DNA from: Rhodospirillaceae bacterium | GTDB lineage: Bacteria > Pseudomonadota > Alphaproteobacteria > Rhodospirillales > Rhodospirillaceae | DNA: 46,507 nt | Assembly: GCA_019752235.1 (NCBI GenBank) | Contig: JAIEMI010000013.1 | Location: 1 to 46,507 of the forward strand | Direction: 5' to 3' | In this document: positions 1 to 46,507 of the stretch, one piece after another | Position numbering within the stretch: the stretch's first letter is position 1 | Layout of the letters: the number at the start of each line of letters is the position of its first letter | Position numbers and translations under genes: made by a program | Notes under the pieces: generated by a model | The model's input: the letters and a program-made list of their open reading frames with translations, nothing else | What the model was told of the DNA's origin: nothing | The model's database searches: none

Positions 1-26
1 CAATATTATTGCTGCGGGGGAAATCC

Positions 27-1358
27 ATGCAGCCCGTTACAAACACCGAGACACCGCCGCACGGCAGGGTCTATCCCTGGGTCGTTGTCGGATTCCTGAT
101 GATCCTCTACACGTCGAGCTATATCGACCGCACGATCCTCAGCCTGCTGGTCAAACCGATCCGCGCCGATCTTGAGATCAGCGATACCCAGTTCAGCCTG
201 CTGGCGGGCTTTGCTTTCGTCATCATGTATTCCATCGCCGGCATTCCCAGCGGCTGGATCGTCGACCGCTGGAGCCGCCGCGGCATCATCTCCATCGGCG
301 TCGGTTTCTGGTCGATCATGACGGCCGCCTGCGGATTGGCGGGCTCCTTCGGCGCATTGTTCGCCGCGCGCGTCGGTGTCGGCATCGGCGAAGCCACGCT
401 GTCGCCCGCCGCATACTCCATCACATCCGACTATTTCAAGGCCAACCGTCTTTCGCGCGCGCTTTCGATCTATGCCCTGGGTATTCCCATCGGTACCGGC
501 CTCGCGCTGATGATCGGCGGCACCGTGGTGCAGGTCGCGAGTGAGGCCGGGCCCACCGACCTGCCGCTGGTCGGCCTGACGAAACCCTGGCAGTTGGTGT
601 TTTTCACCGTGGGCTTGCCGGGATTAGTGCTGGCGGCGCTGACGCTGCTGCTGATCCGCGAACCGCCCCGCGGCGAAACGCTGAAAGACGTGCAGACGCA
701 CGAACGCATCAGGATCGGCGCCACCCTCGCCTACATGTGGCAGCACAAAGCCATCTACAGCTCGGCCTTCCTTGGCGTCGGCTTCTGCGCATTGTTCGCC
801 TACGGCACCAATGCCTGGTATCCGACCTTCCTGCATCGCGTGCACGGCATCTCGATTCCCCAGGCGGGGTTATTCCTCGGCATTTCCTCGGTGGTGTTCG
901 GCGTCGCCGGGGCGCTCTTTGCCGGATGGTGGGCCGACTGGCTGGCGGCGCGCGGACGCAAGGACGCGCAACTGGTGGTGAACTTCTGGTACGGCGTCGG
1001 GCTCTTTACCCTCGGCGCGCTGGGACCGTTGATGCCCAACGCGGGGCTGGCCATGGGCATGATGGCGGGTGCGGCCTTCTTCACCAAAACCGCCATCGGC
1101 GTCATGGCGGCCATGGTGCAGATCGTCACCCCCAACCGCATGCGCGGGCAAGTTTCAGCCGTCTATCTCTTCATGGTGGCTTTGATAGGCCAGGGCCTGG
1201 GCCCGACCGCCGTGGCGCTGTCCACGGACTACATCTTCAACGACGACAACGCCGTGGGCTACGCGCTGGCGCTCGTCGGCACGGTGTTCCTCACGCTGGG
1301 GTGCCTCGCGTTCCTCTATGGCCGCAAGCCGGTGATGGAGAGGCTAGGGCAAATTTAG
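27..1358 (+). CDS. MFS transporter, spinster-like family
   Basis: Twelve-helix major facilitator permease of the inner membrane. The N-terminal half has the layout seen in spinster-like carriers: a first helix ending in SSYIDRTILSLL, then GWIVDRWSRR, the family's loop 2-3 signature (G-x-x-x-D-R-x-x-R-R). A second cytoplasmic loop carries GWWADWLAARGR. Hydrophobic segments cover the rest of the 443 residues. The track ORF begins at a TTG at position 9, but an ATG at 27 follows a GGGGGA ribosome binding site and is preferred. Substrate cannot be read from the sequence. The following SDR gene is convergent and ends 2 bp away, so they are not an operon. The catabolic neighbourhood suggests an organic acid or lipid-like substrate, which is inference. 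Confidence 0.85.
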   Translation: MQPVTNTETPPHGRVYPWVVVGFLMILYTSSYIDRTILSLLVKPIRADLEISDTQFSLLAGFAFVIMYSIAGIPSGWIVDRWSRRGIISIGVGFWSIMTAACGLAGSFGALFAARVGVGIGEATLSPAAYSITSDYFKANRLSRALSIYALGIPIGTGLALMIGGTVVQVASEAGPTDLPLVGLTKPWQLVFFTVGLPGLVLAALTLLLIREPPRGETLKDVQTHERIRIGATLAYMWQHKAIYSSAFLGVGFCALFAYGTNAWYPTFLHRVHGISIPQAGLFLGISSVVFGVAGALFAGWWADWLAARGRKDAQLVVNFWYGVGLFTLGALGPLMPNAGLAMGMMAGAAFFTKTAIGVMAAMVQIVTPNRMRGQVSAVYLFMVALIGQGLGPTAVALSTDYIFNDDNAVGYALALVGTVFLTLGCLAFLYGRKPVMERLGQI

Positions 1359-1359
1359 C

Positions 1360-2115
1360 TCACTGCACCGACATCGCGTTGTCGATCACCATCTCCGCGC
1401 CGTTGACGAATTTCGATTCATCGGACGCCAGATACAGGATCATGTTGGCGACTTCCTCCGGATTGGCGCGGCCCACGGGGCTGCCTTTCTGGAATTCCGG
1501 CAACAAATGTTTCTGCGAGGCGATCTTCACGTCCTCGAACATGGCCGTGTGAATCGGACCGGGATGCACCGAGTTGCAGCGGATATTATACTTGTGCATC
1601 TGGCAATGGACGGCGACGCTTTTTGTCAGCGAGCGCACCGCGCCCTTGGCGGCGCTGTAGGGCAGCAGATGCGCCTGCCCCAACTGCGCGGCGATGGACG
1701 ACAGGTTGATGATGGAACCGCCGCCGCCCTTGCGCATTTCCCGCAAGGCGTGGTGGCAGCCGAGGAACGTGCCTTCAACCATGACGGCGTGGGCGCGGCG
1801 AAAATCGGCCACGGTCGAACTTTCAATGGTGCCGTAGACCAGCACCCCGGCGTTGTTCACCAGAATATCGAGGCCGCCGAGATCCTGCGTGGCGACCTGC
1901 ATGACGGCCTTCCAATCGGCTTCTTCGGCCACATCGTGATGGACGAACTTCGCCGCCTTGCCGATCTCGCGCGCGAGCGCTTCACCGGCCGCGTCCTGCA
2001 CATCGGTCATCAGAACCCAGGCGCCCTCCCGCGCCATGAGGCGCGCGGTGGCCGCGCCGATGCCCGACGCCGCGCCCGTTACAATGGCGACTTTACCTTC
2101 CAGACGTCCAGGCAT
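1360..2115 (-). CDS. SDR-family oxidoreductase
   Basis: Classical short-chain dehydrogenase/reductase of 251 aa, the normal family length. The Rossmann cofactor motif TGAASGIG lies near residue 14, and the acidic residue in LMTDVQ favours NAD over NADP. NNAG follows near residue 90. The catalytic Ser is in NLSSIAAQ and the Tyr-x-x-x-Lys pair in PYSAAKGA. Start ATG 2115 is chosen because GGGAGAGGGAG lies just upstream; the track ORF extends 37 codons further without support. It is divergent from the HpcH/HpaI aldolase, and the two start codons are only about 70 bp apart, so they probably share a regulatory region. The substrate is an unidentified secondary alcohol or ketone. Confidence 0.88.
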   Translation of the reverse strand: MPGRLEGKVAIVTGAASGIGAATARLMAREGAWVLMTDVQDAAGEALAREIGKAAKFVHHDVAEEADWKAVMQVATQDLGGLDILVNNAGVLVYGTIESSTVADFRRAHAVMVEGTFLGCHHALREMRKGGGGSIINLSSIAAQLGQAHLLPYSAAKGAVRSLTKSVAVHCQMHKYNIRCNSVHPGPIHTAMFEDVKIASQKHLLPEFQKGSPVGRANPEEVANMILYLASDESKFVNGAEMVIDNAMSVQ

Positions 2116-2182
2116 GATCTCCCTCTCCCACACTATGGATCGGATGATACTCTCTACCGGCTTGAAACGGGGAGATATCATT

Positions 2183-2944
2183 ATGACGCGCATCCGCAAT
2201 CCGCTGCGCCGTAAGTTCGCGGCCAAGGAGACCGCTTACGGTCTGTGGGTGACTCTGGAAAGCGCGACCGTGTCCGAGATCGCCGCCGAGATCGGCCTCG
2301 ACTGGATTTGCGTCGACATGGAGCACGGCAGCCTGGATTACCGCGATGTGGTGCACCATGCCCGCGCGGTGCGCGGCGGCGACACCGCCGTGCTGGTGCG
2401 GGTGCCGTCGCCGACCATCGACAGCATCAAGCGGGCGCTGGATCTGGGCGTGGACGGCATCATTCTCCCCCTCGTCCGTTCGGCGGCGGAATTGAAAGAA
2501 GCGTTCGGCTACGCGCGCTATCCCACGACGGGCGTGCGCGCCATCGGCGGCGACCGCGCCGTGCGCTGGGGCCTCAAGATGGATGAATATCTGGATACGG
2601 CGAACCAGGAAATCCTGGTGATCCCCAATATCGAGACCGCCGACGCCTCCGCCGCCATCACCGACATCTTGGCGGTGCCGGGCTTGGAGGCGATTTTCTT
2701 CGGACCCTACGACCTGTCCGCCAGCGTGGGGCATTTCAAGCTGTGGGAAGGTCCGGGCGTAGCCGAGGATATTCTGCGCATGAAGAAATTAGCTGCCGAC
2801 CGGAGCATCGCGGCCGGCGTGGTCGCGACAGGCCCGGACGACCTGAAGCAGCGCCGCGCGCAGGGCTTCGAGATGATCGCGCTGGGCAGCGACACCACCA
2901 TGATGATCCGCACCATCAAAGGATTGCTGGACGCCGCGAAATAG
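2183..2944 (+). CDS. HpcH/HpaI aldolase family protein
   Basis: A 253-aa TIM-barrel class II pyruvate aldolase of the HpcH/HpaI (PF03328) family, cytosolic. Family members cleave 2-keto-3-deoxy acids or 4-hydroxy-2-oxo acids to pyruvate plus an aldehyde using a divalent metal. Recognised features are VDMEHGSLDY early on, RALDLGVDGIILPLV, the IPNIET metal-binding Glu region and FFGPYDLSAS. The chosen ATG at 2183 follows GGGGAGA; the track ORF reads back into the divergent SDR gene. Together with the neighbouring dehydratase and FAH-type hydrolase it could form a small sugar-acid or aromatic-acid route, but the exact substrate is not determined. Confidence 0.88.
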   Translation: MTRIRNPLRRKFAAKETAYGLWVTLESATVSEIAAEIGLDWICVDMEHGSLDYRDVVHHARAVRGGDTAVLVRVPSPTIDSIKRALDLGVDGIILPLVRSAAELKEAFGYARYPTTGVRAIGGDRAVRWGLKMDEYLDTANQEILVIPNIETADASAAITDILAVPGLEAIFFGPYDLSASVGHFKLWEGPGVAEDILRMKKLAADRSIAAGVVATGPDDLKQRRAQGFEMIALGSDTTMMIRTIKGLLDAAK

Positions 2945-2953
2945 AACTCAGAC

Positions 2954-3053
2954 TGTCATCCCGGCCGAGTGAAACGAGAGCCGGGATCCATCGTGCAAAA
3001 TGCTCCGCTTGGAGTTGAAGGCACGATGGATCCCCGCTTTCGCGGGGACGACA
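2954..3053. repeat. REP-like intergenic repeat (TGTCAT...GACA ends)
   Basis: Intergenic element between convergent genes. It begins TGTCATCCCGGCC, contains a long inverted repeat (GGATCCATCGTGC with GCACGATGGATCC) and ends in CGCGGGGACGACA. The same end sequences recur at 4872, 6809 and 43301. It may also act as a bidirectional terminator through its hairpins. Confidence 0.6.
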
Positions 3054-3078
3054 ACCGAATTTTAGTTCAGCGGTCCAT

Positions 3079-4848
3079 CTAAATATCCGCGTACACGTGC
3101 GTCTCAGCCGCAGCGCCCGGATGCGTCACGGCGCCGTCGCAGGCGTCGCCTACCAGCGTCTTGTACTTCCACAGCGCGCCGGACTCGTTGTCGGTCTTGC
3201 GCGGCTTCCAGGCGGCGCGGCGCTTATCCAGTTCCTCCTTCGAGACTTCCAGATCCAGCGTCCCGGCATCGCCGTCGATGGAGATCATGTCGCCGTCCTT
3301 CACCAGGGCGATGGGTCCGCCCACCGCCGCTTCGGGCCCTACGTGGCCGACGCACAGCCCGCGCGTGCCGCCAGAGAAACGGCCGTCGGTCACCAGGGCG
3401 ACCTTCTCGCCCATGCCCTGCCCGTACAGCGCCGCCGTGGTGGTCAGCGTCTCGCGCATGCCGGGCCCGCCGCGCGGACCCTCGTAGCGGATGACGATGA
3501 CGTCGCCTTCCTTGTAGTTCTTTTTCTGCACTTCCTGGAAGGCAAGAATCTCGTTATCGAAGCAGCGGGCGGGACCGCGGAACTTGCGGTTCTTGATGCC
3601 GGCCACTTTCACGATGCTGCCTTGCGGCGCCAAGGTGCCCTTCAAGCCGATGACACCGCCCGTGGGCGAGAACGGATTGGAGGTCTTGCGGATAATGTCC
3701 TGGTCCGTCGGGATCACGACGTCGCGCAGGTTTTCCTCAATCGTCCGGCCCGTCACGGTCATGCAATCGCCGTGCAGGTAGCCGCCGTCCAGCAGCGCCT
3801 TCATCAGTACCGGAATGCCGCCGATCTTGAACAGATCGAGCGCCACGTATTTCCCGGCGGGCTTCAGGTCGGCGATATAAGGGGTCTTTTTGAAGATCTC
3901 GCACATGTCGTCGAGGCTGAATTTGATGCCCGCTTCGTGCGCCATGGCCGGCAGGTGCAGGCCGGCGTTGGTGGACCCGCCCGCCGCCGCCACCGTTACA
4001 GCGGCATTCTCGAAGGCGTTGCGCGTCGCGATGTCGCGCGGACGCAAGCCCATGGCGATCAGGCGCATCACCTGCGCACCGGCTTCCTTGGCGTAGCGGT
4101 CGTGCTCGGCCTGATAGGCGGTCGGGATGCTTGCGGAGAACGGCAGCGCGAGGCCGATGGCTTCGCTCACCGTCGCCATGGTGTTGGCGGTGAACTGGCC
4201 CGCGCAAGCGCCCGCCGAAGGGCACGCCGCGAATTCCAGCTCGTGCAATTCGCGCTCGGTCATCTTGCCCGCCGCGTATTGGCCGACGCCTTCATAGACG
4301 TCGATGATGCTGACGTCCTTGCCCTTGAAGCGGCCCGGCAGGATGGACCCGCCGTACAGGAATACCGACGGCACGTTGAGGCGCAGCATCGCCATCATCA
4401 TGCCCGGCAGCGTCTTGTCGCAGCCCGCCAGGCACACCATGGCGTCGTAGCAGTGGCCGCGCATGGTCAGCTCGACGGAGTCCGCGATCAGATCCCGCGA
4501 CGGCAGCGATGACTTCATGCCGGGGTTTCCCATGCCGATCCCGTCGGTGACGGAGATGGCCGTGAACTCCTTGGGCAGGCCGCCCATCTCGCGCACGCCG
4601 CCTTTCACCACCTGGGCCTGGCGATGCAGGTCCGCGTTGCAGGGCGTCACCTCGTTCCACACGGTGGCGACGCCGACGATGGGCGAATGCACTTCTTCCT
4701 CGGTCACGCCCGTGCCGTAGAACAACGCGCGGTGCGCGGCGCGTTCGGGGCCTTCGGTGGCATGACGGCTGGGCAGTTTCGATTTGTCGTACTTCGGCCG
4801 CGTGCTCGGCGGTGGCGCGAACTTCGACCGCTTCTGATCGTCCGGCAT
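3079..4848 (-). CDS. Dihydroxy-acid dehydratase family protein (IlvD/Edd), plant/mycobacterial type
   Basis: A 589-aa iron-sulfur dehydratase of the IlvD/Edd family, cytosolic. It shows the three conserved cysteine regions: [16 protein letters not shown] and [16 protein letters not shown]. These would hold the cluster and the catalytic metal. The N-terminus ([16 protein letters not shown]) resembles the shorter plant/mycobacterial branch rather than E. coli IlvD. ATG 4848 follows GAGGAGGG and removes 17 residues from the track ORF. Canonical activity is dehydration of 2,3-dihydroxy-isovalerate in valine and isoleucine synthesis, but sugar-acid dehydratases belong to the same family. The aldolase and FAH neighbours make a catabolic role plausible. 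A second, E. coli-like ilvD lies 2.5 kb away. Confidence 0.87.
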
Positions 4849-4871
4849 GGAACCCTCCTCTTTCACTCGCT

Positions 4872-4980
4872 TGTCATCCCCGCGAAGGCGGGGATCCATT
4901 TCTCATACGCATGGTCCGGCGTAGGCTGGACCATGGACCCGGATCGCGCGCCGCCATCGCGGCGCTTGTCCGGGGTGACA
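4872..4980. repeat. REP-like intergenic repeat
   Basis: Begins TGTCATCCCCGCGAAGGCG and ends CCGGGGTGACA, with internal inverted repeats (ATGGTCC with GGACCAT; GCGCGCCGCC with GGCGGC-like arms). It sits between the FAH hydrolase gene and the dehydratase gene. It belongs to the same family as the repeats at 2954, 6809 and 43301. Confidence 0.6.
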
Positions 4981-4988
4981 GTCGGCAT

Positions 4989-5912
4989 TTAAAACGCCGA
5001 CTTCTTCACTTTATCGGCCTTGATCTTATTTTCGACCGCGCCGATGCCTTCGATCTCACAGCGCACCACATCGCCCGCTTTGAGATAGACCGGATTGGGA
5101 TCGGCCAGGATCACGCCTGCGGGAGATCCCATGGAGATCATGTCCCCAGGATACAGCGTCATGATGGTGCTGCAATGAGACACCACACGCTCCACCGGAA
5201 AAATCAAATCGCTTGTGTCGTCGTTCTGGCGGACTTTGCCGTTCACCAGCGTGCGCACCTTCATGACCCGCCCCGTGGGGAACTCGTCCAGCGTCACCAA
5301 CGCGGGACCGCACGGACAGAAGGTATCAAAGCTCTTGCCCGGAAAGTGCACGCGATAGAACAGCGCCTGCCCTTCCGCCAACTGCACATCACGCGCCGAT
5401 ACATCGTTCATCACCATGTAGCCGGCGATGTAGTTGCGAATTTTCTCCACCGGGATGCGCCGCGCCGTCTTGCCGATCACGGCCACCAGTTCGCACTCGT
5501 AATCCAATTTCTTGGTTTCCGGCGGCAGGACAATGTCGTCGAAAGGTCCGCTCACCGTGGACGTTGCCTTGGCGATCACCATCGGGCGGATCGGCGGCTC
5601 CACACTGCCGGTCAGACCTTCCAACTCCTTCATGTGTGAATAGGTATTGAGGCCGGAGATGATCAGCTTGCGCGGCTCGCCCACGGGCGCGGCCAGCTTG
5701 GCCTTGCGCAACGGAATGCTCGGCACCTTGGCGTCAAGTTTGAGTTTCTTGAGGGTCTGCTTCCAGCCGGACTGTTCCAGCAGCGCGCGCACCGATGAAA
5801 CCGGTTTCGCGCCGCGGGTCTTTTTCATCAGGGCTTCGAGATCGAGGATTTTGCCCTCGTGCTGGACCCCCGCACGGACGTCCTTACCTTTGCGGTAGCT
5901 GACCAGTCTCAT
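4989..5912 (-). CDS. Fumarylacetoacetate hydrolase family protein
   Basis: A 307-aa FAH-fold enzyme. The C-terminal catalytic domain carries the divalent-metal ligands in DYECELVAVIG and the downstream NDVSARD motif. The C-terminal GDMISMGSPAGV stretch is typical of family members that hydrolyse acylpyruvates or decarboxylate and isomerise oxo-acids. The N-terminal 70 residues match the small FAH N-terminal domain (RLVSYRKGKDVRAGV...). The ATG at 5912 follows an AGGAGGGGGGA ribosome binding site. Gene order (FAH, dehydratase) on the same strand, separated only by a repeat, suggests a shared catabolic role. The substrate cannot be deduced; related enzymes act in homoprotocatechuate, tyrosine and L-fucose breakdown. 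Confidence 0.87.
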   Translation of the reverse strand: MRLVSYRKGKDVRAGVQHEGKILDLEALMKKTRGAKPVSSVRALLEQSGWKQTLKKLKLDAKVPSIPLRKAKLAAPVGEPRKLIISGLNTYSHMKELEGLTGSVEPPIRPMVIAKATSTVSGPFDDIVLPPETKKLDYECELVAVIGKTARRIPVEKIRNYIAGYMVMNDVSARDVQLAEGQALFYRVHFPGKSFDTFCPCGPALVTLDEFPTGRVMKVRTLVNGKVRQNDDTSDLIFPVERVVSHCSTIMTLYPGDMISMGSPAGVILADPNPVYLKAGDVVRCEIEGIGAVENKIKADKVKKSAF

Positions 5913-5984
5913 AACGCTCCCCCCTCCTGAATTGGTAAGATAAGCTAACCATTACATCCGTTGAAATGAAGGGGCTTGTCGGCG

Positions 5985-6794
5985 GTGACGTGGAATTTCG
6001 ACTTCCTGCAACAGCTGGATGAACGGCGCTTGTCAAATGGACGTGTGTTCATGTCTGGGCGCGGCAGCGGGCCGGCGCTGCTGTTCGTGCACGGCGGTTT
6101 TCACGGCGCATGGTGCTGGTCCCGGTTTCTGCACTTTTTTAGGTCGCAAAACGTACCTGTCTCGGCGGTGGACCTTCGCGGTCACGGCGGTTTGCCGCAA
6201 AGCGATACATTTCTGAAAGACGGCGTGCGCGAGATGGCGGCGGATGTAACAGAAGCCGCCGCGACCGTCGGCGGTCCCATTGTGCTGGTGGGGCACAGCC
6301 TCGGCGCGCTGGTGGCCATGGCCGCCTCCGAACGGATCAAACCGGCGGGATTGATTTTGCTCGCCCCCTCGCCGCCCAGCGACGTGCCCGAGGTGCGCCG
6401 CCTGCCGCCGTTTCCTGAAGGCCGGCTGATCGCCGTTCCGCCGCCGGAGCGCACACGCAAATGGTTCCTGTCGGGTTACAGCGGCGATGACATCACGCCC
6501 TATCAGGCGCGGATGACGCCGGAGAGCCCCGCGTTCCTCAACGACCGCTATCTCGCGCGTATTTCAGCGAAACCGGAGTGGGTGCAAGGACCGACGCTAT
6601 GCGTGTCGGCGGGCAAGGACGACACGCTCCTGCATCCCGCCGGGCAGGACGAAGCGATCGCAGCTTACTACGGCGCGGAATTTCAAAGCATTCCGGAAGC
6701 AGGACATTGCCTCATGGCCGATGATTCAACCGAGACATCGGGGAAGCTGCTCTTAGATTGGCTAAAGCGCCAGAAGTTAGGGGGCACAATCTAA
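5985..6794 (+). CDS. Alpha/beta-fold hydrolase
   Basis: About 270 aa with the alpha/beta hydrolase fold. The oxyanion motif HGGFHGAWCW, the VDLRGHG turn, the nucleophile elbow GHSLG and the C-terminal catalytic His in EAGHCLM are all visible. It is a complete cytosolic esterase, lipase or C-C hydrolase-like enzyme. The track places a TTG start at 5976; the GTG at 5985 with GAAGGGG about ten bases upstream is equally or more likely, so the start is uncertain by three codons. It is divergent from the FAH gene with a short shared upstream region. The substrate is unknown. Confidence 0.85.
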   Translation: MTWNFDFLQQLDERRLSNGRVFMSGRGSGPALLFVHGGFHGAWCWSRFLHFFRSQNVPVSAVDLRGHGGLPQSDTFLKDGVREMAADVTEAAATVGGPIVLVGHSLGALVAMAASERIKPAGLILLAPSPPSDVPEVRRLPPFPEGRLIAVPPPERTRKWFLSGYSGDDITPYQARMTPESPAFLNDRYLARISAKPEWVQGPTLCVSAGKDDTLLHPAGQDEAIAAYYGAEFQSIPEAGHCLMADDSTETSGKLLLDWLKRQKLGGTI

Positions 6795-6808
6795 GTCTCA
6801 CAAAAACT

Positions 6809-6845
6809 TGTCATCCCCGCGAAAGCGAAGTGCGTCCGGGATGAC
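6809..6845. repeat. Short REP-like repeat
   Basis: A reduced copy of the repeat family: TGTCATCCCCGCGAAAGCG at one end and CCGGGATGAC at the other. It lies between two convergent genes. Confidence 0.5.
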
Positions 6846-6853
6846 GACCGAGG

Positions 6854-7300
6854 TTAGGCCATCCACCCCGGGATTGCCGCCGCCTGCTTGATCCACTTCT
6901 TCATCTGGACCTCGTCGAAATCATTTTCCCGAATATCGATCCAGCGCGCGTCTTTACTTGTCCCGCCCGAGGGCCCACCTTTCACCGCGGCGCCCTTGAA
7001 AAACGTTACCTTGATGTATTTGGTAAAGACGTGGAACGAGACGAACCAGCCGTGACCTTCGATGCCGTAAAACGGCGAGTTCCATTTCACCGCTTTCCGG
7101 ACCTTGGGCACGGTGCGCACGATCAGCGCGTCCAGGTTCTTGGCGAGGTCGTGCTTCCATCCTGAGAGTGCCGCGATATAGGTCCGCACCGGCGGCGCGC
7201 CGTCACCCTTGGCGACCCGCGGATTGCCGCCCGCGAGCAGAACGGCCTTTTTGCGCGCTCTGGCGGGCGGTTTCTTTTTGGCGGATTTTCTCGCGGCCAT
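6854..7300 (-). CDS. DUF1801 domain protein
   Basis: A 148-aa protein with a basic, Lys/Ala/Arg-rich N-terminal tail (ARKSAKKKPPARARKK) and a DUF1801/YdhG-like fold after about residue 35. Recognised stretches are KWNSPFYGIEGHGWFVSF and KVTFFKGA. Family function is unknown; the fold is small, cytosolic and often found singly. The ATG at 7300 lies 6 bp downstream of the ilvD stop, and its GGAG ribosome binding site sits at the ilvD end, so the two are probably co-transcribed. The basic tail could bind nucleic acid, which is speculation. Confidence 0.8.
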   Translation of the reverse strand: MAARKSAKKKPPARARKKAVLLAGGNPRVAKGDGAPPVRTYIAALSGWKHDLAKNLDALIVRTVPKVRKAVKWNSPFYGIEGHGWFVSFHVFTKYIKVTFFKGAAVKGGPSGGTSKDARWIDIRENDFDEVQMKKWIKQAAAIPGWMA

Positions 7301-7305
7301 GCATT

Positions 7306-9147
7306 CTAAGCTCCGATCTTCGACAGATCGCGCACCGCGCCTTCCGACGCGCTCGCGGCCAGTGCGGCGTAGGCGCGCAACGCGGCCGTGACCTTCCGGT
7401 CGCGGTTGACGGGCTGCCAAGCCTTGGCCCCGCGGGCCTTCATTTCGGTGCGGCGCTTTTCAAGCTCGGCATCGCTCACCTCGATATGCAGCGTGCGGCT
7501 CGGGATGTCGATGACGACAATGTCGCCCTCGTTCACCAGACCGATGTTGCCGCCGCTGGCGGCTTCCGGCGAGATGTGGCCGATGGACAGGCCCGAGGTG
7601 CCGCCGGAGAAACGGCCGTCGGTGACGAGCGCGCAGACTTTATCCAGGCCCATGGATTTCAGATAGCTGGTCGGATACAGCATTTCCTGCATGCCCGGGC
7701 CGCCCTTGGGGCCTTCGTAACGGATCACCACCACGTCGCCCGCCTTGATCTTCTTGCCGAGAATCGCCGAGACGGCGTCCTCCATGCTTTCCATGACGCG
7801 CGCGGGCCCCTTGAAGGTCATCATGGATTTATCGACGCCCGCGGTTTTCACGATGCAGCCGTCCTCGGCGATGTTGCCGCGCAGCACGGCGAGACCGCCG
7901 TCCTGGTTGAAGGCGTGCGCCTTGTCGCGGATCACGCCCTTGGCGCGGTCGGTATCGAGTTCCTTGTAGAGGCTCTTCTGGCTGAAAGCGACCGACGTGC
8001 GGATACCGCCCGGCGCGGCCTTGTAGAATTCGCGGATCTCATCGTTATTGCTGCGCATCACGTCCCAGCGGTCGATGGCGTCGCCCAGGGTGGCCGTATG
8101 CACGGTGCTGACGCTGCGGTCGATGAGCCCGGCGCGGTCCAGTTCGCCGAGAATGGCGAAGATACCGCCGGCGCGGTGCACGTCTTCGATGTGGACGTCG
8201 GCGATCGACGGCGCGACCTTGCACAGGTGCGGCACTTTGCGCGACAGGCGGTCGATGTCATCCATCGTGAACGGCACCTCGCCTTCGTGCGCGGCGGCCA
8301 GCAGATGCAGCACGGTGTTGGTGGAACCGCCCATGGCGATATCGAGCGTCATGGCGTTTTCGAACGCGGCGAAGGTCGCGATGTTGCGCGGCAGGACCGA
8401 GGCGTCGTCCTTCTCGTAATAACGCTTCGCGATATCGACGATGCGGCGGCCCGTATCCAGGAACAATTCCTTCCGGTTGAGGTGCGTCGCCAGAACGGTG
8501 CCGTTGCCCGGCAGCCCGAGGCCCAGCGCTTCCACCAGACAGTTCATGGAGTTGGCGGTGAACATACCCGAGCACGAGCCGCACGTGGGGCACGCGTGCT
8601 TTTCGTACTCTTCGACTTCCTTGTCGCTGATGTTCGGATTGCTGGCGACGATCATGGCGTCGACCACGTCGATGGCATGACCCTTATCCATCTTGCCGGC
8701 TTCCATGGGCCCGCCTGAGACGAAGACCGTCGGGATGTTAAGGCGCATGGCGGCCATCAACATGCCCGGCGTGATCTTGTCGCAGTTGGAGATACAGACC
8801 AGGGCGTCGGCGCAATGGGCATTGACCATGTACTCGACGCTGTCGGCGATCAGTTCGCGCGACGGCAAGCTGTAAAGCATGCCGCCGTGGCCCATGGCGA
8901 TGCCGTCATCAACGGCGATGGTGTTGAATTCGCGGCCCACGCCGCCGGCGGCGTAGATCTGTTCCGCGACCAGCTGCCCCATGTCCTTCAGGTGCACGTG
9001 GCCGGGCACGAACTGGGTGAAGGAGTTGGCCACCGCGATGATCGGCTTTTTGAAGTCGGCATCGACCATGCCCGTGGCGCGCCACAGGCTGCGGGCGCCG
9101 GCCATGTTGCGGCCCTGGGTGGTGGTTCTGGAACGGTAGGTAGGCAT
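7306..9147 (-). CDS. ilvD: Dihydroxy-acid dehydratase
   Basis: A 613-aa enzyme of E. coli IlvD length that dehydrates 2,3-dihydroxy-isovalerate and 2,3-dihydroxy-3-methylvalerate in branched-chain amino acid synthesis. The N-terminus ([20 protein letters not shown]) is nearly the E. coli one. The iron-sulfur cysteines lie in [10 protein letters not shown] and [18 protein letters not shown], and the active-site region is [18 protein letters not shown] 9147 has a GGGGAGA ribosome binding site; the 16 extra N-terminal residues of the track ORF are unsupported. It is followed at once by the DUF1801 gene. This is probably the housekeeping copy; the paralogue at 3079-4848 is more divergent. Confidence 0.95.
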
Positions 9148-9248
9148 AGGGATCTCCCCGATGTGCGGAGTGGATTGCGGTTTGGCCGGGAGCATAGTTA
9201 ATTTGCCCCGCGTATCAATGGTTTTAGATCGGTTTTTAGGGGTGCCCC

Positions 9249-10022
9249 GTGAGCGACAAAAAGAAGATTTTCATCATCTACGCGCATCCCGAGCCCCGCT
9301 CCCTGAACGGCTCCTTGAAGGACTTTGCCGTTACATTCCTGCGGAGTCAGGGACATGAGGTCCAAGTGTCTGACCTTTATGCCATGAAATGGCGGGCCGA
9401 GGCCGATGGCCGGGATTTCCCCCAGCGCGATCCTCATGAGCGCCTCGTCTATAACGCCGCCAGCCGCGATGCCTTTATCAACGGCACCCAAGCCCCCGAG
9501 ATCATCGCCGAGCAGGAAAAACTCATGTGGGCCGACGCGGTCATCATGCAGTTTCCCCTGTGGTGGTACGCCATGCCCGCGATCCTCAAAGGCTGGGTGG
9601 ACCGCGTGTATGCGCGCCGCTTTGCCTACGGCGTCGGCAATAAGGGTTACACACGTTTCGGCGAAGGCAACCTGAAAGGCAAACGCGCCATGCTGGCGGT
9701 GACCGTGGGGCCCGAGCGGGAACACTACGCACCCCGCGCCGTACACGGCTACATCGATGATCTGCTCTTCCCCATCACCCACGGCATTCTTTATTACCCG
9801 GGCATGGACGTGCTGCCGTCCTGCGTGTTCTTCAAAGCCGCCGCCGTCCCGCCGGACGGGTTTGACGCCGTCGCGGCGCAATACCGCGCCCGCCTGGAAA
9901 CCTTGTTCACCGCCGATCCTATTCCGTTCCGCGCGCAGAACGGCGGCGATTACGACGAGAATTTCCATTTGAAGCCGGGGCTTGAAGGTTCAAAAACCGG
10001 CTTTGCAATCCACCAACGGTGA
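9249..10022 (+). CDS. NAD(P)H:quinone oxidoreductase-like flavoprotein (flavodoxin fold)
   Basis: A 257-aa flavodoxin-like reductase of the NQO1/MdaB/KefF type. The N-terminal [16 protein letters not shown] holds the FMN/FAD phosphate loop. [20 protein letters not shown] is the classic flavin-binding and dimer segment of NQO1-type quinone reductases. Such enzymes carry out two-electron reduction of quinones and limit redox cycling. It starts with GTG at 9249 and ends just before the convergent copper ATPase gene, which terminates at 10023. A role in protection from copper or quinone stress would fit this position but is inference. Confidence 0.87.
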
Positions 10023-12392
10023 TCAAATTCGCTGTGCCCTGAGACGCAGCGCGTTGCCGATCACGCTGACCGAGGACAGCGCCATGGCCGCCGCCGCGAT
10101 CATTGGAGACAGCAATATCCCGAAGACCGGATACAGCACGCCCGCGGCGATCGGCACGCCCGCGACGTTATAGATAAAGGCGAAGAATAGATTCTGCCTT
10201 ATGTTGCGCATGACCGCGCGCGACAGCAAACGCGCGCGCAGGATGCCGGTCAAGTCGCCTTTCACGAGGGTCACGGCCGCGCTTTCCATGGCGACGTCCG
10301 CACCGCCGCCCATGGCGATCCCTATATCGGCCGCCGCCAGCGCCGGCGCGTCGTTGACCCCGTCGCCCGCCATAGCGACAATACGGCCCTCACTCTTGAG
10401 GCGCGTGACGACGGCGCTTTTGTGCGCGGGCAGGACATCGGCCTCCACTTCCTCAATGCCGAGTTGGCGCGCGACGGCTTGTGCCGTTATGCGATTGTCG
10501 CCGGTCAACATCACCAACCGGATATTCGCGGCCTTCAATGCCTTCACGGCTGCGGGTGTCGTCGCCTTGATGGGGTCCGCGATGGCGAGGATGCCGGCCG
10601 GCCGGCCATCGATGCTCATGAAAATGGCGGTCGCGCCGTTCTTGCGCAGTTCATCCGCGCGCGCCGCGAGGCTGCCCGTATCGACCCCCTGCTCCTTCAG
10701 GAACCCCGCGCTGCCCAGCACGACCATGCGGCCCTCGACCTTGCCCTGCGCACCTTTACCCGTGGGAGAGTCGAAGTCCGTGACGGCGGGAATGTCGCCT
10801 GTGGCAGCCGCGACAATCGCGCGCGACAGAGGGTGCTCGCTGGCTTTTTCGACGGCCGCGGCCAGACGCATGATCTCCGCGGTCTCAAACCCGGGTGCGG
10901 GCACGACGGCGGTGACGGCGGGCTTACCCTCCGTCAGCGTCCCGGTCTTATCGATGACAAGCGTATCGACCTTTTCCATGAGTTCCAGCGCCGCCGCGTT
11001 TTTTATCAGGACGCCGAGTTGCGCACCTCGGCCGACGCCGACCATGATGGACATGGGGGTCGCCAAACCCAGGGCGCAGGGACAGGCGACAATCAGCACC
11101 GCCACGGCCACCGCAAGCGCATAGTCGAAACGCGGTTCGGGGCCCACGGCCATCCAGACGCCAAAGGCGATCGCCGCGGCCGCGATGACGGCGGGCACGA
11201 ACCATGCGGAAACTTGGTCGGCCATGCGTTGAATCGGCGCACGGCTGCGTTGCGCGTCAGCCACCATTTGCACGATCCGCGCCAAGGCGGTGTCCGCCCC
11301 GACTTTCCGCGCCTCGACGACGAATGAGCCCGTCTGATTGAGCGTGCCGCCGATGACGGAATCTCCCGGCGCTTTCGCGACCGGCATGGATTCCCCCGTC
11401 AGCATGCTTTCGTCGATCGAAGACCGTCCCTCCGTCACGACGCCGTCGACCGGCACCTTCTCGCCGGGCCGGACGCGCAACCGGTCACCTGCGGCGATGA
11501 TCTCCAGATCGACGTCCTCCTCCCGGCCGTCGGGCAAAATCCGCCGCGCGGTCTTCGGCGCGAGATTCAAGAGCGCTTTTATGGCGCCGGAGGTCTTGGC
11601 GCGGGCGCGCAGTTCCAAAAGCTGCCCCAACAGCGCCAGAACCGTGATCACCGCGGCGGCTTCAAAATACACAGCGACTTGGCCATGCGCGCCGCGCAGT
11701 CCCTCAGGGAACAAGCCGGGATTCAGTGTTGCAATTACGCTGTAGAGCCAGGCAACGCCGGTGCCCAGCGCGATAAGGGTAAACATGTTGAGCTGGCGCG
11801 TCCGCAGCGAGGTCCAGCCGCGCGCGAAGAACGGCCAGCCGGCCCACAGCACCGCAGGCGTTGCGAGAACGAGTTGGGCCCATACCGACGTCTCCGGCGT
11901 GATAAAGCGATGCAGGTCGAAGATGTGGCCGCCCATTTCCAGCACAACGACCGGCAGAGTCAGCGCCAAGCCGATCCAAAAGCGCCGCGACATGTCGTCG
12001 AGTTCCGGATTTGCTTCGTCCGCCGCTGAAACCAGCAACGGCTCAAGCGCCATACCGCAGATCGGGCAAGAGCCCGGCCCTTCCTGACGAATCTCGGGAT
12101 GCATGGGACACGTGTAGATAGCGCCTTGCACGGCGGCCGGGGTGCGCGGTTGTGGATTTACATAAGCGCCCGGATTCGCGTCGAATTTGGTTTTGCAGCC
12201 TCCGCTGCAGAAGAAATAGTCCTGGCCGGCGTGGCTGCTCGTATGCGCGGCCGTCGACGGATGGACATCCATCCCGCACACGGGATCCTTCACGGCGCCT
12301 GCAGCGGGCTTGGCTTGCCCGCCGCAACATCCGCTTTTGGCAGGGTGTTCGTGATGCGCATGTTGGTGCGTGTCGTGGGACGTCGAGGCCAT
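10023..12392 (-). CDS. copA: Copper-translocating P1B-type ATPase
   Basis: A 789-aa heavy-metal-exporting ATPase of the inner membrane. The N-terminus is His/Cys-rich ([14 protein letters not shown]). A YHS domain (DPVCGMDV...[11 protein letters not shown], residues 36-77) and a heavy-metal-binding CPMHPE...[10 protein letters not shown] module (93-118) take the place of the usual HMA domains. The membrane metal site is [11 protein letters not shown], the phosphorylated Asp is in DKTGTLT, and the hinge motif is [10 protein letters not shown]. These define the Cu(I)/Ag(I) P1B-1 group. It is divergent from a CsoR-type repressor, and two CsoR-like palindromes lie between them. It is expected to be induced by copper. 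Confidence 0.93.
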
Positions 12393-12410
12393 GGCGATCT
12401 CCAGCGTTTA

Positions 12411-12421
12411 TACCCGGGGTA
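12411..12421. promoter_or_regulatory. CsoR-type operator 1
   Basis: Perfect palindrome TACCCggggta (TACCCCGGGGTA-like, with a one-base offset centre) about 19 bp upstream of the copA ATG. It matches the G/C-tract-in-AT-flank pattern bound by CsoR proteins. Confidence 0.6.
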
Positions 12422-12443
12422 GGTATATTTCATCTTGCGATTT

Positions 12444-12460
12444 ATACCCCCATAGGGTAT
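12444..12460. promoter_or_regulatory. CsoR-type operator 2
   Basis: ATACCCCCATAGGGTAT, a near-perfect inverted repeat 7 bp upstream of the csoR ATG. This is the textbook form of a CsoR box and would give repression of both divergent genes, relieved by Cu(I). Confidence 0.7.
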
Positions 12461-12466
12461 TTGTCA

Positions 12467-12745
12467 ATGATGCAGATCAATACAAAAAACGCCTGTGTCA
12501 GACGCCTGAAGCGCGTCGAAGGCCAAGTCCGCGGTCTCACCCGCATGGTCGAAGAGGACCGTTACTGTGTCGACGTCATTACACAGATCGCCGCCGTCCG
12601 CGCCGCGCTGCAACGCGTAGAGGAAGAAATGCTACGTGATCACATCGGCCATTGTGTGGAGCATGCGATCACCTCGGGCAATCAAGCCGAACAACGCCAC
12701 AAAATTACAGAGTTGGTAGATATGCTGGGCCGCACGCGCAAATAG
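12467..12745 (+). CDS. csoR: CsoR/RcnR-family metal-sensing repressor
   Basis: A 92-aa all-helical DUF156 regulator. The ligand set is Cys34 (RYCVDV), His59 and Cys63 (DHIGHCVEHA), the C-H-C arrangement of copper-sensing CsoR. It lacks the extra N-terminal His that marks RcnR. LKRVEGQVRGLTRM is the conserved helix-1 DNA-contact region. The track ORF starts far upstream inside the copA region; ATG 12467 gives the family length and lies directly after the operator. It is predicted to repress copA and itself until copper binds. A second in-frame ATG follows immediately. Confidence 0.92.
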   Translation: MMQINTKNACVRRLKRVEGQVRGLTRMVEEDRYCVDVITQIAAVRAALQRVEEEMLRDHIGHCVEHAITSGNQAEQRHKITELVDMLGRTRK

Positions 12746-12800
12746 CGCGCGGTCGGCGGCATTCTGTTATGCTCGCCCCATACAAGCGCGGGAGGCGCTC

Positions 12801-13376
12801 ATGACAACCCTGACACGCCGGCGGACCTTGCAGGCCGCTCCTCTTGTTGGCTTGGCTTTGTTAAGCCGCCCGAGTTTCGCCGCCGAGGTTGCGCCAACCC
12901 CGGCTTGCGGTGAAGACTCTCATCCCACCGCACCCAACGCCGAAGGCCCCTTCTTTAAACCCAGCACACCGAATCGCGCATCGCTGCTGGAGCCGGGCAT
13001 GAAGGGCGACAGGCTTGTCGTCACGGGCCAGGTGCTGACGACCGGCTGCAAGCCCATCGCGAACGCGCTCTTGGACTTCTGGCACGCCGATCATGAAGGC
13101 GTTTACGACAACACCGGGTTTAAACTGCGCGGTCATCAGATGACCGACGCCGAAGGGCGCTTCCGGCTGGAAACGATTTTGCCGGGCCTTTATCCCGGCC
13201 GCACACGCCACTTTCACGTGAAAGCCGCCGCGCCGGGCGGCAAAGTCCTGACGACGCAGCTCTATTTCCCCGGCGAGCGCTTCAATGCCCGGGACGGCTT
13301 GTTCCGTCCCGACCTCGTCATGGCCATAAGCGATGATAAGAAGGCCGCGCAATTCAATTTCATCTTGCAGGCCTAG
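12801..13376 (+). CDS. Tat-exported intradiol ring-cleavage dioxygenase-like protein
   Basis: A 191-aa protein with a twin-arginine signal peptide (TRRRTLQAAPLVGLALLSRPSFA) followed by a compact intradiol dioxygenase domain. Fe(III) ligands of the protocatechuate 3,4-dioxygenase fold can be placed: Tyr in GVYDNTG, Tyr in LYPGRTRHFHVK, and the two His of that motif. The start of the mature part, EGPFFKPSTPNRASL, is typical of periplasmic intradiol-like proteins. It would oxidise catechol-type compounds outside the cytoplasm. The stop is 3 bp before the cupin gene, so the two are translationally close. The copper genes upstream may be linked, since catechols and copper give redox stress; this is inference. 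Confidence 0.85.
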   Translation: MTTLTRRRTLQAAPLVGLALLSRPSFAAEVAPTPACGEDSHPTAPNAEGPFFKPSTPNRASLLEPGMKGDRLVVTGQVLTTGCKPIANALLDFWHADHEGVYDNTGFKLRGHQMTDAEGRFRLETILPGLYPGRTRHFHVKAAAPGGKVLTTQLYFPGERFNARDGLFRPDLVMAISDDKKAAQFNFILQA

Positions 13377-13379
13377 TTC

Positions 13380-13754
13380 ATGACAGCGCGTTACTTCGTT
13401 AAAGAGTCAGCCGTTACGCCTTACGCGCCGAAGAACCACACCGGCACCGTCAACCGCCGCCTGATCGGCCCCGAGACTGTGGGCGCCAAACAGATGGAAG
13501 TCGTGCTGGGCACCGTCGAAAAGGCCCACGGCGCGTTGCCGCACAGCCACCCCGGCATCGAACAGGTGTGCTACATGCTGCAAGGCCGCGCGCGCGCTGA
13601 AGTCGGCGGCCAGACCTGCGAACTGGGCCCCGGCGATTCTTGCTTCTTCCCGGCGGACATGCCGCATATCTTCACGGCGGTGAGCGACGAGCCGGTACGG
13701 GTGCTGATCATCTATGCGCCGCCCTACACCGAGAAGCACGCCGTAGCGCACTAA
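13380..13754 (+). CDS. Cupin-domain protein
   Basis: A 124-aa single-domain beta-barrel cupin. Motif 1 can be read around GALPHSHPGIEQVCYMLQG (two His and a Glu as metal ligands), and motif 2 around GDSCFFPADMPHIFTAVSD with the last His. All four usual metal ligands are therefore present. The gene starts 3 bp after the dioxygenase stop and is followed 12 bp later by a secreted protein gene, so it belongs to a four-gene run. The exact activity (dioxygenase, isomerase or binding protein) is not clear. Confidence 0.8.
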   Translation: MTARYFVKESAVTPYAPKNHTGTVNRRLIGPETVGAKQMEVVLGTVEKAHGALPHSHPGIEQVCYMLQGRARAEVGGQTCELGPGDSCFFPADMPHIFTAVSDEPVRVLIIYAPPYTEKHAVAH

Positions 13755-13766
13755 GAGGGATTCGAG

Positions 13767-14231
13767 ATGCGGTTTGCCGTTCTATTTGTTCTGGTAGCTC
13801 TGACGGGCTTTGCCCACGCGGCGGAGAGTTATGTCTCGCAAAAAGGCGAGTGGATAAGAAACAAAGCCGAGACCAAAATCCCCGCCGACGGTTTCAAGCC
13901 GATCGACACGCCGATGGTTGTTTCCAAGGACGACGGCACCGAACTGAAGTTCACCATCTACGTCATGACCAATGAAGGCCTGCAGCCGGGCATCACCTTT
14001 GAAGGCGCCTATGACGGCAGGGCCTATCCCTTCGGCAAAGGCACGACCCTCGCCTTCACGCACGTTTCGCCGAATAGCTTTCGGACGGAGTTGAAGTCCG
14101 CCGATGGTTCATCGCAGACGGAACTGGTGACCTTCATCGCCAATAACACCAAGATGCGCTTTGAAGGCAAACGTACCGAGAAGACGGGGAAAACCTACGA
14201 ATACGTTGAAGTTTGGGACAAGATGCAATGA
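13767..14231 (+). CDS. Secreted protein of unknown function
   Basis: A 154-aa protein with a clear Sec signal peptide (FAVLFVLVALTGFAHAAES) and a mature part rich in beta-strand-like alternating patterns (FTIYVMTNEGL, AYDGRAYPFGKG, LVTFIANNTKMRFEG). The overall layout recalls small lipocalin-like or immunoglobulin-like periplasmic domains, but I do not recognise a named family. An RBS-like GAGGGATTCGAG precedes the ATG. The stop overlaps the next start by 4 bases (ATGA), which implies translational coupling to the DUF411 protein. Confidence 0.7.
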   Translation: MRFAVLFVLVALTGFAHAAESYVSQKGEWIRNKAETKIPADGFKPIDTPMVVSKDDGTELKFTIYVMTNEGLQPGITFEGAYDGRAYPFGKGTTLAFTHVSPNSFRTELKSADGSSQTELVTFIANNTKMRFEGKRTEKTGKTYEYVEVWDKMQ

Positions 14232-14656
14232 AAACACTGCTCAAAGCCGGCCTGATCATCCTCGCGCTGCTGCCCTATGGCATGGCCGCGGCCGCCGAAA
14301 CCGCCACGGTCTACCGCGACCCCAACTGCGGGTGCTGCGGTGAATATGTGAAGTATCTTGAGAAAAACGGTTTCCGCACCAAAGTCATCATCATGGATGA
14401 CATGACGCCGATCAAAAAACAGAGCAAAGTTCCGCGCGCCATGGAAAGCTGCCACACCACGCGCATCGGCGGTTACGTCGTCGAGGGTCACGTTCCGGTC
14501 GGCGCCATCAAGAAGCTGCTCGCCGATAAGCCGAAGATCATCGGCATCTCGGTTCCGGGCATGCCTGCGGGCTCACCGGGCATGGGCGGCGAGAAGACCG
14601 AACCGCTCGCGGTCTATGAAATCACCGACGAGAAGCGTGAATTCTACAGCGAGTGA
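14228..14656 (+). CDS. DUF411 metal-binding periplasmic protein (CopG-like)
   Basis: A 142-aa exported protein with signal peptide (LLKAGLIILALLPYGMAAAAE) and the DUF411 signature. A thioredoxin-like CGCCG motif lies in RDPNCGCCGEYVKYL, with conserved ESCHTTRIGGYVVEGHVP and GMPAGSPGM further on. DUF411 proteins, including CopG of copper-resistance loci, bind copper in the periplasm. ATG 14228 overlaps the preceding stop; the earlier GTG of the track ORF is not needed. Its presence 2 kb from copA/csoR supports a local copper-handling cluster. Confidence 0.85.
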   Translation: MKTLLKAGLIILALLPYGMAAAAETATVYRDPNCGCCGEYVKYLEKNGFRTKVIIMDDMTPIKKQSKVPRAMESCHTTRIGGYVVEGHVPVGAIKKLLADKPKIIGISVPGMPAGSPGMGGEKTEPLAVYEITDEKREFYSE

Positions 14657-14685
14657 TCAGCCGCCCCCTGATTATCCGCCCCTGA

Positions 14686-15444
14686 TTATCCCCCGTTGAG
14701 TTTCGCGAGATAGGCCTTAATCCGTGCGGCATTCTTGCCCGCGTCACCGCCACCCACGCGGCTCAAGGAACGCACGTCAAGGATGCTGTTGTTTTCATCC
14801 ACCGGCGTAATGCGGATCACGACGTCGTCGATGAAGCCCGACCAGAACGTCACATCCACCGCTTCAATGCGCCCCTCTTCCGGCACCGCCGCCGCGATGC
14901 GCCATTTCATGGCTTTTGCCGCGTCCAGCGCCTTGGCGTAGGCGGCATCGGCGGCCATCGCCATTTTCACCGGCGCCAGTTCCGGAAAGCCCTTTTTCTG
15001 CTGTTCACCGGCCTTGGGATTCCAGTCCGTCGTATTGGGCGCCTGGGTCTCATCGCGCTCGATCTGGAGCGCGACATACTTCGGCGGGTTCTCGGTGTCG
15101 GTGCTGATGTCGTGGATGGGCGGATGCGGCAAGCCCTGCACCAGGAATGCGCCCACCGGCACGGCCACCGCGAGGCCCAGCACCAGCGCGACCATCGACC
15201 GGCTTTTTTGATAAGGCCCTTCCGCCTTACGCACACCGATCAATCCCATGACGATCGCCATCAGCAATCCGATGAATGTCGCCAGGAAGGCGACGATCAT
15301 GATCGGCATGGGCCCCCAGAGGCCGGCCAAACGCCCCAGCGCCGAGAGCGGTATCGCCAGCACCGCCACGATGCCGGCCACCAACGCGATGGTCGTCCGG
15401 CGGCGGCCCTTTGCGGACACCGATGGCGCTTCCGATGAATTCAT
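14686..15444 (-). CDS. DUF1499 family membrane protein
   Basis: A 252-aa protein with three hydrophobic N-terminal segments (TTIALVAGIVAVLAIPLSAL, MPIMIVAFLATFIGLLMAIVMGLIG, MVALVLGLAVAVPVGAFLV), then a soluble C-terminal DUF1499 domain from about residue 110. The segment HDISTDTENPP is conserved in DUF1499, as is the C-terminal DVTFWSGFIDDVVIRI with a final RSLSRVGGGDAGKNAARI. Function is unknown. It is convergent with the DUF411 gene. The intervening 30 bp contain two copies of CCCCTGATTATC in tandem, one overlapping the stop. Confidence 0.82.
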   Translation of the reverse strand: MNSSEAPSVSAKGRRRTTIALVAGIVAVLAIPLSALGRLAGLWGPMPIMIVAFLATFIGLLMAIVMGLIGVRKAEGPYQKSRSMVALVLGLAVAVPVGAFLVQGLPHPPIHDISTDTENPPKYVALQIERDETQAPNTTDWNPKAGEQQKKGFPELAPVKMAMAADAAYAKALDAAKAMKWRIAAAVPEEGRIEAVDVTFWSGFIDDVVIRITPVDENNSILDVRSLSRVGGGDAGKNAARIKAYLAKLNGG

Positions 15445-15638
15445 GGCTCAATTCCCCCCGTTGAAATATCCGTCCGGCAAATCTACACAGACCTGCGCGG
15501 AAGCGATATCATTCAGGGGCAAAAAGTGGCGGTTTCACGCCAATTTGACGAGGTTTGCCTAAAGCCCAAGATGCAGTAATCTGCGCCCATGCCTAACGCA
15601 CGTCAGGTGCCCGGAAAGAGACCGCCCAGAGAGATCAA

Positions 15639-16172
15639 ATGGACAGCCACATTATCCGCTACGACCGCATGCCGATCCCGCCGATGGAGCAATTCACCGA
15701 ATACTTCGAGGCCGGCAACGTCCGCATCGGCGTCGAGTACCGTATCCTCACCGACGAACTGGTCGCGGAAATCCGCAAGACCTTGCAGAGCGCCACGGGC
15801 ACCGATGTGGGCCAGCTGGAGAACCTCGACGACAGCGGCGTCTCGCTGCACGTGTTCGCCGGACCGCCGGGCAAGCAACTTGAATATCTGCGCTTCGATT
15901 GTTTCAACGAAGACCCGCATTATCACTACGTCTCGTGGAGCAGCAGCGGCAACGAAGTGTTCCACATGGACCCCGTGGCCGACGGCGATCCCCTCGCCTG
16001 GTCCCTGGAACGCATCAGCACGCGCCTGCCCCAGATGCTGGTGCGCGCCGGTGCGCCGGACGTGGCCGCCGCCGTTGACATGGGCCTCGTGGATCAGGTG
16101 ATGCCGCGCGTGAAAGAAAAAGCGTATCGCGCGCGCTTCAGCGAACCTGCCAAACGTAAATCCGTCGCCTAA
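15639..16172 (+). CDS. Conserved protein of unknown function, paired with an amidohydrolase
   Basis: A 177-aa soluble protein with no signal peptide or membrane segment. I do not recognise the family. It has a notable aromatic/His cluster (FNEDPHYHYVSWSSSGNEVFHMDP) that could bind a metal or ligand. A basic C-terminal tail ends PAKRKSVA. ATG 15639 follows AGAGAGATC. The amidohydrolase gene starts 30 bp after its stop on the same strand, so the two are likely an operon. It could be an accessory subunit or a partner enzyme in the same pathway, which is inference only. Confidence 0.72.
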   Translation: MDSHIIRYDRMPIPPMEQFTEYFEAGNVRIGVEYRILTDELVAEIRKTLQSATGTDVGQLENLDDSGVSLHVFAGPPGKQLEYLRFDCFNEDPHYHYVSWSSSGNEVFHMDPVADGDPLAWSLERISTRLPQMLVRAGAPDVAAAVDMGLVDQVMPRVKEKAYRARFSEPAKRKSVA

Positions 16173-16202
16173 TTTTTTAGTCTTATTGAGAGGGAGCGCC
16201 GC

Positions 16203-17714
16203 ATGACATCCAACCTGTCAGCCGCACAAATTCGTAAATCACTTGGACACCCCGTCATCGATGCCGACGGCCACTACATCGAAACCGCGCCGATCCTGAA
16301 GCCGTTCCTGGTGGAATCGGTGCGTGAAATCGCCGGCGGCGATCTCGCCCAGAAGGTCGCCGACGGCGTCGCCGGCACCGACTACGATGAAACCGTGCTG
16401 CGTCCGTGGTCAAAGCTGACCGACGAACAGCGCCGCGCCAACTGGCTGCCGCGTCCGCCATGGTGGTCCGTGCCCGCGGGCAACACGCTGGACCGCGCCA
16501 CGGCGCACCTGCCGAAGCTGATGGCCGAACGCCTGGACGAAATGGGCGTCGATTTCGCGGTGATGTATCCCAGCCGCATGCTGACGGCGACCGCCATCCA
16601 GAACCCGGAATTGCGCCGCGCCGTATGCCGCAGTCTCAACAAGTTCTACGCCGAAGCTTACAAGCCTTACGCCGACCGTATGACGCCGGTGGCGCAGATC
16701 CCGACGCACACGCCGCAGGAAGCCATCGAAGAGCTGGAATTCGCAGCCTCGCTGGGCCTCAAGGCCATCATGATCAACGGCCTCGTCCACCGTCCGCTCG
16801 ACAAGGGCAAGGACGTGGGTGATGCGCGCCCGAATTGGGGCTCCATGGGCGGCACGCGCATCGACGTGCTGGGCCTGGACAGCGAGTACGACTACGACCC
16901 CTTCTGGAAGAAGTGCGTTGACCTCAAGATCATGCCATCGACGCATACACCGGGCATGGGCTGGGGCAGCCGCACCTCGCCGACCAACTACATGTACAAC
17001 CACATCGGCTCTTTCGCCGCGGCCATGGACGCCACCTGCAAAGGCATTTTCATGGGCGGCGTGACTAAGCGCTTCCCCGAACTGTCCTTCGGATTCCTCG
17101 AAGGCGGCGTGGGTTGGGCCGTGCAGTTGCTCGGCGACATCATCGAGCATTGGGAAAAACGCAATAAAGACACCATCCTCGATCTGAATCCGGCCGCCAT
17201 CGACCTGGACCTGATGGAGCAGATGTTCGAGAAATACGCCGACAAGGTGTTCCACAATGTCGAAGGCCTGCGCGACAGCTTCGCCAAGCTGGAACCGCCG
17301 CCGCCCTTCCTGGACGAATGGGCGCCCATCGGCCTGGAAAGCAAGGACGACATCATCGAGCGCTTCGTGCCGAGTTTCTACTTCGGCTGCGAAGCCGACG
17401 ACAGCAGCGTGGCCTGGGCTTTCAACTCCAAGCTCAACCCGCGCCGTTCGCGCCTCAAGGCCATGTTCAGCTCCGACGCCGGCCACTGGGACGTGCAGGA
17501 CGTCACCGGCATCCTGCCGGAAGCCTTTGAGTTGGTGGAACACAAGCACATCACAGAGGAAGACTTCCACGACTTCGTGTTCGGTTTCCCGGGCGAGTTC
17601 TATGCCGGCCTGAACAAGGACTTCTTCAAAGGCACGCGCATCGAGAAAGACGCCGCGAAAATGCTGGCCGGCCGCGACAAGTTCAAAACCGGCAAGGCCA
17701 AAGTGAAGGCTTAA
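16203..17714 (+). CDS. Amidohydrolase family 2 (ACMSD-like) metal-dependent hydrolase
   Basis: A 503-aa TIM-barrel metalloenzyme of the amidohydrolase-2 (PF04909) group. The first metal motif is DADGHYIET near residue 20, the D-x-H variant of the usual H-x-H. MYPSRML and NKFYAEAYKPYADRMTPVAQIP are typical of the family. A metal-binding His is likely in STHTPGMGW, with the YNHIGSF and FGFLEGGVGW segments after it. Members carry out decarboxylation or C-C or C-N hydrolysis of aromatic or heterocyclic acids. ATG 16203 follows GAGAGGGAGCG. It lies in a probable operon with the upstream 177-aa protein. The substrate is unknown. Confidence 0.85.
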   Translation: MTSNLSAAQIRKSLGHPVIDADGHYIETAPILKPFLVESVREIAGGDLAQKVADGVAGTDYDETVLRPWSKLTDEQRRANWLPRPPWWSVPAGNTLDRATAHLPKLMAERLDEMGVDFAVMYPSRMLTATAIQNPELRRAVCRSLNKFYAEAYKPYADRMTPVAQIPTHTPQEAIEELEFAASLGLKAIMINGLVHRPLDKGKDVGDARPNWGSMGGTRIDVLGLDSEYDYDPFWKKCVDLKIMPSTHTPGMGWGSRTSPTNYMYNHIGSFAAAMDATCKGIFMGGVTKRFPELSFGFLEGGVGWAVQLLGDIIEHWEKRNKDTILDLNPAAIDLDLMEQMFEKYADKVFHNVEGLRDSFAKLEPPPPFLDEWAPIGLESKDDIIERFVPSFYFGCEADDSSVAWAFNSKLNPRRSRLKAMFSSDAGHWDVQDVTGILPEAFELVEHKHITEEDFHDFVFGFPGEFYAGLNKDFFKGTRIEKDAAKMLAGRDKFKTGKAKVKA

Positions 17715-17740
17715 AGACAAGCGTTAAGTCGGGAAACCCC

Positions 17741-18208
17741 ATGCGCACCTGGCATGCCGCCCTGGCCCTGGTCATCCTTATGGCCGGTGCCGGGGCGTGG
17801 GCGCAGTCTTCCAACGATCGAAGTATTGAAATCGATAAAGCGTGGGCCCGGATTTCGCCAAGTGAGCCAGATACGCTCAGTATCTTTTTCGATGTCACAA
17901 GCAAAGGTGACGTCCCAGACACCCTGCGCTTCGCCACCAGTCCCATCGCCGGTAAAGTCTTGCTCCGCCGGGGAAGATGGGAAGGCTTGAATTTCCACAA
18001 CGATCAGGCGATCGGTGTGCCGATAAAGGCCCATCGCCTTACATCATTTCGTCCCGGCGTTTTGGAAGTGACGCTGAAGGAACTTAACGCGCCCACCATC
18101 GTCGGTGAGACCGTCACCGTCAGGCTGCATTTTTCTCGGGCGGGCGAAATCACCATTACGCCGACGATCAGTAACCAGCTGTTGGGCAACCGCTTCAGGA
18201 AAAATTAG
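17741..18208 (+). CDS. Secreted PCu(A)C-like (DUF461) protein lacking copper ligands
   Basis: A 155-aa exported protein with signal peptide ending GAGAWAQ. The mature part follows the PCu(A)C copper-chaperone plan: KAWARISPSEPD at the start, ATSPIAGKVLL in the middle, then FRPGVLEVTLKELNAPTIVGETVTVRL and FSRAGEITI at the end. However, the expected His/Met copper-binding segment after the SP.AGKV strand reads RRGRWEGLNFHNDQ, without the H-x-M pattern, so copper binding looks lost or altered. Assignment rests on strand order and key phrases, not on a search. It overlaps the convergent 74-aa gene by 4 bp. Confidence 0.6.
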   Translation: MRTWHAALALVILMAGAGAWAQSSNDRSIEIDKAWARISPSEPDTLSIFFDVTSKGDVPDTLRFATSPIAGKVLLRRGRWEGLNFHNDQAIGVPIKAHRLTSFRPGVLEVTLKELNAPTIVGETVTVRLHFSRAGEITITPTISNQLLGNRFRKN

Positions 18209-18429
18209 CGCAACGTCTCGCGCTGCTTCTGGATCACGCGCGTGATCAGCCCCACGGCGCGCGGCTCCTGCGCCGCGAAGGCCGCGATCTGGGATTCGAG
18301 GGCGCTCAACGCCGCGTGCTTGGCTTTCAGCGGCCGCGTGCCGAGGTACGCCGTCAGCCACGTCGATACCGCGCGCGGGTCTGGGCGGACTTTGGCGACG
18401 TCGAGGATCATATGTACGGGCTCAGGCAT
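18205..18429 (-). CDS. Small hypothetical protein
   Basis: A 74-aa soluble helical protein (MPEPVHMILDVAKVRP...). I do not recognise it. ATG 18429 overlaps the 3' end of the acyltransferase gene by 8 bp, which suggests coupling. The 91-aa track version begins inside the acyltransferase. Codon usage resembles the neighbours. Its short length keeps the call uncertain. Confidence 0.5.
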   Translation of the reverse strand: MPEPVHMILDVAKVRPDPRAVSTWLTAYLGTRPLKAKHAALSALESQIAAFAAQEPRAVGLITRVIQKQRETLR

Positions 18430-19534
18430 GAGCCGCCGCCGCGCGGCGCTGACGGTAGCGGTCCGTGGGCGCCTCGACACTGACGATGATCACCCACGAC
18501 AGCGCGAACGTAGCCGCGACGCAGATCAGCACGCGAAGCGGCGAGCCCATCGGCGGCAGTCCCCAATCCTGAGCAAAGGCGTCATAGAAGGTGAGCACGA
18601 TCCAGTGCGTCAGGTAGAGGGGATAGGAGTAATTGCCGAGCTTGCTGTCCCACGCGCTGTTGCGCGTCAGTTGAAACAGGCACGGCACCACGACGATAGC
18701 CGCCAGGTAATAAGGCCAGATGACCGCATTCACCTCGATACCTTGCGGGTCCACAGCTTCCATGATGGTGCGCATCACGGCGGTCACCGCGAAGAACGCG
18801 ACCACCAACCCGATTTGGACGTTGTGCGTGATCTTGTCCATATGCGCGTCGTAGAAACGGCGCGCGAGCATGCCCATGACAAACAGCGCCAGTTCGTGCG
18901 GGAAAAAGCGGCTGAGCCAGGGATCGTTCTGATAGCCCATGGCGTAAACCGCGATCCGGAGTGCGATACTGGCCGCGGCGACCGCGACCAGCCCCGGCGT
19001 GCGCAGACGCGCGAGGAACGGCGCCAGGGCGTAGAACATCAATTCCAGCGACAGCGTCCAGGCCTGCGGAATAGGCATCATGCGCCAGATAGGGACGTCG
19101 CCGCCGGGCACGTCCGGTGAAAACATCAGCCCGTCGGCGCCGAGTTTCATGAAGAGCGTGCTCTCCTGGCCGACGACCAACAGGTTGGTGAGCACCAGCC
19201 ACAGTTTGCCCGGCGCGCTGATGTGATGTGCGTTGTCGGCGACGTACTGCCACCACCCGCCCTTGCCCGCCGCATGGATCACGTAATACGCGACGAGCGA
19301 GATCAGCAGCACGGCCCAATAAGCTGAATAGATGCGCAAGGAGCGATTGGAATAGAACACGGCGATATCGCGGCGCGGATCGTATTTCTCCGTCAGGATG
19401 GTCGCCATGTAGAAGCCGGAGATGATGTAGAACATCTGCACCGCGGCGAAACCGCCGGCGATGGTCCAGCCGAAGAAGCCGCCAAGATGGGCGAGCACCA
19501 CCGAAAGCGCCAGGATGACCCGCAATAAACCCAT
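18422..19534 (-). CDS. Acyltransferase 3 family membrane protein
   Basis: About 370 aa, multi-spanning inner-membrane protein of the acyltransferase-3 (PF01757) family, which O-acylates polysaccharides or other surface molecules. The conserved early segment reads LRVILALSVVLAHLGGFFGW, with the catalytic His, followed by FYIISGFYMA and FYSNRSLRIYSAYW. About ten hydrophobic helices follow. The start is uncertain: ATG 19534 lacks a strong ribosome binding site, and the ORF stays open upstream. It lies upstream of, and divergent from, the tRNA-Lys gene. No glycan cluster surrounds it, although a GT61-like gene lies on the far side of the mobile element and may have been close before insertion. 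Confidence 0.85.
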   Translation of the reverse strand: MGLLRVILALSVVLAHLGGFFGWTIAGGFAAVQMFYIISGFYMATILTEKYDPRRDIAVFYSNRSLRIYSAYWAVLLISLVAYYVIHAAGKGGWWQYVADNAHHISAPGKLWLVLTNLLVVGQESTLFMKLGADGLMFSPDVPGGDVPIWRMMPIPQAWTLSLELMFYALAPFLARLRTPGLVAVAAASIALRIAVYAMGYQNDPWLSRFFPHELALFVMGMLARRFYDAHMDKITHNVQIGLVVAFFAVTAVMRTIMEAVDPQGIEVNAVIWPYYLAAIVVVPCLFQLTRNSAWDSKLGNYSYPLYLTHWIVLTFYDAFAQDWGLPPMGSPLRVLICVAATFALSWVIIVSVEAPTDRYRQRRAAAAHA

Positions 19535-19621
19535 CGTGCGTCTTGAAACTCCCCTGCGGCGGCGTGAATCCTGGCCGCCCGCGTTTGGCAAAGTACCTAG
19601 ATCAGCGCGCGGCGAAAAGGG

Positions 19622-19630
19622 TTATCCACA
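19622..19630 (+). promoter_or_regulatory. DnaA-box-like 9-mer
   Basis: TTATCCACA is an exact match to the consensus high-affinity DnaA box. It lies alone in the intergenic region upstream of tRNA-Lys. A single copy may be chance or a DnaA-titrating or regulatory site. Confidence 0.35.
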
Positions 19631-19677
19631 GGCCCTCGCCCCATAAAACGGCGGAATCCCAAGGGAGTCGGCTTCGC

Positions 19678-19706
19678 TTGACCCGCAGGGACGCGGCGAA
19701 TATGGT
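19678..19706 (+). promoter_or_regulatory. Probable sigma-70-type promoter of tRNA-Lys
   Basis: TTGACC (-35) and TATGGT (-10) are separated by exactly 17 bp, and the -10 ends about 75 bp before the mature tRNA. The spacing and match are good for a strong stable-RNA promoter. Confidence 0.55.
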
Positions 19707-19781
19707 GCGCCCCTCCGCAGGGTATTTGGCCGCGTTACCACAGCGCATGCCGCAGAAAATCCCACGCCGCGGAACAAGGTT

Positions 19782-19856
19782 GGGCCCGTAGCTCAGTGGT
19801 AGAGCATCTGACTTTTAATCAGGGGGTCGGTGGTTCGAACCCACCCGGGCTCACCA
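19782..19856 (+). tRNA. tRNA-Lys (anticodon UUU), integration target
   Basis: A 75-nt cloverleaf with encoded CCA. The 7-bp acceptor stem is GGGCCCG with CGGGCTC. The D arm is GCTC...GAGC, the anticodon stem TCTGA/TCAGG with loop CTTTTAA (anticodon TTT), and the T arm GGTGG-TTCGAAC-CCACC. The 3' part from the anticodon loop to beyond CCA is repeated exactly at 30607. The present 3' half is therefore probably element-derived, and the gene has been restored by the integrating element, as is usual for tRNA-targeting tyrosine integrases. Confidence 0.97.
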
Positions 19857-19864
19857 ACTTCTTC
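19811..19864. repeat. attL, 54-bp direct repeat copy
   Basis: Starts in the tRNA anticodon loop (ACTTTTAATC) and runs 8 bp past CCA to AACTTCTTC. It is identical to 30607-30660. Identity stops sharply on both sides. Confidence 0.93.
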
Positions 19865-19903
19865 AGTAAAAACAGTTCATTGGGAATCGCCCGGATATAG
19901 GGC

Positions 19904-19923
19904 CGCGCGACGGCGCGCGTTTT
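19904..19923 (+). terminator. Candidate intrinsic terminator for tRNA-Lys
   Basis: CGCGCG-ACGG-CGCGCG hairpin followed by TTTTAT, 47 nt after the tRNA. It lies inside the element, so the element seems to bring its own stop for the host tRNA transcript and protect the CBASS 3' end from antisense reading. Confidence 0.5.
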
Positions 19924-19943
19924 ATAACCACTTTATATCCACT
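19923..19943 (+). repeat. Left arm-type repeat pair (integrase site candidate)
   Basis: TATAACCACT and TATATCCACT in tandem with an 11-bp period. A near-identical pair with the same period and orientation lies at 30437, near attR. Confidence 0.5.
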
Positions 19944-19982
19944 TCGCGCGCTGCTGCGCCTACTGGTCCCAGGTGCCGCGCT

Positions 19983-20870
19983 TTACCAGTCATTCCAGAG
20001 CTTCACCGCCGCCGTCAGAAATTTGTCGCACTTTTCAGCCTGCCAAGTGACCGGGCTTCCATCACGCAAAAGGTAGTACCGCTCATTAGCGCATACAAAC
20101 TTGCTGCGGTCTGCGGCCCGAATCCAATTAATGGCGTTGGCGAAGGTGTCCGCATAGCTGGAACCGAACTTATCATCTGGAACGTTGTAGAGCAGCCCTT
20201 CAAGGTAATAAGACGGGGCTAGGCCAGCCTCTATCATGCCGTCATCGACGAGTTTGCCACGCATGTTTTTGAGAATGCGTGCCATCGGTTTCAGCCAGTT
20301 TTTGGTGTTCTGATGTTTCGTCGTCAGGTTGTCCGAATGATGACGCGGGAAGTTATTAATCTGCTGACCACCGGCAGTGAAAAAGGTGATGCCTTCGTAG
20401 TAATCCAGATTGCCCGAAGAATTTTTGAAATAGCGTCGATGAGTTGCGGCGGCGATCACATCTGATTTGCGCCGGTTCCCCTCGGCGGCAATGGTAATGG
20501 CTTTATCGCCTGCCTTCGCGGCATCGCCATATTCAGTAGTCAGGCGCGTGACCACGTCTTTTTTGAATTGTGTGTTGCCATATTTGGCGTCGCTCATAGT
20601 GGCGTTGAGCGCGTCTTTGTCGGCTTGGGTCAATGCTTCGAGGTCTAAAAACAAAGCGGAGTTTAGTTGTATGACAACGTCGACATCGCTTTCCGCAAAA
20701 ATGTTTGTATCGTTGCCGTAGGAGCCTTGAAGAAAGACCGTGTAATCCTGGCCATTGTAAAGAGCCTTTGTGGATTCCAACGCGGTTTTGACGGATTTAT
20801 AGGTATCACGCGAACCGGCCATTGCGCCTTGGTTGGCCCAAGTATCGAGTTGTTTTTCAGGGATTGCCAC
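19983..20870 (-). CDS. CD-NTase (CBASS cyclic oligonucleotide synthase)
   Basis: A 295-aa nucleotidyltransferase of the cGAS/DncV-like superfamily. The active site is clear: GS motif at residues 49-50 (FLQGSYGNDTNI), the Asp pair at 62 and 64 (SDVDVV), and a third Asp at 137 (RKSDVIAA). When phage infection is sensed, such enzymes make cyclic di- or trinucleotides that switch on a partner effector. The GTG start at 20870 has an AGAGG ribosome binding site and lies 12 bp after the capV stop, so the two form one operon. No ubiquitin-like (cap2/cap3) or HORMA/TRIP13 genes are present, hence a minimal type I system. I do not assign a CD-NTase clade. Confidence 0.9.
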   Translation of the reverse strand: MAIPEKQLDTWANQGAMAGSRDTYKSVKTALESTKALYNGQDYTVFLQGSYGNDTNIFAESDVDVVIQLNSALFLDLEALTQADKDALNATMSDAKYGNTQFKKDVVTRLTTEYGDAAKAGDKAITIAAEGNRRKSDVIAAATHRRYFKNSSGNLDYYEGITFFTAGGQQINNFPRHHSDNLTTKHQNTKNWLKPMARILKNMRGKLVDDGMIEAGLAPSYYLEGLLYNVPDDKFGSSYADTFANAINWIRAADRSKFVCANERYYLLRDGSPVTWQAEKCDKFLTAAVKLWNDW

Positions 20871-20882
20871 GTTCGTCAGCCT

Positions 20883-21845
20883 CTACAAAAGAAATGCTCG
20901 GAGATTTGCTTCGTGTTCACCGAAGGACTCGCTACCTCGTTGAAGGAGCACGTTGAGCTTTTTGAGGTCGTGCTCGAATAAATCAGTCGCCATCGCTGGC
21001 TCGGAATAGGTTTTATTTATCCGCACCGTGGGAATGTGTTTGAACAACGCATAGCGTAAGCTCTCCATGGACTGGGTATTGATCTCCAATGTCTTTTGTA
21101 GGAGCCGTACACCGGGAGTCATCTTGATGATGCGGCTTGGAATGTCGCGCATCCGAAGGCCTTTTTGGGGGTACATGCCGACACCAATGCTGACCAAGCG
21201 AATATCGGCTGGGGCATGCGCAAGGGGGCCAACAGCATCCGCAAGGGCGTAGAGCGCAGGATTGTTCGCGCAGTACCCACCGTCGATCAATTCAACGTCG
21301 TGCCCTTGAGCTGTGTGAACGACTTTTCGCTTCAGATAGGGGTACGCCGCACACGAGGCCTCCACAGCGTCGCCCACGCTGCATCCAAAACCTGGAACGA
21401 AGGTGCCGGTACGTCCGTGCGCTTGAACGCGATCATTCTTGAAAATCATCGGAGTTTCCGACACCCAGCGCGTGGCCACGATACCGATCCCGGTCTTCAT
21501 GTCCTCAAATCGACTGTCGGCAAATACTTCCTGAGCCAGTTCGCGCAAGGCGGCTGACTTCGCACCGGGTAGGATGGCGCCGGTAACTCTTGGAACGTGT
21601 TCCGTGTACAGCGCCTGAATTTCGTCTACCCCCCGACCGAGGGCCAATAGGGCTGCGATGATCGAGCCGGTGCTCGTGCCGAAGATGAGATCAAAGCGCT
21701 TGTGGAGGGGACAACCCAACAGCCCCTCGATTTCCTTAAGGACGCCGAGTGTGTAAAAGCCCTTAGCACCTCCGCCGTCCAAACTTAAGACGCGGCAAAT
21801 ACCATCCGGCTGATAGCTCGTTGAAAGGTTTGCTGCGGCATTCAC
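20883..21845 (-). CDS. capV: CBASS effector, patatin-like phospholipase
   Basis: A 320-aa patatin phospholipase. The oxyanion hole GGGAKG is at 24-29, the nucleophile Ser58 in GTSTGS, and the catalytic Asp188 in DGGYCANNP. All catalytic parts are intact. CapV effectors are activated by the cyclic nucleotide made by the adjacent CD-NTase and degrade the inner membrane, stopping phage spread by killing the infected cell. The GTG start at 21845 follows GGGGGAC. The upstream 130 bp are A/T-rich and probably hold the promoter of this two-gene operon, although I cannot define clean -35 and -10 boxes. The gene follows the terminase nuclease in the same direction. Confidence 0.92.
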   Translation of the reverse strand: MNAAANLSTSYQPDGICRVLSLDGGGAKGFYTLGVLKEIEGLLGCPLHKRFDLIFGTSTGSIIAALLALGRGVDEIQALYTEHVPRVTGAILPGAKSAALRELAQEVFADSRFEDMKTGIGIVATRWVSETPMIFKNDRVQAHGRTGTFVPGFGCSVGDAVEASCAAYPYLKRKVVHTAQGHDVELIDGGYCANNPALYALADAVGPLAHAPADIRLVSIGVGMYPQKGLRMRDIPSRIIKMTPGVRLLQKTLEINTQSMESLRYALFKHIPTVRINKTYSEPAMATDLFEHDLKKLNVLLQRGSESFGEHEANLRAFLL

Positions 21846-21974
21846 GCAAAAAGTCCCCCGCCATCAATTGGCCGGGAACCTATATATTCACGCTTAGGTG
21901 GTTTTCCAGAGGGGGCTAGAAAAAAAAGTGTACGAAGGGCGTTCTCTCAACTAATTGCCCCCCATCTCAATGGC

Positions 21975-22670
21975 TTAGGTATCGGGCATCCACTGTAAAG
22001 AGCCGCCGCTGACGTGGTTGGCACGGTGTTCGGCGTACCAAAGAGCAATCGCCACGGCCAAGACCAGGTCGTCATGGGTTCCCATGCGAGCGGCAAAAGT
22101 CATGTTTCCGACCTGCGTAAAATTCACCCGGAAATTCTGTAGCTCCGCCTTCAATGCCGGAAGGTCTGGCAGGTCGCCGGCGATTTCCAACTCTCCACTG
22201 TGGAGCATGGCCTGCAAGCGGCTGACCAGTTGCAGCTTGGCCACGCGGTAGTCGCCCATCGACCACGTTTCATTCTCGCCGCCGGTGATCGTGCAGCCTT
22301 TGGGCTTGAAACCGGCGGCGGCGAACATATCGAACACCGCGCGGCCTACGCCGGTTTTATCAATGATAAGTTCGGTGCCCTCTGTGTTCGACAGCGGTGG
22401 GCGCGCAAGCAGGCTGCCCACATAGGCCACTTGGGCCGGGTATGGGGTGCCCAGCTTCAGCCTTTCGAGGTGGCGCAGGATGTACGCTGTGCGCGAAGGC
22501 GTCGGCGGGCTGCCCCGTAGGGTGCCGCCGGGAATATGCTCCCGCTCGATCACCGCAATGGCCGTAGGATCGGTGGTTTGGCCCAGGTCAACGCCCACGG
22601 TGTAGGTGCGCGTGGTGCCCCGGCGCTGCGCATCGGCGAAAGCTTCAGGCGTTTTGTACTTAATCGTCAT
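21975..22670 (-). CDS. Terminase large subunit nuclease domain, separate gene
   Basis: A 231-aa RNase H-fold nuclease matching the C-terminal half of phage TerL. Acidic metal residues are Asp28 (YTVGVDLGQTTDPTA), Asp104 (ELIIDKTGVG) and Asp200/201 (GTHDDLVLAVA). In ordinary phages this domain is fused behind the ATPase. Here it is a free-standing gene with its own ATG at 22670 and a strong GGAGGAAGG ribosome binding site. The 35 extra residues of the track ORF are not needed. It overlaps the 62-aa gene by 11 bp and would be translated together with the ATPase. Expected job: cutting concatemeric element DNA during packaging. Confidence 0.87.
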   Translation of the reverse strand: MTIKYKTPEAFADAQRRGTTRTYTVGVDLGQTTDPTAIAVIEREHIPGGTLRGSPPTPSRTAYILRHLERLKLGTPYPAQVAYVGSLLARPPLSNTEGTELIIDKTGVGRAVFDMFAAAGFKPKGCTITGGENETWSMGDYRVAKLQLVSRLQAMLHSGELEIAGDLPDLPALKAELQNFRVNFTQVGNMTFAARMGTHDDLVLAVAIALWYAEHRANHVSGGSLQWMPDT

Positions 22671-22848
22671 CGCCTTCCTCCAATTCGTCGGGCGTAAGCA
22701 CCCACCGCCACGGCCTGCCCAGGTCAACGCCGCGCCGTGTTTTGTTCTCGAAGCTTTCGACAGTGACCTTGCCACCGCTCACGGCCACCACATGAACAAG
22801 GATGCCGTGGTAATAGGCGCGGTCACCTATGCCGCAAGACTTGGCCAT
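22660..22848 (-). CDS. Small protein between the two terminase halves
   Basis: A 62-aa protein (MAKSCGIGDRAYYHGIL...). The alternating pattern GDRAYYHGILVHVVAVSGGKVTV suggests a small SH3-like beta barrel, and the C-terminus is acidic (DELEEGDDD). It overlaps the ATPase 3' end by 22 bp and the nuclease 5' end by 11 bp, and has GGAG upstream of its ATG. I do not recognise a family. Its position suggests a bridging or regulatory part of the split terminase, which is inference. Confidence 0.7.
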   Translation of the reverse strand: MAKSCGIGDRAYYHGILVHVVAVSGGKVTVESFENKTRRGVDLGRPWRWVLTPDELEEGDDD

Positions 22849-23591
22849 AGGCTGCTCCGTTGGGCTTTGATGGCGTTCTCAATAATCGCCGTGCTGAACA
22901 CCTGTTCGTCGGTGTCAACAAACTCGCACATATACTCTTGGCGGAATTGAAGCTCTCCAATGTGGCGGCGTTCGTCGGCAAGCCAGTCGGGGCTGATGCG
23001 CGGGCATTGGTCGGCCGTGATGCGCGTGCGTGACCAAGTGCGGTCGCCGCTGGTCCATGCGTCGTGAAACCAACCCCGGCACCCATAAGGCGTGGTCAGC
23101 GCCAGCAAGCGGCCCCGCGTGGTGGCCAGCATTGGGCGCATGGCGGTGTAGAGCGCGTCTTCAATGCGGCTGGCTTCATCCATAATGATGAGCTTGGGCG
23201 CACTGTAGCCACGAACGGTTGCCTCCGTGCCGGGGAGCGCAATGATCCGGCTGCCGTTTGCAAACTCGATCCGCAGCGCGCTTTCCTGTTCCGTGCCGGG
23301 CGTGACGTTGAGGTTTCGGTGGAAGTCCGTCGTCTTGCGGAATAGTTCTTGCGACTGCCGTAGGCTGGGGCTGACGAGCAATACCAAGGCGGGGGCTTCG
23401 TACAGCGCAGTGTGAACAGCGAGAGCCGCGCATGTGGTGGACTTGCCCGACTGCCGACTGCACAACAGCAAATGCCGATTACTGCCGCCGCTCAGGATGG
23501 CCTCTTGCCACGGGTCGGGTTCTAAACCGGCGGCGGTCATAATCCGCGCTGGGTCTAGCCCAATGGCAAAGTCATCACTCAGCCGCGACAT
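22827..23591 (-). CDS. Terminase large subunit ATPase domain, separate gene
   Basis: A 254-aa packaging-motor ATPase equal to the N-terminal half of TerL. Walker A is SRQSGKST at 45-52, Walker B plus catalytic Glu LIIMDEAS at 134-141, and the coupling motif LALTTPYG at 163-170. FRQEYMCEF near the C-terminus is the usual end of the ATPase domain. The protein stops there, where an ordinary TerL runs on into the nuclease. The reading frame is clean, and a separate small gene intervenes, so this is not a simple frameshift. Its start overlaps the TerS-like gene by 17 bp. Predicted role: ATP-driven DNA translocation into a helper procapsid. Confidence 0.88.
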   Translation of the reverse strand: MSRLSDDFAIGLDPARIMTAAGLEPDPWQEAILSGGSNRHLLLCSRQSGKSTTCAALAVHTALYEAPALVLLVSPSLRQSQELFRKTTDFHRNLNVTPGTEQESALRIEFANGSRIIALPGTEATVRGYSAPKLIIMDEASRIEDALYTAMRPMLATTRGRLLALTTPYGCRGWFHDAWTSGDRTWSRTRITADQCPRISPDWLADERRHIGELQFRQEYMCEFVDTDEQVFSTAIIENAIKAQRSSLWPSLAA

Positions 23592-24141
23592 GTTCTATCG
23601 CCGGGGGTGCCGTGCGCTCCATCGCCTGCAACGTCATCGCTACGGCCTTGCGAGCGTCGGGAAACGGCTCAAGGGCGCGGGTGATGGCGTGGCGCAATTC
23701 CAGATACTGCGGCGCGATGAGAAAGTTGTTCGTCACATGGCCCGAACGACTGGCCAAGTCGCCTACCAGCTTTGCAATCGTCTTGGTGTTTTCCAACAGC
23801 ACCTTGTGGAAAACCGACACGGCCACGGGGTCCATGTTGGCCTCGGCCTTATCAATCTGCTGTAGAACGTGCGCCTTTTGCCAAATCAGCGTCTGAAGCA
23901 AACCCTCGCTCTCGCTTTTGCGCAGAGCCTCCAAATCAATCGAAGAAGCGGCTCCACTTTGGGACAGCAACGCGGCCTCAAGCTGCGGCGGTAAGTGCTT
24001 CTTCTTGTGCCGGTGGATCGCATCACGCGATACGCTGAACCGCTTGGCCACGCGCCACTCCGACACCCGATTGGCCAACGAGTGGTCAATCTCCGGGCGG
24101 CGTGGGTGGTTGCAGATGGAGCATTGCGTCGCTTTGGTCAC
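23575..24141 (-). CDS. TerS-like HTH protein (putative small terminase)
   Basis: A 188-aa protein beginning with a CxxC pair (CSICNHPRRPEI) and a helix-turn-helix (EWRVAKRFSVSRDAIHRHKKKHLPP), followed by a long helical region. This layout, directly before a TerL ATPase gene, fits a small terminase subunit that recognises the packaging site. The GTG start overlaps the preceding TGA (GTGA), so it is translationally coupled. Sequence evidence for TerS itself is weak because small terminases diverge fast; position carries most of the weight. It could instead be a regulator. Confidence 0.65.
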   Translation of the reverse strand: MTKATQCSICNHPRRPEIDHSLANRVSEWRVAKRFSVSRDAIHRHKKKHLPPQLEAALLSQSGAASSIDLEALRKSESEGLLQTLIWQKAHVLQQIDKAEANMDPVAVSVFHKVLLENTKTIAKLVGDLASRSGHVTNNFLIAPQYLELRHAITRALEPFPDARKAVAMTLQAMERTAPPAIEHVAAE

Positions 24142-24875
24142 ACGTATTTTTCCGCATTGGCCGTAAGGTCGCGCGCCTTCTTATCCAAGGTGACGGCGGC
24201 CGCCAGCTTGTCATGTGGATGCAAAGCGGAGGTGTGGCCGCTTATGGTTTCAAGGCCGTTGGCAATCATCTCTTGGGATTTGCGGAGCGTGGCCAGCCGT
24301 TTCAGATCGGCGCCAAAGTGCGTGGCCTTGTACGCTTCGCGCAACACGGCTTGCAGGTCGCGGCCGGTTTTGCTGTCCACATGGTCCATGCCGCTCAAGT
24401 AGCCGGGCGCATTCAACAGCGCGCCAAGCGTGATGGTGTCGTTTTCCTGTACGGCCTTCATCGCACGGGTAAGGCGCTTTTCTTCCGTCAGGTTGGCAAA
24501 GTGAGTGCGTATGTCCTGCGCGGTGGCGCTATAGTTGGGGCCGGGCGCATCGGGTAGCTTGAGCGGTGCGTTCACCTTGGCATCCAGCGCCGTGATTTCT
24601 TCCTGCAATGCCTGCTCATGCGGCTTAATCAGCGCGCTCAAGCCTTGCATCGCTTTGCTGGCGTAGTCGGCACTGCGCTTTAGGTTGCCCATCGCCGGCA
24701 ACAAGGGGTTGGCCATGTGTGCGTCATGAGCCGCGCTGATGCTGGTGAAAGCGCCTTCTAGCGCCTTGCCAATGGCAACGATGGCATCGCGTGTGGCGTC
24801 AGGCACATCCGGCACCGCTGCTGGTGCGTGGCGTGCGATGACCTCAGCGTTTACGGCGGGCGGTGGCAGGGGCAT
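24138..24875 (-). CDS. Unknown 245-aa helical protein of the packaging operon
   Basis: A soluble, Ala-rich, mostly helical protein (KALEGAFTSISAAHDAHMAN..., ALQEEITALDAKVNAPLKLP...). No signal, membrane segment or known motif can be seen. ATG 24875 follows AGAGAGG; the 381-aa track version extends through the non-coding gap and is rejected. It overlaps its neighbours on both sides (32 bp with the 74-aa gene, 4 bp with TerS). Candidates include a helper-capsid-modifying or scaffold-like protein, but nothing in the sequence proves this. Confidence 0.75.
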   Translation of the reverse strand: MPLPPPAVNAEVIARHAPAAVPDVPDATRDAIVAIGKALEGAFTSISAAHDAHMANPLLPAMGNLKRSADYASKAMQGLSALIKPHEQALQEEITALDAKVNAPLKLPDAPGPNYSATAQDIRTHFANLTEEKRLTRAMKAVQENDTITLGALLNAPGYLSGMDHVDSKTGRDLQAVLREAYKATHFGADLKRLATLRKSQEMIANGLETISGHTSALHPHDKLAAAVTLDKKARDLTANAEKYV

Positions 24876-25068
24876 TACGGGCCTCTCTTTCAATGAGCTT
24901 GATGGCGCGCTCGAATTGGCACATTGCGCGGTGCTGCTCGTCGCAATCCTTGCGCCATATAACGGTGTCTGGGCCGAGGTATGCGTAGTCGGCGGGCGGG
25001 TTGCCCACCATCGCAAGGTATTTGTCCTGCGCTTCCTTATGAGCTTTGCGGAGCGAGGCTTTATCCAT
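24844..25068 (-). CDS. Unknown 74-aa protein, first gene of the packaging operon
   Basis: A charged helical protein (MDKASLRKAHKEAQDKYLAM...) ending in a basic tail. ATG 25068 has a GGAG box eight bases upstream, which decides it over the longer 109-aa track ORF. The 3' end overlaps the 245-aa gene. No family is recognised. Confidence 0.6.
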   Translation of the reverse strand: MDKASLRKAHKEAQDKYLAMVGNPPADYAYLGPDTVIWRKDCDEQHRAMCQFERAIKLIEREARNAPATARRKR

Positions 25069-25722
25069 GCGGGCAACTCCAAGGGGGGCGCAGCGGCGGG
25101 CTTCCATGGCGAACCAACCCGCCGCTGCTTGGTAGAGAGGAATACCCGGACGTTCGGTGTGCGCCCGGCCCAACCCTTTTGCCGCACAACTCTTGTGTGG
25201 GCATCACCGAACTCAGCTTCACCGATAACAATCGTCCCTGACGCACAGCGTGGCTGGAGTGGTGAATTGCGGACGTCCAACAAAGCGGCTGGTTATAAGG
25301 TGGATATTGATGGCCGCGCTGACTCTCGAAAACGCTGTTGCCGTATGAACTTTTGCGTTTCGACCCCCTAACTACAAATAAGAGGGCGCAATTTGGGCCA
25401 TAGGCTGTGCGGCGGAAGCGAGGGTTATGGGTGTCTGCCTCAGCACTTGCCTCAGCACATATACGCCGGGGTGAGGCAGAAAAACTCCAGGCCCTGCCTG
25501 GGCTACAGCGATTCTGCCACAGCGCCACGGCGTATTTCGCAAAAACCTTTGCATCTCTGCGTTCTACGTCGGGGGTAGTGCGTAATTCATGGTTCCTACT
25601 TTTACCCCCTACGTGCTGTGGCACTGTGGCATTCACCCATAACTCATTGGCTCGACTCAAAAACCTTTGCCACACCACCTCTGAGGCAAGGGTGTGGCAG
25701 TGCTGTGGCGTAGCAGGTACCA
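25069..25722. other. 654-bp non-coding gap, candidate origin and operon promoter region
   Basis: No convincing gene is seen here. The track's 220-aa minus-strand ORF (25061-25723) has atypical composition and overlaps the 74-aa gene. The half next to the primase gene holds dense short repeats (see 25436-25709). The other half (25069-25380) includes a tract of mixed sequence before the packaging operon, where its promoter should be, but no clean promoter is visible. Lying directly downstream of the primase-helicase, it is the best place for the replication origin. Confidence 0.5.
25436..25709. repeat. Iteron-like repeat cluster
   Basis: Contains tandem TGCCTCAGCACT/TGCCTCAGCAC (25436 and 25448), inverted TGAGGCA copies at 25472 and 25682, and at least six GTGGCA or TGCCAC units between 25515 and 25709. 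A 13-bp direct repeat CAAAAACCTTTGC lies at 25540 and 25658. The density and mixed orientation resemble satellite or plasmid origins bound by an initiator. Confidence 0.55.
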
Positions 25723-27927
25723 CTAGAATGACTCCGCTTGGCCCGGCTTGAATGGGCGTAGGTAGGCAACAGCAAGTTCCCTCTCCTTGGCCTCACTCCA
25801 TTTGTCATGATCACGGATGATCCAGAGCCGTAGCTTGCGGCCATCGGCCATGCGCACCGGGTTCCTGATAGAGATTGCGCCAATAGATTTTAGGAAGTCT
25901 GTCAGCGGGACTTCACGGTACTTGTTGAACTTGGGCGGCATTACATCCAACACATGACCGACGTTGATTAGGTCGTGCTCAAACGGAAAATCACCTTCTT
26001 CAAATCGGCGCAGCAAGAATTCCTCGGCTGGGTGCTTGTTGGCCTTTGCCATATCGCGCTTGGCTTCGGTCATTGGGGCGTGACCCTTTGCCGGGAAGTC
26101 TGACAGGTCAACTTCGCGGAGGTAGTGCCTCATCGCCGCCGTGCTTTCGCGAGTGTCCAGCCACTCGTAGAGTGCCATGTAGTAACCCTCTGGCTTGAGA
26201 CGATCAGTGGTGTTGAGAATGCAGAACCGCCTATCCTTGTCTTCAAGAGCGATCGCGGTCTTAGCGAAGTTGCTGGTGATGAAAAGGTTTGTGCGGTTGG
26301 GTTGCTCAAAGGGACGTAAGTATTTTTGATTAATCCAAATTGTGCGGTTGGTGATCACCGTTTTTAGATCGTTGGCTGCTTCAAGTCGGTGGTCCTGATA
26401 GATTTCTTCAACACCGAGAAGTTGGACGTTCTGCATAAATCCGTTGAAGTCGCTTTTAAGTTCCTTTGCTTTGATGTTGGTGGCGTTCTTGCCACCTACG
26501 ATGCGCGCGGCGAATTCATAGAGCGTTGTCTTGCCGGTCCCTTGAATGCCAACCACGACCAGCGCCCAGTGTATCTTCACTCCGGGGTGCTGTTCCTGGA
26601 ACGCCAGCCACTGAATGACGAGTTTCTGGTGCTCCTTGTTCGGGAACAGGTACGCGATGTGATCGAGCATGGGCGTGACGTCGCCGGCCTTTGGCGAAAT
26701 CGGGTTCGGACTCCATGTATTTAGTTTTCGCTGGCCGTCTTCAGTGGTGAATCGGTCCGCGCCGGGAGCGTAGGTAAGATTGCGCACTTTCTCGAAATGC
26801 GGATTCTTAAGAAGCCTTCTACTTATGCCGCTCCTGTATTGCGCCAGGTATTCCTTATCGAGCTGACCGCCACTTAATATGGAGTTGTCGATAAGATCGA
26901 CAAAGCCGTCGGGCATGGTCGCATACACAAACCGCGTCACCGGATCGGCGCCGAAGTGACTGCGATGGTAAGCCGACGCCCCGTTAATAAGCGCTTCAAC
27001 GTCTAGCTCGCAATCCTCGGGGGCGTCATCGGCTAAATCCCACTTCTTAGGTAGGCCGGTGGGCAAATCTACAATGCTGACCGATTCTGCGCCCGCATCT
27101 AAACAACACAGTGCGACACCCTCAGCGGCATCGCGGCCAGCATCGTCATTGTCTGGCCAAATGCAAACCGAGCGCCCTTTGAGCGGCGACCAATCTGCCT
27201 TTTCGTGGCCTCCCGTGCCGCCCATCCACGTAATGCACACGCTGTTAGGCAGGCGCGCTTGGGCGGCGTCAGCAGATTTTTCACCTTCGCATATCAGCAC
27301 ATGGGAATCTGGGCGCTGCGCAAGACGATCTAACCCGTAAAGCGGCTTAGGCTCTGTGGGAGCTTTGCATTGCCACTCACCGGACGACCAGTAAGTGAAG
27401 GGCCGGAATTGTTTCTTGGGAAAGCGCGCGACGGTGCAGATTAACTCACCTTGCGCATCGAGGTAGTCCCATGAGAGGTCCGGGTTGCCTAGCTTTAGCT
27501 TTTTCCCGAATGCTTCGAGGTCGAGCGCGGGAGCGTGCGCGGGCACAGGGAACATGGCTCTCGGCTTTGTGGTCCACAAACCCATAGCCGACAACGCCGC
27601 AAGAATTTCAGGTTTCCCTTCCTCACCGCAGACATGGCAGTGAAACACGACCTTGCTACCGCTCATGTTCACGGACATAGCGGGTGTGTCGGTATTGTCG
27701 TGCGCCGGGTTAGGGCAAAAGGCTAGGAAACCACTACCTTGCTTCTCTCCGCCCAGAGTTTCGCAGATGATGTTATAAAGCGCTAATTGGTCACTTATGC
27801 CCTTATCATCTTTGGGCGTTGGAGCTAGCTTGACTCGGTCAATCGGTTTTTCTTTTCTGGCCCCTACCTTTGCCGAGGTGGGGGCCGTTCGCTTTTTAGC
27901 GCTTCTTTTTGTCTTCGTTGCGGCCAT
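25723..27927 (-). CDS. Primase-helicase (zinc finger, Toprim, SF3-type ATPase)
   Basis: A 734-aa replication protein. A zinc-binding module near the N-terminus (Cys71/His76 and Cys97/Cys100, FCPNPAH...CHVCG) precedes a Toprim-like domain with LICEGEKSAD and WPDNDDAG. The C-terminal half is a phage-type helicase: Walker A GIQGTGKTT at 460-468, LLGVEEI near 503, sensor LFITSN and arginine finger KDRRF. This is the primase plus DUF5906/D5-like helicase plan of P4-type satellites and many phages, which start their own replication. ATG 27927 with GGGGGA is preferred over the track start six codons upstream. It overlaps the AlpA-like gene by 32 bp. Confidence 0.9.
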   Translation of the reverse strand: MAATKTKRSAKKRTAPTSAKVGARKEKPIDRVKLAPTPKDDKGISDQLALYNIICETLGGEKQGSGFLAFCPNPAHDNTDTPAMSVNMSGSKVVFHCHVCGEEGKPEILAALSAMGLWTTKPRAMFPVPAHAPALDLEAFGKKLKLGNPDLSWDYLDAQGELICTVARFPKKQFRPFTYWSSGEWQCKAPTEPKPLYGLDRLAQRPDSHVLICEGEKSADAAQARLPNSVCITWMGGTGGHEKADWSPLKGRSVCIWPDNDDAGRDAAEGVALCCLDAGAESVSIVDLPTGLPKKWDLADDAPEDCELDVEALINGASAYHRSHFGADPVTRFVYATMPDGFVDLIDNSILSGGQLDKEYLAQYRSGISRRLLKNPHFEKVRNLTYAPGADRFTTEDGQRKLNTWSPNPISPKAGDVTPMLDHIAYLFPNKEHQKLVIQWLAFQEQHPGVKIHWALVVVGIQGTGKTTLYEFAARIVGGKNATNIKAKELKSDFNGFMQNVQLLGVEEIYQDHRLEAANDLKTVITNRTIWINQKYLRPFEQPNRTNLFITSNFAKTAIALEDKDRRFCILNTTDRLKPEGYYMALYEWLDTRESTAAMRHYLREVDLSDFPAKGHAPMTEAKRDMAKANKHPAEEFLLRRFEEGDFPFEHDLINVGHVLDVMPPKFNKYREVPLTDFLKSIGAISIRNPVRMADGRKLRLWIIRDHDKWSEAKERELAVAYLRPFKPGQAESF

Positions 27928-28204
27928 TTGGTCCCCCGTTAGCAAGCCAAGTGTCTAATTCGGAAATACGGTATCGCAGCACGCGCTCACTAATCCGCAC
28001 GAGCTTGGGGCCTTTCCCCGAGGCCTCTAACTTGCGCAGGTAGCTGTGGCTGATGCTGAGGTAAGCCGCCGCCTGTTTGCGTGGCAGCAACGTGTTTGGA
28101 TCTTTACGCGGCTGCACAGCTTGCCCGGCCAAGATCGCCAGGAGCTCAACTGCTGTCAGGCGGCAAAGCTGCTCCCGAAGCTCGCCGGGAATAGAGATGG
28201 GCAT
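27896..28204 (-). CDS. AlpA-like HTH regulator/excisionase
   Basis: A 102-aa protein with a winged helix-turn-helix of the AlpA/HTH_17 type in its C-terminal half: LPRKQAAAYLSISHSYLRKLEASGKGPKLVRISERVLRYRISELDTWLANG is the classic run (quoted here by its ends only as LPRKQAAAYL and ELDTWLANG). AlpA proteins in P4-like satellites act as excisionase or activator of integrase and of late genes. ATG 28204 is chosen because it lies just after a strong hairpin and gives a normal length; the track start lies 21 codons upstream, inside that hairpin. It overlaps the primase-helicase gene. Confidence 0.82.
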   Translation of the reverse strand: MPISIPGELREQLCRLTAVELLAILAGQAVQPRKDPNTLLPRKQAAAYLSISHSYLRKLEASGKGPKLVRISERVLRYRISELDTWLANGGPNGRNEDKKKR

Positions 28205-28223
28205 GAGTCCTCGCTCTCGCACG

Positions 28224-28248
28224 GCAGAGACGCGTGAACGCGCTCTGC
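28224..28248 (-). promoter_or_regulatory. Hairpin/operator in the AlpA leader
   Basis: GCAGAG-A-CGCG-TGAA-CGCG-CTCTGC forms a ten-pair stem with one bulged A, 20-45 bases before the AlpA ATG. It has no U-tract, so an operator or RNA control element is more likely than a terminator. Confidence 0.45.
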
Positions 28249-28280
28249 AAATGCAGGTGAAAAGCACAAACGGTTTTCGG

Positions 28281-28303
28281 TACTCTTACCCAGTACGAGA
28301 GTA
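28281..28303. promoter_or_regulatory. Inverted repeat TACTCT...AGAGTA upstream of AlpA
   Basis: Six-base arms separated by 11 bp, about 80 bp upstream of the AlpA start, with an overlapping GTAC...GTAC pair. It is a plausible regulator site. Confidence 0.35.
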
Positions 28304-28421
28304 GGACGCCGGGGGTACGGCTAGCTGTCCATCTAGGCTCCGCTCGACTGCGTTGCGACACGGCTTAAGTCGAGAATTTCTATCTAACTCCGGCCACACC
28401 GCGACACCAGGAGTTATTATC

Positions 28422-28432
28422 TATCAACGATA
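28422..28432. repeat. Palindrome TATCAACGATA, copy 1
   Basis: TATC-AAC-GATA inverted repeat overlapping the stop codon of the 120-aa gene. The identity with copy 2 extends to 13 bp. Confidence 0.5.
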
Positions 28433-28786
28433 AAAGTAGCGTTCATCACGAAGCTTTATCTGTACGTCATTGGGGTCATCGCACGGCGTAATCGTATTGT
28501 GAACGTCTGCAACAAGACTGGCTCGACCAATTTGAAGAGCCACAGATGACGGGTGACGAAGCGGCGACAATTCGGGACTTAAGAAAAACAGGTCAATTTT
28601 GGTGGTGCGGCAAACCGATGCAAGTGCTTCCTTAAATTCCGCGACCCGGTCTTCGTCAATAAGAGCGGACTGACATACGTGTATGCGAGGCTCTTTCCCG
28701 TAGGTTCGCAGCAGCGCAGCGATAGCACCGCTTAAGGTATGATTGTCCGAGTTGCTAACGTGGACGTCGGTCATTAAGCGCTTCAT
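28424..28786 (-). CDS. Unknown 120-aa protein
   Basis: A soluble protein (MKRLMTDVHVSNSDNHTL...) with alpha/beta character and the phrase KIDLFFLSPELSPL. I do not recognise it. ATG 28786 is fixed by a near-perfect GGAGG nine bases upstream; the track start is 16 codons earlier. Identical 11-bp palindromes (TATCAACGATA) lie at its stop codon and 77 bp upstream of its start. Base composition is lower in GC than the chromosome. Its position between integrase and AlpA suggests a regulator or an accessory gene. Confidence 0.65.
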   Translation of the reverse strand: MKRLMTDVHVSNSDNHTLSGAIAALLRTYGKEPRIHVCQSALIDEDRVAEFKEALASVCRTTKIDLFFLSPELSPLRHPSSVALQIGRASLVADVHNTITPCDDPNDVQIKLRDERYFYR

Positions 28787-28862
28787 GCGGTCGCCTCCAA
28801 TGCGTGTGTGCAAGGAGTCCTGACTAACCTTCATCAGATTGGTGACACCAGAACTTTTCGGC

Positions 28863-28873
28863 TATCAACGATA
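28863..28873. repeat. Palindrome TATCAACGATA, copy 2
   Basis: Same palindrome between the integrase stop and the 120-aa gene. It is a likely operator for that gene. Confidence 0.5.
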
Positions 28874-28904
28874 ACCAGCATGGTTTTTTGCTATCACCTG
28901 TCAT

Positions 28905-28922
28905 CCTCACGAGATTGTGAGG
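28905..28922 (-). terminator. Hairpin downstream of integrase
   Basis: CCTCAC-gagatt-GTGAGG, 8 bp after the integrase stop. The stem is good, but no T-tract follows on the minus strand, so its terminator activity is uncertain. Confidence 0.35.
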
Positions 28923-28929
28923 TCTGGCA

Positions 28930-30420
28930 CTAGGCGGCCTGTTTTGCCCTTCGCGCCAACTCCAAATCCGTAACGGGCTTCATGCGCAACAGACCTTCCC
29001 GCATGTATTCCGCAGACTTATCCGGCCCCGCTTTGGCCGCATCGAACGTGACCGCGCCAAAACGCCGCACGTAAGCTGCTTCAAGTGCAGCCGCATCTTT
29101 CGGCAGCTTTTCAGCGTCCGTAATATTGATGCCAGCAAGCAGCAGAATTTCATCTGTCACCTTTTGCATTGGCTCGCGCAGTCTATCCAAGTCGGTGTGG
29201 ATGTAGCCGCTGGTTACGCTGGCGCTAACGCGATGGTCCATGAGGCGACCAATGATGTCCTCCGCTACTACGCGATTGCCGAGGGTGGCGAATGTTCGGC
29301 GTAGGCCGTGGTGGGCGCATAGCTTGGCAACACCGGCAGCGCGGCGGCACCGATCAACAGGTTTGCGAAGCTCCTTGTAGTGCTGCACCGTGGTAACGCC
29401 GTCTTTCGTAAACCTCTTGGCCCATACCCAGGGCACGGTGTCTTTCCAGTCCTCAGTGGCATCGTGCATCGCCTTTCGGCGTTCCAGCAGGCGAAATAGA
29501 TAGTCCGGCATTGGAAATTCGTAATCGCGCCCCGACTTCATTTGCTCGCCTTGGTAGCGGATGGCCCTAGCGGCAAAGTCCACCTGATCCCAACGCAGTG
29601 ATAAAGCGTTCTTCTCACGCAGCGCTGTCAGCAGGATGAACTTGATAATGTCCGCCTGTATTGGCTGTTCCTTATCCACCGCACCCCAGAACGCTTCCAT
29701 TTGGTGGGGTGCGATGTGGTCATTGCGGCGCTTCTCTTTGTGCCAGAGCTTTTTGCGGGACAGCACATCAACCGGGCAGCGCGGCAGCGTTTCATCGTCA
29801 ATCACAGCCACGCGCCATAGCAGGCGGAGAGCGCGTAAGGCGTGGTTCGCCACAACGCGGCCGTCTGCGCCTTTGCGCCCAGCGGCTTTGACCTCTTTGG
29901 GAATCTCGTAAAAGCGTTGCTCTGCCAGCGCACTCGTAATGCTGCGCAACGGCAGGTCGAGCCAGGGAGCAAGGTGGCGGGTGGTATTGTCCTCTAGCTG
30001 GTCAATGGTGCGCGCTCTGGGTTTGCCGCGCTCACGGCATTCCGCGACGTGCTTTTCCATCACCTGTCGCAATGTGCGCCCGGCAAGTTGGCGTTGTTTT
30101 AGCTCTTGCTCGGGGTCGATGCCTTCATTGCCCCTGGCCAAGTATTTCACAGCCTTCACTCTGGCCTGTTCAAAGGTGAGCTCTGTGGTGCGGCCCAGGG
30201 CGATGCGCGGGCGTTTGTTCTGGCCCTTAATGCTCAGGCGGACCACGTAGGTCTTGGCCTTGGTGGTGGCTGACACCATCACCCCGAATCCCTTTAGCTC
30301 GGTGTCCCACACGATACCGGGCATGGGCTTACCCGCGTTCTTGCCGTTTTTGTAGGTAAGGCCACTTGGGGCCGGGAGGCGATTGACGACGTTGGCGTTT
30401 AGACGCTGCTTGCTCTGCAT
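28930..30420 (-). CDS. P4-type tyrosine integrase
   Basis: A 496-aa site-specific recombinase. The N-terminal 100 residues form the arm-binding DUF4102-like domain (DTELKGFGVMVSATTKAKTYVV). A core-binding region follows, then the catalytic domain with Arg268 (LLTALREKNALSLRW), His371/Arg374 (HHGLRRTFATLG), His396 (LMDHRVSA) and Tyr406 (SGYIHTD). All catalytic residues are present, so the enzyme looks active. The ATG at 30420 lies 187 bp from attR, reading away from it. The target is the tRNA-Lys gene at the other end of the element, so integrase and the restored tRNA are at opposite ends. Confidence 0.95.
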   Translation of the reverse strand: MQSKQRLNANVVNRLPAPSGLTYKNGKNAGKPMPGIVWDTELKGFGVMVSATTKAKTYVVRLSIKGQNKRPRIALGRTTELTFEQARVKAVKYLARGNEGIDPEQELKQRQLAGRTLRQVMEKHVAECRERGKPRARTIDQLEDNTTRHLAPWLDLPLRSITSALAEQRFYEIPKEVKAAGRKGADGRVVANHALRALRLLWRVAVIDDETLPRCPVDVLSRKKLWHKEKRRNDHIAPHQMEAFWGAVDKEQPIQADIIKFILLTALREKNALSLRWDQVDFAARAIRYQGEQMKSGRDYEFPMPDYLFRLLERRKAMHDATEDWKDTVPWVWAKRFTKDGVTTVQHYKELRKPVDRCRRAAGVAKLCAHHGLRRTFATLGNRVVAEDIIGRLMDHRVSASVTSGYIHTDLDRLREPMQKVTDEILLLAGINITDAEKLPKDAAALEAAYVRRFGAVTFDAAKAGPDKSAEYMREGLLRMKPVTDLELARRAKQAA

Positions 30421-30436
30421 GGTGGCCCCTCGGTTC

Positions 30437-30457
30437 TATAACCAGTTTATAACCAGT
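30437..30457 (+). repeat. Right arm-type repeat pair (integrase site candidate)
   Basis: TATAACCAGT twice with an 11-bp period, 17 bp upstream of the integrase start. It mirrors the pair at 19923 near attL. Binding here could also autoregulate the integrase. Confidence 0.55.
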
Positions 30458-30514
30458 TGGAGTGGCGGGCCGGGTCGCGCGGTGTCCGCCAGGGACCAAT
30501 CAATTAGGGGGTCG

Positions 30515-30585
30515 ATGAGTCATATGGCAAGGAAAACAGTCCCTTAGTGACACCCGGTGGCACCTACGGTATCCAGGTGACTCAT
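30515..30585. promoter_or_regulatory. Inverted repeat ATGAGTCA...TGACTCAT near attR
   Basis: Eight-base arms at 30515-30522 and 30578-30585, 63 bp apart start to start, between integrase and attR. They could be excisionase or accessory sites, or part of the integrase promoter region. Confidence 0.35.
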
Positions 30586-30606
30586 AGCGTGGGGTGGCTG
30601 GGGCTA

Positions 30607-30660
30607 ACTTTTAATCAGGGGGTCGGTGGTTCGAACCCACCCGGGCTCACCAACTTCTTC
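30607..30660. repeat. attR, 54-bp direct repeat (tRNA-Lys 3' fragment)
   Basis: An exact copy of the tRNA-Lys 3' part from the anticodon loop to 8 bp beyond CCA. The acceptor 5' strand and D arm are missing, so this is not a functional tRNA. Confidence 0.93.
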
Positions 30661-30668
30661 CCCTCGCG

Positions 30669-31199
30669 CTACGGCTTACAGAGGCCGATATACACGAACC
30701 CCGTCGGCCCTTCCTGTACGAGCGCGGTTTTGAAGTAGACCCCCAGGCGGCTCTCCCACCAATCTTTAGGTTCCAAAATCAGATGCGCATTGCGGCCATC
30801 TGGGAGGTTCTTGGTCGCGGGAACCGTGGTGATGAGAAGTAAGACGCCCCACCGCGATGCGGCCCGCATGGATGCAAGAACGGCCTCTAAGTGCTCCGGT
30901 TCAATGTGCTCCATGACATCGAGCGCCGCGACCATGTCAACCGGCGTTGCAGGAAGCGTTGTCTTGCCCGGAATCGCCGGATCGTATTCTAAAACTTCCA
31001 GCTCGGGCGCGAGCTCCGCCAGAGCCCCCTTAAGCGCCCCTTTCCCGCACCCGTAATCCAAGATGGTGCGCACCTTGTTTGCCCGCGCGACCTGCGCGAT
31101 TTGCTTGGCATTGCGCGCGGCATCCGCGCCGTAATCCGCGCGGTCTTCGTGGAGCTGACGATTAAGTTCCGCGTACTCTGGCGATATCAGGTTGATCAC
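30669..31199 (-). CDS. Class I SAM-dependent methyltransferase
   Basis: A small (176-aa) Rossmann methyltransferase. SAM-binding motif I is ILDYGCGKGALKG, the acidic residue after strand 2 is in EVLEYDPAI, and motif IV-like VAALDVMEHIEPEHL is present. It has the size of truncated-looking but complete family-25-like methyltransferases found with glycan genes. The track start is a TTG at 31214; GTG 31199 with GGAAGG five bases upstream looks better. The 3' end lies only 8 bp from attR, so insertion has left it intact. It is divergent from a GT61-like gene. Confidence 0.82.
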   Translation of the reverse strand: MINLISPEYAELNRQLHEDRADYGADAARNAKQIAQVARANKVRTILDYGCGKGALKGALAELAPELEVLEYDPAIPGKTTLPATPVDMVAALDVMEHIEPEHLEAVLASMRAASRWGVLLLITTVPATKNLPDGRNAHLILEPKDWWESRLGVYFKTALVQEGPTGFVYIGLCKP

Positions 31200-31341
31200 C
31201 AACGAACCTTCCAAAACGACATAATTTGCGCCGCCGCCGCGTCAGCGATGACAACGTGCACGCCTTTCTATAAACTTATCAAATAGGTAATTGATAGTGA
31301 AGCGCACTATTCCCGAAGTTTAGCCGTTTCCCCACGCCTGT

Positions 31342-32370
31342 ATGACCAGGAAAAATAAGCGGTATCCAGCACCCGTGATTCAAAACGTCCCCATTAAAGA
31401 GATCTATGCAACCGGCAACGCTCACCCCATCAAGGCAACGCTCGGACCCGGTTTGACAATCTCCGCGCTGCACGTGCAATCCGGTATGGCGATCTCGCTC
31501 GGCAGCACATATGCACCTGTTGTCGATGGCAAAACCGCTCTTGAGCCGTTTATGATCATGCGCCCGTCTCAATACATCGGCGTGCTAGAGCGATCCTATG
31601 AGCCTGAGGCCGAAATCTCCGACGCCGTCATATTGGGCAGTGTGAAAAATTACTATCATTTCGTTGTCGCGCAACTTCCCGCCCTCGCGCTGCTTGCCGG
31701 CCGGCCCGATCCGGTCAGACTTGCAACAACCCCTATGCTCGGAACCTTTGATGCGTGGATGCCGAAACTACTGACGGCGTTCTCGCGCGCCCGGCCGGTG
31801 GAGCTGATGCCCATAAAGCACCACGCGGCCTATAGCGTACGAAATGTGCTGTTCCCGACCGCACAGCTCCCCAATGTCGCCGCGCACATTTGCAAGCATC
31901 TGCTTTTGCCCATGTTCCTTCACGCCGCCGGCGTGGGTGATCTCATGCGGGAACTCGGACCGCTAAAGCTTTTCGTCGTGAGACGCGGTGCTACGGATGC
32001 GCGCAACCTCATCAATCACGCCGAGGTCCAGGACTGGTACGTCCGCCGGGGTTATCAGCCGATCAACCCGGGCGAGATGACTTTAGACCAGCAGGCTATC
32101 ACGTTCGCGCGCGCCACCCACATTGTCGGACTCGAAGGCGGGGCCATGACCAACATCGCATTCGCCGTAAACGCGCAAAAAGTGTTGATGTGGGCGAGTC
32201 CCATGGTTGCCGACGAAAAATTTTTCCCGGATATTGCGCAATACTACGATTATGAATTTCTCCAGTCCTTCGGCATCGTCGAAACGCGCGGCGGCGCAGC
32301 GTATCGGGACAGCAACTACACCATCAGCCTCGATTCACTCCATGCGCAACACGCAACGGGCGGCTGGTGA
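31342..32370 (+). CDS. GT61-like glycosyltransferase (DUF563)
   Basis: A 342-aa protein of the DUF563/GT61 type, probably a cytosolic or peripheral membrane sugar transferase. Marker segments are SVKNYYHFVVAQLPAL (the N-x-x-H-F region), KLFVVRRGATDARN, and near the C-terminus IVGLEGGAMTNIAFAV, the family's G-x-x-G-A-x-x-N stretch with Glu in place of the more usual His. No signal peptide is seen. With the adjacent methyltransferase and, across the element, the acyltransferase-3, it may belong to a small surface-glycan decoration locus that the element has split. That link is inference. Confidence 0.75.
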   Translation: MTRKNKRYPAPVIQNVPIKEIYATGNAHPIKATLGPGLTISALHVQSGMAISLGSTYAPVVDGKTALEPFMIMRPSQYIGVLERSYEPEAEISDAVILGSVKNYYHFVVAQLPALALLAGRPDPVRLATTPMLGTFDAWMPKLLTAFSRARPVELMPIKHHAAYSVRNVLFPTAQLPNVAAHICKHLLLPMFLHAAGVGDLMRELGPLKLFVVRRGATDARNLINHAEVQDWYVRRGYQPINPGEMTLDQQAITFARATHIVGLEGGAMTNIAFAVNAQKVLMWASPMVADEKFFPDIAQYYDYEFLQSFGIVETRGGAAYRDSNYTISLDSLHAQHATGGW

Positions 32371-32377
32371 TTACATC

Positions 32378-32821
32378 CTAACCCGGCATAATCCTGATCT
32401 GCTTTTTGTCGAGACCGGCGATGTCAATGGAAAAGGAGTCGATCTCGGCGCGGGTCATGTCGCGGTATTCGCGCGGCGCCGTAAGAATCGCCCGCAGATG
32501 CGCCAAGTCTTTTTCCGCCTGGGCCTTGCGATAGTGCAGCATGCCGTAGGCCGGGTTCTGCGAGCTGCGGACCAGGGCGATCACCACCTCGCCGCCGATC
32601 TTCACCGTGTATTGAATCACCAGCGCCACGGCCCTGCCTGGACCCGTGGCGCGAAACAGCGCGATAAAGCCGATATCGATATCGCCGACGGTGGCGATGT
32701 GCGGCACCGGCGTGAGATCCTGCGCGCGCAGGTTCGGAGGCACCGCGCGCGTGGACATGAAACGCTCGATATCCCCGAAGATCAGGTGGTTGATCTGATG
32801 TTCGACCAAAGCGGCGCTCAT
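32378..32821 (-). CDS. Conserved hypothetical protein
   Basis: A 147-aa soluble protein (MSAALVEHQINHLIFGDIERF...). It has a central beta-rich part (DIDIGFIALFRATGPGRAVALVIQYTV) and a C-terminal helical part. I do not recognise a family. It overlaps the GNAT stop by 4 bp (ATGA), so the two genes are co-translated, and the GNAT enzyme may act in the same process. Confidence 0.7.
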   Translation of the reverse strand: MSAALVEHQINHLIFGDIERFMSTRAVPPNLRAQDLTPVPHIATVGDIDIGFIALFRATGPGRAVALVIQYTVKIGGEVVIALVRSSQNPAYGMLHYRKAQAEKDLAHLRAILTAPREYRDMTRAEIDSFSIDIAGLDKKQIRIMPG

Positions 32822-33381
32822 GACTCGATCTCCCTTACAAAAAGCATCAGCGCGCCGCGCCCTTGACGATCATCCTCGGACGCGGCGGCGTCTTCCGAAC
32901 TGACGCCCCGGCATTCAAAACCATTCTTCTCCAGCACGCGGATCGAACCGTAATGACGCTCGAAGGTCGTGGCGTGGACGCGTTTGACGCGCCCCGTCTC
33001 CGCCAGCCACCGCAGCAGACCGCCCACCATCTCGGTCGCATACCCCCGGCCTTCATAACCCTCGGTCATGCTGTAGCCCATGGTCACGGTGCCGTGATCG
33101 TCCGGCCGGCTCATGAAGCCGCCGGAGCCAATCAATGTGCGCGGCGTGTGCAAGAGCGCGTACCAACTCCACCAGCCGGGCGCCGCGACGCCCTTTTCCA
33201 GCTGATCGGCGAAGTATTCCTGAACGTCGGCCAAGGTCGACGGCGGCCAGCTCGCGGGAATGGCGGCCTCCAGAAGCGCTGCAAAGCGCGGGCGGTCGCT
33301 GGCGTCGGCGCGCGCCATCGCCGCCGTGGCGGCGACGACCTCAAGACGCGGCGTGGAAAAGCGCAACGGCGGCGTGTGCAT
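32818..33381 (-). CDS. GNAT family N-acetyltransferase
   Basis: A 187-aa RimJ/RimL-like acetyltransferase. The N-terminal LRFSTPRLEVVAAT is the usual first strand, and the acetyl-CoA loop region reads MTEGYEGRGYATEMVGGLLRW. HATTFERHYGSIRVLEKNGFECRG is the classic C-terminal part (N/H-x-x-S-x-R-V-L-E-K-x-G-F). It transfers acetyl from acetyl-CoA to an amine, possibly a protein N-terminus or an aminated metabolite. It is co-transcribed with the downstream unknown gene. Confidence 0.88.
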   Translation of the reverse strand: MHTPPLRFSTPRLEVVAATAAMARADASDRPRFAALLEAAIPASWPPSTLADVQEYFADQLEKGVAAPGWWSWYALLHTPRTLIGSGGFMSRPDDHGTVTMGYSMTEGYEGRGYATEMVGGLLRWLAETGRVKRVHATTFERHYGSIRVLEKNGFECRGVSSEDAAASEDDRQGRGALMLFVREIES

Positions 33382-33414
33382 GGAGCAATGGCCCAGCCGC
33401 GCCGCCGTTATGGA

Positions 33415-34092
33415 TTAGTTCTTGGGCGCGGGCTTGGCGGCCGGCGCGGCAGGCTTGGCCGTGCCGTTCTTCTCGGCATCGGCGGCGACCTGCAGGCGGA
33501 TGATGCGGTCGGGATAAGGCACCGCGCCGTTTTCGTTGGGATCTCCCTTGCGGAGCTTGTCGACGAATTCCATGCCCGACACCACTTCGCCCCAATAGGT
33601 GTACTGGCCGTCGAGGAAGTTGCTGTCGGCGGTGACGATGAAAAACTGGCTGTCGGCGCTGTTGATGTTGGCCGAACGCGCCATCGAGAGCGCGCCGCGC
33701 ACGTGTTTGCCGCTGTTGAACTCGGCGGGAATGTTCTGGCCCGAGCCGCCCGTGCCGTTGCCCTTCGGGTCGCCGGTTTGCGCCATGAAGCCTTCGATCA
33801 CACGGTGGAACACGATGCCGTCATAGAAACCCTTGCGGGCCAGTTCCTTGATGCGGGCGACGTGTTTCGGCGCCAGGTCCGGGCGAAGGTTAATGACCAC
33901 GCGGCCGGCTTCCAGATCGAGATAAAGCGTGTTTTCCAAATCCAAGTTCTTGTTCTCCTTTGGCGAGGGCGCCTGTGCGGCGCGTGCGCCGCCGGATGCG
34001 CCCCCAGATACTCCGATGATCGCGGCGGCGGCCAGGATCAAATTCCCGAAAAAGCGGCGGGAGATGGAAGCTCCGGAAAATGCGATTGTCAT
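33415..34092 (-). CDS. Periplasmic peptidyl-prolyl isomerase (cyclophilin)
   Basis: A 225-aa protein with a signal peptide and low-complexity linker (residues 1-45), then a cyclophilin domain. The core motif GFYDGIVFHRVIEGFMAQTGDP holds the catalytic Arg. The ARSANINSADSQFFIV and FLDGQYTYWGEVV segments complete the active site. A Pro/Ala/Lys-rich C-terminal tail follows. It speeds cis-trans isomerisation of proline bonds in exported proteins. It follows gyrA and coaD on the same strand, the usual alphaproteobacterial order, although a terminator-like hairpin separates it from coaD. Confidence 0.9.
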   Translation of the reverse strand: MTIAFSGASISRRFFGNLILAAAAIIGVSGGASGGARAAQAPSPKENKNLDLENTLYLDLEAGRVVINLRPDLAPKHVARIKELARKGFYDGIVFHRVIEGFMAQTGDPKGNGTGGSGQNIPAEFNSGKHVRGALSMARSANINSADSQFFIVTADSNFLDGQYTYWGEVVSGMEFVDKLRKGDPNENGAVPYPDRIIRLQVAADAEKNGTAKPAAPAAKPAPKN

Positions 34093-34112
34093 GGGGCCCT
34101 ACAGATGCGGTG

Positions 34113-34143
34113 AAAAAAGCCGAAGAGTCATAGCCCCGGCTTT
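34113..34143 (-). terminator. Intrinsic terminator after coaD
   Basis: On the minus strand, AAGCCG and CGGCTT arms with a 14-base loop are followed by a run of six T. It lies between the coaD stop and the cyclophilin start. Confidence 0.5.
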
Positions 34144-34178
34144 CCCGTTACACAAGCCGCACCCTGTGAAAACGGCGC

Positions 34179-34730
34179 TCAGACTTTATATTTAGCCCGC
34201 ACGCGCTTATTGATGGCCGCGGGCACGAAGGTGGAGATATCGCCGCCAAGGCGGGCGACTTCCTTCACCAGGCGAGAGGCAATGAACTGGTTGCGTTCCG
34301 AGGCCATGAGGAACAGCGTCTCAACCTTACCGTTGATCCGGGTATTCATACCCGCCATCTGGAATTCGTATTCAAAGTCCGACACGGCGCGCAGGCCCCG
34401 GATGATGAGATCGGCGCCATGATCAACGACGAAATCCATCAGCAGCGTGTCGAAGGGTACGACATCGACCTTGGTGCCGTTGAGATTGAGGTTTGCAACC
34501 TCCTGCTGGGCCATGCCCACGCGGTCCCTGAGCGAGAACAGCGGTCCCTTACCCGCATTGACGGCCACCGCCACAACCAGCTTGTCGACCACCTTCACGG
34601 CGCGGCCAATGATGTCTAAATGACCGTTGGTGATGGGATCGAACGTGCCCGGGTAGATACCGACGCGATAACGCCCTGCCTTGGCGGACGCGGCTTTGCC
34701 CGCTGCTGACGCCTGCGGCTTTTTTACCAT
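34179..34730 (-). CDS. coaD: Phosphopantetheine adenylyltransferase
   Basis: A 183-aa enzyme of coenzyme A synthesis that transfers AMP from ATP to 4'-phosphopantetheine. YPGTFDPITNGHLDII is the T/H-x-G-H nucleotidyltransferase signature, and the C-terminal half (YEFQMAGMNTRI, SRLVKEVARLGGD) is standard. The N-terminus has about 20 extra residues rich in Lys and Ala (KKPQASAAGKAASAKAG) not present in E. coli CoaD. ATG 34730 follows AGGGGAAC; the longer track ORF reads into the gyrA end. It is downstream of gyrA with a gap of 37 bp. Confidence 0.94.
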   Translation of the reverse strand: MVKKPQASAAGKAASAKAGRYRVGIYPGTFDPITNGHLDIIGRAVKVVDKLVVAVAVNAGKGPLFSLRDRVGMAQQEVANLNLNGTKVDVVPFDTLLMDFVVDHGADLIIRGLRAVSDFEYEFQMAGMNTRINGKVETLFLMASERNQFIASRLVKEVARLGGDISTFVPAAINKRVRAKYKV

Positions 34731-34767
34731 GACTGTTCCCCTATGCCAGACAGCGCGGCTGTTTTGA

Positions 34768-37530
<2,763 letters not shown>

Positions 37531-37986
37531 CGGATCACTCGCATAAATTCATACCCACGTTAGGCCGCTTTCCGTAAAAAATGCTGCAATGCAGCAACGG
37601 AAACAGCACTCCAAAAAAAATTGCGCCGAAGCTCCCCACATGGCACCGCCATGGAACCGTAACACCCCAAAATCTAGCAGATTAGCGAGGCCGGTCATAA
37701 CGTTAGTTCAGGCTCGCCAAAGGTCGCCCTCGCGGGCCTGGATTGCGCAGTATGCACTATAATTTTATCTATAACTTATATTATACTATACAAATTTATT
37801 AATCTAAATGTTGAGGTTATTTATACGCAGGATATAGGGCGGAGAACCCGGTATTCCCCTTCCCGCATGCCCTACAGCATATCGGTGCGAGACTCGGGGC
37901 GCCCCCGTATCCCACCCCATGTATTTCTGACCGGAGGAAGAGCATCCCGCACGTCCTGATTTTGGCAATTTTTGTGCGCCGCAATA
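37531..37986. other. 456-bp intergenic region upstream of gyrA with AT-rich island
   Basis: No gene is seen; the short ORFs are unconvincing. It holds the gyrA leader hairpin (37569-37603), an A8 tract near 37613, and a strongly AT-rich island at about 37741-37822 (TATAACTTATATTATACTATAC). The island stands out in a GC-rich genome. The gyrA promoter must lie here, but I cannot pick it with confidence. Confidence 0.5.
37569..37603 (-). promoter_or_regulatory. Nested hairpin/attenuator-like element in the gyrA leader
   Basis: Outer arms TTTCCGT and ACGGAAA, inner arms TGCTGCA and TGCAGCA. On the minus strand the inner hairpin is followed directly by TTTTTT and then by one outer arm, so two exclusive foldings (terminator versus long stem) are possible about 40-70 bases before the gyrA start. 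Confidence 0.5.
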
Positions 37987-38724
37987 TCAGCGTTTGGCCT
38001 TCGTCATGAAGGTGGAAATCCGCGCCTGCATGTCTGGCCCGGTCCGGTACACCTCGCGGCCCAGTCCTTGCCCCAGCGACAGGCCATCCGTTTCCAGAAG
38101 AGCCTGTTTGTTGGCGCGATGGGTGAACCATGACTGAGCGAGAATCTCGCGGCCGAGCCCCCTCACCGCGCTGTCGAAACCCGCATCGGGGAATCTGAAA
38201 TTCGCGAGCCCCATGGCCAGGGCGGCTGCGGAGTCATAAGCGCGGCAGGTGAACATCATCTCCCGCGCCTTCGAGAGACCGACGCGGCGCGGCAGCCGCT
38301 GGGTCATGCCCCAAATCGGCGTCACCGCCCACTTGGCATGCGTGTCGGCGAATTTCGCGGACTCCGACGCGGCGATGAGGTCGCCCGCCAGGGCCAACTC
38401 CAGCGCGCCCGTGTAACAATGACCATGGACGGCCGAGATCACCACCTGCGGCAGATTGGCGAGGCGTTCGATGGTCGCGCCCTCGAACCGCAGCGACGCC
38501 TCCGTTTCCTCCGCCAGGTCGGCGAGGTCATGACCGGCCGAAAAGCATTTGCCCGCGCCGCGCACGACAACAACGCCGACGGACTCGCTTTGTGTGGCGA
38601 TGATATCCACATGCCGCCGCAGCGCCTCGAACACCGCCACATTCAGCGCGTTGAGCTTGTCGGGACGATTGAGCGTGAGGGTCGTAAGCCCGTTATCGTC
38701 CTCGCGGTCCACCAGCTCGGCCAT
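37987..38724 (-). CDS. Enoyl-CoA hydratase/isomerase family protein
   Basis: A 245-aa crotonase-fold enzyme. LTLNRPDKLNALN is the CoA-binding start. VRGAGKCFSAGHDLADL holds the first oxyanion-hole residue, and HGHCYTGALELALAGDLIAA the second with the structural Gly. The expected catalytic Glu region around AVTPIWGMTQRLPRRVG lacks a clear Glu pair, so hydratase activity itself is not certain; other crotonases (hydrolase, isomerase) are possible. The ATG at 38724 follows GGAGGGGG. It acts on acyl-CoA esters. It is divergent from the nitronate monooxygenase gene. Confidence 0.87.
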   Translation of the reverse strand: MAELVDREDDNGLTTLTLNRPDKLNALNVAVFEALRRHVDIIATQSESVGVVVVRGAGKCFSAGHDLADLAEETEASLRFEGATIERLANLPQVVISAVHGHCYTGALELALAGDLIAASESAKFADTHAKWAVTPIWGMTQRLPRRVGLSKAREMMFTCRAYDSAAALAMGLANFRFPDAGFDSAVRGLGREILAQSWFTHRANKQALLETDGLSLGQGLGREVYRTGPDMQARISTFMTKAKR

Positions 38725-38821
38725 ATTTCCCCCTCCAGCGCGTTAAACCTTGCGGACAAATGCTAGGCAGCCGCGCACCGCTCGGCTATAGCTTTTTCAC
38801 AATTTTAACGTGAGGGACACC

Positions 38822-39757
38822 ATGGCGTTGCCGGATATTTTTCGCGGGCGTTTGACGGTGCCGGTGGTCGGCGCGCCGATGTTCCTGGTGTCGCATCCGG
38901 AATTGGTGATCGCGCAATGCCAGGCCGGTATCGCCGGAAGTTTTCCCACGCTGAACGCGCGGCCGCTTGAAGTCCTCGACCAATGGCTGAAGCGCATCAC
39001 GGACACCCTGGCCGCCTCGCCCAAGGCCGCGCCCTTCGGCGTGAACCTCGTTGTGCACAAAGCCAACACGCGTCTGGCCGAGGATTTCGCGCTGACCGAA
39101 AAATACAAAGTACCCTTTGTCGTCACCTCCGTCGGCGAGCCGGGCGATCTCGTCAAGCGCGTGCACGGCTACGGCGGCATCGTGTTCCACGATGTCACCA
39201 CCGTCCGCCATGCGAAGAAAGCCATTGCCGCCGGGGTTGACGGTTTGATCCTGGTCTGCGCCGGCGCGGGCGGACACGCCGGCACCGCCTCGCCTTTCGC
39301 GCTGGTCGAGGAAGTGCGCAAGATTTTCAAAGGCGTTATCATCCTGGCCGGGGCCATTTCCACCGGCGCGCACGTCAAAGCGGCGCAGGCCATCGGCGCG
39401 GATCTGGCCTACATGGGCACGCGCATGATCGCCACCCAGGAAGCCACCGCCGACGCCGGCTATAAGCAGATGATTGTCGACAGCAGCGCCGCCGATATTG
39501 TCTACACGCCCCATTTCAGCGGCGTGCCCGCGAGCTATTTGCGCGGATCCATCGTTGCCGCGGGTCTCGACCCCGACAAAGTGCTCGGCCCGCGCGAGGG
39601 CGCTTCGCTCGGCCTTGAAGAGAAGGACGACAAAGGTCCGAAGGCCTGGCGCGACATCTGGTCGGCGGGTCAAGGCGTGGGGGCCATCGGCGACATCCCG
39701 TCCGTCGCCGATCTCGTGGCCCGTCTCAAAGCCGAGTACGACGCCGTAAAGATCTAG
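38822..39757 (+). CDS. Nitronate monooxygenase family protein
   Basis: A 311-aa FMN-dependent TIM-barrel enzyme of the 2-nitropropane dioxygenase/NMO group. The start VPVVGAPMFLVSHPELVIAQCQAG, the middle VCAGAGGHAGTASPFALVEEV with the catalytic His region, and AYMGTRMIATQEA (phosphate binding) are characteristic. Members oxidise alkyl nitronates or act as enoyl reductases. The true start is ATG 38822 after GAGGGAC; the GTG used by the track sits inside that ribosome binding site. Its stop overlaps the convergent transglutaminase-like stop by 4 bp. Confidence 0.9.
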   Translation: MALPDIFRGRLTVPVVGAPMFLVSHPELVIAQCQAGIAGSFPTLNARPLEVLDQWLKRITDTLAASPKAAPFGVNLVVHKANTRLAEDFALTEKYKVPFVVTSVGEPGDLVKRVHGYGGIVFHDVTTVRHAKKAIAAGVDGLILVCAGAGGHAGTASPFALVEEVRKIFKGVIILAGAISTGAHVKAAQAIGADLAYMGTRMIATQEATADAGYKQMIVDSSAADIVYTPHFSGVPASYLRGSIVAAGLDPDKVLGPREGASLGLEEKDDKGPKAWRDIWSAGQGVGAIGDIPSVADLVARLKAEYDAVKI

Positions 39758-40572
39758 GCAGCGCCCGCTTTCACTTCGTCCGTCATCACCTTGAAACTGA
39801 CCAGTGTGTTGAGGCCGAAAGTGTTGCTGATGGCGACATCGGTGGCGTCGCGGCCGCGCGCGATCAACACGCGGCCGATCCGCGGCATGTTGTTGCGCGC
39901 GTCGAACGTGTGCCACGTGTTGTCGAGATAAACCTCGAACCACCCGGCGAAATCCATCGGCCCATAAGGCGGCGGCATGCCGATGTCCCCGAGATAACCC
40001 GTGCAGTACCGCGCCGGGATTCCCATGCAGCGGCAGAACGCCACCGCGAGATGCGCATAGTCGCGGCATACGCCGACGCGTTCGTTATACGCCTCCCAGG
40101 CCGTGCGCGTGGCGCGCGCCTGCTGATAGTCGAATGTGATGTGATTGTGGACAAAGTCGCAGATGCTTTGCACCAGGCTCCATCCCGCCGGCAGCGCGCC
40201 GAACAGGCTCCATGCCGTTTCCGACAGGCGATCCGTTTCGCAGTAACGGCTGCCGAGCAAAAAGACCAAGGTCTCCTCGGGCAAATCCTGAATCATGTGC
40301 TGCCTGGCCGCCGGTGTAATGACATCGGTCCGGCCCGAATCCCTGACGACGCCGGTGCTGGCAATGCGAATTCTGCCCTGCGGCGCGACAATGCGGCTGC
40401 ACCAGTTTCCAAAAACGTCGCGATAGCTGTTGATCGGCACCGACGGGCTTGTTGTCAGGTGATCCGGCACGATGACGTCCGACGCCCGGGAATGATGGAT
40501 ATTGAGCATGAGCAGCATGGGTGTCGGCTGGGGGCAGTCGTAAACGATCTCGTAGCCGACGCGGATTTCCAT
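39754..40572 (-). CDS. Transglutaminase-like family protein
   Basis: A 272-aa protein with the bacterial transglutaminase-like N-terminal beta domain (residues 1-90, MEIRVGYEIVYDCPQPTPML) followed by the papain-like core. The catalytic Cys is in ERVGVCRDYAHLAVAF, the His in FAGWFEVYLDNTWHTFDARNN, and the Asp in that same DARNN. It would act as a cysteine protease or amidase, probably in the cytosol. ATG 40572 follows AAGGAAA. It is separated by 2 bp from the N-formylglutamate amidohydrolase gene, so the two form an operon and may share a peptide or glutamate-linked role. Confidence 0.87.
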   Translation of the reverse strand: MEIRVGYEIVYDCPQPTPMLLMLNIHHSRASDVIVPDHLTTSPSVPINSYRDVFGNWCSRIVAPQGRIRIASTGVVRDSGRTDVITPAARQHMIQDLPEETLVFLLGSRYCETDRLSETAWSLFGALPAGWSLVQSICDFVHNHITFDYQQARATRTAWEAYNERVGVCRDYAHLAVAFCRCMGIPARYCTGYLGDIGMPPPYGPMDFAGWFEVYLDNTWHTFDARNNMPRIGRVLIARGRDATDVAISNTFGLNTLVSFKVMTDEVKAGAA

Positions 40573-40574
40573 AT

Positions 40575-41375
40575 TCACGTTTCCTTTGAATGACGAAGCG
40601 GCTGCGCAAGCTGCGAACCGGCGTCGACTGAACGGCATACCTCGGCAAGAAGTTGCGCCCATGCGCGCTGGCCGGCCTCATCCGCGATCAAATCTTGGCG
40701 TATTTCGATCTCGACATGGGGCAGGCCGCGCCGCTCACCGTGCACGGGGATCGTGTAGTCGGACGCGTCACCGACCGCGTAAGGCTCATTCTCGCCCACG
40801 ACGAGATCGCCGCGGGCTTTCAGCGCCGTCAGCATATGCCGCGCTAACCGCCCGTCGCGGTTAAATAAGAGGCCGACATGCCAGGGGCGCGGCACACCCT
40901 TAAACACCGGCGTAAAGCTATGAATCGCCATCAATATGGTTGGCGTGCCGGCGCGCTGGCGAAGGTCGAGTTCGCGGGCGATGCGCTCATGGTACGGCGT
41001 GAAAATCGTATCCACGCGCGTTTGCCGTTCGGCCGGCGGCAACGCCCGATTGGCGTCAATCGCGGTGTGCTCGCTGACGACCGGAATCAAATCGTAGGCG
41101 TCCGGCGGCCGGTTGCAGTCGATCACCAGACGCGAATAGGTCTGCAGGATCGCAAAGGCATCGAGGTCTTCGGCCAGAAACCGCGTCACGCCGGCCGCGC
41201 CGATATCCCAGGCGATGTGGCGGCGAAGGTCGTGTTCGTCCAGGCCCAGCGCCCCCAGGCGGCGCGGAATGCGGCGCCCGGCATGGTCGCAGGTCAGGAA
41301 AAACGGCGATCCGCCGCCTTCTCTTAGGGTTTCGAAAACGGCCGGCTCGTTGTCGGCCAGAAGCGCGAGAGCCAC
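40575..41375 (-). CDS. N-formylglutamate amidohydrolase family protein
   Basis: A 266-aa Zn-dependent hydrolase of the FGase (PF05013) family. FFLTCDHAGRRIPRRLG holds the first metal residues, HIAWDIGAAGVTRFLAEDLDAFAILQTYSRLVIDCNRP follows in the family order, and AIHSFTPVF is the second metal His motif. In histidine breakdown the enzyme frees glutamate from N-formylglutamate, but no hut genes are near, so another N-acyl amino acid substrate is possible. It is translated just ahead of the transglutaminase-like gene. Confidence 0.9.
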   Translation of the reverse strand: MALALLADNEPAVFETLREGGGSPFFLTCDHAGRRIPRRLGALGLDEHDLRRHIAWDIGAAGVTRFLAEDLDAFAILQTYSRLVIDCNRPPDAYDLIPVVSEHTAIDANRALPPAERQTRVDTIFTPYHERIARELDLRQRAGTPTILMAIHSFTPVFKGVPRPWHVGLLFNRDGRLARHMLTALKARGDLVVGENEPYAVGDASDYTIPVHGERRGLPHVEIEIRQDLIADEAGQRAWAQLLAEVCRSVDAGSQLAQPLRHSKET

Positions 41376-41494
41376 GGAGACCTACAATATTGCGGGGGAC
41401 GGGCTGCGCCCGCCCCCGTCCAAAAGGAAAACTAACACGCCTTCCCGGGAATCCCCGCGCAAATCGTAGGACTCAGCCAACCGGCTAGGCGCGG

Positions 41495-42901
41495 CTAAGC
41501 TTTGGGCGGCGCGGGCGAAATGCCTTCGCCTGCCGTCGGTGTCACTTTCTGCCGGCTGACGCTGTCGCCGTCGCCCTTCTTCAAGCGCCAGAAGCTGAAC
41601 GACGAGAGGATCGTAAAAGCGCCCAGCACTAAAAATGCTTCATGCACGCCTTCCAGAAAGCGTTGCGGATCGTGACGCACTTCCTGTGGAATAAACATGG
41701 CCGTGGCGAGGCCCGCCGCCGCCACACCGAAGCTCATGGACATCTGCTGCAAGGTGCTCGAGATCGAGCCCGCGGCGCTGGTGCGCTCGGCTTCGACGTC
41801 GGCGTACACCAGCGTATTCATGCTAGTGTATTGCAGCGACGTGAAGATGCCGTAGATGAAGACCTGCAGCGCGATCGCCCACATGGGCCGGTCGGCGCCG
41901 ATGGTGGCGAACAGCATCAGCCCCGCGCCGACAACGATCGTGTTGACGATCAACACCGGTTTGTAGCCGAAGATGGTGAGCGATTTGGTGGAGAGAAATT
42001 TCGTCGTCAGCGCGGCGACGGCCTGCGGCATGATCAACAGGCCCGATTGTATAGGTGTGAGGCCGAAACCCACCTGATACATCAACGGTAATAAAAAGCC
42101 CGTGCCGCCGATACCGATGCGGGTCACGAAACTGCCGGCGACCGCGGTGCTGAAGGTGCGGATCCGGAAAAGCGCCAGCTCCAGCAGCGGGAAACGCACG
42201 CGCGCCGCATGGACGCCATAGCCGGCGATGAGCGCCAGGGCCAGCGCCAACAAACCGAGAATTTCGCGCGTGCTGAGCGTGTGATCGCCGAAGACTTCCA
42301 GCACGTAGGACAACAGCGCCACGCCGGACCCCAGGAGAATCAATCCCACGACATCCAGCGGGCGGCGTTCCGTGGAGCGATAGTCCGGCAGATAGAGATA
42401 GACCATCAGCAGACCAATAATGCCGATGGGAATGTTGACGAAGAAAATCAGGCGCCAGTGCGTATAGCCGACAATGAGGCCGCCGAGCATCGGGCCGATC
42501 AGCGGGCCGATCCACGCCGGGATCGCGACGAAACTCATGGTGCGGATCAGTTCCGATTTCGCGAAGGTGCGCACCAGCGTCACGCGCCCCACGGGCACCA
42601 TCATGGCGCCGCCGAACCCCTGCAGGATACGGCAAGCCACCAGCGTGTGAATGTCGTCGGCCATGCCGCAGAGGAACGAGGCGAAGGTGAACATCCCGAT
42701 GGCCGCGGCGAAAACCCGGCGCGTGCCGAAGCGGTCCGCCATCCAGCCGCTGATGGGAATGAACACCGCGAGGCTGAGCGTGTAGCTGGACAACACCGCT
42801 TTCATATCCAGCGGCAGTACATTCAGCGCCGCCGAGATTGTCGGTACAGCGGTATTCAGGATAGTGCTGTCGAGCGATTCCATAAAAAACGCCACCGCCA
42901 C
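41495..42901 (-). CDS. DHA2 family MFS drug exporter (EmrB/QacA type)
   Basis: A 468-aa, about 14-helix inner-membrane proton antiporter. ESLDSTILNTAVPTI is the DHA2 helix-1 motif (D1), GWMADRFGTRRVF is motif A, and RILQGFGGAMMVPVGR with GWRLIFFVNIPIG-like WRLIFFVNIPIG complete the signature. It would export toxic organic compounds. The track start (GTG 42901) falls inside the first membrane helix. The same frame stays open upstream and reads like a proper N-terminus (TEFTKRFLPWLV), but without ATG, GTG or TTG, so the true start may use a rare codon or a frameshift hides it. Confidence 0.88.
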   Translation of the reverse strand: MAVAFFMESLDSTILNTAVPTISAALNVLPLDMKAVLSSYTLSLAVFIPISGWMADRFGTRRVFAAAIGMFTFASFLCGMADDIHTLVACRILQGFGGAMMVPVGRVTLVRTFAKSELIRTMSFVAIPAWIGPLIGPMLGGLIVGYTHWRLIFFVNIPIGIIGLLMVYLYLPDYRSTERRPLDVVGLILLGSGVALLSYVLEVFGDHTLSTREILGLLALALALIAGYGVHAARVRFPLLELALFRIRTFSTAVAGSFVTRIGIGGTGFLLPLMYQVGFGLTPIQSGLLIMPQAVAALTTKFLSTKSLTIFGYKPVLIVNTIVVGAGLMLFATIGADRPMWAIALQVFIYGIFTSLQYTSMNTLVYADVEAERTSAAGSISSTLQQMSMSFGVAAAGLATAMFIPQEVRHDPQRFLEGVHEAFLVLGAFTILSSFSFWRLKKGDGDSVSRQKVTPTAGEGISPAPPKA

Positions 42902-42993
42902 CAGCCACGGCAGAAAGCGTTTGGTGAATTCAGTAGGGTGCGGAGAGGCGGCGGAGATGGGGGCATTCCTCAGACGATAAGACAGCCCAAACT

Positions 42994-43281
42994 TTATACC
43001 GCAAGCCCAGGATTCAAATCATGCCAATCGGGATGAGCACCCTCGATAAGAGGGCATTTCCACGCACGCGGATATTTCTTCAGACGCTTTTCACGGTGGA
43101 TTGCTGACCCGACGTTTTCGGTCGATTCAAAATAGACGAGGCTGTGAACGTCGTACCGCTTGGTGAAACCGGCGACGGCATCCGTGCGATGCTCGTAAAC
43201 CCGGCGGATCAAATCGTTCGTCACGCCGCTGTAGAGAGTGCCCTGGGGTTTGCTCGCGAGAATGTAGACGTCATAGGGCAC
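42994..43281 (-). CDS. GIY-YIG nuclease superfamily protein
   Basis: A 95-aa single-domain protein of the UPF0213/YhbQ type. The GIY-YIG pair appears as DVYILASK and TLYSGVTNDLIRRVYEH with the catalytic Arg, and the Glu-bearing helix as AIHREKRLKKYPR. Stand-alone members are probable DNA-structure nucleases. The family is common in alphaproteobacteria, often in several copies. It lies next to a REP-like repeat and ssb. Confidence 0.9.
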   Translation of the reverse strand: MPYDVYILASKPQGTLYSGVTNDLIRRVYEHRTDAVAGFTKRYDVHSLVYFESTENVGSAIHREKRLKKYPRAWKCPLIEGAHPDWHDLNPGLAV

Positions 43282-43300
43282 AGCCCCACTCCCCCACGAT

Positions 43301-43405
43301 TGTCATGGCCCGATTTAGTCGGGCCATCCACCCGTCAGACCGCACGGGCCGGAGTATACGGCGCCATGGATTACCCGCATTCGCTGCGCGAAGCGGGTAA
43401 TGACA
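43301..43405. repeat. REP-like intergenic repeat
   Basis: Begins TGTCATGGCCCGATTTAGTC with a hairpin (GGCCCGA/TCGGGCC) and ends GAAGCGGGTAATGACA with another (CCCGC/GCGGG). It is a relative of the repeats at 2954 and 4872, with other inner hairpins. Confidence 0.55.
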
Positions 43406-43423
43406 ATGGGAGAAACACCGCCC

Positions 43424-43930
43424 TTAAAACGGAATATCATCATCCATGGCATCGCGGCCGCCGCCGGAGGCGCGGGCTTTGCCGCCCTTGGCGGGGGGCG
43501 CGTCGTCGTAGCCGCCGTTATCCCAGCCGCCGCCCGCGTCGTCGCCCATGCCGCCGCCGGCCCCGGCGCCCGATCCGCCGCCCTTGCCGTCGAGCATGGT
43601 CAGCTCGCCGCCATAGCCCTGCAGCACCACTTCCGTCGAATATTTTTCGGTGCCCGACTGGTCGGTCCACTTGCGGGTCTGCAGGCTGCCGCTGACGTAC
43701 ACTTTGCTGCCTTTTTTCAGGTACTTCTCCGCGATCTCCGCGAGATTCCCGAAAATCACCACCCGGTGCCACTCGGTCTTTTCTTTCTTCTCGCCGGTGG
43801 CTTTGTCGCGCCAGCTTTCCGAAGTGGCGATGGAAAGGTTGGCGACCTTGCCGCCGTTCTGCATGCTGCGGACCTCAGGGTCTTTCCCTAAATTGCCGAT
43901 AAGGATGACTTTGTTGACGCTTCCGGCCAT
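43424..43930 (-). CDS. ssb: Single-stranded DNA-binding protein
   Basis: A 168-aa SSB. The OB-fold covers residues 1-110 ([55 protein letters not shown]). A Gly/Asp-rich linker of about 45 residues follows, and the universally conserved acidic tip DDDIPF, which recruits partner proteins, ends the protein. ATG 43930 follows GGGAGAAG. It is divergent from uvrA, the usual alphaproteobacterial layout. No clear LexA box could be found in the 173-bp region between them. Confidence 0.96.
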
Positions 43931-44103
43931 GCTCTTCTCCCGAGACTCGCTTTTTGACTGATCCCGCACCTTACCGGGCGCGGGTCATGGTTGAAAGCGC
44001 CAAAAATACAAGCGTTTTCAACAGCTAAACTGGTCTTGCCCCAAGTTCCCTTTGCGCGTATGAAGAACGCTGCAAAGGAAACATAACGAGAACATTTAGC
44101 ACA

Positions 44104-46507
<2,404 letters not shown>

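Follow-up and report, generated by a model that had tools for sequence, protein, structure and literature searches.

An iteron array beside a primase-helicase gene is the probable origin from which an integrated phage satellite without capsid genes replicates in a Rhodospirillaceae bacterium

Results

The integrated element and its genes

The stretch of DNA that we analysed (46,507 bp; the window) contains an integrated element of 10,796 bp (10.8 kb), flanked by direct repeats of 57 bp in a tRNA-Lys gene. The tRNA-Lys (TTT) gene used as the integration target (19782..19856, plus strand; detected by ARAGORN and Rfam) is intact at the left end. The left copy of the attachment-site repeat (19808..19864, plus strand) lies in the 3' part of this tRNA gene and the right copy at 30604..30660 (plus strand). 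The two copies (direct repeat D1) are 98% identical and are spaced 10,796 bp apart.

All recognised genes of the element point leftward and are thus on the minus strand. Read in that direction, they begin with a tyrosine integrase (28930..30420; PF00589 and PF13356), an ORF of unknown function that has no match (28424..28834) and an AlpA/excisionase-like regulator scoring below the Pfam gathering scores (27896..28267). These are followed by a primase-helicase (25723..27945), which is presumed to be the iteron-binding initiator, and by the repeat array described below. Beyond the array lie a small ORF (24844..25173) and an ORF of unknown function whose start codon is inferred (24138..24872); in a sister element, L066, the former is partly conserved (46% over 59 aa) and the latter is conserved (53%). 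The next gene codes for a TerS-like protein (23575..24141), so named for its position and conservation directly upstream of TerL, as it has no Pfam or PHROG match. The terminase large subunit itself is encoded by two separate genes, one for the ATPase half (22827..23591; Terminase_6N, phrog_7579) and the other for the nuclease half (21975..22775; Terminase_6C just under the cut-off, phrog_27743). A patatin-like phospholipase (20883..21845) and an oligonucleotide cyclase (19983..20870), both assigned to DS-2/CBASS and the former being its effector, complete the element; this DS-2/CBASS-type pair (19983-21845) is its cargo. Among the element ORFs scanned, we recognised neither capsid, portal or tail genes nor homologues of P4 sid, delta and psu. 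Near the integrase and AlpA-like genes, a 31-nt direct repeat (81% identity; 28403-28433 and 28844-28874) flanks the ORF at 28424-28834, and its copies are possibly binding sites.

The primase-helicase combines a DnaG-type (CHC2) zinc finger and a Toprim-like region with an SF3/P4-type helicase core (DUF5906, with a weak match to TIGR01613, 'P4 family'). The label 'P4-type' given to it in a preliminary description of this DNA is therefore fair as far as architecture is concerned. In a structure model of the helicase part and the C-terminus, the helicase core is of fair quality, but pLDDT is about 40-60 over the last 80 residues, the expected position of a winged-helix DNA-binding domain.

The repeat array

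The same description had pointed to a cluster of iteron-like repeats next to the primase-helicase gene as a candidate replication origin. The array (25436..25709, 274 bp) does adjoin this gene, beginning 13 bp 3' of it (the stop codon is at 25723-25725, minus strand), and the repeats are real. Tandem TGCCTCAGCAC units are present, as described, at 25436 and 25448 (period 12 bp), inverted TGAGGCA copies at 25472-25478 and 25682-25688, and exact copies of the 13-bp repeat CAAAAACCTTTGC at 25540 and 25658, 118 bp apart. The count of 'six or more' GTGGCA/TGCCAC units has to be corrected: they do occur in both orientations, but only five are exact, the sixth being GTGGC followed by G at the end of the array. 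The units can be unified as TGCCWCA, often in the longer form TGCCWCAGC or TGCCWCAGCAC. Nine such units, four on the plus and five on the minus strand, form two clusters. The left cluster (25436..25523; GC 0.60) consists of two TGCCTCAGCAC units (+), TGAGGCA (-) and TGCCACAGC (+), and the right one (25613..25709; GC 0.56) of five TGCCWCA units and GTGCTGTGGC. Between them lies an iteron-free centre of 89 bp (25524..25612; GC 0.51), a candidate melting region. One copy of CAAAAACCTTTGC (25540..25552, plus strand) is located inside this centre, and the other (25658..25670, plus strand) overlaps an iteron. Since each copy carries a GCAAA/TTTGC dyad, they may represent a second type of site.

The nine TGCCWCA copies in the array compare with five in the other 46.2 kb, and with a mean of 0.19 and a maximum of 3 in 2000 shuffles of the array. 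Whole-window shuffles give an expectation of 11.6 copies in the entire 46.5 kb, so that it is the clustering, and not the total, that stands out. Because the TGCCWCA motif was picked after the data had been seen, we added a motif-free count of k-mers repeated on either strand. For k = 7 to 10 the array exceeded all 2000 shuffles, a comparison that had been named beforehand as one that could refute the repeats. In 9- and 10-mers the array is the most repetitive part of the window, and the 400-bp stretch over it ranks first of 104 in the element, with a z-score of 11.7 against 3.8 for the next non-overlapping stretch. No second TGCCWCA cluster was found anywhere in the window. A host-wide regulator motif with clusters elsewhere was considered and rejected, as the remainder of the 3.8-Mb assembly contains just four copies of TGCCWCAGCAC, which are scattered.

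The earlier view that no credible gene lies here is borne out. ORFs of the array lack the codon-position GC pattern that the real genes of the element do show and match no PHROG family, and a protein-coding reading was consequently rejected. A structured-RNA reading was likewise set aside, the only Rfam matches being to tRNA. The single-strand fold of the array is strong (z -5.1) because the repeats occur in both orientations. One terminator-like hairpin with a T run (25487..25501, minus strand) could end leftward transcripts of the replication gene inside the array, although 0.9 such matches are expected by chance.

Comparison with known satellite origins

In satellites of the PICI type, the replication origin is the region directly 3' of the initiator gene, where two sets of iterons flank an AT-rich part, and pri-rep together with ori suffices for plasmid maintenance (Fillol-Salom et al., PMC6092414). 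We used the E. coli PICI EcCICFT073 and phage P4 (NC_001609) as positive controls. The repeat statistic picked out the region 3' of the primase gene in EcCICFT073 (z 17.3; 5' flank -0.6) and crr 3' of alpha in P4 (z 19.4; 5' flank 0.9). Like EcCICFT073 (PMC6092414), the element studied here has two sets of short iterons directly 3' of its primase/replication gene, with z of 17.3 there and 11.5 here. The iteron sequences of the two are unrelated, and the centre is far less AT-rich, its GC content of 0.51 (40-bp minimum about 0.42-0.45) contrasting with 0.28 in both P4 crr and EcCICFT073.

The preliminary description had taken P4 ori and crr as the match. P4 does have an SF3-type primase-helicase and, directly 3' of alpha, an iteron block whose 8-bp repeats face both ways; a terminator is annotated at this place as well. 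P4 differs in that it lacks terminase genes and has another cluster, ori, at a separate location. As the window holds no second cluster, the arrangement, a single cluster just 3' of pri-rep, is closer to that of PICIs.

Considering position and statistics together with the sister element described below, we think it probable (roughly 85%) that the array is a PICI/P4-type iteron origin at which an integrated phage satellite without capsid genes starts its replication, bound by the satellite's own primase-helicase. The main rival is that the array is instead a crr-like cis element for replication or copy control, with synthesis beginning elsewhere in the element. The P4 block of iterons that adjoins the 3' end of alpha is indeed crr, whereas the annotated ori (9086-9809) lies about 4.5 kb off, and the array shares with crr its mixed orientations. 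Nevertheless, a crr-like role would leave the window without the second TGCCWCA cluster, and the corresponding block of PICIs is itself the origin, sufficient with pri-rep for plasmid maintenance (PMC6092414). We therefore regard this rival as unlikely.

Related loci

Searches of genome contigs, viral contigs, plasmids and phages returned no close relatives of the primase-helicase beyond domain-level similarity, and relatives were therefore sought through the terminase. Loci around related terminases were gathered from genome and viral collections. Of 29 replication-gene ORFs, 12 had strong repeat clusters (z>=4) in the 3' flank (400 bp) and none had them in the 5' flank (400 bp), where the highest value was 2.7. 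One locus, L168, was left out of this count, its repeats falling inside a 1520-aa ORF. The other 17 replication genes have no strong cluster directly 3'; in L075 and L076 the cluster is found further along, beyond another stretch, and others may use other initiators. Among elements with clear clusters the repeat sequences differ, and TGCCWCA itself is absent from the relatives compared. Two elements whose replication proteins are 49% identical, L105 and L119, have the iteron core CGGCTTTA in common.

In six relatives the element ends are marked by clean attachment repeats at a tRNA gene: L074 (11.5 kb, Phe), L075 (14.6 kb, Lys), L089 (14.8 kb, Lys), L105 (10.5 kb, Lys), L108 (9.9 kb, Thr) and L119 (9.8 kb, Lys). 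Among the genes scanned downstream of the terminase in tRNA-bounded relatives, none matched a capsid or portal protein. The 14.6-kb tRNA-Lys element L075 encodes a tail tape-measure protein (12441-15215), but neither a capsid nor a portal gene was recognised in it. Portal and head genes do follow these terminase halves in longer viral contigs (L166, L192, L199 and L222), so that phages, too, possess the two-gene terminase. The short elements would seem to be satellites of phages with such a terminase. A TerL split in two genes, as at 21975-23591 in the window, is also seen in many related bacterial and archaeal loci; of the 159 loci that gave a hit, 121 had a nuclease-half match. In Meiothermus phage MMP17 one longer gene is annotated, and in L110 (9357-12685) and L124 (9363-12588) up to four nuclease-half matches surround one ATPase-half gene.

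Two circular plasmids of Salinibacter ruber, pSR11 (L231, 11.2 kb) and pSR14 (L232, 14.9 kb), carry a primase-helicase, iterons and then the TerL halves. The iteron region is the top window of each plasmid (z 6.6 in pSR11 and 38.2 in pSR14). They resemble the element studied here in having iterons 3' of the primase-helicase and the same two-gene terminase (ATPase half 49-54% identity); unlike it, they are circular and have parA and no annotated integrase. Judged by this gene order, they would represent the same module in a replicating circle, possibly as plasmid-form satellites, although a second origin on the plasmids is also possible.

The sister element: replication versus packaging

A close relative of the TerL ATPase half (82% identical) comes from a Rhodospirillaceae metagenome assembly (G066; L066/L073). 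L066 has the same gene order as the window element, and the identities are 72% for TerS, 81% and 69% for the TerL halves, 66% for the phospholipase and 39% for the integrase; no cyclase match was seen on the L066 contig stretch. The replication protein is of a different kind: Prim-Pol+D5_N+SF3 in L066 and CHC2+Toprim+SF3 in the window. The slot 3' of the L066 replication gene is occupied by the unrelated repeats GATCCCCCA/TGGGGGATC, and the array shows no similarity to L066 (Smith-Waterman 32, shuffle mean 31.9). With the terminase similar and both the replication gene and the repeats different, it is the replication gene, rather than the terminase, that the repeats track. Although this comparison comes from one close sister pair, it strongly suggests that repeats and replication gene were replaced together. 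Together with the core shared by L105 and L119, the exchange suggests, indirectly and at the sequence level, that the repeat sequence is specific to the cognate initiator. The expectation that relatives would have the repeats at the same place thus holds in part: a repeat-rich slot 3' of the replication gene recurs, but its letters differ. The absence of TGCCWCA from relatives does not refute the origin, because the iteron sequence changes with the replication protein.

A different stretch is shared with L066. On the terminase side of the array, 262 bp (25174..25435, minus strand) are homologous between the two elements (Smith-Waterman 66 against a maximum of 53 in 200 shuffles), with conserved blocks near 25178-25236 and, near 25385, GGGCGCAA. 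The gaps in this alignment are not multiples of three, hence the stretch is non-coding. It is a candidate packaging site and/or promoter of the terminase operon, and its conservation makes it a better packaging candidate than the array. Among other relatives, L079 and L089 are borderline over this stretch and share no consistent block. Clear similarity is confined to L066, and the idea of a packaging motif common to distant relatives was rejected.

These observations bear on the suggestion that the array might hold a cos/pac site, bound by the TerS of the element. Packaging sites often lie close to terS, and the array is near the TerS-TerL operon. Yet L066, whose terminase proteins are so similar, has an unrelated array while keeping the terminase-side 262 bp, and the same kind of array is found at the replication site in P4 and EcCICFT073. 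A packaging role for these 270 bp is accordingly disfavoured, and we hold it to be very improbable. Equally improbable is the proposal that the repeats are operators of a transcription regulator of the element such as the AlpA-like protein. A repressor, too, could bind short sites that are clustered and face both ways, and there is the terminator-like hairpin inside the array. Against operators, no sigma-70-like promoter was found at 25000-25800 (a weak scan for such hosts), 5' flanks have no such clusters, and the repeats change with the replication gene though L066 keeps both an AlpA-like protein and the terminase operon. Finally, the view that the repeats are a functionless patch, degenerate or due to chance, can practically be dismissed: a few other 274-bp stretches (near 33221 and 43341) are similar in 6- and 7-mer repetition, but the array surpasses every shuffle, ranks first in the window for longer repeats and in the element for 400-bp z-score, and occupies the same position as in relatives and known origins.

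Discussion

The origin reading, first proposed from the raw letters, is supported by comparison: position and statistics match those of P4 crr and EcCICFT073, and the sister element differs in its repeats as well as in its replication gene. In the mechanism that we envisage, the integrase, with the AlpA-like regulator, would excise the element, which would then circularise. The primase-helicase would bind TGCCWCAGC iterons in both clusters (25436-25523 and 25613-25709), and the DNA might open in the iteron-free centre (25524-25612) or in adjoining DNA. The melting site is uncertain because the centre is only mildly AT-rich (GC 0.51). The primase-helicase would next load as a helicase and prime synthesis. 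Replicated DNA would presumably be loaded by the TerS-like protein and the two-gene TerL into capsids of a helper phage, on which the element would depend.

The origin itself would, by its sequence organisation, belong to a known type, the iteron origins of PICI/P4 satellites. The element as a whole is harder to place. As in Gram-negative PICIs, an integrase, an alpA-like gene (its match here being below the gathering score) and a primase are arranged in a small one-direction island with a specific att site, and there is no full capsid gene set among the element ORFs scanned. According to their description, PICIs carry terS only, and only in some cases, whereas both TerL halves are present here; for this reason we do not file the element as a standard PICI. 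Encoding both the small and the large terminase subunits is a feature of capsid-forming PICIs (cf-PICIs). However, those elements also carry a major capsid protein, protease, portal and connectors (PMC10690885), none of which was found in our element, and its TerL is split into two genes. PICMI elements of Vibrionaceae (PMC10803314) are similar in having an integrase, AlpA, a DUF5906-type primase and no capsid genes. They differ in that the text of PMC10803314 makes no mention of a terminase, whereas our element has TerS-like and TerL genes and resides in tRNA-Lys.

In the literature searched, mostly non-subscription journals, we found no description of capsid-less satellites with their own TerL. 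It is tempting to speculate, and we lean slightly towards this view, that the element represents a widespread and apparently undescribed group of satellites of 10-15 kb, integrated in tRNA genes or existing as plasmids, which lack capsid genes but have a TerS-like gene and a two-gene TerL of their own. In such a group the replication gene and its iteron origin would form a cassette that can be exchanged, lying upstream of a packaging module that stays constant.

Several implications follow from these results. A guess made from raw sequence becomes a testable origin in an uncultured alphaproteobacterium. The rule that iterons lie directly 3' of the primase-helicase has given candidate origins in related elements from several phyla. 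L066, which swapped the replication gene and repeats and kept the packaging genes and adjacent DNA, offers a natural separation of replication from packaging signals. If terminase-carrying satellites are indeed undescribed, they would exemplify a packaging strategy between that of PICIs (TerS only) and that of cf-PICIs (the whole capsid set), with anti-phage genes as cargo.
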